Position numbers and translations under genes: made by a program
The notes under the pieces: model-generated
What the model was told of the DNA's origin: nothing
The model's database searches: none
The model's input: only the letters and a program-made list of their open reading frames with translations
Shown: one piece after another, positions 1-64,000 of the stretch
Position numbering within the stretch: the first letter of the stretch is position 1
Layout of the letters: each line of letters starts with the position of its first letter
From: Faecalicatena sp. Marseille-Q4148
Lineage (GTDB): Bacteria; Bacillota; Clostridia; Lachnospirales; Lachnospiraceae
Direction: 5' to 3'
Length of the DNA: 64,000 nt
Assembly (NCBI GenBank): GCA_018228665.1
Contig: CP073692.1
Coordinates: 2,802,046-2,866,045 of the forward strand

Positions 1-575
1 GGGCATTTTTGAAATGGGGACTGGAAAAAGATCTTTTTCTTCCATTCAAGGAGCAGACAAGCCGTGTTAAAAAAGGCGATAAATGTCTTGTGACACTGTA
101 TGTGGACAAAAGCCAGAGATTATGTGCAACGATGCGGGTATATGAATTGCTCCGAAAAGATTCCGAATATAAGAAAGATGATATGGTAACAGGAATCGTG
201 TATGAGACAAGCCAGCAGTTCGGTGCATTTGTTGCAGTAGATAATCAATTTTCAGCCCTGATTCCGCGACGGGAATTATTCCGTGAAATACCGGTTGGAA
301 CAATCGTCCATGCTCGTGTTACGTCAGTCAAAGAAGACGGCAAACTGGATCTGAGTCTGCGCGAAAAGGCATTTGTTCAGATGGATGCGGATGCGGAGAT
401 GATTTATGAAAAAATGAAATCGCAAAACGGTATGCTCCCATTTACAGATAAGGCAGATCCGGAGATCATCAAGAGAGAGTTTGGAATGAGCAAAGCAGCT
501 TTTAAGAGAGCGGTGGGACGTCTTCTGAAAGCAGGAAAAATAGAAATCGGAGAACAGAAGATTACGACGAAATAA
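1..575 (+). CDS. cvfB: CvfB-family S1 RNA-binding protein, 5' end cut off by the window
   Basis: The reading frame is open from base 3 into the window edge, so the true start lies upstream. A usual CvfB is about 280 residues and roughly the last 190 are here. The visible part has the end of one S1-type OB-fold, a complete second S1-like domain (motifs GIVYETSQQFGAFV and ARVTSVKEDGKLDLSLR), and a C-terminal winged-helix-like segment (FGMSKAAFKRAVGRLLKAGKI). CvfB proteins bind RNA and affect virulence or stress gene expression in Firmicutes; the molecular role here is not shown by sequence. It lies 9 bp upstream of dnaE and probably shares its transcript. Confidence 0.85.
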   Translation, partial: AFLKWGLEKDLFLPFKEQTSRVKKGDKCLVTLYVDKSQRLCATMRVYELLRKDSEYKKDDMVTGIVYETSQQFGAFVAVDNQFSALIPRRELFREIPVGTIVHARVTSVKEDGKLDLSLREKAFVQMDADAEMIYEKMKSQNGMLPFTDKADPEIIKREFGMSKAAFKRAVGRLLKAGKIEIGEQKITTK

Positions 576-584
576 GAGGTTGAG

Positions 585-3500
585 ATGAATTTTGCACATT
601 TACATGTCCATACAGAGTACAGTCTGCTGGACGGTTCCAATAAAATAAAAGAATATGTTTCCAGAGTCAAGGAACTTGGCATGAACAGTGCGGCAATTAC
701 AGATCACGGCGTCATGTTCGGGGTGATTGATTTCTATCGGGAGGCAAAAGCCCAGGGGATTAAACCAATCCTCGGATGCGAAGTTTATGTGGCGCCGGGT
801 TCACGCTTTGAGAAAGAGGCGGGAGGAAGCGGAGAAGACCGATATTATCACCTTGTGCTTCTGGCGGAAAATAATACAGGTTACCAGAATCTTATGAAGA
901 TTGTGTCAAAAGGATTTGTGGAAGGTTATTATTATAAACCGCGTGTGGATCTGGAGGTATTGAGGGAATATCATGAGGGGATTATTGCTCTTAGCGCCTG
1001 CCTGGCAGGAGAAGTACAGAAAAATCTGCTGCGCGGCATGTATCATGAAGCCAAAAAGGCGGCGCTTCAGTATGAAGAGATTTTCGGTAAAGGAAATTTT
1101 TTCCTGGAGCTGCAGGATCATGGCCTTTCAGAACAGGCAACGGTAAACCAGAGACAGCTTCGCCTGTCAGAAGAGACAGGAATCCCTCTTGTGGCGACAA
1201 ACGATGTTCACTACACTTATGCGGAAGATGAGAAGGCTCATGATATCCTTCTTTGCATTCAGACAGGGAAAAAACTGGCAGATGAAGATCGGATGCGTTA
1301 CGAAGGAGGACAGTACTATGTAAAGTCTCCGGAAGAAATGAAAGCGCTCTTTCCATATGCGCTTCAGGCATTAGAGAATACGCAGAAAATTGCAGATCGA
1401 TGTGAAGTGACGATTGAGTTCGGCGTAACGAAGCTCCCGAAATATGATGTGCCGGAAGGGTATACGTCATGGGAATATCTGAATAAACTATGTTTTGAGG
1501 GGTTGGAGCGGCTTTATGAAGCTCCGGATCAGGAACTGCGGGACCGGCTTAACTATGAGTTAGAGGTAATCCGGACAATGGGGTATGTGGATTATTTTCT
1601 GATTGTATGGGATTTTATTAAATATGCCAAAGATCACGGGATTAAAGTAGGTCCGGGACGTGGTTCGGCAGCGGGAAGCATCGTGTCCTACTGTCTTGGA
1701 ATCACTACGATAGATCCGATCCGGTATCAGCTGCTCTTTGAGCGGTTTCTGAATCCGGAGCGAGTGTCTATGCCGGATATTGACGTGGATTTCTGTTTTG
1801 AACGGCGTCAGGAAGTCATTGACTATGTTGTAGAAAAATACGGTGCAGATCGGGTTGTACAGATTGTTACTTTCGGTACGATGGCAGCGCGGGGAGTCAT
1901 TCGGGATGTTGGAAGAGTTATGGATCTTCCATATGCTTTTGTAGATTCCATTGCCAAACTTGTGCCAAAAGAACTAAATATTACACTTGATAAGGCATTG
2001 AATAATCCGGAAATGAAAAAAGCCTATGAAGAAAATCCACAGGTCAAAGAACTGATCGATATGTCGCGAAGGCTGGAAGGACTTCCAAGACATACTTCTA
2101 TGCATGCAGCAGGTGTTGTAATCAGTCAGAAATCAGTGGATGAATATGTTCCGCTGTCACTTGGCGCAGATGGTTCTGTTGTGGCGCAGTTTACAATGAC
2201 AACGCTTGAACAGCTGGGGCTTTTGAAAATGGATTTTCTTGGTCTGCGAACACTTACCGTTATCCAGAATGCAGTGCTTCTTGCTGAGAAGAGCAGTGGA
2301 AAGAAACTGGATATGGATCAGATTGATTACAACGATCCGAATGTACTTGGAATGATCGGTCAGGGAAAGACAGAGGGCGTCTTCCAGTTGGAAAGCGGCG
2401 GTATGAAGAACTTTATGAAAGAGCTAAAGCCAAATAATCTGGAAGATATCATTGCGGGGATTTCCTTATATCGTCCGGGACCGATGGACTTTATTCCGCA
2501 GTATATTAAAGGGAAAAATGATTTTGCCTCTGTCACATATGACTGCCCACAGCTGGAACCGATTCTGGCTCCGACTTACGGATGTATTGTTTATCAGGAG
2601 CAGGTAATGCAGATTGTGCGGGATCTGGCAGGTTATACGCTGGGACGGAGCGATTTGTTACGAAGAGCAATGTCTAAGAAAAAAGGCGATGTCATGGAAA
2701 AGGAACGGCAGAATTTCGTCTATGGAAATCAAGAAGAAGGCGTTCCGGGCTGTATTGCAAATGGAATTGATGAGAAAACTGCGAATAAGATTTATGATGA
2801 AATGATTGATTTTGCCAAATATGCATTTAATAAGTCCCATGCAGCAGCCTATGCTGTTGTTTCCTATCAGACAGCTTATTTGAAATATTATTATCCGGTG
2901 GAATTTATGGCAGCTTTGATGACTTCTGTGATTGATAATCCGGGAAAGGTTACGGAGTATATTTATGCAAGCCGGCAGATGGGAATAGAAATTCTGCCTC
3001 CGGATATTAATGAGGGAGAGGGAAGCTTCTCGGCAGATGGAGGAAATATCCGTTATGGTCTGAGAGCAATCAAGAGCATTGGACGTCCGGTCATTGAATC
3101 AATGATCCGTGAACGGGAATCCAGAGGCAGATTTAAAAACCTGAAAGATTTCATTGAGCGAATGAGCGGACAGGATGTCAATAAGAGAACAATTGAAAAT
3201 CTGATCAAATCAGGAGCGCTTGACAGTCTCGGAGGAACGAGAAAACAGTATATGGTGATTTATCTCCAAATTCTTGAGCAGGTAAATCAGGAGCGGAAAT
3301 ATTCGATGACAGGACAGTTGTCGTTATTTGATATTGTAAGTGAAGAGCAGAAGAAGGAATTCGATATTGCCCTTCCACCGGTAGGAGAATATCAAAAAGA
3401 GACAAAGCTTGCATTTGAAAAAGAAGTACTTGGAGTGTATCTGACAGGACATCCGCTGGAAGAATATGAAGAAAAGTGGCGAAAGAGTATTTCAGCGACC

Positions 3501-4058
3501 ACTCTCGATTTCCAGATGGACGAAGAGACAGGACGAACGAAAGTATCCGATGGAGCCAAAGAAATTATTGGCGGAATGATCGTCGGCAAGACGATTAAAT
3601 ATACAAAGAAGAATCAGACGATGGCATTTCTGACGATCGAAGATCTTCTCGGTACAGTAGAAGTAGTGGTATTTCCAAGAGACTATGAGAAGAATCGGGA
3701 ATATCTGAATGAAGATGCAAAAGTATTTGTGCAGGGTCGGGTTGTGGAAGAAGATGACCGTCCGAGCAAGCTGATCTGTGAGTCGATCGTGCCGTTTGAG
3801 GAGACGCGATGTGAACTTTGGATTCAATTTGAAGATAAACAGACTTTTTTGAGACGAGAGAGAGAACTGTATGACTTATTGAAAGAATCCGAAGGGAAAG
3901 ACAGCGTTGTCATCTACTGCCGGGCAGAAAAAGCGATCAAACGGCTTCCGGCAAATAGAAATATCAAGGTAAATGATGGGCTTTTAAGCATATTGTCAAA
4001 TTACTATGGCGAAAGCTGTGTAAAAGTTGTAGAAAAACCTATTGAAAAGATGTACTAA
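585..4058 (+). CDS. dnaE: DNA polymerase III subunit alpha, DnaE type
   Basis: A protein of 1157 residues, the usual length for DnaE rather than the longer PolC. The N-terminal PHP domain starts with LHVHTEYSLLDG (about residues 5-16). The catalytic palm carries PDIDVDF at about 397-403, with D398 and D400 as metal ligands, followed by the fingers region. A helix-hairpin-helix and a C-terminal OB-fold (about 990-1080) end the protein. There is no inserted 3'-5' exonuclease domain. In Firmicutes with PolC, DnaE extends primers at the fork; PolC is not in this window. The start is preceded by an AGAGGTTGAG ribosome-binding site. The gene order cvfB-dnaE-pfkA is common in Clostridia. Confidence 0.97.
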   Translation: MNFAHLHVHTEYSLLDGSNKIKEYVSRVKELGMNSAAITDHGVMFGVIDFYREAKAQGIKPILGCEVYVAPGSRFEKEAGGSGEDRYYHLVLLAENNTGYQNLMKIVSKGFVEGYYYKPRVDLEVLREYHEGIIALSACLAGEVQKNLLRGMYHEAKKAALQYEEIFGKGNFFLELQDHGLSEQATVNQRQLRLSEETGIPLVATNDVHYTYAEDEKAHDILLCIQTGKKLADEDRMRYEGGQYYVKSPEEMKALFPYALQALENTQKIADRCEVTIEFGVTKLPKYDVPEGYTSWEYLNKLCFEGLERLYEAPDQELRDRLNYELEVIRTMGYVDYFLIVWDFIKYAKDHGIKVGPGRGSAAGSIVSYCLGITTIDPIRYQLLFERFLNPERVSMPDIDVDFCFERRQEVIDYVVEKYGADRVVQIVTFGTMAARGVIRDVGRVMDLPYAFVDSIAKLVPKELNITLDKALNNPEMKKAYEENPQVKELIDMSRRLEGLPRHTSMHAAGVVISQKSVDEYVPLSLGADGSVVAQFTMTTLEQLGLLKMDFLGLRTLTVIQNAVLLAEKSSGKKLDMDQIDYNDPNVLGMIGQGKTEGVFQLESGGMKNFMKELKPNNLEDIIAGISLYRPGPMDFIPQYIKGKNDFASVTYDCPQLEPILAPTYGCIVYQEQVMQIVRDLAGYTLGRSDLLRRAMSKKKGDVMEKERQNFVYGNQEEGVPGCIANGIDEKTANKIYDEMIDFAKYAFNKSHAAAYAVVSYQTAYLKYYYPVEFMAALMTSVIDNPGKVTEYIYASRQMGIEILPPDINEGEGSFSADGGNIRYGLRAIKSIGRPVIESMIRERESRGRFKNLKDFIERMSGQDVNKRTIENLIKSGALDSLGGTRKQYMVIYLQILEQVNQERKYSMTGQLSLFDIVSEEQKKEFDIALPPVGEYQKETKLAFEKEVLGVYLTGHPLEEYEEKWRKSISATTLDFQMDEETGRTKVSDGAKEIIGGMIVGKTIKYTKKNQTMAFLTIEDLLGTVEVVVFPRDYEKNREYLNEDAKVFVQGRVVEEDDRPSKLICESIVPFEETRCELWIQFEDKQTFLRRERELYDLLKESEGKDSVVIYCRAEKAIKRLPANRNIKVNDGLLSILSNYYGESCVKVVEKPIEKMY

Positions 4059-4144
4059 ATCATGTACAATCTATTCGAAATGTTAAAATAATGTCGAAAT
4101 GTGAAGAAGATAGATATTGTTGATATCACAATGGAGGGAAAACT

Positions 4145-5119
4145 ATGACACGCAAATTGAGAACAATTGGAGTTTTAACAAGCGGTGGAGATGCACCTGG
4201 AATGAATGCTGCTATTCGTGCAGTTGTAAGAACGGCACTTGGAAAAGGACTGAATGTTGTTGGAATCAGAAGAGGCTACGCAGGACTTTTAAATGAAGAG
4301 ATCATTGAGCTGTCAGCCAGGGATGTGTCAGATACCATCCATAGAGGCGGAACAATGCTGATGACAGCGCGCTGTCCGGAGATGAGAACAGAAGAAGGTC
4401 AGAGAAAAGCAGCGGGAATCTGCAAGAAATACGGAATTGACGGACTTGTAGTAATTGGCGGAGACGGTTCCTTTGCGGGAGCACAGAAACTTGCATATCT
4501 GGGAGTAAATACAATCGGAATTCCGGGAACAATCGACTTGGATATTGCATGTACAGAGTATACAATTGGATTTGATACAGCGGTAAATACAGCTATGGAA
4601 GCGATTGATAAAGTGCGTGATACTTCCACATCTCATGAGAGATGCAGTGTGATTGAAGTTATGGGACGTGATGCGGGATGGCTTGCATTGTGGTGTGGAA
4701 TTGCCAATGGTGCAGAACGCATTATCATGCCGGAAGAACATGATTATGATGAGGAAAAGATCATTAAAGATATTATTGCGAGCCGTGAGCGCGGTAAGAA
4801 GCATTATATCATTATTAATGCAGAAGGAATCGGCGATACAATCAATATGGCGAAACGTATTGAAGAGGCAACAGGCATGGAGACAAGAGCAACTGTTCTC
4901 GGACACATGCAGCGCGGCGGAAGTCCGACATGTAAAGACCGTGTGTATGCATCCATTATGGGAAGTAAGGCGGTTGATCTGCTTTTGGAAGGCAAGACAA
5001 ACCGCGTAGTAGGATATCGCCATGGAGAATATGTGGACTTTGATATCAATGAAGCCCTTCAGATGAGTAAAGAGATTCCGGAATATCAGTATCAGGTTGC
5101 GAAAGCTCTTGCATTATAA
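4145..5119 (+). CDS. pfkA: ATP-dependent 6-phosphofructokinase
   Basis: Phosphorylates fructose 6-phosphate to fructose 1,6-bisphosphate in the committed step of glycolysis. 324 residues, the typical bacterial PfkA length. GGDAPGMNAAIR at residues 14-25 is the ATP site. GGDGS at 105-109 has glycine where PPi-dependent enzymes carry aspartate, so ATP is the likely donor. The catalytic loop reads PGTIDLDI (127-134), with the base Asp131; most PfkA have TIDND, so the Leu at 132 is a small departure. MGRDAGWLAL follows. The ribosome-binding site GGAGGG lies about 7 bp upstream. A terminator follows. The antagonist fbp lies 5.6 kb downstream in the same orientation. Confidence 0.96.
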   Translation: MTRKLRTIGVLTSGGDAPGMNAAIRAVVRTALGKGLNVVGIRRGYAGLLNEEIIELSARDVSDTIHRGGTMLMTARCPEMRTEEGQRKAAGICKKYGIDGLVVIGGDGSFAGAQKLAYLGVNTIGIPGTIDLDIACTEYTIGFDTAVNTAMEAIDKVRDTSTSHERCSVIEVMGRDAGWLALWCGIANGAERIIMPEEHDYDEEKIIKDIIASRERGKKHYIIINAEGIGDTINMAKRIEEATGMETRATVLGHMQRGGSPTCKDRVYASIMGSKAVDLLLEGKTNRVVGYRHGEYVDFDINEALQMSKEIPEYQYQVAKALAL

Positions 5120-5174
5120 GAGATTGAGCCGTTTGAGAAAGAGCTGGGGAATCAGCTATTGAAAATAGAAAATG

Positions 5175-5227
5175 CAGGCAGAAAAGGACTGTGATGTGTT
5201 CACGGGAAATTTTCTGTCTGTTTTTTT
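5175..5227 (+). terminator. Rho-independent terminator after pfkA
   Basis: Inverted arms GCAGAAAA and TTTTCTGT are followed by a run of seven T. It lies between pfkA and murI, so murI needs its own promoter. Confidence 0.75.
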
Positions 5228-5292
5228 CTCTTGAAAAGTTCTGGCGGAGTGAGTACAATAAAATAGGTAGACTTGAAAAGGAGAGTTAGATT

Positions 5293-6120
5293 GTGAATAT
5301 AGATGACAGAAAATATGCACCGATCGGCGTCTTTGATTCCGGTGTCGGAGGTCTGACTGTAGCAAGAGAGATCATGCGCCAGCTCCCGAAGGAAGATATT
5401 GTATATTTTGGCGATACGGCAAGAGTGCCATATGGAAGCAAATCAAAAGATAATATTATCCGGTATTCCAGACAAATTGTTCGATTTCTTCAGACGAAAG
5501 ATGTGAAGGCAATCGTAATTGCATGCAATACAGCAAGTGCGCTGGCGCTTGACATTGTACGGAATGAGACGGATATTCCGGTGCTGGGAGTTGTTGTGCC
5601 GGGAGCTAAGTCTGCGCTTCAGGCAACGCGGACAAAGAAGATCGGGGTAATCGGTACGGAGGCAACGATTCGAAGTGAGATGTATACGAAAGTGATGAAG
5701 GAAATGGAACCGGATGTTGAGGTGACAGGGAAAGCCTGTCCGCTATTTGTTCCGCTTGTAGAGGAAGGATTTGCAAAGCATCACGTTACAGAAGAAATCA
5801 TTGAATACTATCTGAAATCAATGAAAGAATCAGATATTGATACGTTGATACTTGGCTGTACTCACTACCCGCTGCTCCGTTCCGGAATCCGTGCTTATAT
5901 GGGAGAAGAAGTCAATATTGTGAATCCGGCTTACGAGACAGCAATGAATCTGAAACAGCTTTTAGAAGAGAAACAAATCGCAAAGGATGTATCGGAAGGG
6001 GCACATGCAGAATATGATTTTTATGTGAGTGATGCCGCAGAAAAATTCCGTCAGTTTGCGGGAACAATCTGGCCGTGTGAGATTGATACAACAAAGCAGA
6101 TCAGTATTGAAGAATATTAG
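5293..6120 (+). CDS. murI: Glutamate racemase
   Basis: Interconverts L- and D-glutamate to supply D-Glu for peptidoglycan. 275 residues. GVFDSGVGGLTV (12-23) is the family signature. The two catalytic cysteines are Cys78 in ACNTAS and Cys189 in LGCTHYP. Translation starts with GTG after the ribosome-binding site AAAGGAGAG about 8 bp away. The DUF1934 gene follows 14 bp later, so the two are probably cotranscribed and end at the shared terminator near 6700. Confidence 0.96.
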   Translation: MNIDDRKYAPIGVFDSGVGGLTVAREIMRQLPKEDIVYFGDTARVPYGSKSKDNIIRYSRQIVRFLQTKDVKAIVIACNTASALALDIVRNETDIPVLGVVVPGAKSALQATRTKKIGVIGTEATIRSEMYTKVMKEMEPDVEVTGKACPLFVPLVEEGFAKHHVTEEIIEYYLKSMKESDIDTLILGCTHYPLLRSGIRAYMGEEVNIVNPAYETAMNLKQLLEEKQIAKDVSEGAHAEYDFYVSDAAEKFRQFAGTIWPCEIDTTKQISIEEY

Positions 6121-6134
6121 GAGAGAGCAATTTT

Positions 6135-6611
6135 ATGACAAGAGATGTATTAGTGACCATTTCCGGACTGCAGACAGACGTTGTTCCAAGAGAGGATACA
6201 GAGGATGAACCAATTGAAGTCGTTACTCCTGCTAGCTATTTCTACAAAAACGGGAAACATTACCTCATTTACGAGGAAGTTACAGAAGGCTTTCCGGGAG
6301 TTACAAAGAATAAAATTAAAGTAACGGATGCAAATACAATTGAAATTTTGAAGAGTGGTAATGTCAATACCCATATGCTTTTCTGCAAAGGGAAAGACAG
6401 CATGACTTATTATGACACGCCCTACGGAAAAATGCTTGTAGGAATTCACACAACGGAAGTTCAAGTGGAAGAGACAGAGAATTTTATCAGGATTTTGATT
6501 GAATATGGATTAGATGTGAATCATGATCCGATAGCAGATTGTGAGATCCGAATTACAGTACAATCAAAAGAGGTAAAAGAATTTCCGGTAACGGAGACAG
6601 ACTGGCAGTAG
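6135..6611 (+). CDS. DUF1934 domain protein (YwiB-like beta-barrel)
   Basis: 158 residues with alternating strand-forming stretches and no signal peptide or membrane segment, matching the DUF1934/YwiB family of small calycin-like cytoplasmic beta-barrels. Motifs seen are VTISGLQ at the start, YFYKNGKHYLIYEE near residue 40 and MTYYDTPYGKMLVGIHT near 95. The family has no firm biochemical role. The ribosome-binding site GGAGAG lies 8-9 bp upstream, in the spacer after murI. Confidence 0.8.
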   Translation: MTRDVLVTISGLQTDVVPREDTEDEPIEVVTPASYFYKNGKHYLIYEEVTEGFPGVTKNKIKVTDANTIEILKSGNVNTHMLFCKGKDSMTYYDTPYGKMLVGIHTTEVQVEETENFIRILIEYGLDVNHDPIADCEIRITVQSKEVKEFPVTETDWQ

Positions 6612-6660
6612 AAGCCGGCGTATTCCGGAATTGGAAGCACAGAGCTGAAAATGGAAGAAG

Positions 6661-6718
6661 AAAAGAGACAGAAGCTATTGCGGGAGTATTGATTCCCCGA
6701 AAGTTTCTGTCTCTTTTT
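6661..6718. terminator. Bidirectional Rho-independent terminator
   Basis: Arms AAAAGAGACAGAA and TTTCTGTCTCTTTTT enclose about 30 bases. The T-run on one strand and A-run on the other let it serve both the murI unit (+) and the converging 6747-7193 gene (-). Confidence 0.8.
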
Positions 6719-6746
6719 ATACATACTGTAAACACAGTTTGAAAGT

Positions 6747-7193
6747 TTATTTATGATTCTTTTTGAAGCGGTCGAAAAATTTCTTTTTCTTCGGCGGCGC
6801 TTCCAGTGGTCCGCGAAGCCCCTTGACAGAAGTAATGTAGATACCGCTGATAACAGCTTTTACTTCTTTTTTTACCGGAATGTTCTCGAAGATCTTTTCA
6901 TCACACATCATAGTCATGATTCTAGGTCCGATCTTGGCCTTTACGACCGGTACTTTGGAGCGGCGGAGATACTTTGGAGTATTCTCCACTACAGCGGCAG
7001 GAAATCCTGCTTCTTTGAGCTTCATATGTTTCTTATCAATGATCAGCATCGTGACGTTCTGCTTGATAGCATCCAGCTTTTCCTGCTGTTCTGCCTGCTT
7101 CTTCTCAGCTTTCTTTCCAAGAAAATATAAGACAACTAAAACAACGATCATAACGATCAGGATAATCAGCATGATTTTAGCAAATAAAGACAA
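6747..7193 (-). CDS. Hypothetical membrane-anchored protein
   Basis: 148 residues. One strongly hydrophobic segment at about residues 5-25, then a charged linker (KKAEKKQAEQQEKLDAI), then a soluble domain of about 85 residues and a very basic tail (PPKKKKFFDRFKKNHK). The topology suggests a single-pass inner-membrane protein with a cytoplasmic domain. The overall layout resembles YajC, but I see no convincing match and make no functional call. The GGAGGG ribosome-binding site is well placed. The IS element at 7315 inserted about 120 bp upstream of its start, so its promoter region is either intact in the short 7194-7314 stretch or displaced. Confidence 0.6.
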   Translation of the reverse strand: MSLFAKIMLIILIVMIVVLVVLYFLGKKAEKKQAEQQEKLDAIKQNVTMLIIDKKHMKLKEAGFPAAVVENTPKYLRRSKVPVVKAKIGPRIMTMMCDEKIFENIPVKKEVKAVISGIYITSVKGLRGPLEAPPKKKKFFDRFKKNHK

Positions 7194-7251
7194 AAGTATC
7201 CCTCCTCATTTTTAGATTCTGATTCTGTATATACTTATGTATAACGATTGT

Positions 7252-7315
7252 ATTGTATCATTGTTACCTGGGAAGTGCAAGCGAAAATGAATCTTCTGTG
7301 AAAAAAGGATAAATC
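7252..7315. repeat. Left copy of the long target-site duplication flanking the IS
   Basis: 64 bases starting ATTGTATCATTG and ending GGATAAATC, identical to 9275-9338. The two copies abut the outer ends of the IS1634-family element. The final C may belong to the element, which would make the duplication 63 bp. Confidence 0.9.
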
Positions 7316-7452
7316 GGGAGTTTGACAGTTGAATATCGAAAAAAGTACTCACAGGTCGCATAAAACCTGCTTTTTTTATGTCAAATTTTCTGTTTTTATG
7401 GCTGTTATTTTATGTTATTGTATGGTATAATAAGGGATAGGAGGGATGACAG

Positions 7453-9180
7453 ATGAATCTTCACATAACAAAATCAAAAAATGCAGAGTCCTTTTATATC
7501 TGTAAATCTTATACAAAAGCAAATGGCAGCACTACTTCAGCTATCGTCCGCAAGCTGGGAACCTTAGAACAACTTTTGCCTGAACATGGTCCTACAAGAG
7601 ATGATGTCGTTGCATGGGCGAAAAATGAAGTGAAAATAGAAACTGAAAAATATAAAAAGGAAAAAGAAGCACAGACAGTATTGATACCATTCCATGCGGA
7701 TAGACAATTAGATTATGACAAGCAGGTCTTCTTCCGTGGTGGCTATCTGTTTCTCCAATCTATTTATTATCAACTACAAATGAATAAAATCTGCCGGAAA
7801 TTGAAACAAAAATATAAATTCAAGTATGATATCAATGCAATCCTCTCGGATTTGATTTATGCAAGAATCTTAGAACCTTGCAGCAAACGTTCTTCTTACA
7901 AAGTTGCATCTGAATTCTTAGAAAAACCATCCTACGAACTTCATGATGTCTACCGGGCATTGGATGTACTTGGTACGGAATGTGATCTTATTCAGACGGA
8001 AGTTTATAAAAACTCCCACTTCCTTGGGAAAAGAAATGATAAGATCCTTTATTATGACTGCTCGAATTATTACTTTGAAATTGAACAAGAAGATGGAAAG
8101 AAAAAATACGGTAAAAGTAAAGAACACAGACCAAACCCAATCATCCAAATGGGATTGTTTATGGATGGAGATGGAATTCCTCTTGCTTTTTCTCTTTTTC
8201 CGGGAAATGCAAACGAGCAGACCTCTCTCAAACCGTTAGAAAAGAAAGTTCTTGGAGATTTTGGTTGTCAGAGATTTATTTATTGCAGCGATGCCGGGCT
8301 TGGCTCTGAATCAATCCGGGAATACAATCACATGGGAGAACGTGCTTATATCGTAACCCAGTCCATCAAAAAGCTGAAGAAAGAAGAAAAAGAATGGGCA
8401 TTAAATTTACAGGGATTTAAAAGAGTATCCGATGGAACCCCTGTTGATATCACAAAACTACCCGAAGATGATAAAGGACTTTATTATAAAGACGAGCCCT
8501 ACACCACAAAGACGCTGCATCAACGCCTGATCATTACCTATTCTCCTAAATATGCCCTTTATCAAAAATCTATTCGAGACAAACAGATTGAACGGGCACA
8601 AAAGATGCTGGATTCAGGGAGCACAAAAAAGAACCGCAAAAATCCAAATGATCCAGCACGTTTCATCGGAACTATGGCTATAACAGAAGAAGGCGAAGCT
8701 GCTGATGTAAAGCATTATCTAGATGAAATCAAGATTTTTGAAGAAGCCCAGTATGATGGATTTTACGCAGTATGCACAGATCTTTTAGATGACGAAGTTG
8801 GTGATATTTTAAAAGTAAGTGAAGGAAGATGGCAGATAGAAGAGTGTTTCCGGATTATGAAAACAGATTTTTCTGCAAGACCTGTCTATTTACAGGATGA
8901 AAACCGGATCAAAGCACATTTTCTAATCTGTTTTCTTGCATTGACCATATACCGCTTCCTTGAGAAAAAACTGGATGCTAAATATACATGTGAAGAATTA
9001 TTAGATATTCTAAAAGAAATGAATTTCGCCGAAATACAGGAACAGGGATTCATTCCTTTATACAAACGAGAAAGAATTACGGATGATCTTCATGACGTCT
9101 GTGGTTTCCGAACAGATTATCAGTTCATAACAAAAAGCAAAATGAGAAATATTCAGAAAAAAAGTAAAGGGAAAGAATAA
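7453..9180 (+). CDS. IS1634-family DDE transposase
   Basis: 575 residues, full length for the family. Likely catalytic acids are the Asp in ILYYDCSNYYFE (about residue 200), the Asp in FIYCSDAGLGS (about 280), and the Glu in GRWQIEECFRIMK (about 460), in the order and spacing expected for an IS4/IS1634-type DDE enzyme with a long beta-strand insertion before the Glu. The ribosome-binding site TAGGAGGG lies 7 bp from the ATG. No frameshift or internal stop is seen, so the element may be active. Transcription probably ends at the strong hairpin at 9202-9252. Confidence 0.95.
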   Translation: MNLHITKSKNAESFYICKSYTKANGSTTSAIVRKLGTLEQLLPEHGPTRDDVVAWAKNEVKIETEKYKKEKEAQTVLIPFHADRQLDYDKQVFFRGGYLFLQSIYYQLQMNKICRKLKQKYKFKYDINAILSDLIYARILEPCSKRSSYKVASEFLEKPSYELHDVYRALDVLGTECDLIQTEVYKNSHFLGKRNDKILYYDCSNYYFEIEQEDGKKKYGKSKEHRPNPIIQMGLFMDGDGIPLAFSLFPGNANEQTSLKPLEKKVLGDFGCQRFIYCSDAGLGSESIREYNHMGERAYIVTQSIKKLKKEEKEWALNLQGFKRVSDGTPVDITKLPEDDKGLYYKDEPYTTKTLHQRLIITYSPKYALYQKSIRDKQIERAQKMLDSGSTKKNRKNPNDPARFIGTMAITEEGEAADVKHYLDEIKIFEEAQYDGFYAVCTDLLDDEVGDILKVSEGRWQIEECFRIMKTDFSARPVYLQDENRIKAHFLICFLALTIYRFLEKKLDAKYTCEELLDILKEMNFAEIQEQGFIPLYKRERITDDLHDVCGFRTDYQFITKSKMRNIQKKSKGKE

Positions 9181-9201
9181 AATACTATAATCCGTGACAA
9201 C

Positions 9202-9252
9202 AGCAAAAATCGCTGCAGCCCAGTAACCACAAGGGATACAGCGATTTTTGCT
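9202..9252 (+). terminator. Terminator inside the right end of the IS
   Basis: Perfect 14-bp arms AGCAAAAATCGCTG and CAGCGATTTTTGCT. It ends transposase transcription before it leaves the element and, being symmetric, would also shield the element from incoming minus-strand transcription. Confidence 0.8.
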
Positions 9253-9274
9253 CTTCCTAACTGTCAAAGATGGG

Positions 9275-9338
9275 ATTGTATCATTGTTACCTGGGAAGTG
9301 CAAGCGAAAATGAATCTTCTGTGAAAAAAGGATAAATC
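9275..9338. repeat. Right copy of the long target-site duplication
   Basis: Base-for-base copy of 7252-7315. Without the IS and one copy of this repeat, the original spacing between the genes at 7193 and 9450 would be only about 230 bp. Confidence 0.9.
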
Positions 9339-9449
9339 CCTTTTATTTGTGAAAGAAATGTGTTATAAATGAAAGAGCGTCTGCGACAAAGCATGTATGT
9401 AAGAAAGCGTGCGGCAGACAGAAATTATTAGGAAGATTGAGGTATGAAT

Positions 9450-10505
9450 ATGAAGAAAAAGTTGATAGCAATTCTTGCCGGCGCTATGGTAATTTCCTCT
9501 CTGGCAGGATGCAGCAAATTAAGCGGTTCAAAAGAATTGTCAAATGATAATATTAAGATTTCTCAGTATAAAGGTGTTGAAGCAGAGAAAGCAGAAATTG
9601 CTGAAGTAACAGAAGAAAACGTGGATGAAGAGATTCAGTCCGTATTATATGCAAACAGAATTGTAAATGATGTGTCAGATCGCCCGGCTCAGAGCGGAGA
9701 TACGGTGTCAATCAACTATACGGGAACAAGCGAAGGAGAAGAGTTCGACTCCGGTACATTGGATGTTGAGATCGGAAGCGGAAGTATGATTCCGGGATTT
9801 GAAGACGGGCTGATCGGACATAGCGTCGGAGAAAGTTTTGAGCTCAACCTGACATTTCCGGAGAGCTATACACCGGAGCTTGCCGGAAAGCCTGCAGTAT
9901 TTGCCATTACGGTCAACTCTATTACAACATATACGCTTCCGGAACTGAATGATCAGTTTGTACAGGATGTGTCAGAAGATGCTAAGACAGTAGAAGAATT
10001 TAAAAAGAATATTAAAAAAGAACTGAAAGAAAAAAATGAAGAAGCTGCCAGAACTTCTTTGGAGAACAATGCATGGCAGGTCGTATTAGATAATACAGAA
10101 GTAAAGAAATATCCGGAAAAACAGGTGCAGGAGCAGAAAGAAGCATTAATTGCCCAGTACAAACAGCTTGCGGAGATGAATGGTTTGGAATTTGCTGATT
10201 TTCTTTCTCAGGCAATGAACGGAATGACAGAAGAAACTTTTGAATCTGAGGCAGAAAAAGTTGCAAAGCAGACAGTAAAACAATCATTGGCAGTGGATCT
10301 GATCATGAAAAAGGAAAAGCTGGAATTAAGTGAAAAAGAACTGGATAACGTGATGAAAGAGTACAAAGAAAAATTCGGATTTGAGTCAGTTGATGCTATG
10401 AAAGAGTCGATTGGCGAGGATGCACTTCTGGCGGATATCCATCTGAGTACAGTTAAGACATGGGTGGCAGATAACTGCAAGCCGGTGGAGAAAACGTCAA
10501 AATAA
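9450..10505 (+). CDS. Secreted trigger-factor-like peptidyl-prolyl isomerase lipoprotein
   Basis: About 351 residues. A lipoprotein signal MKKKLIAILAGAMVISSLAGC places it on the outer face of the membrane. An FKBP-type PPIase domain follows (about residues 85-165: SINYTGTSEGEEFDSG, GSMIPGFEDGLIGHSVGE), then a helical domain like the C-terminal chaperone part of trigger factor. It lacks the N-terminal ribosome-binding domain of cytoplasmic trigger factor. The ATG at 9450 sits 7 bp after GAGG; an ATG at 9444 is too close to it. The likely role is folding of exported proteins. The IS insertion ends about 110 bp upstream and may have changed its promoter context. Confidence 0.88.
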   Translation: MKKKLIAILAGAMVISSLAGCSKLSGSKELSNDNIKISQYKGVEAEKAEIAEVTEENVDEEIQSVLYANRIVNDVSDRPAQSGDTVSINYTGTSEGEEFDSGTLDVEIGSGSMIPGFEDGLIGHSVGESFELNLTFPESYTPELAGKPAVFAITVNSITTYTLPELNDQFVQDVSEDAKTVEEFKKNIKKELKEKNEEAARTSLENNAWQVVLDNTEVKKYPEKQVQEQKEALIAQYKQLAEMNGLEFADFLSQAMNGMTEETFESEAEKVAKQTVKQSLAVDLIMKKEKLELSEKELDNVMKEYKEKFGFESVDAMKESIGEDALLADIHLSTVKTWVADNCKPVEKTSK

Positions 10506-10530
10506 AAGAAAATGCAAGGTATTTCACAAG

Positions 10531-10576
10531 AAAGAATGGTCTGAAAACAAAGTAAGTTTCCGGACCATTCTTTTTT
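10531..10576 (+). terminator. Terminator after the PPIase lipoprotein gene
   Basis: Arms AAAGAATGGTC and GACCATTCTTT with a following T-run. Confidence 0.8.
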
Positions 10577-10707
10577 GATTGATAATTATTGAGTTTATGG
10601 TATGCTATAAGCAGATATCTGTTTCTTAGAAACAGAGAGAAACGGTGGGAAGCATCCCAAAAGTATTAAAAACAGAATAAAAGCATTTCGATTTCAGGAG
10701 GAAGACA

Positions 10708-12660
10708 ATGAAAGAACTGGAAATGAAATACCTGGAGCGGCTGGCAGAACTGTATCCATCAATTGCATCTGCATCGACAGAGATGATCAATCTGCAGGCG
10801 ATACTGAACCTTCCGAAAGGAACAGAACACTTTCTGACGGATATTCACGGAGAATATGAAGCTTTTGCCCATGTGCTGAAGAATGGCTCCGGTTCTGTGC
10901 GCAGGAAGGTCGATGAAGTGTTTGGAACGACACTCAGTGCAAAGGATAAGAAATCTCTCGCGACTTTGATCTATTATCCGAAAGAAAAAATGGAAAGCAT
11001 TGCAAAAACAGAGACAGATATGGAAGACTGGTACAAGATTACACTTTACCGTCTGATTGAAATCTGCAAATGTGCGGCAAGTAAGTATACGAGAAGCAAA
11101 GTGCGAAAAGCACTTCCGAAAGATTTTGCATATGTGATCGAAGAGCTGATTACAGAGAAGTCGGAGGCAGCGGACAAAGAATTCTACTACAATTCCATTG
11201 TAGAAACGATTATCCGCATCGGCCGGGCAGAGGAATTTATTATCGCAATGAGTGAATTGATCCAGCGTCTTGTTGTGGATCATCTCCATATTGTTGGAGA
11301 CATCTATGACAGAGGGCCGGGACCGCATATTATTATGAGCAAATTAAAGAAGTATCATTCGCTTGATATTCAGTGGGGCAATCACGATGTACTATGGATG
11401 GGAGCAGCAGCAGGACAGCGTTCCTGCATTGCCAATGTGATACGGATTTGCGCCCGTTACGGTAATCTGGATATTCTGGAAGATGGATATGGAATCAATT
11501 TGCTGCCGCTTGCAACATTTGCTGTCAACACTTACAAAGATGATCCATGCAGCTGTTTTAAATTAAAGGGATTTTCCAGCTATAATTCAGCGGAAATCGA
11601 AAATGATATTAAAATGCATAAAGCAATCTCTATTATTCAGTTCAAACTGGAAGGACAGCTGATTCAGCGTAATCCGGGATTTCATATGGAGAACAGGAGG
11701 CTGCTGCATTTAATTGATTATGAGAAAGGAACGATCCGGATTGGAGAGCGGGAGCTGGAACTTCTGGATAAGAATTTCCCGACGATCGATCCGAAGGCGC
11801 CTTACCGTCTGACGGCAGAAGAGCAGGACATTATGGACCGGCTTGAGAAAGCATTTATGCACTGTGAGAAGCTACAGGATCATATGAAGTTTCTTCTGAC
11901 GAAAGGAAGTCTTTATAAAGTTTATAACGGCAATCTGCTGTACCACGGCTGTGTGCCATTGAATGCAGACGGAAGCTTGAAAGAAGTTAAAATCCACGGA
12001 AAAAGCTATAAAGGAAAAGGGCTTTATGAAGCATTGGAAATCTATGTGCGGAAAGGATTTTTTGCTGTAGATGAGCATGAGCGGAAAATAGGAAGAGATA
12101 TGATGTGGTATATTTGGCTGCATCCGGATTCACCGCTGTTTGGAAAAGATAAGATGGCTACATTTGAGCGGTATTTTCTGGCAGAGAAGGATACCCATAA
12201 AGAAAATAAAAATCCTTATTATGAATTTCTTGAAAATGAAGAAGTAATGAATGGTATTCTGGAAGACTTTGGGTTGGATACAAAGACGAGTCATATTGTA
12301 AACGGACATGTTCCTGTGAAACGTAAAGATGGAGAAAGCCCAATCAAATGCGGCGGAAAAGTTCTTGTGATTGACGGAGGATTTGCAAAGGCATATCAGA
12401 AGGAAACAGGATTGGCAGGATATACACTGATTTATAATTCTTATGGATTAATTCTTGCAGCCCATGAACCATTTGAATCGTTAGAGGCAGCGATTGAGAA
12501 AGAGAGTGATATTCATTCGGATACATTTCTTGTGAAGCGTGCAGCGCAGCGAAAACTGGTAGCAAATACGGACATAGGATTAGAATTAAAAGAACAGATT
12601 AAGGATCTGGAACAGCTTCTGGATGCGTATCGTTCTGGTAAGATTGCAGAAAAAGTTTAA
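10708..12660 (+). CDS. fbp: Class III fructose-1,6-bisphosphatase
   Basis: Hydrolyses fructose 1,6-bisphosphate in gluconeogenesis. 650 residues, the usual length of the Firmicutes-type enzyme, which is unrelated to class I FBPase. Calcineurin-like metallophosphatase motifs are visible: GDIYDRGPGPH near residue 197, GNHDVLWMG near 224, and a late GGFAKAYQ. The ribosome-binding site AGGAGG lies 8 bp upstream. A hairpin (CTGTTTC-TTA-GAAACAG at about 10618-10634) sits in the 5' leader; its role is unknown. The last codons overlap the convergent small gene at 12657-12755. Confidence 0.95.
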   Translation: MKELEMKYLERLAELYPSIASASTEMINLQAILNLPKGTEHFLTDIHGEYEAFAHVLKNGSGSVRRKVDEVFGTTLSAKDKKSLATLIYYPKEKMESIAKTETDMEDWYKITLYRLIEICKCAASKYTRSKVRKALPKDFAYVIEELITEKSEAADKEFYYNSIVETIIRIGRAEEFIIAMSELIQRLVVDHLHIVGDIYDRGPGPHIIMSKLKKYHSLDIQWGNHDVLWMGAAAGQRSCIANVIRICARYGNLDILEDGYGINLLPLATFAVNTYKDDPCSCFKLKGFSSYNSAEIENDIKMHKAISIIQFKLEGQLIQRNPGFHMENRRLLHLIDYEKGTIRIGERELELLDKNFPTIDPKAPYRLTAEEQDIMDRLEKAFMHCEKLQDHMKFLLTKGSLYKVYNGNLLYHGCVPLNADGSLKEVKIHGKSYKGKGLYEALEIYVRKGFFAVDEHERKIGRDMMWYIWLHPDSPLFGKDKMATFERYFLAEKDTHKENKNPYYEFLENEEVMNGILEDFGLDTKTSHIVNGHVPVKRKDGESPIKCGGKVLVIDGGFAKAYQKETGLAGYTLIYNSYGLILAAHEPFESLEAAIEKESDIHSDTFLVKRAAQRKLVANTDIGLELKEQIKDLEQLLDAYRSGKIAEKV

Positions 12661-12755
12661 GAAATAAAGCTGGTAAGGAAATGATAGATCAGTTTGAGTG
12701 TGGTTTCATCATTGAGTGTTTGAATCATTTTTATGATTGCTTCTTTATAGTTCAT
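12657..12755 (-). CDS. Small protein (32 residues) divergent from the XRE gene
   Basis: A short ORF reading MNYKEAIIKMIQTLNDET and on to a hydrophobic end. It has an unusually strong AGGAGG ribosome-binding site 7 bp upstream. Short proteins of this kind (MNxKExIIxMI...LIYxFV) recur next to XRE-type regulators in Clostridia, which supports a real gene, though I cannot name a family or function. It is transcribed away from the XRE gene, and its stop overlaps the end of fbp by a few bases on the opposite strand. Confidence 0.6.
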   Translation of the reverse strand: MNYKEAIIKMIQTLNDETTLKLIYHFLTSFIS

Positions 12756-12853
12756 GGGTGCCGCCTCCTGTAATGTTTGTACAACTATCTGCTATGAAGC
12801 TTACATGATTTGGATAAAATTGTCAACAATATTCTATATAAGACAACAAATAT

Positions 12854-12877
12854 CGTATTTTTAAAGATAAAAATACG
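12854..12877. promoter_or_regulatory. Perfect 9-bp inverted repeat upstream of the XRE gene
   Basis: Arms CGTATTTTT and AAAAATACG separated by AAAGAT end about 17 bp before the XRE start codon. The symmetric shape and position fit an autoregulatory operator for the XRE protein, also covering the divergent small gene. It is not followed by a T-run, so it is not a terminator. Confidence 0.55.
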
Positions 12878-12894
12878 GGAAAGTAGGACATAAA

Positions 12895-13269
12895 ATGGGA
12901 ATTGGAAAAAGAATAAGGGACAGAAGAGCGGAGCTTGGAATGTCAAGTATGGAGTTAGCAGAGCAAATTGGAGTGTCAAAACAGACAATCAGTGGATATG
13001 AACTGGAACGGACATATCCAAATCCGGAAAAACTAAGCCGCATATTGAACGTACTTCAATGTGATGCAAATTACCTGTATCAGGATGTAATTGATCTTGA
13101 GGTGCTCAAACGAGAGAGAAATGGAATGACAGAGACGGAATTCGAACTCCTTAGAAAATATCGGCTACTGAATGATCATGGTAAATTTGTAGTGGAATCC
13201 ATTGCAAATATTGAGTATGATCGGATGTTGGAAGGTCTGGAGCGATCAAGAGCGAAAAAAAATCAATAA
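12895..13269 (+). CDS. XRE-family transcriptional regulator
   Basis: 124 residues. A Cro/C1-type helix-turn-helix at about residues 5-58 (MELAEQIGVSKQTISGYELERTYPNPEKLSRI) is followed by a short helical tail with no recognised ligand domain. It resembles small stand-alone XRE repressors. The 9-bp inverted repeat just upstream is a plausible own operator. The targets are unknown; the divergent 32-residue ORF is the nearest candidate. Confidence 0.85.
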   Translation: MGIGKRIRDRRAELGMSSMELAEQIGVSKQTISGYELERTYPNPEKLSRILNVLQCDANYLYQDVIDLEVLKRERNGMTETEFELLRKYRLLNDHGKFVVESIANIEYDRMLEGLERSRAKKNQ

Positions 13270-13284
13270 GACCATATGAAGATG

Positions 13285-13356
13285 AAAGCCGCTGCATAGA
13301 TAGCTATAAGCAGGAAATATAATATTTCTGTCAGCTTTCTATGGGCGGCTTTTTTG
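13285..13356 (+). terminator. Terminator between the convergent XRE and ABC permease genes
   Basis: Long hairpin with arms AAAGCCGC and GGCGGCTTT followed by Ts, with extra pairing (CATAG/CTATG) inside. Confidence 0.6.
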
Positions 13357-13359
13357 ATG

Positions 13360-15267
13360 TCAGCTTCGGATCTGACTGTTTCTGATGTAAATAACAATTG
13401 AAATACGGTAGCAAAAATATAAAATAATAAAGATAAATAAAACACTGAGCAGATTAATTGAAAACAGTGGCGTCTGCATCATTTTAGAAAGCGAGAGCAC
13501 TGCAAAATAAGATCCGGCTGTCATGACGAGAAACGGAGCCATGTAAGTAAAACGAAGTTCGTTTTGGATTGCTTTTCGCAGAGTCTCTTTGGAGAAGCCC
13601 AGTTTCTGAAGTACTTCATACTTTGCCCGGTCATCGAAAGCATCGTTGTAAAGTTTCATAAAAAGAATACTTCCGCTGGCGCAGACAAATACAAGGAACA
13701 TGAAAAGGCAGACGGAGAATAGCACTTTAATCCATTCAATGTCGCTGTTTTTCGGATCTACAGCCACATAGCTGAGCGGCTGTGCCGGATTGCTGGCAAT
13801 CAGAGATTCCAATTCATCTGTAGATGCCTGGTACTGTTCCGGTTGATGAATCTGGTAATTGTATAGATAAGCTTCCTGACCGATGGCACGGAGCCGTTCA
13901 TATTCCGTATCATTCATCACATAAAAAGACATTTGTTCTTCAAAAATTCCGAGATATGGTTCATAAGATTCTGCAATCTGATGATAAGTTTTGTGATTTA
14001 ATGTAAGCGTAACATCAGTTTTGGCAGTAATGAACGACATCAGCGGAGGATTTGACAGATGAATAAATTCGTTGTCAGCCGGTTCCGGAAGGGTGAATGG
14101 AATACCGGTTTCCTTTGCCAGCTGTTTTATCCGGGAATAAGGAACAGCGGAATAAATATTGTTTTTGTAAAGTGTTTCAATCAGGGAAGGATCAAAGATA
14201 AGGAGCGGAGTATCAGCGTGAAGCTTCACGTCATTATCTTGTTCGATCGAAGAAAGAATCTGGCTGTTCAGACCATCCTGAGTCCCAAGCACCTGATAGG
14301 TGTACATGTTTCGAAAATGAATAATATTTTTATAGCGGGCCTGCATCGCAAATGCAGCCGCCAAAGCTGTGACAGAGCATAAAAGCAGTACGCTTACCAT
14401 AGCATAAGTACGATAATTTTTGCGGATACGGAAAATCACGTTGTTAATCCAAAGGCAGCGTTCTTTTTGATAGAGAAATTTCTTGTGCTTTGAACATGTC
14501 TGAAAAATCAGAGGAATCAGTCCGCCGAAGAGGAAATAAATTCCAACGACAACTAAAATAACAGAAAGGAGAAGATTTCTCATCACTTCCATACCACCTT
14601 CTTTTACTGCCAGCAGGCATCCGGATAATGTTAATGCAGTTCCGAGAATCGCTTTGACAATTAAAAAGCACTTTGGTTCGTGAACGTATTCATTTTGTTT
14701 TGCGGCAGAAATCATATCAAGGACGCTGCTCCTGACAATACTCACATAGCCCTTGATTACAAAGATCATATAGATTGTGCCGTAAATGGCGGAAGTAATT
14801 AGGATGGAGTGGAAGGAGATTTGAAAACCAATCTGAATGGAAAGATCAGAAAGGCTTGAAATCATCATCTGGAAAAGCCGGGTTGTCAAAATACCAAAAA
14901 CAAGGCCGAGCGTTAATGCCAATCCTCCGATTAACAGAGTTTCGATAACATATAATTTTCCAATCCGTTCATTTGTAAGTCCGGTAAAAATATAAATACC
15001 AATTTCTTTTTTTCGTTTTGTCAAAAAAACATTTGTCGAATACCAGACAAAAAAGAACATAAAGCATCCAAGGACAAAAGTAATGATCTGCAGAATCATC
15101 TCCACATATTCGGCATTGTGAGTTCCAAGTCGGTCTAATACACCGGAGCTTATAAGGTTCTGGAAATTATACAATACCAGAACAGTAAAAGCGAGAGAAA
15201 AGATGAGGGAGAGATAGTTCCTCATACTATTCTTAAAATTCATGAAAGCAAGTTTGAACATGCTCAT
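13360..15267 (-). CDS. BceB/YvcS-type FtsX-family ABC transporter permease
   Basis: 635 residues with the ten-helix layout of BceB proteins: an FtsX/MacB-like core of four helices at each end region, plus a large extracellular domain of roughly 200 residues between about 310 and 520. In this family the permease both senses and removes cell-wall-active peptides (bacitracin, lantibiotics) and signals to the cognate histidine kinase. It overlaps the upstream ATPase gene by 4 bp (ATGA), so the two are translationally coupled. Length and topology match; the specific peptide cannot be read from the sequence. Confidence 0.88.
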   Translation of the reverse strand: MSMFKLAFMNFKNSMRNYLSLIFSLAFTVLVLYNFQNLISSGVLDRLGTHNAEYVEMILQIITFVLGCFMFFFVWYSTNVFLTKRKKEIGIYIFTGLTNERIGKLYVIETLLIGGLALTLGLVFGILTTRLFQMMISSLSDLSIQIGFQISFHSILITSAIYGTIYMIFVIKGYVSIVRSSVLDMISAAKQNEYVHEPKCFLIVKAILGTALTLSGCLLAVKEGGMEVMRNLLLSVILVVVGIYFLFGGLIPLIFQTCSKHKKFLYQKERCLWINNVIFRIRKNYRTYAMVSVLLLCSVTALAAAFAMQARYKNIIHFRNMYTYQVLGTQDGLNSQILSSIEQDNDVKLHADTPLLIFDPSLIETLYKNNIYSAVPYSRIKQLAKETGIPFTLPEPADNEFIHLSNPPLMSFITAKTDVTLTLNHKTYHQIAESYEPYLGIFEEQMSFYVMNDTEYERLRAIGQEAYLYNYQIHQPEQYQASTDELESLIASNPAQPLSYVAVDPKNSDIEWIKVLFSVCLFMFLVFVCASGSILFMKLYNDAFDDRAKYEVLQKLGFSKETLRKAIQNELRFTYMAPFLVMTAGSYFAVLSLSKMMQTPLFSINLLSVLFIFIILYFCYRISIVIYIRNSQIRS

Positions 15268-16025
15268 GAGAAATCACCTCCTATAGAGGCCTGCATATCG
15301 ATGATCCGGTCATAAAATTCTTTTCGGTCTTTTCCGCGAGTCAGTCTGCAGGTAATGGAGCCATCGTTTAAAATATAAACATCTTTTGCATAGGAAGCGC
15401 TGAAGGCATCGTGTGTTACCATTAAAATGGTAGCATTTCTGTGTTCATTGATCGCCTTTAGACATTCCAGAAAATCCCTGCTTGATTTTGAATCCAGAGC
15501 GCCGGTTGGTTCATCGGCAAAGATGATCTCTGGATTCGTAATCAGCGCGCGGCACGCAGAACCACGCTGTTTCTGACCGCCGGAAAGCTGATAGGGATAT
15601 TTCTTTAAATGGTTTTCAAGTCCGAACATATGAGCTAATGCAGTTGTTTTTTCAATGCATGTTCGGCTGTTTACGCCATTGAGTGACAGTGGAAGTGCGA
15701 TATTATCCTGTAGTGACATTGTATCCAGAAGATTATAGTCCTGAAAAATGAAGCCGATTTTATCTCGCCGAAGATGAGAGAGTTCCTTGTTCTTTAATTT
15801 GGTAATATCTTTTCCATCCAGAAGGATAGAGCCTTGTGTTGGTTTGTCAATGGTTGAAAGAATATTTAATAAAGTTGTTTTGCCTGAACCGCTTGGTCCC
15901 ATAATGGCAATAAAGTCGTTCTGCATGACAGAGAGGCTGATTCCTTTCAATATTTGTGACTGGAATCCGCTTTGTCCGTAACTTTTTGTCAGATTTGTAA
16001 TCTGAAGTACTGTTTTTTCATTCAT
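15264..16025 (-). CDS. BceA-type ABC transporter ATP-binding protein
   Basis: 253 residues. Walker A GPSGSGKTT (about 43-51), Q-loop FQDYNLLD, signature QLSGGQKQRGSACRAL (the Arg-Gly-Ser after KQ is slightly unusual for the usual KQRVAIAR), Walker B EIIFADEPTGALDS and the His switch VTHD. Partner of the permease at 13360. The ribosome-binding site AAGGAGG lies 10 bp upstream. A BceR-like inverted repeat (16110-16126) and a TATAAT on the minus strand at 16052-16057 precede it. Confidence 0.93.
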   Translation of the reverse strand: MNEKTVLQITNLTKSYGQSGFQSQILKGISLSVMQNDFIAIMGPSGSGKTTLLNILSTIDKPTQGSILLDGKDITKLKNKELSHLRRDKIGFIFQDYNLLDTMSLQDNIALPLSLNGVNSRTCIEKTTALAHMFGLENHLKKYPYQLSGGQKQRGSACRALITNPEIIFADEPTGALDSKSSRDFLECLKAINEHRNATILMVTHDAFSASYAKDVYILNDGSITCRLTRGKDRKEFYDRIIDMQASIGGDFS

Positions 16026-16109
16026 AACGTGTGTTCCTCCTTACAATTGCTATTATAGAAAAAGACAGCGGAAAAATCCTAACATTAGCATTACAGAACA
16101 TCCATCTGC

Positions 16110-16126
16110 CTTACATTTTATGTAAG
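16110..16126. promoter_or_regulatory. Candidate BceR-type operator
   Basis: CTTACAT-TTT-ATGTAAG, a perfect 7-bp inverted repeat close to the published BceR-family pattern TNACA-N4-TGTAA (here N5). It lies about 55 bp upstream of the TATAAT serving the ABC genes and overlaps the kinase stop codon. Confidence 0.6.
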
Positions 16127-17119
16127 ATAAAAATAATCACGGCTGTCAGAAAAGGTAATTGTAAAGCGGGTATAGATTCCCGGTTCACTCTCTGCCTGAA
16201 TACGGTGTCCAAGTTTCTCGATCATCTGTGCAGTCATATAAAGTCCCATGCCGGTAGAACGATAACGCCCATTGTGATGATTTTGCCCGGTATATCCTTT
16301 GTCAAAAATACGTCTGATATCTGCCGGCTGGATTCCTTCGCCGTGATCTTCTACAGTAAGAAGAATTCGCTGACCTTCAGAGAACATGCGGATTTTGAGA
16401 AGTGGAGGACCTTCCGTATATTTCACTGCGTTGCTGATGAGCTGATCAAGAATATAGACAAGCCATTCTTTGTCAGTATATACAGATAAATCATTGTATT
16501 CGATATCCAGCTCAAAATGTTTTTGAATCAGAAAAAACTGTTGATTGTGGATTGAAGTGCGGACACAGTCGGCAAGATTTACCCGTTTCATCTGAAGATC
16601 ATACAGATGACTTTGGATTTTGCAGCCGACAAGGGCTGTATTCAAATATTGGTTAATTTTTTCAAGCTGCAGTTTCATATCTGCGCGAAGAACAGGATTA
16701 GAAATACGTTCCTGCATTAAGCGGGCAGCAGAAAGCGGCAGTTTTACTTCATGGCACCATTTGGTAAAATAATCTTGAAGATCACAATGAGCCTCGTAAA
16801 GATCCTGATACTGCTGCTGGTAGATGCGGGCATCGTGTTCCATCAAGTCTGCATATTCAAATGAGAAATCCGGCTGCCAGATCACAGTGTCTTGAGAGAG
16901 AAGGAAATCGAGATTACGGCGTAATTTCTTAAATCGCAGGAAATCCCAGACTCCAACGCAGACGAGAAAAACAAAAATAAGGAAATCGAGATAGAACAAA
17001 TCTTCCGGCTGCTCAAGTGTCACAAGACATAGAAAATACAGATGATAAAATATGCAGACAGAACAGATCAGCAGCAGAACGAAAGAGCGTTTTTTGAAAT
17101 AAGCAATCAGATACTTCAT
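16118..17119 (-). CDS. BceS-type intramembrane-sensing histidine kinase
   Basis: About 333 residues. Two membrane helices at the N terminus (about 10-28 and 35-55) with almost no extracellular loop, as in intramembrane-sensing kinases. The H-box reads CHEVKLPLSAAR, then come the N-box ISNAVKYTEG and the G-boxes DHGEGIQPADI and STGMGLYMT. The ATG at 17119 overlaps the regulator stop as ATGA; a longer frame to 17170 has no ribosome-binding site. In this family the kinase is controlled by the BceB-like permease, here the product of 13360. Confidence 0.9.
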   Translation of the reverse strand: MKYLIAYFKKRSFVLLLICSVCIFYHLYFLCLVTLEQPEDLFYLDFLIFVFLVCVGVWDFLRFKKLRRNLDFLLSQDTVIWQPDFSFEYADLMEHDARIYQQQYQDLYEAHCDLQDYFTKWCHEVKLPLSAARLMQERISNPVLRADMKLQLEKINQYLNTALVGCKIQSHLYDLQMKRVNLADCVRTSIHNQQFFLIQKHFELDIEYNDLSVYTDKEWLVYILDQLISNAVKYTEGPPLLKIRMFSEGQRILLTVEDHGEGIQPADIRRIFDKGYTGQNHHNGRYRSTGMGLYMTAQMIEKLGHRIQAESEPGIYTRFTITFSDSRDYFYLT

Positions 17120-17796
17120 TTGATAAAATACCCCTGTCCTTTCTTTGTGAGGATAATGTCCTGATCGCAAAAAGCCCGGATCTTACTTCGCAATCTGGAA
17201 ATCATCGTAGTCAATGTGCCATCGGAAACATATTCATCGGTATTCCAAAGTTCCATCATCAATTCATCTCTGCTGACAATATCTGGTCTGTGGTCCAGAA
17301 GAACAGAGAGGATTCTTTTTTCGGATTTGGTCAGCTCCATAGTTGCACCGTGGAAACGAAGAGAAGAAGTTCCAGCATCAAATAAAAGTTCAGAAGATAA
17401 ATGATGCTCTTCTTTCATTCTGTACTGATAGGTTCTGCGAAGAATTGCTTCTATCTTAGCTTTCAGCAATTCTAAATGGAATGGTTTTTCCACGTAATCA
17501 TCGCCGCCCTGGGCAATTGCCATAATCTTGTCACGGTCATCACTGCGGCTGCTGATATAGATCACAGGTACGGCAGAAATCTCACGAATCATCCGGCACC
17601 AGTAAAAGCCGTCATAATACGGCAGATTAATGTCCATAAGAATTAAATGAGGTTTCCAGTTGAGAAATGTATCCGTAATATTCTGAAAATCTGTACAAAT
17701 TTTGGCACAGTATCCCCAGCGAAGAAGAAAGGTCCGGATTTCATTTGCCAGAATCTCATCATCTTCAACGATCATAATTGTTGTTTCAATATCCAT
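17116..17796 (-). CDS. BceR-type OmpR-family response regulator
   Basis: 226 residues. Receiver domain with acidic pair VEDDE near residue 12, phosphoacceptor Asp in LILMDINLP (about 55) and Lys in VEKPFH (about 105), then an OmpR/PhoB winged helix (about 130-225). First gene of a four-gene minus-strand set with the kinase and the ABC transporter. It is expected to activate the ABC operon through the inverted repeat at 16110-16126. Confidence 0.93.
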   Translation of the reverse strand: MDIETTIMIVEDDEILANEIRTFLLRWGYCAKICTDFQNITDTFLNWKPHLILMDINLPYYDGFYWCRMIREISAVPVIYISSRSDDRDKIMAIAQGGDDYVEKPFHLELLKAKIEAILRRTYQYRMKEEHHLSSELLFDAGTSSLRFHGATMELTKSEKRILSVLLDHRPDIVSRDELMMELWNTDEYVSDGTLTTMISRLRSKIRAFCDQDIILTKKGQGYFIK

Positions 17797-17968
17797 GTTA
17801 TATCACCTCATATCCATTATAAGTGTTTCACAAAAAGAAGAAAAGAAAAAGAAGGAAATGTTACAACAATGTAAGGTGCGAAAAAATAAAAAAACTATCG
17901 CAATCACTTAAAAAGGAAATTGCGATAGTTAAAAAGTAGAAGAGATGATTAGAACAAAATTAGTAAGA

Positions 17969-18844
17969 TTATTTAGAAGCGGATGTCTTTTGAGAAAGCG
18001 GTTCATTTTGTGCCTCTTTCGATTCCGCTACAAGCCGAAGAAAATCGGCATCTTCTTCCTTCAAGCTTGGAATAAAGCGATTGGCAAATTTACTGCGACC
18101 ACGTTTTTTAACATAGAAATAACCGATAATGGAAAATACAACTGCTCCGATGAAATTGACAATAAGATCTTTCATAGTATCTTTCAGACCAATGTCAAGA
18201 TAGCCGCCAAGTCCTAATTCCTGTCCGTTGATGATCACTTCTTTTATATTATCAATGTGTTGGACAGCTGTGCCGCCGGTTGGATCGAGCATTACCGTGG
18301 AAATAGAATGCACAATAGCATCTTTCTGAGTATCCATACCGAAAAAGGTATCCATAGAGAATTCAAAAAACTCCCACATAACTCCGACTGTCATGGAAAA
18401 GCAAAATGCAACGATCGCCATATACAAAGGAGACAGAACGAACTTGGCTTTTTCGTTTCGATTTAAAATATCAACGAGAGAAAAGCCAATGGCAGCAGCC
18501 AGAAATCCGTTTAATGTGTGGAGCATCGTATCCCAATATGGAAAATGGGTGTAGTAAGAACTGACTTCTCCAAGAATCTCGGCTGCAAAAATAAAGAGCA
18601 GGATGATGATCTCAAGCGTTGTCGGCAATTCAATTTTGAGCTGAACCTGAAGAAAACTTGGAACAATCAAAAGCAGCAGCGTCAGGATACAGTAGAAAAC
18701 ATTTTCATAGTTATGATTTAGGATTTGAAGTATCATAATTATAATTACAAGAAGGCGCAGCACAAAATAAACAATAAAAGAACTCTTGTGTTCACGCAGT
18801 TCCATCTGCAACGCTTTGAAATTATTTTTAATAATATTTTTCAT
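17969..18844 (-). CDS. YjdF/DUF2238-like integral membrane protein
   Basis: About 291 residues. Seven or so hydrophobic segments and conserved polar motifs typical of the family (FPYWDTMLHTLNGFLAA, MWEFFEFSMD, GLGGYLDIGLKDTMKDL). No enzyme function is established for these proteins. The start at 18844 (MKNIIKNN) is preceded by AGGAAAGGA; a longer frame to 18886 adds 14 unlikely residues. It is transcribed away from the rRNA operon. Confidence 0.75.
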   Translation of the reverse strand: MKNIIKNNFKALQMELREHKSSFIVYFVLRLLVIIIMILQILNHNYENVFYCILTLLLLIVPSFLQVQLKIELPTTLEIIILLFIFAAEILGEVSSYYTHFPYWDTMLHTLNGFLAAAIGFSLVDILNRNEKAKFVLSPLYMAIVAFCFSMTVGVMWEFFEFSMDTFFGMDTQKDAIVHSISTVMLDPTGGTAVQHIDNIKEVIINGQELGLGGYLDIGLKDTMKDLIVNFIGAVVFSIIGYFYVKKRGRSKFANRFIPSLKEEDADFLRLVAESKEAQNEPLSQKTSASK

Positions 18845-18969
18845 AGATTTATTGTCCTTTCCTAATGTTATTGCACATTGTAACATATTTGAGATTATAA
18901 AGAAAAGAAAAAATAGAGAGAAGGAAGAAAATTAAGAATTAAAAAAATAAAAGTTTTTGCAAAAAAATG

Positions 18970-18998
18970 TTGACAATCGCATCCGGGAGTGATAATAT
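18970..18998 (+). promoter_or_regulatory. rRNA operon promoter P1
   Basis: TTGACA at 18970-18975, a 17-bp spacer, and TAATAT at 18993-18998. Followed by GAGCTGTC and a small hairpin (CTGTC-GCAA-GACAG). Confidence 0.85.
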
Positions 18999-19063
18999 AA
19001 ACGAGCTGTCGCAAGACAGGGCTTCCGATCAACAAAAAAGTTTTCTGGAAAAGAAAAAAGTTG

Positions 19064-19092
19064 TTGACAAAGCCGAACAGATGTGATAATCT
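19064..19092 (+). promoter_or_regulatory. rRNA operon promoter P2
   Basis: TTGACA at 19064-19069, a 17-bp spacer, and TAATCT at 19087-19092. Again followed by GAGCTGTC and a small hairpin (TGTC-GCAAA-GACA). Confidence 0.85.
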
Positions 19093-19152
19093 AAATGAGC
19101 TGTCGCAAAGACAACAAGAACTTGAAAAAAATAAAATAAAATAAAAAAGTTC

Positions 19153-19181
19153 TTGACAAAGCAAATCGGTTATGATAAACT
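19153..19181 (+). promoter_or_regulatory. rRNA operon promoter P3
   Basis: TTGACA at 19153-19158, a 17-bp spacer, and TAAACT at 19176-19181. Followed by GAGCTGTC and CTGTC-AAAC-GACAG. The three promoters are spaced about 90 bp apart. Confidence 0.85.
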
Positions 19182-19206
19182 AGATGAGCTGTCAAACGAC
19201 AGAGAA

Positions 19207-19232
19207 CCTTGATAACTAAACAATAGACAACA
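19207..19232 (+). other. 5' half of the 16S rRNA processing stem
   Basis: The leader segment around CTTGATAACTAAACAATAG can pair with 20902-20927 just after 16S, forming the long helix cut by RNase III. Only a few mismatches are visible in about 25 bp. Confidence 0.7.
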
Positions 19233-19348
19233 ACCCTGAAAATTTCTTTAAAGAGATTTCAGAACGAGTTGGACACAAAAGTCTAACGACCTAAAAACAG
19301 TAATTATGGATGAATTAGCTAGCAGTTGATTCGCCAAGAACAAACACT

Positions 19349-20885
<1,537 letters not shown>

Positions 20886-20901
20886 AAGAAGAAGTAAGAG
20901 C

Positions 20902-20927
20902 TGTTGTCTATTGTTGAGTTATTAAGG
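20902..20927 (+). other. 3' half of the 16S rRNA processing stem
   Basis: TGTTGTCTATTGTTGAGTTA, complementary to 19207-19232. No tRNA gene is present in the 16S-5S spacer (20881-21027). Confidence 0.7.
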
Positions 20928-21027
20928 GAGTCTTCGGAGAAGGAGTGAAAGAAGAAGTTCTTCACACGGAGTGCGAAGAACAGCTTTCGTACTAAGCTCG
21001 AGAAGACCTCGCTAAGTACTCAATGCT

Positions 21028-21144
21028 TCTGGTGGCGATGCGCTTAGGGGAGACACCCGTTCCCATCCCGAACACGATGGTTAAGACCTAAGCGGCCGAT
21101 GGTACTGCACTGGAGACGGTGTGGGAGAGTAGGTGGCCGCCAGA
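21028..21144 (+). rRNA. rrf: 5S ribosomal RNA, placed between 16S and 23S
   Basis: About 117 nt. The terminal helix is formed by TCTGGTGGC and GCCGCCAGA. The universal CCCATCCCGAACACG loop is present, as is GGTGTGGGAGAGTAGGT. Its position upstream of 23S differs from the common 16S-23S-5S order. No second 5S follows the 23S gene within the window. Confidence 0.95.
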
Positions 21145-21217
21145 TCATAAAAAAGTTTTACCAGTGATCAGGGTTCTGAAGAGATTCAGATTTCTGATGA
21201 CTGATAAAACAGTCAAT

Positions 21218-21244
21218 GTACCTTGAAAACCGCATATAAGAAAT
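21218..21244 (+). other. 5' half of the 23S rRNA processing stem
   Basis: TACCTTGAAAACCGCATATA and the following bases pair with 24316-24341 after the 23S gene. The spacer 21145-21394 holds this element and no tRNA. Confidence 0.7.
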
Positions 21245-21394
21245 AAATTGATGAAAATATCAAGACATCCGAGGTAATTGTTATTAGATAATAATTATTC
21301 GAAACACTGATTCAAATGAATCAAACCTAATTACCAACGCATGCAACGCTATGCATGTGTAGCTAATGTCCATTCCCGTGGACGAAGGCAAGTT

Positions 21395-24279
<2,885 letters not shown>

Positions 24280-24315
24280 AGTGAGGTAAAGGATAGGAAA
24301 GTGAACGAAGGATGA

Positions 24316-24341
24316 GATTTCTTGTATGTGGTTTTGAAGGT
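24316..24341 (+). other. 3' half of the 23S rRNA processing stem
   Basis: ATTTCTTGTATGTGGTTTTG and the following bases are complementary to 21218-21244 with a few wobble or mismatched positions. Confidence 0.7.
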
Positions 24342-24351
24342 ATAGAAGAAG

Positions 24352-24383
24352 ACACCGTATATCATTGATATATGGTGTTTTTT
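24352..24383 (+). terminator. rRNA operon terminator
   Basis: ACACC...TATATCA pairs with TGATATA...GGTGT, followed by TTTTTT. It lies directly after the 23S processing stem and 25 bp before the next gene. Confidence 0.8.
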
Positions 24384-24407
24384 GTATATATAAGGAGGAA
24401 AAAGAAA

Positions 24408-25271
24408 ATGAACAGTCTCAGAGAATTTTGTTCCAAACTGGAAATGCCAAAGGAAGTAACAGAGAAAATACTGGCGCTGTATAAAGAATTGAAGGAAACA
24501 CAAAATTGGGAAAAAATAGAAGAGGTGATGACACAGCTTTTTCATGAGGAAACATGGGAAACAGGGGTAAAAGAATTGCGGGAAATTTTGGGAGAAGACT
24601 CACAAGGATTGAAAATGTTGACTTGTATGCTGGATTGTGGATTGAAAACATATTTGCTTTACCAGAAATGGGGAATATCAGATGAAATTTTTATTGATTC
24701 TCTGAAATGTTTTTCAAGATTTGTGCGGGAACATCACGAAAGCTTTGGCATATACGGATTTGATCGGGAATGGTGGACAGTCAGACAATTGTCAGGAAAA
24801 TTATTTCGTATCGGAGAATTGGAATATGAGTTTAAAGAAAACCGGAAGAACGGCAAGGAGCAGCGCTACATTAGTCTGCATATTCCATCAGACGCTAATC
24901 TGGAGCTAGAGGCAGTACACAGATCATATCGGTTGGCAGGAATATTTGTGCGTCAATATTTTCCGGCGTATATACATGCAAAAATAAGATGTTCTTCCTG
25001 GCTGCTTGCACCCGCATTAAGAGATGTGCTTCCATCTAATTCAAAGATTATCCGCTTTCAGAAAGAATTTGTGATACAGCATGTAGAGGAAGAAAGTGAC
25101 AGTTTTATGCAATGGGTATATAAACGTACGGATATTCCGTGGGAATCACTTCCGGAAGAAACGACACTTCAGAGAAATTTGAAACAATATATATTGTCAG
25201 GAAGAAAAGTAGGGGAAGGAGCAGGATATCTTTCTGAAAAAATTTTCCAAAGACTCTTTACAGCAGAGTAA
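24408..25271 (+). CDS. Acyltransferase-domain (GNAT-like) protein of unknown substrate
   Basis: 287 residues. The N-terminal half is helical; the C-terminal half resembles the GNAT-C part of the two-domain acyltransferase-domain proteins common in Clostridia (ISLHIPSDANLE, a run VHRSYRLAGIFVRQYFP, then CSSWLLAPALRDVLP). Family and substrate are not established, so this is a domain-level call. The ATG at 24408 follows AAGGAGG by 8 bp; a longer frame begins inside the rRNA terminator and is rejected. Confidence 0.65.
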   Translation: MNSLREFCSKLEMPKEVTEKILALYKELKETQNWEKIEEVMTQLFHEETWETGVKELREILGEDSQGLKMLTCMLDCGLKTYLLYQKWGISDEIFIDSLKCFSRFVREHHESFGIYGFDREWWTVRQLSGKLFRIGELEYEFKENRKNGKEQRYISLHIPSDANLELEAVHRSYRLAGIFVRQYFPAYIHAKIRCSSWLLAPALRDVLPSNSKIIRFQKEFVIQHVEEESDSFMQWVYKRTDIPWESLPEETTLQRNLKQYILSGRKVGEGAGYLSEKIFQRLFTAE

Positions 25272-25347
25272 TAGATATGGTATAAATATACATAAAATAT
25301 GAATAAATATAACAATATAATTTGCAAAATGCTATGGAGGGGTAATG

Positions 25348-26118
25348 ATGTTTCATAATGTAATTGTAAGAAAACCGTCAAAAACTTTAATGGAAGGGAT
25401 CACGTCAGCGCCGGAATTGGGAAAACCGGATTATGAGCTTGCAGTAAAGCAACATGATGCATATATAGCAGCGCTGAAAAAATGTGGCGTAGAAGTGACG
25501 GAATTAGAACCGCTGGAAGAATTTCCGGATTCCTGTTTTGTGGAGGATGCGGCAGTTGTGACTCGTAAGTGCGCCATTATTACAAATCCGGGCGCAGCTT
25601 CAAGAAATAAGGAACCAGAGTATATTGTTGATACGATCCGTAAGTTTTACGCGGATGATCAGATTGAATATATTAAAGCGCCTGGAACTTTAGAAGGCGG
25701 CGATGTTATGATGGTTGGAGATCATTTTTATGTGGGACGTTCTGCGAGAACAAATGAAGAAGGCATCCGCCAGTTTATTGAAATTCTTGAGAAATATGGC
25801 CTGACAGGATCTGAAGTAACGTTGAAAGAAGTGCTTCACTTGAAGACGGGTGTGAATTATCTGGAAAATAATACATTTCTCGTATCTGGTGAATTCGTAG
25901 ACAAGGACGAGTTTAAAGATGCGAAGAAAATTGTAATCCCGGAAGACGAGGCATATGCTGCCAACTGTATTTGGGTAAATGGAACGGTAATTGTACCGGA
26001 GGGATATCCGAAAGTGGCTGCGGCAGTTAAGAGTGCCGGTTACAAAGTGATTACGACAGATACGTCTGAATATCGAAAAATTGATGGCGGACTGAGCTGC
26101 CTCTCATTGAGATTTTAG
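25348..26118 (+). CDS. Dimethylargininase/arginine-deiminase-like amidinotransferase
   Basis: About 256 residues. GME/PGM-fold hydrolase matching dimethylarginine dimethylaminohydrolase: FPDSCFVEDAAVV (substrate-binding Asp/Glu region), PGTLEGGDVM (about 116), the catalytic His in EVLHLKTGVNYLE (about 163), and the catalytic Cys in GGLSCLSLRF at the C terminus. It would release citrulline and an amine from methylarginine or a related guanidine. The substrate could also be agmatine- or arginine-like. Two adjacent ATGs exist (25345 and 25348); the second has better spacing from GGAGGGG. Its neighbours do not show a pathway. Confidence 0.82.
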   Translation: MFHNVIVRKPSKTLMEGITSAPELGKPDYELAVKQHDAYIAALKKCGVEVTELEPLEEFPDSCFVEDAAVVTRKCAIITNPGAASRNKEPEYIVDTIRKFYADDQIEYIKAPGTLEGGDVMMVGDHFYVGRSARTNEEGIRQFIEILEKYGLTGSEVTLKEVLHLKTGVNYLENNTFLVSGEFVDKDEFKDAKKIVIPEDEAYAANCIWVNGTVIVPEGYPKVAAAVKSAGYKVITTDTSEYRKIDGGLSCLSLRF

Positions 26119-26128
26119 AAAGATATGC

Positions 26129-26155
26129 ATATTTATTGATAATATCAATAAATAT
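26129..26155. promoter_or_regulatory. 27-bp perfect palindrome, candidate LysR operator
   Basis: Arms ATATTTATTGATA and TATCAATAAATAT around a central A. It lies about 40 bp upstream of a TAGACC-N17-TATAAT promoter (26171-26199) for the lysR-type gene. It contains the T-N11-A pattern typical of LysR sites and has no T-run, so an operator is more likely than a terminator. Confidence 0.6.
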
Positions 26156-26170
26156 ATTCAGAATTTCAAT

Positions 26171-26199
26171 TAGACCTTTAACCTGTTTCTTCCTATAAT
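26171..26199 (+). promoter_or_regulatory. Promoter of the LysR-type gene
   Basis: TAGACC at 26171-26176, a 17-bp spacer, and TATAAT at 26194-26199. Confidence 0.6.
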
Positions 26200-26235
26200 A
26201 AAGGGTAGAAATGAAAGCAGGAAAGAGGAATACAA

Positions 26236-27138
26236 ATGAATCTGGAGCAGATAAAATCGCTTGTCAGCGTTGTGAATCATAAAAGCTTCTCGCTGGCAGC
26301 AAAGGAAATGTTTGTTTCACAGCCAACGATCAGCATGCATATTAAAACACTAGAAAAAGAGCTTGGAGAACAGCTTTTGATTCGTTCAACAAAAGATATT
26401 GTATTATCAGAAGCTGGACTTTTGTTTTATCCTTATGCTGTTCAGATGTTAAAGGCAGAAGAAGATGCAATTCAAAAAATCAAGAATAAAGGAGAAAAGA
26501 TCGCAGGAGATGTGATGTTTGCTTCCTCAAGCGTTCCGGCAAATTACATTTTCCCGGGATTTTTAGCCTATTCTAAGAAAAAGAATCCTGATATCGGATA
26601 TAAAATTTCGGAGGGAGACAGCACAGAAGTGCTGCAGAAAATACTGCATTTTGAGCAGGAGATCGGTGTAGGAAGTATACGTTCATCAAGTGCAAAGTTA
26701 TTTTTTGAGCCATTAATTAAGGATGAAATTGTTCTAATTACTCCTAATATAAAAAAATATCGTGATTATAAAGGAAACTTCGATAGAAATGAACTAAAAA
26801 GGGAGAATTTTGTTATTAGAGAAATGGGCAGTGGAACGAAGACTGCCGCGGATAATGTAGAGAGAAAACTTGGCCTGGAGAGCGATAAAATCCAGATTGC
26901 AGCTGAGGTTCAGACGACAGAAACGCTAAAGAGGGTTGTTGCAGAAGGCGTAGGAATTGGCTTTGTCAGCAGCCTGGCAGTAAAAGATTATCTGGAGCAG
27001 AAACGAGTTTTAGTATTTGAGTTTCCTGAAATTGAAACAAAACGCCAGTTATATTTATTTTGGCATTGTGAGCGCAATTTGTCCAAAGTAGGCGAGCGGG
27101 CAATCAGTATGCTGAAAGAATATTGTAGTGAAATGTAA
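26236..27138 (+). CDS. LysR-family transcriptional regulator
   Basis: 300 residues, standard for the family. Winged helix-turn-helix at about 1-60 (SFSLAAKEMFVSQPTISMHIKTLEKELG), then a periplasmic-binding-fold effector domain (about 90-295). The effector region has the CysB/CysL-like feel of regulators linked to sulfur or redox metabolism, but that is only an impression. It lies 18 bp upstream of the molybdopterin oxidoreductase and is probably cotranscribed with it. The large palindrome upstream suggests autoregulation. Confidence 0.9.
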   Translation: MNLEQIKSLVSVVNHKSFSLAAKEMFVSQPTISMHIKTLEKELGEQLLIRSTKDIVLSEAGLLFYPYAVQMLKAEEDAIQKIKNKGEKIAGDVMFASSSVPANYIFPGFLAYSKKKNPDIGYKISEGDSTEVLQKILHFEQEIGVGSIRSSSAKLFFEPLIKDEIVLITPNIKKYRDYKGNFDRNELKRENFVIREMGSGTKTAADNVERKLGLESDKIQIAAEVQTTETLKRVVAEGVGIGFVSSLAVKDYLEQKRVLVFEFPEIETKRQLYLFWHCERNLSKVGERAISMLKEYCSEM

Positions 27139-27156
27139 GGTGGAAAGGAGATAATT

Positions 27157-29241
27157 ATGATCATTCATCGAAAATGTGGAATGTGTCAGGGCGGCTGTCA
27201 TGTGAAAGTTACCGTAGAAGATGGAAAGATTAGGAGAGTGGAGGCAGATCAGGATTCTCCGCAGGGGCGAGTATGTGCAAGAGGGGCATTGACGCCGGAA
27301 CTGCTTTATAGCGCTGATCGTATTTCACATCCACTGATCCGGATTGGAGAAAAAGGCGAAGGGAAATTCAGAAAAGCTACATGGGATGAGGCACTGGATT
27401 ATGCAGCGGAGCTTTTGGATAAGACAAGAAAAACTTATGGAGCGCGGGCGCTGGCTTCTTATCAGGGAAGAGGAATTCTTGGGATGCCGATTGCCCGCAT
27501 CTTTTCCGGAAAATCCGAACCATGTTTTATGAAGCGACTTGGTTCTCCGAATGATTTTAATGCGGGATCTATTTGTAATATGGCATCCAGCACGGTTACA
27601 CCGGTAACTACTTCCGGTCTCAATACAAGGCAGATGATTCAAGATGTGGAACATAGTGATTATATTTTCATCTGGGGAAAAAATCCAATGACAGACTGCG
27701 GACCACGGGGAGAATATCGGGGAATTCAGAAAGCAAAGAAACGAGGAGCAAAGATTGTAGTAATTGATCCGCGAAAAACAGGAATGGGCGAGTTGGCTGA
27801 TCTGTGGATTCCTGTAATTCCGGGAGCAGATGGGGCATTGGCGTTGGCAATGCTCAAGCTGATTATTGAACAGGAATGTTACGATAAAGAATTTGTATCA
27901 GAGTATACAAGAGGATTTGAAGCGTTTAGAAAATATGTAGAATCACTGGAACTGAATGATTTATCGAGATTTTGTGGGATTTCTGTAGAGCAAATAAAAG
28001 AATTGACAGAGTTGTTCTGTTCTACAGAAAAGATTTCACTAATTGCATATACTGGATTAGAGTATCAGTTGAGTGCAATTCAGAATAATAGAGCAATCTT
28101 TACATTGTGGGCGATCACGGGGAAATTAGATGTAGAAGGCGGAATTTATTTTAATTGTCAGAATCAGCCGACGTTTCAGCTGTATGATTTGCCAGAGGAA
28201 AATCAACCGATCGGAATGAAAGAATTTCCAATGTTCTATAAATTCATGGAAGGCGGTCAGTTCTGCAGATTTCCGGAAGCAGTTTTGAATGATGATCCGT
28301 ATCCGGTGCGTGCGCTTCTTCTGGCAGGAGGCTCTCCGGTATTGACATTCCCGGACAGCAGTAAATGGCGGGAAGTATATAAGAAGCTGGATTGCCTGAT
28401 TGTTTCAGACCGCTATATGACAGAAGATGCCCGTTTTGCAGATGTGGTATTTCCGGCAAGCACAATGTTTGAAACGTGGTCGCTGACGACAGGAGCAGAT
28501 GGAAGGCAGACGCTCCAGCCGCCGGCAGCAGAGCCATTTGAAGAGTGCAGAGATGATGTATTGATTTTCTCGGCATTAGCGAAACGGCTTGGAATTGGAG
28601 AAGATTATCCGGGAAATGAAGAGGAATTAAAAGAATGGCTGCTGAATGGTTCAGCTCCATATGCAAATGATTGGAAAGGTCCTGCTTCACAGAAGGAACG
28701 CGTATATCGTAAATACGAAAAGGGATTGCTGAGAAGTGATGGAAAACCGGGATTTCCAACGCCATCAGGAAAATTTGAAATTTGTTCTGTATATTTAGAA
28801 GAGAATGGATTTACTCCATATCCGGAGTATCAGGATATGCGGTCGCTTCCGGAGATGGATTGCCCGGAATATCCGTTTACCATGACGACCGGTGCGAGAA
28901 GTATCCATCGGATGGGAGTATTTGGGGCAAATCTTCCGGGAATTGCGAAGTTAGAGCCATATCCATATATGGATCTTTCACCGGAGGATGCAGGCGAACT
29001 TGAATTGACAGATGGAGCTTGGGCGAGAGTTACGACGCCATTTGGCACAGGGCGGTTTAAAGTTCGCGTCTGTGAGATTGCAAGACATTGTATCCATATT
29101 CCTCACGGAGGCGGAAGTGAGTATATGCCGGAGGCGTGGAAGATTGGAAATGTAAATGAACTTACAAGTCTTGCGTATAACGATCCAATCACAGGATTTG
29201 TTACAATGAAATCTGTTCCTTGCAGAGTTGAGAAGGAATAA
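27157..29241 (+). CDS. Molybdopterin-dependent oxidoreductase (DMSO reductase family), cytoplasmic
   Basis: 694 residues. N-terminal [4Fe-4S] motif with Cys7, Cys10, Cys14 and Cys40, then a bis-MGD-binding core (IFIWGKNPMTDCGPRGE, KIVVIDPRKTG) and a C-terminal molydopterin dinucleotide-binding barrel (TTGARSIHRMG). The likely Mo ligand is Cys140 in GSICNMASS. There is no Tat or Sec signal, so it acts in the cytoplasm. No FeS or membrane electron-transfer subunit is adjacent, which leaves the partner unknown. The substrate cannot be assigned: the family spans polysulfide, thiosulfate, arsenic and formate enzymes. The ribosome-binding site AAGGAG lies 7 bp upstream. Ends at the 29281-29316 terminator. 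Confidence 0.88.
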   Translation: MIIHRKCGMCQGGCHVKVTVEDGKIRRVEADQDSPQGRVCARGALTPELLYSADRISHPLIRIGEKGEGKFRKATWDEALDYAAELLDKTRKTYGARALASYQGRGILGMPIARIFSGKSEPCFMKRLGSPNDFNAGSICNMASSTVTPVTTSGLNTRQMIQDVEHSDYIFIWGKNPMTDCGPRGEYRGIQKAKKRGAKIVVIDPRKTGMGELADLWIPVIPGADGALALAMLKLIIEQECYDKEFVSEYTRGFEAFRKYVESLELNDLSRFCGISVEQIKELTELFCSTEKISLIAYTGLEYQLSAIQNNRAIFTLWAITGKLDVEGGIYFNCQNQPTFQLYDLPEENQPIGMKEFPMFYKFMEGGQFCRFPEAVLNDDPYPVRALLLAGGSPVLTFPDSSKWREVYKKLDCLIVSDRYMTEDARFADVVFPASTMFETWSLTTGADGRQTLQPPAAEPFEECRDDVLIFSALAKRLGIGEDYPGNEEELKEWLLNGSAPYANDWKGPASQKERVYRKYEKGLLRSDGKPGFPTPSGKFEICSVYLEENGFTPYPEYQDMRSLPEMDCPEYPFTMTTGARSIHRMGVFGANLPGIAKLEPYPYMDLSPEDAGELELTDGAWARVTTPFGTGRFKVRVCEIARHCIHIPHGGGSEYMPEAWKIGNVNELTSLAYNDPITGFVTMKSVPCRVEKE

Positions 29242-29280
29242 GGTAAAGCGGGAGAGAACTGAGAAATAAAAACCAGTTAT

Positions 29281-29316
29281 AAAAGGATCAGCTGTGTGTG
29301 AAGGCTGATCCTTTTT
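29281..29316 (+). terminator. Terminator after the molybdopterin oxidoreductase gene
   Basis: Perfect 12-bp arms AAAAGGATCAGC and GCTGATCCTTTT plus a T-run. It separates the LysR/oxidoreductase unit from the downstream double-cubane genes. Confidence 0.9.
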
Positions 29317-29349
29317 GAGGAATAGTGGAGAAAGATAAGAGGATAATCT

Positions 29350-30531
29350 ATGAAAACATCATTACCAGAACAGTTTGAGAATTTTGCAGATGCCAGAAGA
29401 CAAGGATTTTTGAAAATCAAGGAATTGAAAGACAGTGGAAAAAATATTTGCGGTTCATTCTGTCAGTATACCCCTGCTGAAATTATTTTGGCAGCGGGAT
29501 TGTATCAGGTAGGATTGTGCGGAAAAAGCGCATTATCGATTCCGACAGCAGAAACAAGACTTCCAAAGAATTTGTGTCCGTTGATTAAGTCGAGCTATGG
29601 ACATGCATTGGAAGAGAGCTGTCCGTATGCATATTTTTCAGATGTTGTCGTAGGGGAAACAACATGTGACGGAAAGAAAAAGATGTATGAGCTTTTAGGC
29701 GAACTTAAACCAATGCAGGTAATTCATTTGCCGAATCTTCCGGATTATGACCGTTCCCTGGAAATGTGGACAATGGAACTGCGGACGTTTGCGAAAGGTC
29801 TTGCAGAGAAATTCGATGTAGAGATTACAGAAGAAAAATTAAATGCTGCAATTAAATGGTGTAATAAGGAGCGAAAACAGGCTGCTAGAATTTATGAACT
29901 GGGACGTTATGATCCTCCGGCAATTACAGGGATGCGGATGCGGGATATTATGGAAGGCGAGCAGTATATGTTCGATAAAGAAGAGAAATATAAGAGAATG
30001 GATGAAATCTTAAATGAGTGCGAGGAAAACTGGAAGAAAGGGAAATATCCATTTGAACCGGATCCGAATCGTCCAAGGTTAATCGTATCCGGAGCCGGAA
30101 TGGGCGGTATAGAAGAGAAAACAATTAAAGTGATTGAGGAACTGGGAGGCGCTGTCGTCTGTTACGAAGGATGCTGCGGAATTTCTTCCAGAAGAAGACT
30201 TGTAGATGAAGACGAGTCAAGAGATCCATACATACGGATTGCGGAAAAATATATTGAGGTACCTTGCGCAGTAGTTTCACCAAATACGAGACGTATGAAG
30301 CAAGTGGAAGAAACGATTTCTGAATGGAAAGCAGATGGAATCATCAGTATTACGCTACATTCATGTAATCCATTTGCAATCGAAACCGAGAATATTAAGA
30401 GAGTTTGTGAGAAGTGCGGTATCCCACTGCTGCATATAGAAACAGATTTTACAGAAGGGGATGCAGGGCAGATCCGTACACGAATTGAAGCATATTTGGA
30501 AATGATTCGAGCAAGGAAAGAGGAACAATAA
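29350..30531 (+). CDS. Double-cubane-cluster / 2-hydroxyacyl-CoA dehydratase-family reductase subunit
   Basis: 393 residues, YjiM/HgdB-like. Conserved cysteine sites are in [32 protein letters not shown], and [17 protein letters not shown], plus the later YEGCCGISSRR. This family includes double-cubane-cluster proteins that perform ATP-driven low-potential reductions once charged by an ASKHA-type activase. The substrate is unknown, and no activase gene is in the window. The stop overlaps the next start (TAATG), so the two products may act as a heterodimer. It heads the operon that ends with saoC, which ties it by position to the selenoprotein locus. Confidence 0.85.
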   Translation: MKTSLPEQFENFADARRQGFLKIKELKDSGKNICGSFCQYTPAEIILAAGLYQVGLCGKSALSIPTAETRLPKNLCPLIKSSYGHALEESCPYAYFSDVVVGETTCDGKKKMYELLGELKPMQVIHLPNLPDYDRSLEMWTMELRTFAKGLAEKFDVEITEEKLNAAIKWCNKERKQAARIYELGRYDPPAITGMRMRDIMEGEQYMFDKEEKYKRMDEILNECEENWKKGKYPFEPDPNRPRLIVSGAGMGGIEEKTIKVIEELGGAVVCYEGCCGISSRRRLVDEDESRDPYIRIAEKYIEVPCAVVSPNTRRMKQVEETISEWKADGIISITLHSCNPFAIETENIKRVCEKCGIPLLHIETDFTEGDAGQIRTRIEAYLEMIRARKEEQ

Positions 30532-31622
30532 TGAGAAAAGAAGAAGTAAAAAAATGGATCGATGATTGTCATAAGAAACATAAAAAAGCAGCAATTTATT
30601 TTTGTTCCTTTGTTCCGGTAGAGATATTGGAGGCTGCAGGATTTCAAACATTACAGATTACACATTTAGAGGAAAATGGAGATTTGTATCCGGAAGAATT
30701 GCCAAAGAATGTATGTCCGATTGTAAGAGAATGCTGTGAAATATGTGAAAGCGGTGTTTTAGAACAGGCAGACTTAATTATTGCAGAAAGTTCTTGTGAT
30801 GGAAAGAAAAAAATGTTTGAACTTTTAAAGGATCAGTCGAAAGTATATTATTATCAAGTACCTCAAGGGGAAGAACAAGAATATGTACTTCCGCTGATTG
30901 CTTCTGAAAGTCGTTATTTGATTAAGATGCTTGAGCAGAGATTCGGTATTACAGTGACAGATGAAGCAATTCGTAAAGCAGCAAATGATACGAACAGACA
31001 GAGAGCGAGTGCAATGAATTTGTTGGCTGTGCAGCAGCAAGTACCTCCTTGTGCATGGGGAATGGAAGTATACGAAAAACTGCAAGAAAATATGAAACTG
31101 CCAACGAGTGAAGAGCGCATTGCAGCGAATGAGAAGGTAAGAGAAGAATTTCTGGGAAGAGAGGAGAAAGTTCCAGAAACTGCACCGCGTATTTTGCTTA
31201 CAGGATGTCCGATTGGCGGAGTATATCAAAAAATTATCGAAATAGTTGAAAAAAATGGCGGTGTAGTAGTTTGTTTTGAAAACTGTGAATGTATAAAATC
31301 TAATATTCGCTTTACGGATGTAAAGAAAGACGATATAATAGCTTCGTTAGCAGAATGCTATCAAAATACTGCCTGTGCGATTATGACTCCGAATCAAAAG
31401 AGAAAGAAATTGCTGGAGCAATTAGTAACATCTTATCAAATTGCAGGAATTCTTGATATTCATTTACAGCCATGCCATGCTTATACGGTGGAGAAGTACT
31501 CTGTGGAAAAGCATTTCAGTCAGCAGGGAATTCCGTATGCAGCAATCGAGACAGGATATTCGGATGCCGATAAAGCACAGTTATCTACAAGAATAGCAGC
31601 CTTTTTGGAGATATTACAGTAA
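30531..31622 (+). CDS. Second double-cubane-cluster-family subunit
   Basis: 363 residues, a divergent paralogue of the preceding protein. It keeps the family cysteines: IYFCSFVPVEILEAAGF, KNVCPIVRECCEICESG (extra cysteines), ESSCDGKKKMFELL and FENCECIKSN. Lower similarity and the altered spacing around the first cysteine suggest it is the second subunit of a heteromeric enzyme rather than a redundant copy. Translationally coupled to the upstream gene. saoC follows 31 bp after its stop. Confidence 0.8.
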   Translation: MRKEEVKKWIDDCHKKHKKAAIYFCSFVPVEILEAAGFQTLQITHLEENGDLYPEELPKNVCPIVRECCEICESGVLEQADLIIAESSCDGKKKMFELLKDQSKVYYYQVPQGEEQEYVLPLIASESRYLIKMLEQRFGITVTDEAIRKAANDTNRQRASAMNLLAVQQQVPPCAWGMEVYEKLQENMKLPTSEERIAANEKVREEFLGREEKVPETAPRILLTGCPIGGVYQKIIEIVEKNGGVVVCFENCECIKSNIRFTDVKKDDIIASLAECYQNTACAIMTPNQKRKKLLEQLVTSYQIAGILDIHLQPCHAYTVEKYSVEKHFSQQGIPYAAIETGYSDADKAQLSTRIAAFLEILQ

Positions 31623-31653
31623 TTATAAGAAATACTATGAGGAGCAATACTAT

Positions 31654-32256
31654 ATGAAAAAAACTGTAAGTTTTTTTAAAAGTTTGAAAGGAAAAATCGT
31701 GCTTATCGTCTGTATTCTTCTGGCTGGAATTATCATCAGACAAAGTCTGGAAAATCTATATGAAGAAAAGCAGGTCCAAAATGGAACGGTTACAACATAT
31801 GAAGACGGAAGCAGAGTTGGAAGAAGTCTGAGCTACGCAGAGAATGTTCCGGAAGATAATAAGATTCTGCAGGCATTTTATGAACAATTTCCAACAGCGA
31901 CAATGCTTGTTGCCTGTGAAGAAGATTTGACGAATGACGGGAAAAAAGATCTGGTTGTTATTTATAACACGCCTGAAGAAGATGAGGCAAGTAAGAATAC
32001 TGCACTTGTCAATGGAGGACATATTCGGCTGACCGTAATGATCGACTTGGGCGACGGAGAAGCGTATGAACACACAGAACCTATTCCGGCTCCGGTTGAG
32101 AATCAAAAAATTCAATTTCAAAATATTGATAAAGCAGATGAAATGGAATTTGTGCTGCAGGGACAAAAAGGAGCGAAAGTTGGATATGGTATTTTCCGTG
32201 TCATAGAAGGAAAAGCAGTAAATTTATTTGGCGAAGGCATGGAAGAATGCTGATAG
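31654..32256 (+). CDS. saoC: Cys-Sec-COOH selenoprotein (SaoC-like)
   Basis: 200 residues when the TGA at 32251-32253 is read as Sec; the next codon is TAG. The protein ends GMEEC-U, a terminal Cys-Sec pair. One membrane helix (about residues 14-28) anchors an extracytoplasmic domain of about 165 residues with a DLTNDGKKDLVVIYNTPEE segment. A hairpin at 32265-32281, wholly outside the coding region, is well placed to act as the SECIS. It fits, from memory, the family named Cys-Cys-COOH (seleno)protein SaoC. A terminal Cys-Sec pair would suit metal binding or thiol exchange at the membrane surface. Translation that stopped at TGA would lose only one residue, so readthrough must be proved directly. 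Confidence 0.82.
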
Positions 32257-32264
32257 GGAGTGAG

Positions 32265-32281
32265 GATTAGAGGTTCTAATC
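32265..32281 (+). promoter_or_regulatory. Candidate SECIS hairpin of saoC
   Basis: GATTAGA-GGT-TCTAATC, a perfect 7-bp stem with loop GGT. It begins 12 nt after the TGA, with the loop at +19 to +21. Because Sec is the last residue, the hairpin lies after the TAG stop and is free of coding constraint. Confidence 0.75.
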
Positions 32282-32292
32282 AAAAAAAGAAA

Positions 32293-32328
32293 GGATATCG
32301 GTTTTATGGAAAAAACCGGTATCCTTTT
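32293..32328. terminator. Bidirectional terminator between saoC and the response regulator gene
   Basis: Arms GGATATCGGTTTT and AAAACCGGTATCC with one wobble pair and T-runs on both strands. The right arm lies within the last codons of the convergent response regulator gene. Confidence 0.85.
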
Positions 32329-33002
32329 CCCCATACTGTAGTAAGATGTACAGGTTTTGAGGGAGTATCTTCAATTTTATCGCGTAAACGTTTGATATAG
32401 ACAAGAATGGTATTATCATCCGTCACATCATTTTGCCAGACTCTTGAGAAGATTTCCTTCTTAGATAAAACCTTTTCGGAATTTTCGAGAAAAAAATAGA
32501 GCAGTGCAAATTCTTTCGAAGAAAGAGAAATCTCAGTATCATTTTTTAGGACAAGCTGTGAGTCCAGATGCAGCGTGAAACATCCGCGCTGAAGTATCGG
32601 ACTGACAGATGTTACAGCAGGAGTTGTATATTGCTGGGTACGTCTGACGATTGCCCGTATTTTGGAAACTAAGATTACTTTGCTAAATGGCTTGGTCATA
32701 TAATCATCAGCGCCAAGTCCCAATCCCTGCACCTGTACAGCGTCTTCTTCACGACCGCTTAAAAGAATTACAGGAGTCATAATATTCATTTCGCGCAATT
32801 CTTTTAAAAAAGAAAATCCATCTTGCTCAGGCATCATAATATCCAGTAAAATGACATCAAAAGTCTGCGTCTGTAAATAGTCAAAAGCTTGTTTGCAGTT
32901 CGATGCACAACAGCAATTTATATTTTCATGTTTTAAAACATAAGAGATTGCTTTTAGAACAGATTGTTCATCATCCACTACTAAAACAGAAATATCATTC
33001 AT
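32304..33002 (-). CDS. OmpR-family response regulator of the selenoprotein locus
   Basis: 232 residues. Receiver with acidic pair VVDDEQ (9-14), phosphoacceptor Asp54 in VILLDIMMP and Lys in MTKPFS, then an OmpR/PhoB winged helix (about 130-230). It is divergent from the kinase gene 33108-34751, with a 105-bp intergenic region holding a perfect 11-bp inverted repeat. Its position between saoC and the transporter genes makes control of the whole locus likely, but this is inference from context. Confidence 0.92.
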   Translation of the reverse strand: MNDISVLVVDDEQSVLKAISYVLKHENINCCCASNCKQAFDYLQTQTFDVILLDIMMPEQDGFSFLKELREMNIMTPVILLSGREEDAVQVQGLGLGADDYMTKPFSKVILVSKIRAIVRRTQQYTTPAVTSVSPILQRGCFTLHLDSQLVLKNDTEISLSSKEFALLYFFLENSEKVLSKKEIFSRVWQNDVTDDNTILVYIKRLRDKIEDTPSKPVHLTTVWGKGYRFFP

Positions 33003-33024
33003 AGGAGAATTCCTTTCTATGTAT

Positions 33025-33059
33025 TTTATAGGTAACTATATTTTGTTATTACCTATAAA
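33025..33059. promoter_or_regulatory. Inverted repeat between the divergent regulator and kinase genes
   Basis: Arms TTTATAGGTAA (33025-33035) and TTACCTATAAA (33049-33059), perfect over 11 bp with a 13-bp spacer. Placed to control both divergent genes, probably as an autoregulatory site for the response regulator. Confidence 0.65.
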
Positions 33060-33107
33060 GATTATAGCGGCCATCTTTTTTTTAGTCAAACATTATAGGA
33101 GTCATTT

Positions 33108-34751
33108 ATGAAAAATAAGAAAATATTAAAGAGACAAATATTGATAGCATGTACGAGTATCGTTTGCTTAGTTGGAGTTGTGCTTTTTAGCTATTCAAGC
33201 GTAGAAAAAATGATTATTTCACGGGAAGAAGAAAATATGAAAAGCTTAGCTAAAGTAAATGCAAGAAGTTTGTTTTCAACTTTAGAGTCAAAAAAAGATT
33301 TAGTATATGCAGCTTTTTCAGGGGATATGGAGAATTTAGATGAGGTAGAGACCGGAAGCATCAAGATGGGGGAACGCTGCGAATATGTGTCACTGGAAGA
33401 GATTACAAAACAACAGGAGTGGGAACAGAAACAATGTGCGGAAATGCTGAAAAAGCCGGGAGAAGTTGTGATAGGGCCGATTGAACAGACAGAGGAAGGG
33501 GCATATGTTTTATATATGCTGAAAACAATTTCTGTCAGAGGGAAAATTACCGGATATGTGCGTGTACAACTGGACCTGGATGAAATTTATGAAGAAGAAC
33601 AGGCACTATCTGCATTAGAAACAGAAAATGGAAGATACTGCATTGTTCAGAACGAGGCAGGAAAAACGATTATGCCCGGAACTTACAGGAAAGAAGATAT
33701 TTCGATATCACATATTGCCGGCAAAGGAAGTACCGTAAAATGGATTTACGAAACAAATGGAGGTTCGTTAAAAAATACAAAAAAATTAATTGCCTGTGAG
33801 ACGATTACAATCGGAGAAGAGAAACTATTTTTGTATATTATTGAGAATTATGATGAATTAGTAACTCCATTGGAACGAATTTCACTGGATTTTAGTTTGA
33901 TCGGCATATTATTAGTTATGACAGCAATCGGATTCATTTATAAATTACAGGAACATCATAAGAAGGAAACCGAATTGGTCAAAGAACTTCAGCACGAAAA
34001 GACGCTGAATGAGACAATGAAAAAACAGGAAGGATTGATGAAGAAATACAATCATTCCAAGAATTTGGGAGTATTGACCGGAGCAATTGCGCATGAATTT
34101 AATAATCTGATGACACCGATTGTTTTATATGCAGAATTATTAGAAGAAAATGAAGTTGTACAGAAAGAAATGCCGGAGGAAATCAATGAACTAAAAACTT
34201 CAGCCGTTCGCTGCGGAGAATTGGCAAGACAATTATTAGATTACAGCAGACAGGGAAAAGCGGAAAAAGTTTTGACCGATTATGATGCGGTTTATGCAAT
34301 GCATGAAGCTATAAATATTGTAAAAAAAATACTTCCGGAAAATATTGTGTTACAGGAAAATATTTGCAAAACACCGTATAAAATACATGGGCAGGTTGGA
34401 TCGCTCAATCAGATTGTATTGAATTTGGCTACCAACGCAGTTCATGCAATGAAAAACGGCGGGGTATTAAAGATTGAATTTGGTCTAAGTACAGATGACG
34501 ATAAAGTTGTACGACTTATTATCGAAGATAATGGTGAAGGGATTCCAACAGAGATTAAGCAGAAAGTATTCCAACCATTTTTTACAACTAAAAAAATGAG
34601 TGAGGGAACCGGGATTGGTCTTACCGTTGTAAAGCGTCTGACAGAAGAACATGGAGGAACTATCCGGGTAAAAACAGAAATAGGAAAAGGAACAATATTT
34701 ATCGTAGATTTTCCATATGTAACTGAAGAAAAAATTCCTGCGTCAAACTGA
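33108..34751 (+). CDS. Sensor histidine kinase of the selenoprotein locus
   Basis: 547 residues. TM1 at about 11-30, an extracellular sensor of about 230 residues (possibly a Cache-like fold, judged only by length and position), TM2 at about 264-282, a coiled-coil linker, then an HWE/NtrB-like core: H-box GAIAHEFNNLMTPIV, N-box LNQIVLNLATNAVHAMKNGG, G1 EDNGEGIP, G2 GTGIGLTVV. Cysteines in the sensor (ERCEY, KQCAEML, RYCIVQ, IACETI) could bind metal or an organometal; this is speculative. Its last codons run into a bidirectional terminator shared with the substrate-binding gene on the other strand. Confidence 0.9.
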   Translation: MKNKKILKRQILIACTSIVCLVGVVLFSYSSVEKMIISREEENMKSLAKVNARSLFSTLESKKDLVYAAFSGDMENLDEVETGSIKMGERCEYVSLEEITKQQEWEQKQCAEMLKKPGEVVIGPIEQTEEGAYVLYMLKTISVRGKITGYVRVQLDLDEIYEEEQALSALETENGRYCIVQNEAGKTIMPGTYRKEDISISHIAGKGSTVKWIYETNGGSLKNTKKLIACETITIGEEKLFLYIIENYDELVTPLERISLDFSLIGILLVMTAIGFIYKLQEHHKKETELVKELQHEKTLNETMKKQEGLMKKYNHSKNLGVLTGAIAHEFNNLMTPIVLYAELLEENEVVQKEMPEEINELKTSAVRCGELARQLLDYSRQGKAEKVLTDYDAVYAMHEAINIVKKILPENIVLQENICKTPYKIHGQVGSLNQIVLNLATNAVHAMKNGGVLKIEFGLSTDDDKVVRLIIEDNGEGIPTEIKQKVFQPFFTTKKMSEGTGIGLTVVKRLTEEHGGTIRVKTEIGKGTIFIVDFPYVTEEKIPASN

Positions 34752-34770
34752 TCTGACGCAGGAATTTTTT
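34731..34770. terminator. Bidirectional terminator between kinase and substrate-binding genes
   Basis: Perfect 15-bp arms AAAATTCCTGCGTCA and TGACGCAGGAATTTT. T-runs on both strands serve the convergent genes. Confidence 0.92.
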
Positions 34771-34775
34771 AGTGC

Positions 34776-36059
34776 TTATTTATCTTTTTCTTTCAGATTC
34801 TCGTTGAGATACGGAGTTGCTGTTTTAGAAATGTCAACCGCGTCCTCATCAGAGATACCATCAATTGTTTTTGCGTTGTTGTACCAATCTTCAAATGTAA
34901 TTCCGAGTGGTGAAATTGGATCAACGTCTTCTTTTATGAATTCTTCAAAATCGCGAGTTCCCGCTGATTCATGTAATGCAGTGGCTTTCTGGAGTGATTC
35001 TTCATAAATTGATTTGTAGTTAATATCAATTTCCGGAATTGGTGGATTCTGCCACTGTGTGTCAAATTTCTCATCATTTTCCAGGTTAGATTCTGACCAG
35101 TGCCATGTGATTGTACGACCTTCTGCAACAGTTTTCATGTATACTGTACGAAGCGCTACATATGGATCACAGTCAAATCCATCAGCAAACATCATAGCTG
35201 CATTATAAGGATGCGTATATAAATACTGAACTGCAAGTGTGTGTGCATATACGAGACGACGAGCAAGTTCTGGGCATTTCTGCTCAAAATCTTTATTCAT
35301 ACTGAGTGTACAGCATCTTGCCCAAGAGTCAGCATCCGGTACATTACCGTTTTCATCAAGATTTGTTCCCCAACTGATACACATAATATGTCCGAAACCT
35401 TCGAACTCTGCCTGAGAGGCATAAGGGTCTCAGCAGACGAAGCCGTCAATCTGACCGGCTTTTAATGCGAACATGGCATCGGCTTGTCCCATACTGACGA
35501 TGTCATAATCTTCTTTATTATAGGAAAATCCATAATCTCTTGCCCAACCGCGCCATTCTGAATCTTCAGCAGGTTCAGCAGGCATTGCAAGTGTCTTGCC
35601 TTCAATATCTTTCGCTTCTTTAATGTCGTTACTTACTACTAAGTAACGGGAACCACCGGTGTGGTTTGCGGATGCAATAAAATATGGCGGATTCTGTGAA
35701 AGACCGGCAGCGCCAACTCCGATATAACCAACGTCCATTGCGCCGCTAATAAGCGCTTTTGTTGTTTCACCGGATTTTGTAAGATTAACATTTAATCCCA
35801 TTGCCTCGTAAATACCGGCTTTCTCACCAATGATGGAAGCAACCATATGGTCACAGTTATTATAACCCATCTCAATTACATAATCTTTTTCAACATCATT
35901 TAACTCGCCGAATTCAAAATCTTTGACTTCTTCTTTTGGATCGTAGCTTGTCTTTTTGATGTCGATTGTAGCTTCGTTCTTACTACTGTCATGACAGCCT
36001 GTGAGGAGACCGCATACCATTGCAGTAGCGAGAAATGCAGCTAAAACTTTCTTTTTCAT
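34776..36059 (-). CDS. ABC substrate-binding selenolipoprotein (NMT1/SsuA-like)
   Basis: 427 residues with Sec at position 210 (TGA at 35430-35432). Lipobox LLTGC with Cys22 as the lipid anchor. The fold is that of nitrate/sulfonate/taurine-type binding proteins (ETTKALISGAMDVGYIGVGAAG). The Sec sits in DGFVC-U-DPY, where relatives usually have an aromatic residue followed by (E/D)P lining the ligand pocket, so Cys209-Sec210 probably touches the ligand. Homology resumes at once after the TGA. The start at 36059 follows GAAGGGGG by 7 bp; the longer frame to 36083 has none. Partner permease and ATPase are at 36301 and 39546. The SAO literature, as I recall it, uses names such as SaoB for such components; I leave the symbol blank. 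Confidence 0.82.
35406..35418 (-). promoter_or_regulatory. Candidate SECIS hairpin of the substrate-binding gene
   Basis: CTCT-CAGGC-AGAG on the minus strand, starting 12 nt after the TGA, with the loop at +16 to +20. The stem is short, so it is only moderately supported. Confidence 0.4.
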
Positions 36060-36091
36060 GTCATTTCCCCCTTCGTATGTCATATTAAAAA

Positions 36092-36125
36092 ATTAATATT
36101 TATTAATATTTGCAAAGTCATTATA
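36092..36125 (-). promoter_or_regulatory. Promoter and repeat upstream of the substrate-binding selenoprotein gene
   Basis: Extended -10 TGC-TATAAT on the minus strand (TATAAT at 36120-36125). A 10-bp direct repeat, ATTAATATTT twice in a row (36092-36111), lies just downstream and could be a response-regulator site. Confidence 0.5.
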
Positions 36126-36213
36126 GCAGAGGAATTTGGAAAAAGAAAGTAATCCGCAGATGTATTTGATTTTCAAATGAAGACAGAGTGAAATATATAA
36201 AAAATAAATAAAG

Positions 36214-36250
36214 CCTGAAGAAATAACGAAAACAGGTTATTTCTTCAGAC
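36214..36250 (-). terminator. Terminator after saoP
   Basis: Arms CCTGAAGAAATAAC and GTTATTTCTTCAG with a T-rich tail in the minus direction. It separates saoP from the substrate-binding gene, which has its own promoter. Confidence 0.8.
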
Positions 36251-36300
36251 TTTCTATAGACGGCAGCAATCTGGCGGACATGCTGATGTCTCCGTCTGTA

Positions 36301-37122
36301 TTATGCTTTCCACTGTAACAGTACTCTTTCACAAAGTACAAGAACAGTGTCGATCAGGAAACCAATCAGACCGGCAATTATCATATATGCGATAACTGTT
36401 GAAGTCTGTAAACGGCCCTGAGCTTCCACCATTATGTAACCGAACCCGGCACTTGTCGCAATGAACTCCGCTCATATAACAGACATCCATCCAAGTCCGA
36501 TTGCCAGTCGAATTCCGGTCAGCACTCCAGGAAGAGAGCCCGGAATAACAATATCTTTTATAATGCTTAATGTTCCTGCTCCCATTGATCGCGCGGCATT
36601 ATAGAAATCCTTGCTGATATCCTGTACACCTGCAACGGTATTTAAAATAATTGTAAAAATACCGCTAAATGCGATCAGGAAAATTGTTGGACCATCACCG
36701 ATACCAAGCCATACAATAGATAAAGGAACCCACGCCATAATTGGAACTTGTCTTAAGGAGTTGATAAATGGAGACATTGCCTGCAAAATTTTAGGAGAAT
36801 ATCCCATAATCATTCCTAAAGGAAAACCAATAATGAAAGCATATAAGGAACCGGTCAGAACTCGGCGCATCGTAATTCCGAGATTTTTAAGAACGTATAA
36901 ATCAGATAGAGAATAAACGACATCATGTAATACGGTCTCTAAATACGGGAATGTAAATGGAGAATCTACGATGTGTGCAGCAACATACCAGACGATTGCA
37001 ATAATAATAAGAGAAATGATTGCTCCGACATTATAGTTTTTGCCGCCCATTTTTCGCCAATTTTGCCGATCTTTCATTTTGGTGGCGTGGATCATACGAT
37101 CTACTTGTTTGTTTTCACTCAA
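36301..37122 (-). CDS. saoP: ABC transporter permease with selenocysteine (SaoP-like)
   Basis: 273 residues with Sec at 217 (TGA at 36472-36474). SsuC/TauC-type permease with about six helices and the EAA loop ARSMGAGTLSIIKDIVIPGS. Sec lies in GWMSVI-U-AEFIATSAGFGYIM, within the helix after the EAA loop, where family members usually have Ala; this puts a selenol in the transport path. The start is the TTG at 37122, 7 bp after AAGGGGGTGAGG; frames reaching 37179 lack a ribosome-binding site. It is divergent from saoT. The name follows the SAO scheme as I recall it. Confidence 0.83.
36450..36463 (-). promoter_or_regulatory. Candidate SECIS hairpin of saoP
   Basis: CATT-GCGACA-AGTG, starting 9 nt after the TGA; the stem is short and includes one G-U pair. 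Weak on its own. Confidence 0.35.
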
Positions 37123-37174
37123 AACCTCACCCCCTTGATGAATAGATATGAATAAATTGTAATAATTCAAAAAA

Positions 37175-37180
37175 ATCATA
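37175..37180 (-). promoter_or_regulatory. Promoter element of saoP
   Basis: Extended -10 TGC-TATGAT on the minus strand. The context TCTGCTATRAT is shared with the promoter of the substrate-binding selenoprotein gene. Confidence 0.45.
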
Positions 37181-37205
37181 GCAGATTTATTTGTAAGAAG
37201 ATATA

Positions 37206-37234
37206 AATATTCATAACAAAAATAAATGAATATT
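37206..37234. promoter_or_regulatory. Inverted repeat in the saoP/saoT divergent region
   Basis: AATATTCAT (37206-37214) and ATGAATATT (37226-37234), perfect 9-bp arms with an 11-bp spacer. Suitable as one shared operator for both divergent transcripts. A TATAAT at 37283-37288 may be the saoT -10. Confidence 0.5.
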
Positions 37235-37324
37235 AATATATTAGGTTTTTTAATAAAACAAGAAAAGAATTTAGAACTCCGTTATAATTAGGAAGATATA
37301 TAGATATTATAGGGAGGTGTAAAA

Positions 37325-37579
37325 GTGGAAAAGCCATGTATCGAGTATATCAGTGTATGTGCGTGATGCGAAGTATTCGGGGACTTGGTTCAAGTTTTAG
37401 AGAAAGAATATGAAGGCAGAGTACATGTAAAAATATATCGCGCAGGTACAGACTTCGATTATATTAAAAAGTATGGTTCAGTTTCTAAGAGTATGCTTGT
37501 AATCAATGAGAAAAAAGCAGTAACGAAGCTGACAAAACAAGCTGTGCGAAACGCATTTGAGGAGGCTTTAAAACTATAA
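37325..37579 (+). CDS. saoT: Thioredoxin-like selenoprotein (SaoT-like)
   Basis: 84 residues with Sec14 (TGA at 37364-37366). The active site reads VC-A-U-C, so Sec lies inside a CxxC-like motif (Cys12, Sec14, Cys15). The rest has a small thioredoxin/glutaredoxin-like pattern (VHVKIYRAGTDFDYIKKYG, KSMLVINEK). It starts with GTG after AGGGAGGTG. Its stop overlaps the saoE start (TAATG), so the pair is coupled. The likely role is reduction or thiol transfer for the neighbouring permease or lyase. Conventional annotation would miss the first 20 codons, which hold the whole active site. Confidence 0.83.
37371..37386 (+). promoter_or_regulatory. Candidate SECIS hairpin of saoT
   Basis: AAGT-ATTCGGGG-ACTT, starting 5 nt after the TGA. 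The stem is only 4 bp; the G-rich loop fits SelB preference. Confidence 0.4.
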
Positions 37580-38721
37580 TGAGAGAGGTATTGGACTTTT
37601 TGTACAGCATTATCCAGTCGGCCTGGTCGATGCTGAACAGTTCTTCTGCCTGGGTTGTTTTCAGCTTTATCGTTGCAGGGTTGCTGCACGAGTTTATTAA
37701 GCCTGAGAATTTGCAGAAGACAGCAATTGGTTCTACGAAAGTGAGAGGGGTATTCTGGACAACGGTAACCGGAATGTTGCTTCCGATCTGCAGTTGCGGA
37801 ACGATTCCATTGGGAATCAGTATGTACTACAGCGGAGCCTATCTTGGTCCCACATTAACCTTTATGACAAGTACGCCGGTCATCAACCCATTGGCGGTGT
37901 TGCTGTCATGGGGGCTTTTGGGAAAAGAAATTACAATTATATATGTAATTTCAGGATTTGTAGGACCAATGCTCATCGGAATGATTGCGAATCGTTTTGG
38001 CGGAGATGAATTACATATTGGTCTGCGCAATAAAAAATATGGCGGATCGGAAGTTTCTGTTAAGCTTGAAACCGATGAAGAAGACTCCGAAGGAGGCGGT
38101 ATGATTCAGCTGGAGTTTGAAGAACCGTCCTTCTGGGAGAAAATTAAAAGCGGTCTGCGTTGGTCAGCGACAGAACTTGCAGTCACCATCAGTAAGTACA
38201 GTGTTACAGGAATGTTGATTGCAGGATTTTTATTTACCATTGTCCCACAGTCATTTATTCATGATTATCTCGGTCAGCCGGGAGTGATTTCTTTATTCGG
38301 AATTGCTGTTGTCTCAACATTTATGTATGTTTGAGCGGTAGGCCATATACCGTTTATTGCAGCTCTGGTAGCCAGTGGAGCTGCACCAGGTATATCAATC
38401 ATGTACCTGATGGCTGGAGCAGGTACGAACGTGCCGGAACTTCTTACGATCACAAAGATGATCGGAAAAAGAGCCAGCGCAATGTATTTTTCAATGATAG
38501 TAGCATTGGGATTTATTTCCGGTTATATTGCGAACAAATTATTGATGCCGGGATTTAAACCGGTGTTGGATTTCGACAGAACATCTAACACAATTAAGCA
38601 GGCGAATAAACTGATGATTGAGCTTCCTGCCTGGGCAAATTGGATTTGCAGCGGAATTATCATCGCATATGCAGTTGTTGCATTATACAGATATCTTCGG
38701 AGAAAGATGAAGAAAGCATAA
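37579..38721 (+). CDS. saoE: ArsP/YraQ-type permease with selenocysteine (SaoE-like)
   Basis: 380 residues with Sec at 252 (TGA at 38332-38334). Two-repeat permease of the DUF318/ArsP family, eight or so helices. The first repeat carries PICSCGTIPLGISMYYSGA with Cys71 and Cys73; in the second the matching cysteine position is Sec (MYV-U-AVGHIPFIAALVASGAAP). ArsP proteins export trivalent organoarsenicals, so export of an organometal or its metal product is a reasonable inference. Sec as one of the metal-handling residues fits. It is coupled to saoT. The family name is recalled from the SAO description. Confidence 0.85.
38336..38352 (+). promoter_or_regulatory. Candidate SECIS hairpin of saoE
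   Basis: CGGTA-GGCCATA-TACCG, a perfect 5-bp stem starting 2 nt after the TGA, with GG in the loop. Somewhat closer to the TGA than in E. coli SECIS elements. Confidence 0.45.
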
Positions 38722-38724
38722 TTC

Positions 38725-39513
38725 ATGAGTATTCAGAAAAAAGTTGTCATTTTTATTATTGGATTTATTGTTGTAGGTTTCCTGATTAGTTTTGGGTTTC
38801 CAAAAGAGAAGGCAATGAACGAGAATGCTGAGATTAGAATTGGCGCAGGTGACGATCTGTCAGGTGTGCTAATGAAAGAAACGGTAGAGTTTCTGAGTGA
38901 AACGTATGAAATCAAGGATTCACTGGAAAGCTCATCGTTTCAGGATTGCTGAAGCAATCTTGCTCAGTGGGCACTGAGTGCGAAAGAAATTAATCTTGCA
39001 TTTTATTGTCAGCATGTTGCCGTACATACCGTGGAGCAGAATGAACATGTGGAAATCTATGGTCCTGCAATTATGAATGCAGAAGTAATCAGTTATAAAA
39101 ATGAATGGGAGAAGGTAAAAACAGTCGGAATCAGTCAGGGAAGGGAACAGGAAAAACAGGTGGCACAGGAAACGTATCCACAGATCGAGAGTTTTCAGGA
39201 TGTAACCCAGAAAGGCATTCTTTATACATTAGAAGATGGACAGGTGGATGCAGTAATTCAGGATGTGACGAAGGCGGCAAAAGTACCGCAGTACCGGAAC
39301 AAACCGCTTTCAGCCCATGACTATATTTCCTATGTGCTTGTAGTAGAGAAAGAATTTGCAAAAACAAAAGCATTTGAAGACTTTGTGATCAGTTATAACC
39401 AGGCAGTAGAGAAATTAAATCAACCGGAATATCTGGCAGAAAAACTTGGAGTGCAGAAGGAATGGATTCAGGACAAGCAGATAGAGTTTTTACCGTTAGA
39501 ATTGAGGCAGTAA
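38725..39513 (+). CDS. Membrane-anchored substrate-binding-like selenoprotein
   Basis: 262 residues with Sec76 after Cys75 (TGA at 38950-38952) in FQDC-U-SNLAQWALS. One N-terminal membrane helix (about 7-25) without a lipobox, then a type II periplasmic-binding-like domain (NLAFYCQHVA, GPAIMNAEV, DGQVDAVIQDVTKAA, SYVLVVEKEF). It resembles a second, shorter substrate-binding component of the same ABC system. It lies 3 bp after saoE and 32 bp before the ATPase gene. A 6-bp hairpin follows the TGA at the ideal distance. The exact SAO gene letter is uncertain. Confidence 0.8.
38963..38978 (+). promoter_or_regulatory. Candidate SECIS hairpin of the second binding protein
   Basis: CTCAGT-GGGC-ACTGAG, a perfect 6-bp stem with loop GGGC at +17 to +20 from the TGA. 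One of the best hairpins in the set. Confidence 0.7.
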
Positions 39514-39545
39514 ACAAAGATATAGGTACAGAGGAGAGGAAAGAG

Positions 39546-40370
39546 ATGTCTATTTCAGTAGAACATATTTCAAAAACATTTAAAAACAAGAGAAAACCGG
39601 AAGAGCCGGCGCAGGTATTGAAGGATGTTTCTTTTGAGGTGGGAGAGGGAGAATTTGTTTCTCTGCTTGGTCCTTCCGGATGTGGAAAGACAACAACATT
39701 GACAATTATTGCCGGATTCCAAAAGCCGGATGATGGAAAAATTATTGTAAATGGAAAAGAAGTCAGCAAGCCTGGGACAGATCGTGCATTTATGTTTCAG
39801 AATTATGCATTATTTCCGTGGCTGAAAGTTGGAGAAAACATTGAATATCCAATGAAAAAAATGAAAGTTCCGAAGGAACAGCGCAAACAGACGCTGAAAG
39901 AGTTATTAGAGATGGCTCAGCTTACAGAGTATGAGAATCACTATATACATGAACTTTCCGGTGGTATGAAGCAGAGGGTTGCGCTTCTTCGTGCAATTGC
40001 CTGTGATCCGCAGGTACTTTTAATGGATGAGCCGCTTGGAGCGGTAGATTTCCAGATGAGACAGATGCTCCAGATGCAGCTGGAAAGTATTTTACAAAAG
40101 AAAAAGACGACAGCACTTATGGTAACTCACGATGTGGATGAGTCTATTTATCTGAGTGACCGGGTCGTTGTGATGTCACGAAATCACGGGAAAATACTGG
40201 CAGATATTAAGATTGACCTGCCGAGACCGCGTGATCGTACGAATCCAAAATATCATGACTATGTAGACCAATTAACGACTGTGCTGAAATCTGCGTTAAA
40301 TGGAGAGGTTTACACAGATGATGATAAGGATTTAATGGAATTTATACAGGGAGTGGAAAGTGGAAAATAA
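39546..40370 (+). CDS. saoA: ABC transporter ATP-binding protein (SaoA-like)
   Basis: 274 residues, SsuB/TauB type. Walker A GPSGCGKTT (about 42-50), Q-loop FQNYALFPWL, signature ELSGGMKQRVALLRAIA, Walker B VLLMDEPLGAVD, His switch VTHDVDE. No Sec. It energises the importer whose permease is saoP and whose binding proteins are the two selenoproteins here, even though those lie in different transcripts. The ATG at 39546 follows GGAGAGGAAAGAG; the upstream frame to 39462 overlaps the previous gene and is rejected. The stop overlaps the saoL start (TAATG). Confidence 0.9.
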   Translation: MSISVEHISKTFKNKRKPEEPAQVLKDVSFEVGEGEFVSLLGPSGCGKTTTLTIIAGFQKPDDGKIIVNGKEVSKPGTDRAFMFQNYALFPWLKVGENIEYPMKKMKVPKEQRKQTLKELLEMAQLTEYENHYIHELSGGMKQRVALLRAIACDPQVLLMDEPLGAVDFQMRQMLQMQLESILQKKKTTALMVTHDVDESIYLSDRVVVMSRNHGKILADIKIDLPRPRDRTNPKYHDYVDQLTTVLKSALNGEVYTDDDKDLMEFIQGVESGK

Positions 40371-41041
40371 TGGCACAGAAGATTAAAAACGTACATGAGA
40401 AATTTACAGAGCGGGAGAATGCACTTCGACTTGCAATTATTAATGAAACAGTAAATAACGGCAGAGCATTTGATCTGGAAGAAGATAGAGTTGCGGTACT
40501 TGGCAAGCTTCAAATGAGTGGAAAAGAATATAAAGAAATTTGTGAGAAGTTACTGGAAGAGGACGGAATGGTGCTTGACGGAACAAAGGTAAACTTCATT
40601 TATCCTGTGTCGGCTCTTCCAACAAATCACAGAGTAACACTTGCAGATGGAAGAACTTTTACTGCTATGTGTGCAATTGACGCAATTGGAGCTGCATTTA
40701 CATTTCATCAGGACACAGAAGTTCATTCAGTCAGCGCAGTCAGCGGGGAACCGGTTTTTGTAAAGATCACAGACGGTAAGGTGGCAGAGTATTCTCCAAA
40801 AGAACTTCATGCATTGACATTTCCGCTTGGAGAAATGTCAAACTGGGCAGGCTCCTGCTGAAATGTTATGAACTTTTTCTGCAGTGGTGCAGAATTCGAT
40901 CAATATGTTGCGGATATGGAATTAGATCCGGAACTGGTAATTAAGGCTGATATTGACAGAGCCGTAAAAGAAGCATATGAAATCTTTCACACAGAAGCGA
41001 GTGCGGATGATTTGAAACGGCTGCTGGCAAAGGCAATATAA
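40370..41041 (+). CDS. saoL: MerB-like organomercurial lyase with Cys-Sec active site (SaoL-like)
   Basis: 223 residues (MerB is about 212) with Sec164 (TGA at 40859-40861). AMCAIDAIG gives Cys101 and Asp104, the same C-x2-D spacing as MerB Cys96/Asp99. The second active-site region reads AGSC-U-NVMNFFCS, where MerB has Cys159 near a V-x-FF motif. So the protonolysis trio is Cys101, Asp104 and a Cys163-Sec164 pair. An N-terminal winged-helix-like region is also present, as in MerB. It should break a carbon-metal bond; mercury, another metal or a metalloid are all possible. It is coupled to saoA. Without readthrough the product would lack 60 residues and part of the active site. Confidence 0.85.
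40877..40894 (+). promoter_or_regulatory. Candidate SECIS hairpin of saoL
   Basis: TTCTGC-AGTGGT-GCAGAA, a perfect 6-bp stem with a 6-nt loop at +22 to +27 from the TGA. Confidence 0.65.
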
Positions 41042-41088
41042 AGCAATTTGAAGGGGAATGGCACAGCAAACGGAGGAGGATTACAACA

Positions 41089-41421
41089 ATGAAAGTAGCT
41101 TATTTATTTGAATCAGAACATGCGAGAGAGATTCTTGAGACGATGATTATTCCGCAGTTGGAAGAAGGAAGACATGGCGTAGAAGTAGCCGGAATGATGT
41201 TCTTCTTTGACAATACTTATATGTTGGTGGAAGGATCTGATATCGGAGCAAGACTGCAGGCGCTCAGCGAGAAGACAGGCATGCTTCTTATGGCATGTGA
41301 CCGCTGCTGCTATCAGAGAGATATTGCTGATAAACTTGTGGCACCGGCAGGAATCGGATGTTTCCCGAATGTTTATGCAGCACTTGCACCTGCAAATGTA
41401 GATCAGGTTATTACGTTGTAG
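41089..41421 (+). CDS. saoD: DsrE-family protein (SaoD-like)
   Basis: 110 residues with a DsrE/DsrF fold pattern. Cysteines Cys70, Cys73 and Cys74 in MACDRCCYQRDIADK form a plausible thiol/persulfide or metal site. Relatives move sulfur as protein persulfides. Here it may carry sulfur, selenium or the released metal. Strong GGAGGAGG ribosome-binding site. It lies 47 bp after saoL in the same direction. Confidence 0.8.
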   Translation: MKVAYLFESEHAREILETMIIPQLEEGRHGVEVAGMMFFFDNTYMLVEGSDIGARLQALSEKTGMLLMACDRCCYQRDIADKLVAPAGIGCFPNVYAALAPANVDQVITL

Positions 41422-41464
41422 AATCAGTGAAACATATCAATTCAAATGATAAGGAGATTGTAAG

Positions 41465-41662
41465 ATGAGAGTATTAAGCGTACCGGGACTTTGCTGTCCA
41501 GAATGTGCAAAGAAAATTGACGCAGCATTAGAAGATGCGGCAATTAAGCATGAAGTTGATTTTGAAGGCAAGAAAGTATCTATTTGTGACTGCGATCATT
41601 GTATGGAAGTGACAATGGATATTCTGAAAGAAATGGGATTCGAAGCAGAACGTATTGCATAA
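41465..41662 (+). CDS. Heavy-metal-associated-like mini-protein with CCxxC motif
   Basis: 65 residues. GLCCPECAKKIDAAL carries Cys10, Cys11 and Cys14 in the position of the HMA metal-binding loop, and a second cluster CDCDHC lies near residue 40. The size and helix pattern fit a ferredoxin-like HMA domain, as in MerP and copper chaperones. It would bind a soft metal ion, perhaps the product of the MerB-like enzyme. AAGGAG ribosome-binding site. Last gene of the saoT-to-here operon, followed by a strong terminator. Confidence 0.8.
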   Translation: MRVLSVPGLCCPECAKKIDAALEDAAIKHEVDFEGKKVSICDCDHCMEVTMDILKEMGFEAERIA

Positions 41663-41706
41663 AATTTGAGGGAATTTTAAAACGGATCCCTAGAGTGGAA
41701 TGAGAT

Positions 41707-41751
41707 AAACCGCCGGAAGACAGACGAAAATAGCTGTTTTCCGGCGGTTTT
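41707..41751. terminator. Terminator ending the saoT operon
   Basis: Perfect 12-bp GC-rich arms AAACCGCCGGAA and TTCCGGCGGTTT with a T-run. Symmetric, so it also serves the convergent DUF3343 gene. Confidence 0.9.
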
Positions 41752-41813
41752 GCTATGTAGTTTTGCAAAGAAAATCCGGAGAGAGGATTTATTTGCAAAT
41801 GCACCTATAGATA

Positions 41814-42089
41814 TTAAGAATGTTGTTGCTGAAAAAGCTTTGTCACAGCGCGTCTGCCATTGACTTTGGCAGTGACCATTTTGTATAACGTACAAGGGAA
41901 ATTCAGTTTCTGACAGAAAGACAGAATCTGTTCTTCGGTACTGTCAGGGAAACGCAGCGCCAAACCGCATCCACTGCTGATATCAGAAGGAATCGGCATG
42001 ATGAGAGCGCGGATCTGCTCTCTTGACAGGGAGAGCGCTGTCATGGCATCCCGTGTGTTTTCAAAAGCTAAAATGTGGTAATAGTCCAT
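41814..42089 (-). CDS. DUF3343 putative Se/S-carrier-like protein
   Basis: About 91 residues. Matches the small DUF3343 family (PF11823, labelled putative Se/S carrier protein-like): YYHILAFENTRDAMTA at the start and a conserved SSGCGLALRF with the active Cys near residue 40. These genes often sit next to selenium-related or double-cubane genes. The chosen ATG at 42089 is about 10 bp after GGAAAG; a GTG at 42098 is possible. It lies directly after the double-cubane gene and is cotranscribed with it. Confidence 0.78.
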   Translation of the reverse strand: MDYYHILAFENTRDAMTALSLSREQIRALIMPIPSDISSGCGLALRFPDSTEEQILSFCQKLNFPCTLYKMVTAKVNGRRAVTKLFQQQHS

Positions 42090-42107
42090 TTGATGCACAC
42101 TTTCCGG

Positions 42108-43271
42108 TTAGCACTGTGCACCGAGCAATTCAATGAAAGCGCCAAGTCTTGTGTCAATCTGTGCCTGATCGGCAGGAGAATAGTCGGTATTGATAGCCAT
42201 ATAAGGAAGCTGCTTCTCAGTTGTTACATAGCGCTTGATTGTGTCTGCCTCAATTGCAAATGTATGGCAGGCGTGAAGAAGTACTTCCACAACGCCGTCT
42301 ACCTGATATTCATCAATCTGTGTGCCAAGGGCATCAAGACGCCCCGGATTCGGGCTCATAACAGAACAGTTGACGCGGAGATATTTTTCTGCAATCGCGG
42401 TAATTGGATCTTTTGTTTCATTAACCGGATCTTTTTTCTCACGCGGACCACAGCAGTTTTCGAATCCAACAACATCGGCGCCGAGCTCTTCGATTCGCTT
42501 GATAACCTTATCCATAACACCGGTTGTCGGACATCCGGTAATGAGGATACGCGGGCGGGATGGTTTGCCTTTATATTCTTTTTCGTACAGATCCTTCAGT
42601 TCGGCAGTACGTTTTTCCAGATATGCAATCTTTCCTTCGATATCATAATTGTAATCGTTAGAAGAAATGATTGTATTGATCTCATAACCGCTGACCGGAG
42701 AAGGTTTCAGACGTCCGACCTCAAAAAAGTCGAGGACGGCTTTTCGCTCTCGATTCCTCAGTTTGATTGCTTCACGGATCTTCTCATCTGTAATCTCAAT
42801 TCCATAAAAACGCTCAAATTCTTCTTTGATATCAACAACCTCTGCTTTCCAGAATTCCAGTGCTTTGACACCGGTACTTCCAGGTGGAAGCTGCATGACA
42901 TGAGTGTGCTTTAGCTCTCCGAGCAATTCGTACATTTTCTTTTTGCCGTCGCACGTTGTTTCGGCAAGGATCATATCGGAAAAATAGAAAAACGGACATT
43001 TTCCGGAGAGAGCGCCGCCGTAGCTTGACTTAATCAGTGGACAGAGGTTCTTTGGAAGTCTTGTTTCAGCCGGAGGAATCAGTTCTTCACTGATACCGCA
43101 AAGCCCTACGGCGATAGCATCTGCAGCAGTAACAAGTTCTGACGGAGTGTAGGTGCAGAAAGTACCGACAATGCGTCGTCCCTGATCTTTTAGTTCTTTT
43201 AAACGAAGAAATGATTTCTTTCGAGCTTCCGGGAATGTTTCAAAATCTTCCGGTAAATTTAATTCTGGCAT
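42108..43271 (-). CDS. Third double-cubane-cluster-family reductase
   Basis: 387 residues, closely related to the product of 29350-30531. The same cysteine sites appear: [68 protein letters not shown], and HACHTF near the end. It ends GAQC. It probably acts alone as a homodimer, since no second subunit is beside it. The start at 43271 follows AGGAG by 7-8 bp. It forms a two-gene unit with the DUF3343 carrier on the strand opposite the sao operon. No activase is nearby. Confidence 0.85.
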
Positions 43272-43514
43272 AGTTGTTCTCCTTTTGTGTTTCATTCATT
43301 GCAAATATAGATTTATTATAATACGAAGATTTATACAGTGGTCATTGAAAGATATGATAAATGATAGCTTTTAATAGAGAAAAGCAATAAATATTAAAAA
43401 AGGATACATTCATTATCGTAAAAGTATTGAAAGAAGTATCATAAAGAAAGTGTGTTGACATGTTAAACTATGGTGCAATATAGAAAAATGTAAAAAGAAA
43501 CGGAGGATGTTAAA

Positions 43515-43610
43515 GTGGAATATTATGCTGCAGTACAGGAAAATGACAAAAGAGGCGCAGGGTGGTGGAGTGTATCTCTAAGGTCCTGCGCCTTTGTTTA
43601 CTCAGAATGA
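43515..43610 (+). CDS. Possible 31-residue leader peptide or small RNA gene
   Basis: GTG start after CGGAGG with spacing of about 8 bp. The ORF encodes a short peptide with a Trp-Trp pair (RGAGWWSVSLRS). Its second half overlaps a strong hairpin (GGCGCAGG...CCTGCGCC, 43554-43592) followed by TTTG. A good promoter lies upstream. No gene follows on the same strand, so attenuation of a downstream operon is unlikely; a small RNA or a gene remnant is equally possible. Confidence 0.35.
   Translation: MEYYAAVQENDKRGAGWWSVSLRSCAFVYSE
43553..43596 (+). terminator. Hairpin with short T-tract in the small unit
   Basis: AGGCGCAGG pairs with CCTGCGCCT, then TTTG. Confidence 0.55.
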
Positions 43611-43674
43611 GTGTGATTTATCGGGGTTATAGTCCCCATATTTGGTTGTATCACTGATTATTCTTACAGAATTG

Positions 43675-45132
43675 CTATTTATTATAGTTTACAATCGTTT
43701 TAAGATCGTAGAGATAGATGGTATCTGAGTTTTCGGCTTCTATTTCGATTTTCTTATCAAAACCGGATTCAGAAAATAAGGCGTAATAGAATTTTGCTTT
43801 TGCTTTTTGTGGAGTTAATTTTGCTAAGGTGTCGAGATATTCAGAGTAATCAAACGGGCTGTGTTTGAATTTACATTCTCCCACGAAATATTCTTTTGCG
43901 TCCCTTCCGATGCCCAGTAAGTCAATCTCTGTTTCTGCTATTCTTAATCCGCTTTCCGCGTTTTTATCACGAACGGTCGTTTTCCCTGTCCAGCGTCCCA
44001 TTTTGGCATAACGAAATGGCAAGGCATTTTTCTTTTGCAGTTCACGCACAAATTCTTTGCAAACATCTTCAAACGATAATGAAGTAAACTCGTGTAATGC
44101 GGGTTCTACAAGATATTCATAAACACCGTCCACATCCCCATCTTCAAGCTGGGATAGATTCGCAAAGCCGAAAGCATACCAAAAACGGAAAAAATTATCG
44201 GTTAAACGGTAAGTTCCTCGATTTGTGTTTGCCTTTTCTTTCGTCCCCAGATCAACAGAAAATTCGCGCTCGACAATGCCAAGTTCTATTAGGTTTTTTA
44301 GATAGACACTTGTTTTTGAAGTGTCTTCCACAAGCGATTTTTGGCTAATATCATTCAGTTTTGTATTGCCCAGAGCAACAGCTTCAATAATGGAATTATA
44401 GATTGGAGTTTCTCTGAGTTCCTGATGGAGCAAAAAGTCTACTTCACTATAAAGTACCGAGCCTTTGGTAAGAATATTGCGTTTGATGTTTTCGGCAAGG
44501 TCAAGGTCAGGGTTGAACTGATTGAGATAGTGAGGAATACCACCAAGTACGGCATAAGCAAGTATCTTATCTTTTTCCGAGTAATTTGGGAAAAAACGAG
44601 CAGCATCGTAAAATCCCATTTTATTCATTTTGTAAATACCTGTTGCTCTGCCATATAGCGGATTTTTTTCTGCAAGTAATTCTTTTTCAATAAAACTCAT
44701 TGCGCTGCCACAGAGGATGATCATTACATTACTATCTTTCAGATCTGTATCCCAGAGGTTTTGCAGAATAGATGGGATACTCGGATTTCCTTTGCACATA
44801 TATGGAAATTCGTCGATTACAATTAGCTTTTTCTTCTCTCTGTATGGCAGATCGAGGATCGAGCGAAACGCTTTCTCCCAATCAGCAAATTCAGATATAT
44901 ATTGTTTGGCCGGAATATCCTCCCGTAAAATTTGCTTTGAAAATTTTGCAAGCTGCACTCTGTCCGTACTTTGCGTACAGGAGTAGAAAATATGTGGTTT
45001 GTGTTTGCAAAATTCCCTAAGCGTTTCCGTTTTGCCTACACGCCTTCTGCCGTATAAAACAATCAGCTGACCTTTCTTTTCATCGTATTTATCTTGCAGG
45101 AATTTTAGTTCCTTTTCTCTTCCGATGAACAT
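43675..45132 (-). CDS. ATPase_2/DUF234 AAA-type ATPase
   Basis: 485 residues. N-terminal archaeal-type P-loop ATPase: Walker A VLYGRRRVGKTETL (about 22-35), Walker B KKLIVIDEFPYMC (about 118-130), sensor region MIILCGSAMSF. A winged helix follows (about 270-330), then a DUF234 C-terminal domain with a nuclease-like look (ETEIDLLGIGRDAKEYFVGECKFK, close to the E-x-D-x(n)-ExK pattern of restriction-like folds). The function of these widespread proteins is unknown; they behave as accessory genes and may act in conflict or toxin-like roles. Tandem repeats in front of the start could be its operator. Confidence 0.85.
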   Translation of the reverse strand: MFIGREKELKFLQDKYDEKKGQLIVLYGRRRVGKTETLREFCKHKPHIFYSCTQSTDRVQLAKFSKQILREDIPAKQYISEFADWEKAFRSILDLPYREKKKLIVIDEFPYMCKGNPSIPSILQNLWDTDLKDSNVMIILCGSAMSFIEKELLAEKNPLYGRATGIYKMNKMGFYDAARFFPNYSEKDKILAYAVLGGIPHYLNQFNPDLDLAENIKRNILTKGSVLYSEVDFLLHQELRETPIYNSIIEAVALGNTKLNDISQKSLVEDTSKTSVYLKNLIELGIVEREFSVDLGTKEKANTNRGTYRLTDNFFRFWYAFGFANLSQLEDGDVDGVYEYLVEPALHEFTSLSFEDVCKEFVRELQKKNALPFRYAKMGRWTGKTTVRDKNAESGLRIAETEIDLLGIGRDAKEYFVGECKFKHSPFDYSEYLDTLAKLTPQKAKAKFYYALFSESGFDKKIEIEAENSDTIYLYDLKTIVNYNK

Positions 45133-45155
45133 AAAGTCACCCCCCTAAAATATCT

Positions 45156-45181
45156 AATCGTGATTTACTAAATCGTGATTT
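45156..45181. repeat. Two tandem 11-bp repeats upstream of the ATPase_2 gene
   Basis: AATCGTGATTT occurs at 45156-45166 and 45171-45181, a 15-bp period. They lie 24-49 bp upstream of the ATG (minus strand) and could bind a regulator, possibly the ATPase_2 protein itself through its winged helix. Confidence 0.6.
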
Positions 45182-45272
45182 GATATTATTATACTTATAA
45201 AAGAAGAAAAAATCAAGGGGCGTATTCTCTAAAATATATTTCAAACGCCATAGCTTATTCCAACAGGGTATC

Positions 45273-45301
45273 TCGACTATCGCCTCCTTTTATGATATAA
45301 T
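45273..45301 (+). promoter_or_regulatory. Promoter of the TetM-like/Rae1 fusion operon
   Basis: TCGACT at 45273-45278, a 17-bp spacer, and TATAAT at 45296-45301, about 35 bp before the start codon. Confidence 0.6.
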
Positions 45302-45335
45302 TCAGTATTATGCAGTAGTGAAGGGAGGCGTTTTT

Positions 45336-48086
45336 ATGGGCGGACAGAAGCCTGAAAAAACGAAAAAACATATATGTGTTGGTCTGTTGGCTCATGTCGA
45401 TGCAGGAAAAACAACCTTATCGGAGGCGCTTCTTTATTTGAACGGAGCGATCAGAAAGGCCGGACGAGTAGATCATGGAGATGCTTTTCTTGATAATTTT
45501 GTACTGGAACGTGAGCGGGGAATTACAATTTTCTCGAAACAGGCAGAGCTTACAATGGGGAAGATGCAGGTGACACTGTTGGATACGCCGGGGCATGTGG
45601 ATTTTTCGGCAGAGATGGAGCGGACGCTGCAGGTACTTGACTATGCTGTTCTTGTGATTAATGGAGCAGACGGTGTTCAGGGACATACGCAGACACTCTG
45701 GAAATTGCTTAAGCGATATCGGATTCCGACATTCTTATTTATCAATAAGATGGATCAGCCGGGAACAGACCGGGAAAGGATTTTGGAAGAGCTGAAAAAA
45801 CGTTTAGACGAGGGCTGTATTGATTTTCTCGGAGAGAAAGAAGACATGCTTGAGCAGATTGCTATGACCGATGAGGATGTGTTGGAATCTTATTTGGAGA
45901 GCGGAGATGTACGGGATAAAGAGATCATACAACTGATTATTGAGCGGAAGGTATTTCCGTGTTACTTTGGATCTGCGTTGAAAATGTCGGGTGTGGAAGA
46001 ATTTCAGAAAGGTCTGGAAATATATACTGCAGGCAAAAGTTATCCGGAGCAGTTTGGGGCGAAGGTATTTAAGATTGCCAGAGATGAACAGGGCAACCGT
46101 TTGACTTACATGAAGCTGACCGGGGGGAGCTTAAAGGTAAAAGAATTGCTTACGAATCGATCTTCGGAAAGTCAGATGGCAGATGAAATCTGGGAAGAGA
46201 AAGCGGATCAGATTCGCATTTATTCCGGAACAAAATATGATACCGTGAAAGAAATAGCAGCAGGAGAGGTCTGCGCTGTTACCGGACTTACAAGAACCTA
46301 TCCGGGACAGGGACTTGGAATAGAAGCCGCTTCTGCGCAGCCGGTACTTCAACCGGTGCTTACTTATGGGCTGATACTTCCGGAAGGGACGAATGTGCAC
46401 GAGATGCTTTTGAAAATGAAGAGGTTAGAAGAGGAAGAACCGGAACTTCATATTGTGTGGAATGAACATCTTGGCGAAATCCATGTTCAAGTAATGGGAG
46501 AAATTCAGATTGAAATTCTAAAAAGTCTGATTCGAGAGCGGTACGGTGTGGAAGTAGAATTTGGAACGGGAAGTATTGTATATAAGGAAACAATTACAAA
46601 ACGTTCCGAGGGAGTAGGGCATTTTGAGCCGTTAAGACACTATGCGGAAGTACATTTGATATTGGAGCCGGGAGAACCAGGCAGCGGTCTTGTATTTGAT
46701 ACGATCTGCAGTGAAGATGTACTTGATCGGAACTGGCAGAGATTGATTCTGACGCATCTGGGAGAACGCGAGCATCCGGGGGTGCTGTCGGGAGCTCCGA
46801 TCACGGATATGAAAATTACTCTGGCGGCAGGAAGAGCCCACTTAAAGCATACAGAAGGGGGAGACTTCCGTCAGGCAACGTACAGAGCGGTCCGTCATGG
46901 ACTGAAGAGAAATGAGAGTGTGCTTCTGGAACCGTATTATGCATTTCGTCTGGAACTTCCGCCGGATCTAATCGGAAGGGCAATGACGGATATACAGCGG
47001 ATGGGAGGTACATTTGAACCGGCACAGACGGAAGGAGAAATGACTGTTTTGACCGGAAGTGCACCGGTATCTGAGATGAGAGATTATCCGAGGGAAGTAA
47101 CGTCCTATACAAGAGGCCGGGGACGGATCTTCTGCACACCGGGAGAATACAGACCATGCCATAATACAGAAGAGGTATTGGCATCGATGGGATATGATGC
47201 AGAGCAGGATACAGAAAATCCAACCGGTTCGGTGTTCTGTGCTCATGGAGCCGGATATTATGTGCCGTGGAATGAAGTGGAAGAACATATGCATATCGAA
47301 TCGCAAATGGGAAAGTGGCAGCGACAGAGGGCAGCAATGGAACAAAGTGAGACTGAAATCTCTGCGAGTGGAGATACAGCGGACGAGGGATCTGTTTCCG
47401 GAAGCGCTTTTGCCGGCTATGGAAGCTGGCAGGAAGAAAAAGAGCTGGAAGAGATTTTTAAGAAAACTTATGGAGAACGCCGACCGAAATATGTAGTGCC
47501 AGGCGGGATTACCGGGAAAAGTTTTACGAAGCCGAAGCCGGTGCGGGAGGAAATCTATGATTATTATCTGCTTGTGGATGGCTATAATGTAATTCATGCA
47601 TGGGAAGATCTGAAAGAACTTGCAGCGGTGAATCTGGATGGAGCCAGAACGAAGCTGATGGATATTATGTCGAATTATCAAGGATACAAAAAATGCAATG
47701 TCATCATCGTATTTGATGCCTATAAGCAGGAAGGGTATCAGGGTGATGTGGTACATTATCACAATCTTGATGTTGTTTATACAAAAGAAGCGGAGACGGC
47801 AGACCAATATATCGAGAAAGTTGTCCATGACATCGGCCGTAAATATAAAGTGACAGTGGCAACTTCTGACGGGCTTGAGCAGATTATTATCCGGGGGCAG
47901 GGAGCTTCACTTCTGTCGTCGAGGGAACTGCGAACAGAAATTGAGATTGCGAACGCTCAGATTCAGGAAGAAATTGCAGAAAAACGGCAGAAGAATGGAA
48001 ACTACCTGTTTAATTATCTGGATGAAGATCTGAGTGAATATATGGAGGAAATCCGTTTAGGGAAGAAGGAGGAGAAGAAGTTATGA
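45336..48086 (+). CDS. TetM/EF-G-like translational GTPase fused to a YacP/Rae1-type NYN nuclease domain
   Basis: 916 residues. The first ~640 are a translational GTPase like ribosomal protection proteins: G1 AHVDAGKTT (19-27), switch I RGITIF, G3 DTPGHVDF, G4 NKMD, then domains II-V. A linker of about 60 variable residues follows. From about 745 to 900 comes a NYN/PIN-like domain: DYYLLVDGYNVIHAW, VIIVFDAYKQEG, ETADQYIEKVV, VATSDGLEQ, the acidic pattern of YacP/Rae1, which cleaves mRNA in the ribosomal A site. The start is the ATG at 45336 after AGGGAGG; the GTG at 45318 lacks a site. Tetracycline resistance cannot be assumed. Overlaps the next gene as ATGA. Confidence 0.87.
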   Translation: MGGQKPEKTKKHICVGLLAHVDAGKTTLSEALLYLNGAIRKAGRVDHGDAFLDNFVLERERGITIFSKQAELTMGKMQVTLLDTPGHVDFSAEMERTLQVLDYAVLVINGADGVQGHTQTLWKLLKRYRIPTFLFINKMDQPGTDRERILEELKKRLDEGCIDFLGEKEDMLEQIAMTDEDVLESYLESGDVRDKEIIQLIIERKVFPCYFGSALKMSGVEEFQKGLEIYTAGKSYPEQFGAKVFKIARDEQGNRLTYMKLTGGSLKVKELLTNRSSESQMADEIWEEKADQIRIYSGTKYDTVKEIAAGEVCAVTGLTRTYPGQGLGIEAASAQPVLQPVLTYGLILPEGTNVHEMLLKMKRLEEEEPELHIVWNEHLGEIHVQVMGEIQIEILKSLIRERYGVEVEFGTGSIVYKETITKRSEGVGHFEPLRHYAEVHLILEPGEPGSGLVFDTICSEDVLDRNWQRLILTHLGEREHPGVLSGAPITDMKITLAAGRAHLKHTEGGDFRQATYRAVRHGLKRNESVLLEPYYAFRLELPPDLIGRAMTDIQRMGGTFEPAQTEGEMTVLTGSAPVSEMRDYPREVTSYTRGRGRIFCTPGEYRPCHNTEEVLASMGYDAEQDTENPTGSVFCAHGAGYYVPWNEVEEHMHIESQMGKWQRQRAAMEQSETEISASGDTADEGSVSGSAFAGYGSWQEEKELEEIFKKTYGERRPKYVVPGGITGKSFTKPKPVREEIYDYYLLVDGYNVIHAWEDLKELAAVNLDGARTKLMDIMSNYQGYKKCNVIIVFDAYKQEGYQGDVVHYHNLDVVYTKEAETADQYIEKVVHDIGRKYKVTVATSDGLEQIIIRGQGASLLSSRELRTEIEIANAQIQEEIAEKRQKNGNYLFNYLDEDLSEYMEEIRLGKKEEKKL

Positions 48087-49099
48087 CATTTCAGGAAGTA
48101 ATAGAAAAAGCAAAGGGAAATATCGGACCGTACTGTAAGGCATGCCCAGTGTGCAATGGAAAAGCATGCAGAAATCAGATGCCGGGACCGGGGGCGAAAG
48201 GTGTTGGAGACACAGCGATACGTAATTATGATAAATGGCAGGAAATCCGTGTCAATATGGATACAATTACAGAGAATACACCGGTAGATACAAGTCTGGA
48301 ACTGTTCGGACAGAAGTTTCGTTATCCATTTTTTGCAGGTCCGGTCGGAGCTGTGAAGCTTCACTATGGAGACAAACATACGGATGCAACGTATAATGAC
48401 ATTCTCGTATCTGCCTGTGCAGAAAATGGAATTGCGGCGTTTACCGGTGACGGGGTAGATCCGGAAGTTATGAAAGCAGCCGCAAAAGCAATTAGCAGTG
48501 TGGAAGGCAAAGGGATTCCGACAATAAAACCATGGAATCTGGAAACCATTGAAGAAAAAATGAAATTAGTAAAGGAAGCCGGAGCATTTGCGGTAGCAAT
48601 GGATGTGGATGCGGCAGGTCTTCCATTTTTAAAGAATATGAATCCTCCGGCAGGAAGAAAGACAGTGGAGGAACTTGCTGAGGTAATCAGAGGCTGTGGA
48701 ACAACTCCATTTATCGTTAAGGGAATTATGACTGTCAAAGGCGCTCTTAAGGCAAAAGAAGCAGGAGCGGCAGCTATCGTAGTATCGAATCATGGCGGAA
48801 GAGTTCTGGATCAGTGTCCGGCTACGGCAGAAGTGCTCCGCGAGATCAAGACAGCTGTTGGGGATTCCATGAAAATCTTTGTGGACGGAGGAATCCGGTC
48901 CGGTACGGATGTATTTAAGGCATTAGCTCTCGGTGCAGATGCGGTAATCATTGCAAGACCATTTGTAACAGCCGTGTACGGTGCGGAAGAAGAGGGGGTC
49001 AAAGCATATGTGGAGAAAATCGGTGCAGAACTGGAAGATACAATGGCAATGTGCGGCGCCCATGCACTTTATGAGATTTCACCGGATATGATAAGATAG
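48083..49099 (+). CDS. FMN-dependent alpha-hydroxy-acid dehydrogenase/oxidase-like protein
   Basis: 338 residues, TIM-barrel FMN enzyme of the lactate-oxidase/isopentenyl-diphosphate-isomerase type. Motifs: PFFAGPVGAVKLH, TIKPWNLETIE, FIVKGIMTVKGALKAKEAGAA in which the Lys contacts FMN, IVVSNHGGRVLDQCP with the catalytic His, and FVDGGIRSGTDVFKALALGAD. An N-terminal cysteine-rich stretch (YCKACPVCNGKACRNQMPG) is typical of the clostridial branch and may bind metal. The substrate is unknown. Translationally coupled to the GTPase fusion. Confidence 0.87.
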   Translation: MTFQEVIEKAKGNIGPYCKACPVCNGKACRNQMPGPGAKGVGDTAIRNYDKWQEIRVNMDTITENTPVDTSLELFGQKFRYPFFAGPVGAVKLHYGDKHTDATYNDILVSACAENGIAAFTGDGVDPEVMKAAAKAISSVEGKGIPTIKPWNLETIEEKMKLVKEAGAFAVAMDVDAAGLPFLKNMNPPAGRKTVEELAEVIRGCGTTPFIVKGIMTVKGALKAKEAGAAAIVVSNHGGRVLDQCPATAEVLREIKTAVGDSMKIFVDGGIRSGTDVFKALALGADAVIIARPFVTAVYGAEEEGVKAYVEKIGAELEDTMAMCGAHALYEISPDMIR

Positions 49100-49151
49100 A
49101 ATACGATAGTATAAAGTAAGATGCGAAAAAGCAAGACTGGAGGCGCGGACT

Positions 49152-49958
49152 ATGAAAGGGATATTCTATACAGCTTTAGGGGCAGTATCAGCATATGTAC
49201 TGGCAATTATTCCGGGAAGGAAAATGGGAAAAGCATCATTGCCGGATGTATACTATGCGCACCGGGGACTCCATGAGAATCATAATGGCTGTCCGGAGAA
49301 TACGTTAAAAGCATTTCAAAGAGCAGTGGATGCCGGATATGGGATTGAAATGGATATCCAGTTGACAAGAGATGGAAAAGTTATTGTTACCCACGATATG
49401 GATTTGAAAAGAGTTGCGGGAATCCGTGAAAAAGTAGATCATTTTACATATGAAGAATTGCAGGAGATCCCTCTGTTCGAGTCCGGGGAAAGAATCCCGC
49501 TTTTGGAAGATGTTCTAAAGCTTGTGGACGGAAAAGTTCCGCTGATCGTAGAATTGAAATACAAACAGGGCAGTGCCATCTGCGAAAAAGCAGATCAGCT
49601 TTTGAAAAATTATAAAGGGTATTACTGTGTGGAATCTTTTCATCCCCAAGTTCTTTTCTGGTATCGAAAACACCGGCCGGAAGTAATGCGGGGACAGCTT
49701 GCCATGAATTATCGCAAGATAGAAGGATGGGAAAACCCGCTTCACTGGGCGCTTGAGAACTTGTTGTTTAATTTTCTGACGAAACCGGATTTTATCGCCT
49801 ATGACAGAAGAACCCCGCGGGCAGTTGCAAAAGAACTTTGCCGAAGGGTTTTTCAGTGTCCGGCGGTGGCATGGACAATCCGAAGCCAGGAGCAGTTAGA
49901 GGCGGCAAAGCCTTATTTTCAGTATTTTATTTTTGAGGGATTTACACCGGAAAAATAG
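49152..49958 (+). CDS. Glycerophosphodiester phosphodiesterase family protein
   Basis: 268 residues. An N-terminal hydrophobic stretch (about 5-20) anchors or exports it. GDPD signature: YYAHRGLHENHNGCPENTL, GIEMDIQLTRDGKVIVTHD, and late FWYRKHRPEVMRGQL. It hydrolyses glycerophosphodiesters to glycerol 3-phosphate and an alcohol, in lipid turnover or teichoic-acid metabolism. It sits in the same run of plus-strand genes as its neighbours, 52 bp after the FMN enzyme. Confidence 0.88.
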   Translation: MKGIFYTALGAVSAYVLAIIPGRKMGKASLPDVYYAHRGLHENHNGCPENTLKAFQRAVDAGYGIEMDIQLTRDGKVIVTHDMDLKRVAGIREKVDHFTYEELQEIPLFESGERIPLLEDVLKLVDGKVPLIVELKYKQGSAICEKADQLLKNYKGYYCVESFHPQVLFWYRKHRPEVMRGQLAMNYRKIEGWENPLHWALENLLFNFLTKPDFIAYDRRTPRAVAKELCRRVFQCPAVAWTIRSQEQLEAAKPYFQYFIFEGFTPEK

Positions 49959-49974
49959 CAGAAAGGAATAAAAA

Positions 49975-51876
49975 ATGAATAAAACAATGATAACTGTGCT
50001 ATATGAAAAGGAGAGTCAGATACTGCAGTTTGCGGCTTCTGAATTAAAAAAATATCTGGAAAAATTGTGGGTGCAGGTTAGTATTCTGCCATATCACACG
50101 CCGGATTATTTTCTAAAAGAAATTGTGTTAGAAGTGTCAGACGAATTTGAGGTAGAGAACGAGAAATTAGATGATGGTTATGAAATCTGTATTGATAATC
50201 TTTCCGGCTACATCCGCGGTGTAAATGAGCGGAGTGTACTTCTTGGGGTATATCGTTTTTTAAAAGAGATTGGTTTTAGTTTTCTGCGACCGGGAATCTT
50301 TGGGGAAAAAGCGCCGCAGTATTTGCGTGAGCACCATGTCAATCTGCGGGAACTTCCGTCTTACCGTCATCGGGGAATCTGTATTGAAGGAGCGGTTTCC
50401 TATGAAAATGTACTGGAAATGATTGACTGGCTTCCGAAAGCAGGAATGAATTCTTATTTTACACAGTTTTTTGTTCCATATGAATTTTTCCGTTCCTGGT
50501 ATGAACATCGCAATAATCCGCATGCAGTACCGGAGGAAGTTCCTTCGGTGGAAGAAGCGGAACGGTTCATCAGAGAGACGGTATCGGAACAGATGAAGTT
50601 AAGAGGACTCCTCTGGCACGCAGCCGGCCATGGCATCACAACGGCGGCAGTGCAGGTTCAGGGACTTGGCTGGGATGAAGATGATATTTCCATTGTACCG
50701 GAAGAATTTCGAAGCTGGCTTGCAGAAGTAAGCGGGGAACGGAAACTTTTTGGCGGGATTGCATTAAATACCCATTTGTGCTATTCCAAGCCGGAAGTGC
50801 GGGAGCGCATTGCAAATGTGGTTATTGAATATTTAGAGAAAAATCCGGGCGTGGATGTAATGCATTTCTGGCTTGCAGATGCCAGCAATAACAGCTGTGA
50901 ATGTGAAGATTGCCGCCGCAGGCTTCCGGCAGACTGGTATGTGGAGATGCTGAATTTGGTAGATGAGAAAATGACAGAGAAAGGGCTTGAGACAAAAATT
51001 GTATTTCTCAGTTACTGTGATCTGCTCTGGCCGCCAAAGGAAGCAAGAATCCAGAATGAAGACCGTTTTCTCTTTATGTTTGCACCGATTTCCCGTTCTT
51101 ACAAACAGGCACTGCCGACAGAAACAGATGCAAAGATACCGGAGTTTTCCCTGAATCATTGTAAAATGCCGGATGCTGTGGAGGAAAACCTTGCATTTTT
51201 AAATGGTTGGAAACAGGTCTTTGGCGGAGACAGCTTTATTTATGATTATCATTATATGTGGAATCTTTTCCGTGACTGGGGTGATTTCTACGAAGCAAGA
51301 GTGCTCTGGCAGGATATTCGGAATCTGGAAGAAATTGGATTAAATGGCTATATGAGCTGCCAGGAAACAAGGGCATTTGCACCGACCGGACTGGGGATGT
51401 TTATTCTTTCGGAGACTTTGTGGAAAAAAGAACAGGATTTTGGTGAACTTGTGGATAAGTATTTTCAGCTTGCCTACGGAGAGCATGGGGAGGAGATCCG
51501 CTCTTATGTAGAAAAACTGTCCCGCCTTTCTTATGAAGAACAGCCGGAGAGCGACCGGGCAGGGGAAGATCCTCTGGCAGCGGAAAAACTGGAGGCTGGA
51601 ATACGCCTGACCGAAGAAATGCGGCCGCGGCTGGAACATTTTATGCAGCAGGCAACAGGCACAGATCAGGTATCCTATGAATATCTGTTAAGCCACGGAC
51701 AGGCAGCGGAACTGTATATGCAGGCAATGCTGGAGCGAAGAAGGGGAAAGGAAGAGAAAGCAAAGGCGGCCTATGAACGTCTGAAAATATATCTTGGTGT
51801 GAGCGAGACGAGATGGCAGGGCGGATTTGATGTTTACTGGTTTATACGGCATTTGGATCCACTATTTAAGAAATAA
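49975..51876 (+). CDS. DUF4838-type glycoside-hydrolase-like protein
   Basis: 633 residues, no signal peptide. The N-terminal region has the alpha-glucuronidase/hexosaminidase-like strand domain (LQFAASELKKYLEKLW, GYIRGVNERSVLLGVYRFLKEIGFSFLRPG), followed by a barrel-like central part (MIDWLPKAGMNSYFTQFF, HFWLADASNNSCECEDC). This fits the DUF4838 family of uncharacterised GH-like proteins. Cytoplasmic location suggests action on an imported oligosaccharide or glycan fragment. The CECEDC motif could bind metal. It starts 16 bp after the GDPD gene. Confidence 0.75.
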   Translation: MNKTMITVLYEKESQILQFAASELKKYLEKLWVQVSILPYHTPDYFLKEIVLEVSDEFEVENEKLDDGYEICIDNLSGYIRGVNERSVLLGVYRFLKEIGFSFLRPGIFGEKAPQYLREHHVNLRELPSYRHRGICIEGAVSYENVLEMIDWLPKAGMNSYFTQFFVPYEFFRSWYEHRNNPHAVPEEVPSVEEAERFIRETVSEQMKLRGLLWHAAGHGITTAAVQVQGLGWDEDDISIVPEEFRSWLAEVSGERKLFGGIALNTHLCYSKPEVRERIANVVIEYLEKNPGVDVMHFWLADASNNSCECEDCRRRLPADWYVEMLNLVDEKMTEKGLETKIVFLSYCDLLWPPKEARIQNEDRFLFMFAPISRSYKQALPTETDAKIPEFSLNHCKMPDAVEENLAFLNGWKQVFGGDSFIYDYHYMWNLFRDWGDFYEARVLWQDIRNLEEIGLNGYMSCQETRAFAPTGLGMFILSETLWKKEQDFGELVDKYFQLAYGEHGEEIRSYVEKLSRLSYEEQPESDRAGEDPLAAEKLEAGIRLTEEMRPRLEHFMQQATGTDQVSYEYLLSHGQAAELYMQAMLERRRGKEEKAKAAYERLKIYLGVSETRWQGGFDVYWFIRHLDPLFKK

Positions 51877-51893
51877 GAGAAAGAAGAATCAAT

Positions 51894-52394
51894 ATGCATG
51901 ATCAATTGACAAAAAGCGATATTCAGAAGATGAAAGAGGAAATTGAGTATCGGAAACTGGTTGTTCGCAAAGAAGCGTTAGAGGCAGTGAAAGAAGCCAG
52001 AGCCCACGGAGATCTGAGTGAAAATTTCGAGTATCACGCAGCGAAAAAGGATAAGAATATTAATGAAAGCCGGATACGGTATCTGGAACGGATGATTAAG
52101 ACGGCAGAAATTATTTCTGACGAATCGAAGGAAGATGAAGTGGGACTGAATAATACGGTAGAAATCTATTTCGAAGACGAAGATGAAACAGAAACATTTA
52201 AGCTTGTAACAACAGTAAGAGGAAATTCTCTGGCCGGGAAGATCAGTACAGAATCTCCGATCGGTAAGGCTGTGCTTGGCCATAAAGTCGGAGACAGAGT
52301 GTTTGTAAAAGTTGGAGAGAGCGGCGGTTACTATGTGCAGATCCGTGCTTTAGATAAAACATCAGACGATTCTGACGCATTGAGAAAATTTTAA
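51894..52394 (+). CDS. greA: GreA/GreB-family transcript cleavage factor
   Basis: 166 residues. N-terminal coiled coil with the acidic tip region (EARAHGDLSENFEYHAAKK), then a C-terminal FKBP-like domain (STESPIGKAVLGHKVGDRVFV). It rescues backtracked RNA polymerase. The genome may hold another greA; this copy is in an operon with unrelated genes. It is the last gene before the strong terminator at 52406. Confidence 0.92.
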   Translation: MHDQLTKSDIQKMKEEIEYRKLVVRKEALEAVKEARAHGDLSENFEYHAAKKDKNINESRIRYLERMIKTAEIISDESKEDEVGLNNTVEIYFEDEDETETFKLVTTVRGNSLAGKISTESPIGKAVLGHKVGDRVFVKVGESGGYYVQIRALDKTSDDSDALRKF

Positions 52395-52405
52395 ATCGTA
52401 TATAA

Positions 52406-52463
52406 AATCCTGTTTTAAGACAATCACAGATTAACTGGGGATAAGTCTTGAAACAGGATTTTT
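52406..52463 (+). terminator. Terminator ending the 45.3-52.4 kb operon
   Basis: Arms AATCCTGTTTTAAGAC and GTCTTGAAACAGGATT with a T-run; one G-U pair. Confidence 0.9.
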
Positions 52464-52515
52464 GTTTCAGGTTACGAATTTGTAAGGTTTCTGTGAGAAA
52501 ATGTAAGGAAATTCA

Positions 52516-52635
52516 ATGGAAGTAAAGAAAAAGGGAGGCTATAATAAGGACATAGAAGCAAAGAGGAGACATTTTAAGACGCTGACGGCGACTGCGATGC
52601 AGATGTACAGCGGCGGAAAAGGAAGGCATAGATGA
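52516..52635 (+). CDS. Possible 39-residue basic small protein coupled to the transglycosylase gene
   Basis: ATG after AAGGA with about 6 bp spacing. A lysine/arginine-rich peptide (MEVKKKGGYNKDIEAKRR at the N terminus). Its stop overlaps the next start as ATGA, a normal sign of coupling. However, a TATAAT at 52540-52545 inside the ORF could be the promoter of the downstream gene, in which case the ORF would not be translated. No family recognised. Confidence 0.4.
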   Translation: MEVKKKGGYNKDIEAKRRHFKTLTATAMQMYSGGKGRHR

Positions 52636-53306
52636 AATTATTAAAGAAACTACTGGCTTTTATGATACTGTTGTTCTTGCTTGCCTGCGGTTATCTTGGA
52701 TATAAGGGATATCAGGAGTATGAGACAGCTCTTTCTGCTATGAGTATGGAAGAGATGGAACAGAAAATTCAATCCATTGGGAATTACACAAAGTTGGAGG
52801 ATCTGCCGGAAACGTATGTAAAGGCAGTTTTGGCAGTGGAGGATAAGAGATTTTACAGACATTTTGGAATCGATCTGATTGCCACCTGCCGGGCTCTCGT
52901 AAATGACATAAAGGCAATGGCTCCGGTGGAAGGAGGAAGTACGATCACACAGCAGCTTGCGAAAAATCAGTACTTTTCTCAGGAAAAGAAAGTAACGCGA
53001 AAGATTGCGGAATTATTTATGGCATTTAAGATGGAGCAGAGCTTTACAAAAGATCAGATATTAGAAATGTATGTGAATTCTATCTTTTTTGGAAATAATT
53101 ATTACTGCGTGGGAGATGCGAGTATCGGCTACTTTGGAAAACTGCCGGCGCAGATGAATGATGATGAGTGTACGATGTTGGCGGGGATCCCAAATGCACC
53201 GTCTGTCTACAATCCGGTTGTAAATCCGGAACTGGCAAGGCAGCGGCAGCAGCAGGTTATTAGAAAAATGGAGCGGTGTGGAGATGTATTTCAGGGGAGA
53301 AGGTAA
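52632..53306 (+). CDS. Monofunctional biosynthetic peptidoglycan glycosyltransferase
   Basis: 224 residues. One N-terminal membrane helix (about 7-25), then a GT51 domain: AVLAVEDKRFYRHFGID with the catalytic Glu, EGGSTITQQLAKNQYF, RKIAELFMAFKMEQSFTKDQILEMYVN, and GDASIGYFGK. No transpeptidase domain follows, so it only polymerises lipid II glycan strands. It is convergent with the SGNH hydrolase gene 19 bp downstream. Confidence 0.92.
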   Translation: MKLLKKLLAFMILLFLLACGYLGYKGYQEYETALSAMSMEEMEQKIQSIGNYTKLEDLPETYVKAVLAVEDKRFYRHFGIDLIATCRALVNDIKAMAPVEGGSTITQQLAKNQYFSQEKKVTRKIAELFMAFKMEQSFTKDQILEMYVNSIFFGNNYYCVGDASIGYFGKLPAQMNDDECTMLAGIPNAPSVYNPVVNPELARQRQQQVIRKMERCGDVFQGRR

Positions 53307-53325
53307 TTTACCGTCTCCTCTGATT

Positions 53326-54105
53326 TTAGTCGGATAAGCCGGCAGACTCTGCCATCCGGTTTAACCAGAATGGATAGAAGTCTGCTGTAAAATGGTAATC
53401 ATCCGGTTCAAAGTATTCTGATTTTACAAGATTTGTATTATCGAGATAGATTAAATCTTCTTCCTCACAAAGTTCCTGGAGGATAGCATTGTAAGGGGTT
53501 ATATCAGCGTAGTAAGAGCAGGAGGCAATTTTCTTTTCCTGTACCGGGAAAATAGAATTCATATAAATTGTTGCATCCGGCTGAATCGATTTGATATTTT
53601 GAATGATTGTTTTGTATTCTTTTTTAAACTCCGTCATATTTTCTCCAATCCGCTCAATATCGTTGGAGCCATAGGAGAGGAAAATGTTCTGTGGTGACAG
53701 ATTCCGGAGAACTTCATAATGAGAATCCATTGTGTTCATATTCACTCCGATTGTCGCGATTACGCTGGAAGGGGGAAGCAAATCATATGCGCTAATGGCT
53801 TCGGTAATGGAGTCGCCCATAATAACGCTGTTGGCAAAGAGCTGTTTGTAGTTCCGGGAAGCCGGATCAATATCAGCTGCATCTGCAGAAGTATTGTCTT
53901 CGGATACATCAGTATTATCAGCATTTTGCAAAGAAGCAATTTTCTTTTCGATTTCGGAGATATCTTTTGTTTCCAGTTCTTTTAGTAGAGCAACGCCTTT
54001 GGAAGTATCTGATTCTTTAGAAGGAGTCAACAGATGGATCAATACCGGTATCATTATCAAAAGGAAGATACCAATGCCTATTGTGATAAGTTGTTTTCGT
54101 TTCAT
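53326..54105 (-). CDS. Membrane-anchored SGNH/GDSL hydrolase
   Basis: 259 residues. Signal anchor at about 7-27, a variable linker rich in Asp/Ser/Ala, then an SGNH domain: block I VIMGDSITEAI with the catalytic Ser, block III FLSYGSNDIE, and block V EPDDYHFTADFYPFW with Asp and His. The order and spacing fit a surface esterase or acetylhydrolase acting on cell-wall or capsular polymers. The neighbouring transglycosylase makes a wall role plausible. Confidence 0.88.
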   Translation of the reverse strand: MKRKQLITIGIGIFLLIMIPVLIHLLTPSKESDTSKGVALLKELETKDISEIEKKIASLQNADNTDVSEDNTSADAADIDPASRNYKQLFANSVIMGDSITEAISAYDLLPPSSVIATIGVNMNTMDSHYEVLRNLSPQNIFLSYGSNDIERIGENMTEFKKEYKTIIQNIKSIQPDATIYMNSIFPVQEKKIASCSYYADITPYNAILQELCEEEDLIYLDNTNLVKSEYFEPDDYHFTADFYPFWLNRMAESAGLSD

Positions 54106-54281
54106 GTAAATGCCGCCTTTATTATTATTGAATTATAGTCTTATCGAATATCTTAACACTTCCTGAGCGAGATTACAATGTGGCGGATGAATATGTAAAG
54201 AATTGTAAAGAAACAGGTACATAAGTATAGAATCCTATGTTAAAATAAGAATAGATTTTGCGGCTGAAGGAGGAAATAGAA

Positions 54282-55163
54282 TTGAAGATTACAGAAGGAT
54301 ATATGCCATTTAAAGGCTATCAGACATACTATCGGATCGTGGGAGAATGCAGAGAGGGGAAAAAGCCGTTAATTTTGATGCACGGAGGACCGGGATCGAC
54401 ACATAATTATTTTGAAGTACTGGATTCACTGGCAGAAGATGGAAGAGCACTCATCATGTACGATCAGCTTGGCTGCGGAAATTCCTATGTAGACCATCGC
54501 CCGGATCTTTGGAATCAGGAAACATGGACAGAAGAGCTGATCGCGCTTAGAGAACATTTGGGTTTAAAAGAAGTACATTTGCTTGGACAGTCATGGGGTG
54601 GAATGCTGGCGCTTTCGTATGTATGTGACAAGAAACCGGAAGGTGTAAAGAGTCTGATTCTGTCCAGTACATTACCTTCATCAAAATTATGGGCAGAAGA
54701 GCAGCATCGCATGATCCGCTTTATGCCGCAGGAAATGCAGGATGCGATTGCCCATGCAGAGGAAACAGGAAATTACGATGATGAAGCATATTTGAAAGCG
54801 AATGAAGAATTTATGATGCGCCATTGTGCGGGAACGCCGGATCCGGAAGGACCGGAATGTCTGACAAGAGAGAAAAAATCCGGTTCAGAATCTTATGTGA
54901 CGGCGTGGGGACCGAATGAATTTACTCCACTTGGCAATTTGAGGGATTTTGAATACCGCGATCAGCTTGGGGATATAAAGGAGCCTGCGCTTGTGATTAG
55001 CGGAATTAATGATCTATGTACGCCTGTTGTGGCGAAAACGATGTATGATGGAATCCCGAATGCAAAATGGGAGCTGTTCCGCTATAGCAGACATGCATGT
55101 TTTGTAGAAGAGACGGAGAAATATATTCAGATTGTGCGTGATTGGATGAACGAAAATGACTAA
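54282..55163 (+). CDS. pip: Proline iminopeptidase-family alpha/beta hydrolase
   Basis: 293 residues. HGGPGSTHNYF forms the oxyanion-hole region, GQSWGGMLALSY (about 105) has the nucleophile Ser, an acid in ISGINDLCTP and the His in YSRHACFVEE. It matches cytosolic prolyl aminopeptidases, which cleave N-terminal proline. The TTG at 54282 is 8 bp after AAGGAGG and gives the family N terminus (MKITEGYMPFKGYQ). It overlaps the GNAT gene by 8 bp. Confidence 0.88.
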   Translation: MKITEGYMPFKGYQTYYRIVGECREGKKPLILMHGGPGSTHNYFEVLDSLAEDGRALIMYDQLGCGNSYVDHRPDLWNQETWTEELIALREHLGLKEVHLLGQSWGGMLALSYVCDKKPEGVKSLILSSTLPSSKLWAEEQHRMIRFMPQEMQDAIAHAEETGNYDDEAYLKANEEFMMRHCAGTPDPEGPECLTREKKSGSESYVTAWGPNEFTPLGNLRDFEYRDQLGDIKEPALVISGINDLCTPVVAKTMYDGIPNAKWELFRYSRHACFVEETEKYIQIVRDWMNEND

Positions 55164-55629
55164 GCAGGCGATAGAACTGAAAAAAATTGAAGATTCAAAG
55201 CAGGACTATATGGAACTCCTTCTGCTGGCTGATGAGCAGGAAGATATGATTATGAAGTATCTGGACCGGGGGATGCTTTTTGCGGCATATGATGAGAATC
55301 TGCTTGTAGGCGTATGTGTTGTGACAGAGGAGAAAGAGACGTATGGTGCAGGGGCATATGAAATAAAAAATCTGGCAGTCAAAGAGCAGCTGCAGCGCCG
55401 CGGATATGGGAAAAAGATATTAGAAGAGATCGAGAATCGTTACCGAGAGTGCTGCAAAGTTCTGTATGTTGGTACGGGGGACAGTCCGCTGACAGTGCCG
55501 TTTTACAAATCCTGCGGATATGCAGAATCTCATCGCGTAAAGAACTTTTTTATCGATCACTATGACCATCCAATCGTTGAGGCGGGGGTAGTGCTGAGGG
55601 ATATGGTGTATTTCTATAAAAAAATATGA
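55156..55629 (+). CDS. GNAT-family N-acetyltransferase
   Basis: 157 residues. The acetyl-CoA-binding motif A is VKEQLQRRGYGKKILEEIE, preceded by the core strand AYEIKNLAV and followed by FYKSCGYAESHRVKNFF. The acceptor substrate is unknown. It is the middle gene of a three-gene unit with the hydrolase and the amidohydrolase. Confidence 0.87.
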   Translation: MTKQAIELKKIEDSKQDYMELLLLADEQEDMIMKYLDRGMLFAAYDENLLVGVCVVTEEKETYGAGAYEIKNLAVKEQLQRRGYGKKILEEIENRYRECCKVLYVGTGDSPLTVPFYKSCGYAESHRVKNFFIDHYDHPIVEAGVVLRDMVYFYKKI

Positions 55630-55646
55630 AAAGAGAGGGAAAGAAT

Positions 55647-56789
55647 ATGCTGTGTATTAAAAATGGTTTAATTCATGATGCAGTGAACAGAGAAGCTTAT
55701 AAGGGAGATATCCTTGTAGAGAACGGAAAAATCAGTGCAATTGGGAGAGATATTTCTGTAACGGAAGAAACAGAAATCATTGATGCAGAGGGATTACAGG
55801 TATATCCGGGATTTGTTGAGGCACACTGTCATCTCGGACTCGATAACTATGCTTGTGGATTTGAAGGAGATGACTATAATGAAATGACAGATATTATCTG
55901 CCCTCAACTGCATGGCTGTGATGGCATTTATCCTCAAGATCCTACATTAAAAATGGCTGCAGAAGGTGGAGTTACTTGTGTTGCTACAGGCCCAGGATCA
56001 GCAAATGTACTGGGAGGCACGTTTGTAGCGATAAAAACAGTCGGAAAACGTGTAGATAAGATGATTGTGAAAAATCCTATTGCCATGAAATGTGCATTTG
56101 GAGAAAACCCAAAACGCTGCTATCGTGATAAATCCTGTTCTTGCCGTATGGATGTAGCTTCCAAACTTCGCGAAACACTGAAAAGAGCGAGAGACTATAT
56201 GGAGAGAAAGGAAATGGCGGGAGAAGATATCAGTAAACGCCCGGTTTATGATCCGAAGCTGGAAGCACTGATTCCAGTTTTGAAAAAAGAAATTCCATTA
56301 AAGGCGCATGCACATCGGGCAGATGATATTTTTTCAGCAATTCGAGTAGCGAAAGAATGTGATGTGCGTCTAACACTGGAACATGTGACAGACGGATCAC
56401 TTATTGCAGAAGAACTTGCAGAAGAAAACTATCCGGTAGCGGTTGGGCCTACATTTGGTCATGCAACGAAACTAGAATTGATTAATAAATCGTTTGAAAC
56501 ACCTGGAATTCTTGCAAAAGCAGGCTGTCAGGTATCAATTATTACAGATTCGCCGGTAATTCCACAACAGTATCTTGCACTCTGTGCAGGATTTGCAGTG
56601 CAAAGTGGAATGGATGAATTCGATGCATTGAAGGCGATTACAATTAATCCAGCCAGACATATCGGAGTAGATAACAGAGTAGGATCGCTTGAAGTGGGAA
56701 AAGATGCTGATATTGTTATTGCGGATGGTTCACCATTAATTTCTACAACAAGAATCGTAAAAGTACTGATTGACGGAAACATTATATAG
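55647..56789 (+). CDS. Imidazolonepropionase-like metal-dependent amidohydrolase
   Basis: 380 residues. Metal site HxH in FVEAHCHLGLD (about 60), LKAHAHRADDI and LTLEHVTDGS give further His ligands, and ITDSPVIPQQY has the late Asp. A typical amidohydrolase C terminus follows (NPARHIGVDNRVGSLEVGKDADIVI). The substrate is not identified; related proteins act on peptides or cyclic amides. An internal cysteine run (CYRDKSCSCRMD) is characteristic of this clostridial subgroup. The ATG at 55647 follows GAGAGGGAAAG. Confidence 0.88.
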   Translation: MLCIKNGLIHDAVNREAYKGDILVENGKISAIGRDISVTEETEIIDAEGLQVYPGFVEAHCHLGLDNYACGFEGDDYNEMTDIICPQLHGCDGIYPQDPTLKMAAEGGVTCVATGPGSANVLGGTFVAIKTVGKRVDKMIVKNPIAMKCAFGENPKRCYRDKSCSCRMDVASKLRETLKRARDYMERKEMAGEDISKRPVYDPKLEALIPVLKKEIPLKAHAHRADDIFSAIRVAKECDVRLTLEHVTDGSLIAEELAEENYPVAVGPTFGHATKLELINKSFETPGILAKAGCQVSIITDSPVIPQQYLALCAGFAVQSGMDEFDALKAITINPARHIGVDNRVGSLEVGKDADIVIADGSPLISTTRIVKVLIDGNII

Positions 56790-56802
56790 AAAAGAGGATA
56801 TT

Positions 56803-57383
56803 ATGACAGAAAAAGAAAAAATGGAAAAATATATGATGCAAATTATGACAAGGAGCTAGAACAGGAAAGACTGGAATGTAAAACGCTATGTCAGGAATAC
56901 AATCATCTGCCAATAAAAGATATGGAAAGAAGGAGAGCGCTGATTAAAAAAATATTTGGAAAAACAGGAGAGCAGATACATATAGAACCGGATTTCTGGT
57001 GCGATTACGGACGATATATTACAGTGGGAGAGAATTTTTATGCAAATCACGGCCTAGTCATTTTAGATGCGGGAGGCATAGTTTTCGGAGATAATGTGTT
57101 TATTGCACCGAATTGCGGATTTCATACATCCGGACATCCAATAGATTTTGAAAGAAGAAATCTGGGATTAGAATACGCATATCCAATTCATGTAGGGAAT
57201 AATGTCTGGTTTGGAGCAGGGGTACAAGTAATGCCAGGTGTTACAATTGGCAGTAATGTAGTGATTGGAGGCGGGAGCGTTATTGTAAAAGATATTCCAT
57301 CAGACAGCGTAGCTGTGGGGAATCCGTGCAGAGTGATCCGTGCAATTACCGAAGAAGATAAGGAAAAATGTTGGGATAAGTAA
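56803..57383 (+). pseudogene. Maltose/galactoside O-acetyltransferase, frameshifted near its N terminus
   Basis: Reading from ATG 56803 gives MTEKEKM and then, out of frame, stops at about 56857. In the next frame the expected N-terminal Mac domain continues (GKIYDANYDKELEQERLECK), then the left-handed beta-helix hexapeptide repeats (YITVGENFYANHGLVILDAG, VWFGAGVQVMPGVTIGSNVVIGGGS) through 57383. The break lies at 56821-56825 and looks like a short deletion. The intact part from ATG 56922 (153 residues) might still be made but would lack the acceptor-binding N terminus. Confidence 0.8.
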
Positions 57384-57522
57384 AAACTTGAAATAGTATG
57401 CCAGATATTTGAGCAAATCAGCAGTTAACAATCCAGATGAGAGGTGCATTTACAGAAACACATGGTTTGTGGTTGCTGAACGATATATTTTTTGACCATC
57501 GTCGCTATTTGAGCTGTTTTAA

Positions 57523-57550
57523 CATAATCTCTATTTCCACTACATACATT
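57523..57550 (+). promoter_or_regulatory. Sigma-E-like promoter, left copy
   Basis: CATAATC at 57523-57529, a 13-bp spacer, and CATACATT at 57543-57550. The -10 matches the sigma-E consensus CATACANT exactly. Authentic spoIIID is sigma-E dependent. Confidence 0.6.
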
Positions 57551-57578
57551 GTAAAAAGATGTATCTAGGGGAACATTT

Positions 57579-57723
57579 GTGAAAGATTATATCGAAGAGA
57601 GAGCTGTGGAAATTGCGAGTTACATCATAGAAAATAATGCAACTGTGCGTCAGACGGCGAAGAAATTTGGAATTAGTAAGAGTACGGTACATATAGATGT
57701 AACAAAAGAGGTGTTTTTGTGAA
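57579..57723 (+). pseudogene. SpoIIID-like HTH fragment with a +1 frameshift
   Basis: Starts MKDYIEERAVEIASYIIENNATVRQTAK like SpoIIID, then an extra A at about 57660-57662 shifts the frame to an early TAG. Past that base the other frame continues FGISKSTVHIDVTKEVFL and stops, so even before the frameshift the gene lacked the C-terminal half of SpoIIID (about 80-90 residues). Compare 63421-63564. Confidence 0.75.
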
Positions 57724-57764
57724 GGGTGTTTATGAGGTGAGGTACAGAGAGAAAAGTTATGAGA

Positions 57765-57790
57765 AAGGTCGCAGAAATGCGGTCTTTTTC
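57765..57790 (+). terminator. Small terminator after the left repeat
   Basis: AAAGGTCGCA-GAAA-TGCGGTCTTT with two G-U pairs, then a T-rich stretch. Confidence 0.55.
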
Positions 57791-57861
57791 TTTTTGGTGA
57801 TTTTATTGTGTTATGAAAGGAAATCGGTTAAAATAGAACACAGAAAGCAGGTGGAAGAATC

Positions 57862-58575
57862 ATGGCAAAAACTTTTTTGTGGATAGAAGATCGAAAAGGA
57901 AAAGCAAGCTATACATTTTGGGAAAATCTCATGAAACAACTTTGTTCGGATGTGATCGTTGAAAGTAAAAAGAATAATAGTGAGTTAGTGAAAGCTGTAA
58001 GGGCATTACAGGATGCTGAAAACAGATATATCATTGTTTTTGATAATTCCTTTGATAATCTGCAGATTATTATGGAACAGAAACGATTGAAGAAATATGT
58101 GAATGAGAAAGAAAATGTTTTTCTGCTGGACATTATTTGTTTTGAGTATCTTCTTTTAGAATTTAAAGAACTGATAGAATGGATTTATGCTCCGGAGGAT
58201 GAATTTTTGCAAAAGAGAGCCAGAGCAATTGCGGCAAGACACAAACTTGTAGAATCCCTGCAGGATGATAATTTTGATTATAAAGGAATACGAGAAATTA
58301 TAGATTATGATAAAAACATTGAAGAACATAATATTGAGCAATTGTCGGCAAAGTTATTATTTGATTTGACAAGAAATACTGGATTTGAAGTGTCAAAAAG
58401 TGTACTTGGAGAATGTTGGATAAAGTCTTGCTGTGAATGGAAAGAGCGACAGGAAGATGACATCTGTGGATTGGATAATAGCAGACTGTCTGTGTTTGAT
58501 AAAATGAAAAGAATTTATATGGGAAGCTCGTTGAAACTACAGTTTCCGAAAGTTGGATTGGAGGTAGTGTCGTGA
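57862..58575 (+). CDS. Unknown protein, possibly TOPRIM-like; first gene of the island trio
   Basis: 237 residues. TFLWIEDRKGKASYTFWENLM puts an acidic residue at the end of a first strand. NRYIIVFDNSFDN follows a second strand with a D-x4-D cluster, then VFLLDIICFEYLLLEF. This strand-acid pattern recalls the TOPRIM fold but the acids are not in the classical D-x-D spacing, so the call is tentative. Later CWIKSCCEW has clustered cysteines. The ribosome-binding site AGGTGG precedes the ATG. The stop overlaps the next start as GTGA. Confidence 0.5.
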   Translation: MAKTFLWIEDRKGKASYTFWENLMKQLCSDVIVESKKNNSELVKAVRALQDAENRYIIVFDNSFDNLQIIMEQKRLKKYVNEKENVFLLDIICFEYLLLEFKELIEWIYAPEDEFLQKRARAIAARHKLVESLQDDNFDYKGIREIIDYDKNIEEHNIEQLSAKLLFDLTRNTGFEVSKSVLGECWIKSCCEWKERQEDDICGLDNSRLSVFDKMKRIYMGSSLKLQFPKVGLEVVS

Positions 58576-59015
58576 TAACGATTTTTAAAAATAAGAAAGA
58601 CATACCTCAGGATAAAGAATATATAGAACTGAATGATATATTTTTTAATCAGAATACAGCAACGAAACTGGATGACAGAGCAGCAAAGTATATTCAAATG
58701 ATAGACGGTTCGGAACTTATCAGCAAATATAAAATTCGATCACGCTTTGAAGATATTACATTGAATACAGATCAGCTTTCTACAGGTTGTAAAACGGTAT
58801 TGAATATATTATATTTTCCAAATAAAGTGTTTTGTTTAAAAGAATGTGGAAATAATGCTTTGGAAATATTATATGGTTTCGAAGAGGGATATGTATATAG
58901 TGATTATGCAATGATTCCTTTTAATATGGAACGTGTGAAGGTTCAGACGAGTAGAGGATGTAAGGTGATCGAGGATTATGAGGAACTAAAGGAGTGGTGG
59001 GAAAATGAAGAGTAA
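58572..59015 (+). CDS. DUF4869-like protein
   Basis: 147 residues. The segment TDQLSTGCKTVLNILYFPNKVFCLKECGNNALEIL matches the core of DUF4869 proteins (LSGGVK-type motif, then a Cys-Gly-(D/N)-N motif). No function is known for that family. It starts with GTG, overlapping the previous stop, and overlaps the next gene by 11 bp, so the three proteins are probably made in fixed ratio and may form a complex. Confidence 0.6.
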   Translation: MITIFKNKKDIPQDKEYIELNDIFFNQNTATKLDDRAAKYIQMIDGSELISKYKIRSRFEDITLNTDQLSTGCKTVLNILYFPNKVFCLKECGNNALEILYGFEEGYVYSDYAMIPFNMERVKVQTSRGCKVIEDYEELKEWWENEE

Positions 59016-59433
59016 ACCGGTTGTAATGGAACATTTTTCAACAGTGCATACCTCGTTTGTGGTGGACTTTACATTTACCAATAATATAACAATCTTAATG
59101 GGAGATTCAGGAACAGGAAAGACAGCAACATTTTCATTTATCAGAGAATGTATGGCAGTTAATCCTAGGATTTTGTGTTTGGATAATTATGATTATCAGA
59201 AAGATATAAAAGAAATAATCAGCCAGACAGAGGGAAAACTGGTTGTCATTGATAATGCAGATATTTTATTAAATGACGATACACGGAAGTATATTTCGTT
59301 AGATGATAGAAATCAGTATCTGATTATCGGAAGAAATCCTAAAAATCTGTTCGCAACGAAAGAAAATCTATTTGAATTGGCAAGTGAAAAGGTCGGAGAG
59401 CAGACGGTGTTTACGATAAAACCGTATATATAA
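59005..59433 (+). CDS. Small P-loop ATPase, third gene of the island trio
   Basis: 142 residues. Walker A MGDSGTGKTATF (about 32-43) and Walker B-like KLVVIDNADILL (about 77-88). It is too small for a full AAA+ or ABC domain; the C-terminal lid is missing or minimal. A P-loop protein beside a possible TOPRIM-like protein recalls OLD-type or Gabija-type defence modules, but split and much smaller. The pattern is seen; the defence role is inference. Confidence 0.65.
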   Translation: MKSKPVVMEHFSTVHTSFVVDFTFTNNITILMGDSGTGKTATFSFIRECMAVNPRILCLDNYDYQKDIKEIISQTEGKLVVIDNADILLNDDTRKYISLDDRNQYLIIGRNPKNLFATKENLFELASEKVGEQTVFTIKPYI

Positions 59434-59469
59434 AGTGGAACTTGTGTGTTGAGAATTGCAGGTGGCGGT

Positions 59470-62445
59470 ATGAATATAGAAGCATATGATACGGAAACTT
59501 TGAGGAAGATTGTTCGGTTACTTGAATATGAAAATAGATTATTAAAAGATAAATTGAAAAAAGAAAATATTCCATATGATGAGACTAATCCTTTTGAAGA
59601 GACAATAGAAAATGCAGAAGAGTATGATCTCGATCAGGGAGCGCGTATTGTCCATCCTACGTTTATTACGGAGAAGATGGCGATACGCTTCTTTTCTATG
59701 TTTTGGGGAAGAGAGGATGTCTATGCCAGGCGCGGCAAGAATGGCGGTTATTTTCCACAATGTGATAATAGGTGGGATGCTAAACTTTGTCCGAAACAGC
59801 GTGGAGAAAAGATGATTTGCGATGAGTGTGAAAATAAAAAATGGACAAAACTGGATGTGAAGAAAATCGTTTCGCATTTGCTGGGATATAAGGAAGATGG
59901 TTCGGACGTAATCGGTGTATATCCGCTGCTGCCAGATGGAACATGTAGATTTCTCGTGTTTGATTTTGATAATCACGAAAAAGGTGCGGAAACAACAGAT
60001 TTTGCCAACATGGATAATGAGTGGCATAAAGAAGTGGATGCTCTTAGAAAAATGTGTGAGATTAATGGAATTAAACCTCTGATTGAACGTTCTTGTTCCG
60101 GGAAAGGCGCCCATGTATGGATATTCTTTCAAAAAGCAATACCGGCTTCATTAGCCAGAAATTTCGGATTTTTATTGTTGGATAAAGGTTCTGAGTCTAT
60201 TAATTTGAAATCTTTCCATTATTATGACCGTATGTATCCGTCTCAGGATGTGGCAAGCAGTATTGGCAATCTGATTGCACTGCCATTGCAGGGACAGGCG
60301 CTTAAAAATGGTAATAGTGCGTTTGTAGACGTGAATTGGAATGCATATCCTGATCAATGGGATGTTTTACTTAATAAAACAGAAAAACTTAGTATCGAAG
60401 ATATAGAAAAGTATATGGCAAAGTGGCAGGCAGAATTAGCGGAAAGCAAAGGAAAGCTTGCAGGTATTGATATAAACAACAGACCAAAGCCATGGAAAAA
60501 GAAGTGTGAGTTTGTGAAAACTGATGTGGTTGGAGAACTTCATATGGTACTCAGTAATGGTGTCTATGTCGATACGCTGAATCTCATGCCGAGAATACAA
60601 AATCAAATCAGAAGTTTGGCGGCTTTTGACAATCCGGAATTCTATAAAAACAAAAGATTGGGATACTCAAACTACTATAATTTTAGTGCTGTTTATTTAG
60701 GGAAAGATATTGATGGCTATATCCGAGTGCCACGAGGATTAAGAGAACGAATTACTGAGGAATGTACGAAAGCAGAAATTCCAATCGAGATATCTGATCA
60801 AAGGGAAATCGGTCTCCCAATTAGAGTCTCATTTAAAGGTGATTTGCGGTTGCAACAGGAACTTGCGGCGGAGAAGTTGCTAAAGGATTCAGATGGTGTG
60901 CTAGAGGCCGCAACCGCATTTGGAAAAACAGTTGTGTGCAGTTACCTGATTGCGGAACGAAAGGTGAATACACTGATTTTATTACAGAGTAAAGATTTGC
61001 TTAGTCAATGGGTAGATGAACTGAATAAATTTCTTGATATCAGGGAAGAACCGCCGGAGTATGAAACGAAGACAGGACGAAAGAAAAAGAGAGACAGTGC
61101 AATAGGCATTTTATATGGAAGTAAGAATACATTGACTGGTATTGTAGATATTGCGATGGTCGGTTCCATGTACAGCAAAGGAAAGTTTCAAAATTTAAAA
61201 CATGCTTATGGAATGGTTATTGTGGATGAATGTCATCATGCAGCATCACATACATATATGGAAGTGTTGCAGAAAATCAATGCCAAATATGTTTATGGGG
61301 TATCAGCAACACCGAAACGTGGTGATCATCTGGATAAAATTATCTATATGATGCTGGGGCCATTAAGGCATCGCTTCACAGCATTGGAAAGAGCCGAAGA
61401 GCAGGGAATAGGACATTATTTTGTTCCAAGATATACAAGAGTGATCGATACTGTGGATAGTAGGAATGATATCAATAAAGCCTATAGTTTAATCAGCACT
61501 AGCAAAGTACGAAATGAAATGATTGCAAATGATGTAAAACAAAGTATTTCACAGAATCAGACTCCGGTTATATTAACTCGATACAAAGAACATGCAAAAA
61601 TCCTGTATGATATGTTAAAAGATGAAGCAGACCATGTATTTCTCTTGTATGGAGATAATTCGGATAAGGAAAATGCAGAAATACGGATACGATTAAAACA
61701 GGTTCCACGTACAGAAAGTCTTATATTGATTGCGACTGGTCAAAAGATAGGGGAAGGATTTGATTTCCCGAGATTGGATGTACTGATGCTTGCGGCACCG
61801 GTATCTTTTGAAGGGCGTTTGGAACAGTATATAGGAAGACTGAATCGTGATTACGAGGGAAAAGAAGCGGTTTACGTGTATGATTATATTGATGCACATA
61901 TGAGAAAGTTTAATAAAATGTATGGGAAAAGACTTCGAACCTATAAGAAAACAGGATTTTCTGTTTGGACAGGAGACTTGCAAGAGAAACAGGTTGTTCA
62001 TGCGATATTTGATTCTGGCAATTATACGGAAAAATTTGAGCAGGATTTGGTGGAGGCAGAAAAATCAATCGTGATTTCCAGTCCCAATATCCGGCAGGAG
62101 AAGATTGACAGGTTGTTAGTATTGGTAAAAGAATGCCAGGAAAATGGTGTGAGTGTTACAGTCATTACAACGGATCCGGAGAAAGTTATATATGGCAATG
62201 CAGATATATGTTATGAGCTGATCCGGGAGATGCAGAATGTGGCTATCAATGTTGTAACAAAAGAAGAAGTAGAGGAACGATTTGCAGTCATAGATGAGGA
62301 GCTGGTGTGGCATGGCGGTATGAATCTGTTGGGGAAAGAAGATGTGTGGGACAATCTGATGCGCATTAAAGACCATCAGGTAGCGGCGGAACTGTTGGAG
62401 ATTGCATTTTGTATTACAGAAGAGAAAAAGGAAGGAGAAAATTGA
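59470..62445 (+). CDS. TOTE-type conflict protein: primase domain, SF2 helicase, PLD nuclease
   Basis: 991 residues from the ATG at 59470 (GTG 59446 would add 8). N-terminal coiled coil, then an AEP primase-like domain with a Cys4 insertion (YFPQC...KLCPK...MICDEC), catalytic DFDNH (Asp165, Asp167) and SGKGAHVWIFF. Next an SF2 helicase: AATAFGKTVVCS (near 480), DECHHA (near 585), SATPKRGDH, and QYIGRLNRDYEGK as motif VI. The C-terminal ~140 residues form a PLD-like nuclease (SIVISSPN, FAVIDEELVWHGG). This matches the TOTE conflict systems predicted by comparative genomics to act against invading DNA. It lies 36 bp after the ATPase gene. Confidence 0.85.
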   Translation: MNIEAYDTETLRKIVRLLEYENRLLKDKLKKENIPYDETNPFEETIENAEEYDLDQGARIVHPTFITEKMAIRFFSMFWGREDVYARRGKNGGYFPQCDNRWDAKLCPKQRGEKMICDECENKKWTKLDVKKIVSHLLGYKEDGSDVIGVYPLLPDGTCRFLVFDFDNHEKGAETTDFANMDNEWHKEVDALRKMCEINGIKPLIERSCSGKGAHVWIFFQKAIPASLARNFGFLLLDKGSESINLKSFHYYDRMYPSQDVASSIGNLIALPLQGQALKNGNSAFVDVNWNAYPDQWDVLLNKTEKLSIEDIEKYMAKWQAELAESKGKLAGIDINNRPKPWKKKCEFVKTDVVGELHMVLSNGVYVDTLNLMPRIQNQIRSLAAFDNPEFYKNKRLGYSNYYNFSAVYLGKDIDGYIRVPRGLRERITEECTKAEIPIEISDQREIGLPIRVSFKGDLRLQQELAAEKLLKDSDGVLEAATAFGKTVVCSYLIAERKVNTLILLQSKDLLSQWVDELNKFLDIREEPPEYETKTGRKKKRDSAIGILYGSKNTLTGIVDIAMVGSMYSKGKFQNLKHAYGMVIVDECHHAASHTYMEVLQKINAKYVYGVSATPKRGDHLDKIIYMMLGPLRHRFTALERAEEQGIGHYFVPRYTRVIDTVDSRNDINKAYSLISTSKVRNEMIANDVKQSISQNQTPVILTRYKEHAKILYDMLKDEADHVFLLYGDNSDKENAEIRIRLKQVPRTESLILIATGQKIGEGFDFPRLDVLMLAAPVSFEGRLEQYIGRLNRDYEGKEAVYVYDYIDAHMRKFNKMYGKRLRTYKKTGFSVWTGDLQEKQVVHAIFDSGNYTEKFEQDLVEAEKSIVISSPNIRQEKIDRLLVLVKECQENGVSVTVITTDPEKVIYGNADICYELIREMQNVAINVVTKEEVEERFAVIDEELVWHGGMNLLGKEDVWDNLMRIKDHQVAAELLEIAFCITEEKKEGEN

Positions 62446-62951
62446 TGATTGCACCGAGAAAAGTAAGATTTGAAGCAAAGAAAAAAGAAAATGAAAATCT
62501 GGAATTTCGTACATTTTTAAAATGCCATGCGGATGAAAAGGAATTGGACAAACAGTTTAAAAGACTTCACGATGAATTGTTTTCAAAGTATGATTGCAGT
62601 AGATGCAGAAATTGCTGCAAAATGTATCATGGAAGTATTCCGAGTGAAGATTTGGAAAGAGATGCGGAATTTTTGGATTTGACAAAAGAGCAATTTGTTG
62701 AGAGGTATTTGATTAAAAATGAAGTAGAAGATACATATGAGACAAAGAATAAGCCGTGCGATTTTCTGCAAGATGATGGTAATTGCAAATTAGGAGAATG
62801 CAGACCGGAGAGCTGTAAAAAATATCCTTATACGGATCAACCGGATAGATTGCAGAGTCTGTATAGTGTGCTGAATGCGGTGGAAGTCTGTCCGGTGGCG
62901 TTTGAGATATATGAGAGACTGAAAAAAGAATATGGATTTCGGTTTAGATAA
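62445..62951 (+). CDS. YkgJ-family cysteine cluster protein
   Basis: 168 residues from the ATG at 62445, which overlaps the helicase stop (TGATG). CSRCRNCCKMYHG, NKPCDFLQDDGNCKLGECRPESCKKYP and a late VCP give the eight or so conserved cysteines of the YkgJ/UPF0153 family, thought to bind zinc or an iron-sulfur cluster. Function unknown. Coupling to the TOTE protein suggests it belongs to the island system. Confidence 0.85.
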   Translation: MIAPRKVRFEAKKKENENLEFRTFLKCHADEKELDKQFKRLHDELFSKYDCSRCRNCCKMYHGSIPSEDLERDAEFLDLTKEQFVERYLIKNEVEDTYETKNKPCDFLQDDGNCKLGECRPESCKKYPYTDQPDRLQSLYSVLNAVEVCPVAFEIYERLKKEYGFRFR

Positions 62952-63010
62952 GATGATTTTCTAATGAGAAAAATTCAAGAAGAAAAAATATAGGAAGGAG
63001 CTAGGATGGT

Positions 63011-63364
63011 ATGGGAATTTGGAGAAATGTGACTGATACTTTTTCGGAAGAAAGAAGACATTATTCAAATACATATTTAGAAATATGTGAAGTTTATGAT
63101 GAAGCTGTTGAAGTGAGTATATTTTCGGCAGATAATAGTCAGTATGAAATTTATGTTTCCTATGGAATCATGTATGGAATTATTTATTGCAGTCAGGAAG
63201 AAGCTTATGAAAAATTTGAGGAAATTAAGAGAGTTCTTGAAAAAGATTATGAAGAAAATAAAGAACCGTCAAATCAATTTATAAATGAATTTGCAAAAAT
63301 ATATGGTTTGTGTTTGCCCAATGATATATTTTTTGATGCACCATCCCTGTTTGAACTGTTCTAA
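63011..63364 (+). CDS. Hypothetical protein at the island edge
   Basis: 117 residues, acidic, no membrane segment, rich in Tyr and Glu. I recognise no family. A remnant of its 3' end is present in the left repeat near 57453-57510, showing that this gene plus the spoIIID-like fragment form the repeated unit. GGAAGGAG lies about 10 bp upstream of the ATG. Confidence 0.6.
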   Translation: MGIWRNVTDTFSEERRHYSNTYLEICEVYDEAVEVSIFSADNSQYEIYVSYGIMYGIIYCSQEEAYEKFEEIKRVLEKDYEENKEPSNQFINEFAKIYGLCLPNDIFFDAPSLFELF

Positions 63365-63392
63365 CATAATCTTTATTTCCCCTGCATACATT
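63365..63392 (+). promoter_or_regulatory. Sigma-E-like promoter, right copy
   Basis: CATAATC at 63365-63371, a 13-bp spacer, and CATACATT at 63385-63392; identical boxes and spacing to the left copy. Confidence 0.6.
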
Positions 63393-63420
63393 GTAAAAAG
63401 ATGTATCCAGGGGAATTTTT

Positions 63421-63564
63421 GTGAAAGATTATATCGAAGAAAGAGCAGTGGAAATTGCGGAGTATATTATGGAGACAAAGGCGACGGTGCGACAGACGGC
63501 GAAGCGATTTGGGATAAGCAAGAGCACAGTACATATAGATGTAACAAAAGAGATATTTTTGTGA
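63421..63564 (+). CDS. Truncated SpoIIID-like HTH protein (47 residues)
   Basis: GTG start. MKDYIEERAVEIAEYIMETK and TVRQTAKRFGISKSTVH give the SpoIIID helix-turn-helix; the protein then ends IDVTKEIFL. Normal SpoIIID has about 40 more residues including the C-terminal DNA-contact helix. The ORF is intact and differs from the left copy mostly at silent sites before the frameshift, so it may have been kept for a time. It could be a DNA-binding mini-protein, a competitor of real SpoIIID, or a remnant. The full-length spoIIID is presumably elsewhere. Confidence 0.65.
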   Translation: MKDYIEERAVEIAEYIMETKATVRQTAKRFGISKSTVHIDVTKEIFL

Positions 63565-63845
63565 AGGTTGTTTATGAGGTGAGGTAAGAGCCTCTAAATG
63601 CTTTAATTGAAGTCCTAATACAGAATAAGAATTAAGGGAACGTTTTTATGCGCTTCCTTTTTTGATGCTCAACCATATTAAGAGGTATCATCTGAAGTGA
63701 TTTGAAATCTAATGGAAATATTGATGATTTTCAGATGCACTCTTTTTATCCCATCTTTTTTGCTAAATTTGAGATAGAAAAATTAATAAATGATTTCTTA
63801 AAGAAGGTTTATGAAGATAAGAAATTGAAAGAAGGGGAAGAAAAG
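63565..63845. other. 281-bp region with no clear gene
   Basis: A weak terminator-like hairpin (about 63634-63664, ending CTTCCTTTTTT) is visible. From about 63690 the frame of the following gene is open and reads like a remnant (NIDDFQMHSFYPIFFAKFE) rather than a normal intergenic spacer. I see no RNA gene. Confidence 0.4.
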
Positions 63846-64000
63846 ATGTACGGTGCGATTCTTGGTGATATGCTTGGTAGTTCTTTTGAGTTTGATGAAG
63901 TAACAAAATCAAAGGAAAAATCAAAGGAGTTTCCTCTGTTTGGCAGATGGAGTCAGTATACGGATCAGGGCAACCGCATAAAAAATATTAATACCAAAAT
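63846..64000 (+). pseudogene. ADP-ribosylglycohydrolase-like 5' fragment, cut by the window end and probably disrupted
   Basis: MYGAILGDMLGSSFEFDEVTK and KEFPLFGRWSQYTD match the N terminus of ADP-ribosylglycohydrolases, which normally continue TDDT(V/A)MT with metal-binding acids. Here the match stops at YTD and the sequence changes to QGNRIKNINTK, so the gene is probably interrupted at about 63967. It starts after GAAGGGGAAG. The rest lies outside the window, so an insertion cannot be told from a deletion. Confidence 0.5.

Follow-up and report, generated by a model that had tools for sequence, protein, structure and literature searches.

A variant SAO locus with seven in-frame UGA codons that very probably encode selenocysteine, and its possible role in soft-metal handling

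The stretch of 64,000 nucleotides from Faecalicatena sp. Marseille-Q4148 analysed here (the window) contains a variant of the known SAO system in which seven conserved sites, each occupied by Cys or UGA, are all UGA. SAO reportedly stands for the selenocysteine-assisted organometal system described by Haft and Gwadz (2023); the first-pass annotation had already named this locus as a likely match. The identification holds because nine of the ten genes tested score above the NCBIfam cut-off of a Sao family, namely SaoC, X, P, T, E, B, A, L and D (Table 1). It is very likely, judging from comparative sequence analysis, that the seven UGA codons are read as selenocysteine (Sec).

Table 1. Features of the SAO locus and its surroundings (Sec, predicted selenocysteine; scores are in bits, with cut-offs in brackets)
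Feature	Position	Strand	TGA codon	Family and score	Remarks
LysR regulator	26236..27138	+		NF040786 300.5 (250)	selenium-metabolism-associated family
molybdopterin oxidoreductase	27157..29241	+			possible partner; homologue in 7/40 related loci
DCC1	29350..30531	+		NF040772 457.6 (350)	double-cubane-cluster reductase
DCC2	30531..31622	+		NF040772 303.7 (350), below cut-off	double-cubane-like tandem paralogue
saoC	31654..32256	+	32251-32253	NF040734 169.6 (80)	N-terminal membrane helix; C-terminal Cys-Sec-COOH; TGA then TAG
SECIS-like hairpin	32265..32281	+			saoC 3' untranslated region; 7 bp, loop GGU, loop start 18 nt past UGA
OmpR-type response regulator	32304..33002	-		Pfam	homologue in 13/40 related loci
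sensor histidine kinase	33108..34751	+		Pfam	homologue in 11/40 related loci; final TGA taken as ordinary stop
saoX	34776..36083	-	35430-35432	NF040735 439.1 (300)	ABC substrate-binding protein; Cys217-Sec218
saoP	36301..37179	-	36472-36474	NF040733 396.3 (295)	ABC permease; Sec236
saoT	37325..37579	+	37364-37366	NF040730 101.1 (65)	thioredoxin-like; C-A-U-C, Sec14
saoE	37579..38721	+	38332-38334	NF040736 534.4 (325)	ArsP_1-family permease; Sec252
saoB	38725..39513	+	38950-38952	NF040727 280.5 (140)	substrate-binding-like; Cys75-Sec76
saoA	39546..40370	+		NF040729 443.2 (360)	ABC ATPase, no Sec; score computed on ORF from 39549
saoL	40370..41041	+	40859-40861	NF040728 196 (140)	MerB-like lyase; Cys101, Asp104, Cys163-Sec164
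saoD	41089..41421	+		NF040732 189.9 (169)	DsrE-related, no Sec
small Cys-rich protein	41465..41662	+		Pfam HMA E 0.012, below cut-off	weakly HMA-like; homologue in 7/40 loci
putative Se/S carrier	41814..42098	-		PF11823 54.9 (25)
DCC3	42108..43295	-		NF040772 486.4 (350)	double-cubane-cluster reductase

The seven UGA sites

Seven genes between positions 31654 and 41041 contain a single in-frame TGA and no internal TAA or TAG, just as the first-pass annotation had stated. The seven positions that it gave are right, those on the minus strand being the low ends of the codons, and it correctly described four Cys-Sec dyads (SaoC, SaoX, SaoB and SaoL) and the C-A-U-C motif of SaoT. Its claim that homology continues past each TGA stands for six genes, in which the downstream part is also under purifying selection (pN/pS 0.05-0.30 against the related loci L001, L002, L003 and L005, or L001 and L005 only for SaoL). 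The claim does not extend to SaoC, where nothing continues past the codon because a TAG comes directly after.

The in-frame UGA coincides with a conserved Cys position at all seven sites. When the aligned sites in other genomes were counted, leaving out L006 as a near copy of L005, 224 of 229 were either TGA (114) or Cys (110), and the remaining five were Gly, in SaoT of Tissierellia. This distribution among relatives, together with the selection past the TGA, indicates that the pattern is not due to chance. Predicted Sec at all seven sites was found in one of the 40 loci, that of the window itself. Among isolates, Merdimonas faecis BR31 (L010) has TGA at SaoC, P, T, B and L, and Extibacter muris DSM 28560 (L030) at SaoP, T and L, while L001-L003 come from metagenome-assembled genomes. 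The whole window was also scanned for TGA-interrupted ORFs with at least 60 amino acids before and at least 35 after the codon, which gave 19 candidates, five of them Sao genes; SaoT and SaoC were missed because one side of each falls short of the required length. The other 14 were set aside by position alone, lying over other long ORFs, in rRNA or antisense.

Of the 39 genomes with a related locus, 35 have SelB and 33 have tRNA-Sec above cut-off, both being present in the three nearest relatives (G001-G003). At the other end stands locus L021, which has Cys at every one of the six SAO sites found and whose genome has no SelB or tRNA-Sec over the cut-off; an SAO locus can thus exist without selenocysteine.

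SaoC and its hairpin

The Cys homologues of SaoC, a protein whose structural model has a pLDDT of 85.4, end in Cys-Cys. The hairpin that follows the saoC stop codon keeps all seven pairs in the eight Sec forms (8/8), with 56 of 56 pairs standard, and changes on both sides were seen at each of the seven pairs. By comparison, none of the 26 Cys-form SaoC genes has a stem longer than 5 bp in this region. This covarying hairpin supports the predicted Sec in SaoC. It combines a small apical loop containing G, a distance of 16-37 nt after the UGA and a supported stem, the first two of which belong to the bacterial SECIS model as given in the available text of a 2026 review (small loop, G in its first two positions, 16-37 nt past the UGA; PMC13188914). 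It may be regarded as a candidate bacterial SECIS lying wholly in untranslated sequence, and such an element would be expected to escape those gene finders that rely on coding homology downstream. Under a permissive rule all seven TGA sites of the window have a hairpin, but upstream controls often carry one too. A strict rule (SaoC included) picks out 56 of the 121 Sec sites, 26 of the 110 Cys sites and 47 of the 705 controls, with none at SaoP and SaoE of the window.

SaoL and SaoE

The MerB-like lyase proposed in the first-pass annotation is supported by the alignment of SaoL to 1s6l, in which Cys101, Asp104 and Sec164 correspond to Cys96, Asp99 and Cys159 of MerB (with middling certainty near Cys159), the catalytic residues according to the part of PMC4525700 consulted. 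These active-site residues do not vary among the 19 proteins aligned, a set that leaves out the L004 remnant, the L031 pieces and L006; every relative aligned at the Sec site has TGA, and Cys occurs there only in MerB. Against the two curated MerB families SaoL scores 42.1 bits (cut-off 193) and 39.5 bits (cut-off 200), so far below both that the protein is to be named SaoL and not MerB. SaoL exceeds its own cut-off in 22 of 39 genomes, and 16 of 39 have no SaoL match while retaining other SAO genes. L003 has no SaoL between SaoA and SaoD, and in L004 only a C-terminal remnant is left. Since some SAO loci that are otherwise intact lack SaoL, the term 'organometal' may describe only part of the predicted SAO function.

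Position 252 of SaoE is Cys in all 12 homologues aligned, taken from 120 listed, and Sec-SaoE is predicted in four related loci, at this otherwise invariant Cys. SaoE is thus a predicted seventh SAO selenoprotein, beyond the six SAO-operon selenoproteins given in the available text of PMC13188914, whose list of eight selenoprotein families from Haft and Gwadz does not include SaoE. The permease scores 163.3 bits against ArsP_1 (cut-off 32.3); the Cu/Zn efflux family SO_0444 stands closest to it, at 196.3 bits, below the cut-off of 300. It has an internal repeat (hhalign E 3.4e-8, offset 181, 20/86 identities) in whose alignment Sec252 is matched by Cys71, and in the structural model both repeats contain a hairpin and a broken helix. 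The CNT, DASS, AbgT and TRAP families are elevator-type ion transporters, and among the first VIA rows for SaoE 40 of 41 belong to these families by title, the other being an integrative MleN-MetQ model; the SaoE model had no significant Foldseek match and the profile search found no solved relative. We tentatively suggest, as a possibility that we hold to be somewhat doubtful, that SaoE is of the elevator type, with a moving substrate site completed by Sec252 facing Cys71 (with Cys73) and clamping a soft metal ion, and that Sec entered this lineage one site at a time, ending with selenium at each Cys/Sec-variable contact between the first capture outside and export. If true, selenium would line the entire route through the cell.

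Neighbouring genes

A homologue of the LysR regulator is present in 15 of the 40 related loci, at most 230 nt from SaoP in 11 of these 15, and homologues of the Se/S carrier are found in L003, L005, L008, L010 and L030. Double-cubane reductase genes, counted by BLAST to the three genes of the window (>150 bits), flank 20 of 39 loci; 0.72 would be expected from the family copies per genome, and the maximum in 200000 simulations was seven. The best 25 of the 27 NCBIfam matches of the molybdopterin oxidoreductase are all below cut-off. The gene earlier called an HMA mini-protein does show a weak HMA match, yet this falls short of the Pfam cut-off.

Possible function of the locus

With moderate confidence, we propose that the locus may be a soft-metal relay for the import, cleavage and export of organometals such as organomercury. 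This proposal draws on the Sao families, the UGA/Cys sites and the selection past them, the occurrence of SelB and tRNA-Sec in relatives, the SaoL residues, the SaoE repeat, the SaoC hairpin and the selenium-linked neighbours. The membrane-anchored tail of SaoC, with SaoX and SaoB, would capture a soft cation on Cys-Sec pairs, and SaoP/SaoA would carry it inwards past the Sec in the permease. SaoL, where present, would protonate the carbon-metal bond as MerB does, and the freed ion would be handed to SaoT (at its C-A-U-C) and SaoD. SaoE would then expel it via a site in which Cys71/Cys73 and Sec252, at the tip of one and the other of two symmetric hairpins, come together, while the double-cubane reductases and the Se/S carrier could supply low-potential electrons or selenium.

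A different and rather unlikely function is the scavenging of selenium or organoselenium (for example methylated Se compounds), in which the compound would enter by way of the binding protein and permease, and its Se would be released by SaoL and the reductases. Several neighbours are selenium-linked (the NF040786 LysR, the PF11823 carrier and the double-cubane proteins), SaoX and SaoP score best, beyond their own Sao models, with sulfonate/taurine importer families, SaoL is not in every locus, and PMC10418091, in the text available, counts putative sao genes and dicubane proteins as selenium genes in its methyltransferase clusters. However, the full MerB catalytic set is aligned in SaoL, SaoE belongs to the ArsP_1 permeases and is nearest to Cu/Zn efflux proteins, and L021, with Cys at each of its six SAO sites located, belongs to a genome in which neither SelB nor tRNA-Sec reaches its cut-off. 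The genomes that keep other SAO genes without a SaoL match, together with the state of L003 and L004, would also suit a general device for uptake, sequestration and efflux of soft metals and metalloids (Hg, As, Sb, Bi, Cu), to which the lyase would be an optional addition. We consider this improbable, as pure resistance would hardly call for an importer and SaoL is found over cut-off in more than half of the genomes, with its catalytic residues kept wherever aligned.

A reading of the TGA codons as errors of sequencing, stops in pseudogenes or cases of ordinary suppression, instead of Sec, is disfavoured. It is suggested by a few TGA-bearing relatives without SelB or tRNA-Sec over cut-off, but would have to account for codons that are TGA in many genomes and Cys in others, for purifying selection past them, for the covarying hairpin at SaoC and for SelB and tRNA-Sec in most relatives, which makes it very improbable.

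If the proposed soft-metal relay is true, selenocysteine would serve at metal contacts of seven proteins in one locus, including an intramembrane transport site for which Cys71/Cys73/Sec252 of SaoE is a specific candidate, and its role would be widened from redox catalysis to metal handling. Across about 40 genomes these seven sites vary naturally between Sec and Cys, offering a ready comparison of what a protein gains from selenium.

Comparison with known systems

SaoL shares with MerB the three aligned catalytic positions and differs in having the predicted Sec at the second catalytic Cys, preceded by an extra Cys. SaoE resembles the elevator-type transporters, in its model only, by two repeats of a hairpin and a broken helix, and differs by the Cys/Sec at the hairpin tips. 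It is linked to the SO_0444/ArsP_1 permease family by its ArsP_1 match, and in L041-L043, distant members, Cys occupies positions 71, 73 and 252; the Sec form of SO_0444 listed in the available text of PMC13188914 has the motif UxC, which by spacing fits Cys71-x-Cys73 rather than Sec252. The saoC hairpin is like the bacterial SECIS in having G in the first two positions of a small loop and in its distance from the UGA, whereas it lies entirely 3' of the stop codon and bacterial SECIS, as described in the available text of two papers, are placed within coding regions.

As far as our searches reach, the predicted Sec-SaoE, the SaoE repeat, the locus with predicted Sec at all seven sites, the SaoC hairpin, the alignment of SaoL with MerB residues alongside SaoL-less loci, and the double-cubane association are new. 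The post-stop hairpin of SaoC and the loss of SaoL from some loci are described in neither PMC13188914 nor PMC10418091, within the text available of each. The window has the nine gene families of the SAO system, and its predicted Sec in SaoB, C, L, P, T and X agrees with the list in the accessible part of the review (PMC13188914); it differs by carrying predicted Sec also in SaoE, which brings seven such sites together in one locus.

Identity of the locus

The locus is a genuine and already known system, the selenocysteine-assisted organometal (SAO) system of Haft and Gwadz (2023), here in a new variant that brings a predicted seventh selenoprotein and a structural hypothesis for SaoE. The window sequence bears out the claim of the first-pass annotation that seven genes each have a single in-frame TGA and are free of in-frame TAA and TAG, and its coordinates, four Cys-Sec dyads and C-A-U-C motif all proved correct when checked in the sequence. 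With TGA translated as Cys, these genes match SaoC, SaoX, SaoP, SaoT, SaoE, SaoB and SaoL; SaoA and SaoD, which have no TGA, are placed among or beside them. Ten proteins were tested, and nine Sao proteins scored over the curated NCBIfam cut-offs, in agreement with the SAO identity proposed earlier; the tenth, a small HMA-like protein, matched no NCBIfam family. Homology had also been said to continue past every TGA. This holds for the six genes whose coding sequence extends past the TGA, with pN/pS there at 0.05 to 0.30 (compared with related loci L001, L002, L003 and L005, and for SaoL with L001 and L005), and fails for SaoC, where the TGA at 32251 is directly followed by TAG, making continuation impossible.

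Features of the window
Feature	Coordinates	Remark
IS1634-family transposase	7453-9180	about 22 kb upstream of the SAO genes
16S rRNA	19349-20879	
5S rRNA	21028-21145	
23S rRNA	21395-24280	
LysR regulator	26236-27138	adjoins the molybdopterin oxidoreductase
Double-cubane reductase gene	30531-31622	one of three in the window; below family cut-off
Seven genes with one in-frame TGA	31654-41041	
Putative Se/S carrier	41814-42098	recurs in five related loci
EF-G/ribosomal-protection-like GTPase	45318-48086	922 aa; C-terminal YacP NYN domain

Selenocysteine and cysteine among related loci

When contigs of GTDB species were scanned with an alignment of SaoE, 43 loci came up, and in 40 of these other SAO genes were present as well. 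SaoE is rare: of the 397 genomes sampled from the family around that of Merdimonas faecis BR31, 5 have it. At the seven sites in other genomes, 229 codons were aligned, of which 114 are TGA and 110 Cys (together 224); the remaining five, all Gly, belong to SaoT of the Tissierellia loci L034-L038 and are the sole exceptions. On a 40-row tree built from nine Sao proteins joined end to end, with the Sec sites masked, parsimony gave no state change for SaoL, which has Sec in 20/20, one each for SaoE and SaoC, two for SaoP, three each for SaoB and SaoX and four for SaoT. Only the window carries Sec at all seven sites; in each of the other 39 rows, one or more of the sites found are Cys or Gly. SaoE codon 252 is TGA in the window and in L001, L002 and L003, from metagenome-assembled genomes, and Cys in the other 37 loci aligned there (L006, a near copy of L005, not counted), as in all 12 SaoE homologues aligned, taken from the best 120 of 1122 found. 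The SaoE Sec is best read as a single gain in the clade of these four loci, and that of SaoX in the window as a separate gain, since L001-L003 carry Cys at the SaoX site. On contig C8 of genome G018, two SaoE-family genes (L048 and L049), both over cut-off, lie about 2.3 kb apart.

SelB scored over cut-off in 35 of the 39 genomes with a related locus (2 of 14 controls), and tRNA-Sec passed its gathering score in 33 of these 39, never with less than 60 bits (5 of 14 controls). In L021 all six SAO sites found are Cys and the genome has neither SelB nor tRNA-Sec over cut-off; the genome of L026, where these six sites are also Cys, carries both. Against the reading of TGA as Sec, neither passed the cut-off in L024, a metagenome-assembled genome with TGA in SaoP; L018 and L034 lack one or both at that level, and L020, L023 and L040 lack tRNA-Sec. 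These absences, L021 apart, are likely due to incomplete assemblies.

Hairpins downstream of the TGA codons

The last or nearly last codon of SaoC is TGA in 8 and Cys in 26 of 34 genes (L006 left out). In seven of the eight TGA forms TAG follows, and in L031 there are three extra codons. All eight have a stem of 7-8 bp under a loop of 3-4 nt, which has G as its first base and starts 17-20 nt after the TGA; in none of the 26 Cys forms does the stem under a loop of that kind exceed 5 bp. Standard pairs occupy 56/56 positions (eight loci by seven pairs), with both-sided changes between some loci at all seven pair positions. As a candidate SECIS this hairpin would be entirely untranslated, which is unusual, because passages of PMC13188914 and PMC1088965 describe SECIS elements of bacteria as lying within coding sequence; an untranslated hairpin is nevertheless physically expected where Sec is C-terminal.

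The picture for the other genes is mixed. With the sites of all genes pooled, those of SaoC among them, hairpins of Sec forms were more stable than those of Cys forms (p 0.018) and also more stable than upstream controls (p 7e-14), but Cys forms also exceeded the controls (p 0.0002). Sec and Cys forms did not differ in SaoP (p 0.27) or SaoB (p 0.31), and no such comparison exists for SaoL, which lacks Cys forms. They differ in SaoX and SaoE, yet the nearest Cys relatives show a partly similar hairpin.

Neighbouring genes and possible function

Double-cubane reductase genes flank 20 of 39 loci, where 0.72 would be expected from the 115 copies present in 118 Mb; the loci were counted through BLAST with the window's genes, and the genome copies through family search. 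L018, L021, L024 and L026, none with more than one Sec among the sites found, belong to these 20. The association is not in itself new, since a passage of PMC10418091 already groups dicubane proteins with putative sao genes among selenium genes. A selenium-associated LysR regulator occurs in 15 of 40 related loci, in 11 of them within 230 nt of SaoP, unlike that of the window; the molybdopterin oxidoreductase and a two-component pair also recur in other related loci.

We propose that Cys-Sec tails and binding proteins would capture the substrate outside, that SaoP/SaoA would import it, that SaoL, in loci having it, would cleave it, and that SaoT and SaoD would hand the product over for export through SaoE. 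HgcA passed the cut-off in one of 39 SAO genomes, that of Peptoclostridium litorale (L033), indicating that mercury methylation and SAO are able to co-occur in one cell. Alternatively, the locus may scavenge organoselenium, a reading that keeps some weight because the neighbouring genes are selenium-linked and SaoL is not constant. SaoL had no hit in 16 of the 39 genomes searched. With flanking SAO genes present, L031 retains pieces in two frames (about 8000-8500), L004 (Dorea sp. 5-2) a C-terminal remnant only (12864-12983), and L003 no trace between SaoA and SaoD; the rest of these 16 are mostly metagenome assemblies and may be incomplete.

Other features of the window

The rRNA operon (19349-24280) has 5S between 16S and 23S, the usual bacterial order being 16S-23S-5S, and no tRNA was found in the whole window. 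For the 922-aa GTPase, a generic small GTP-binding domain was the only one over cut-off among the best 25 of 38 NCBIfam matches.

SaoL and SaoE compared with known families

Cys101, Asp104, Cys163 and Sec164 are invariant in the 19 aligned SaoL proteins (the L004 remnant, the L031 pieces and L006 left out). In the alignment, Cys96 and Asp99 of MerB (1s6l) lie under Cys101 and Asp104, and Cys159 under Sec164; MerB2 (5c17) has Ser at the Asp position and again Cys under Sec164. A passage of PMC4525700 gives Cys96, Asp99 and Cys159 as conserved active-site residues of MerB. As Sec164 aligns with one of these, Sec appears to stand in for the second of the catalytic Cys residues, provided that the alignment is not shifted by one residue there.

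Judging from its codons, SaoE would be a seventh SAO selenoprotein. A passage of a 2026 review (PMC13188914), citing Haft and Gwadz (2023), lists eight families (SaoL, C, X, B, P, T, HgcA and HgcB) and an operon with six selenoprotein genes; the word SaoE is absent from its text, and literature searches, which did not cover the 2023 and 2025 source papers, showed, among the papers listed, no other one on SaoE as a selenoprotein. The same review also describes a Sec form of the parent SO_0444 family with the motif UxC. Its spacing fits the Cys71-Ser-Cys73 motif of SaoE, which would place that Sec at a site other than 252.
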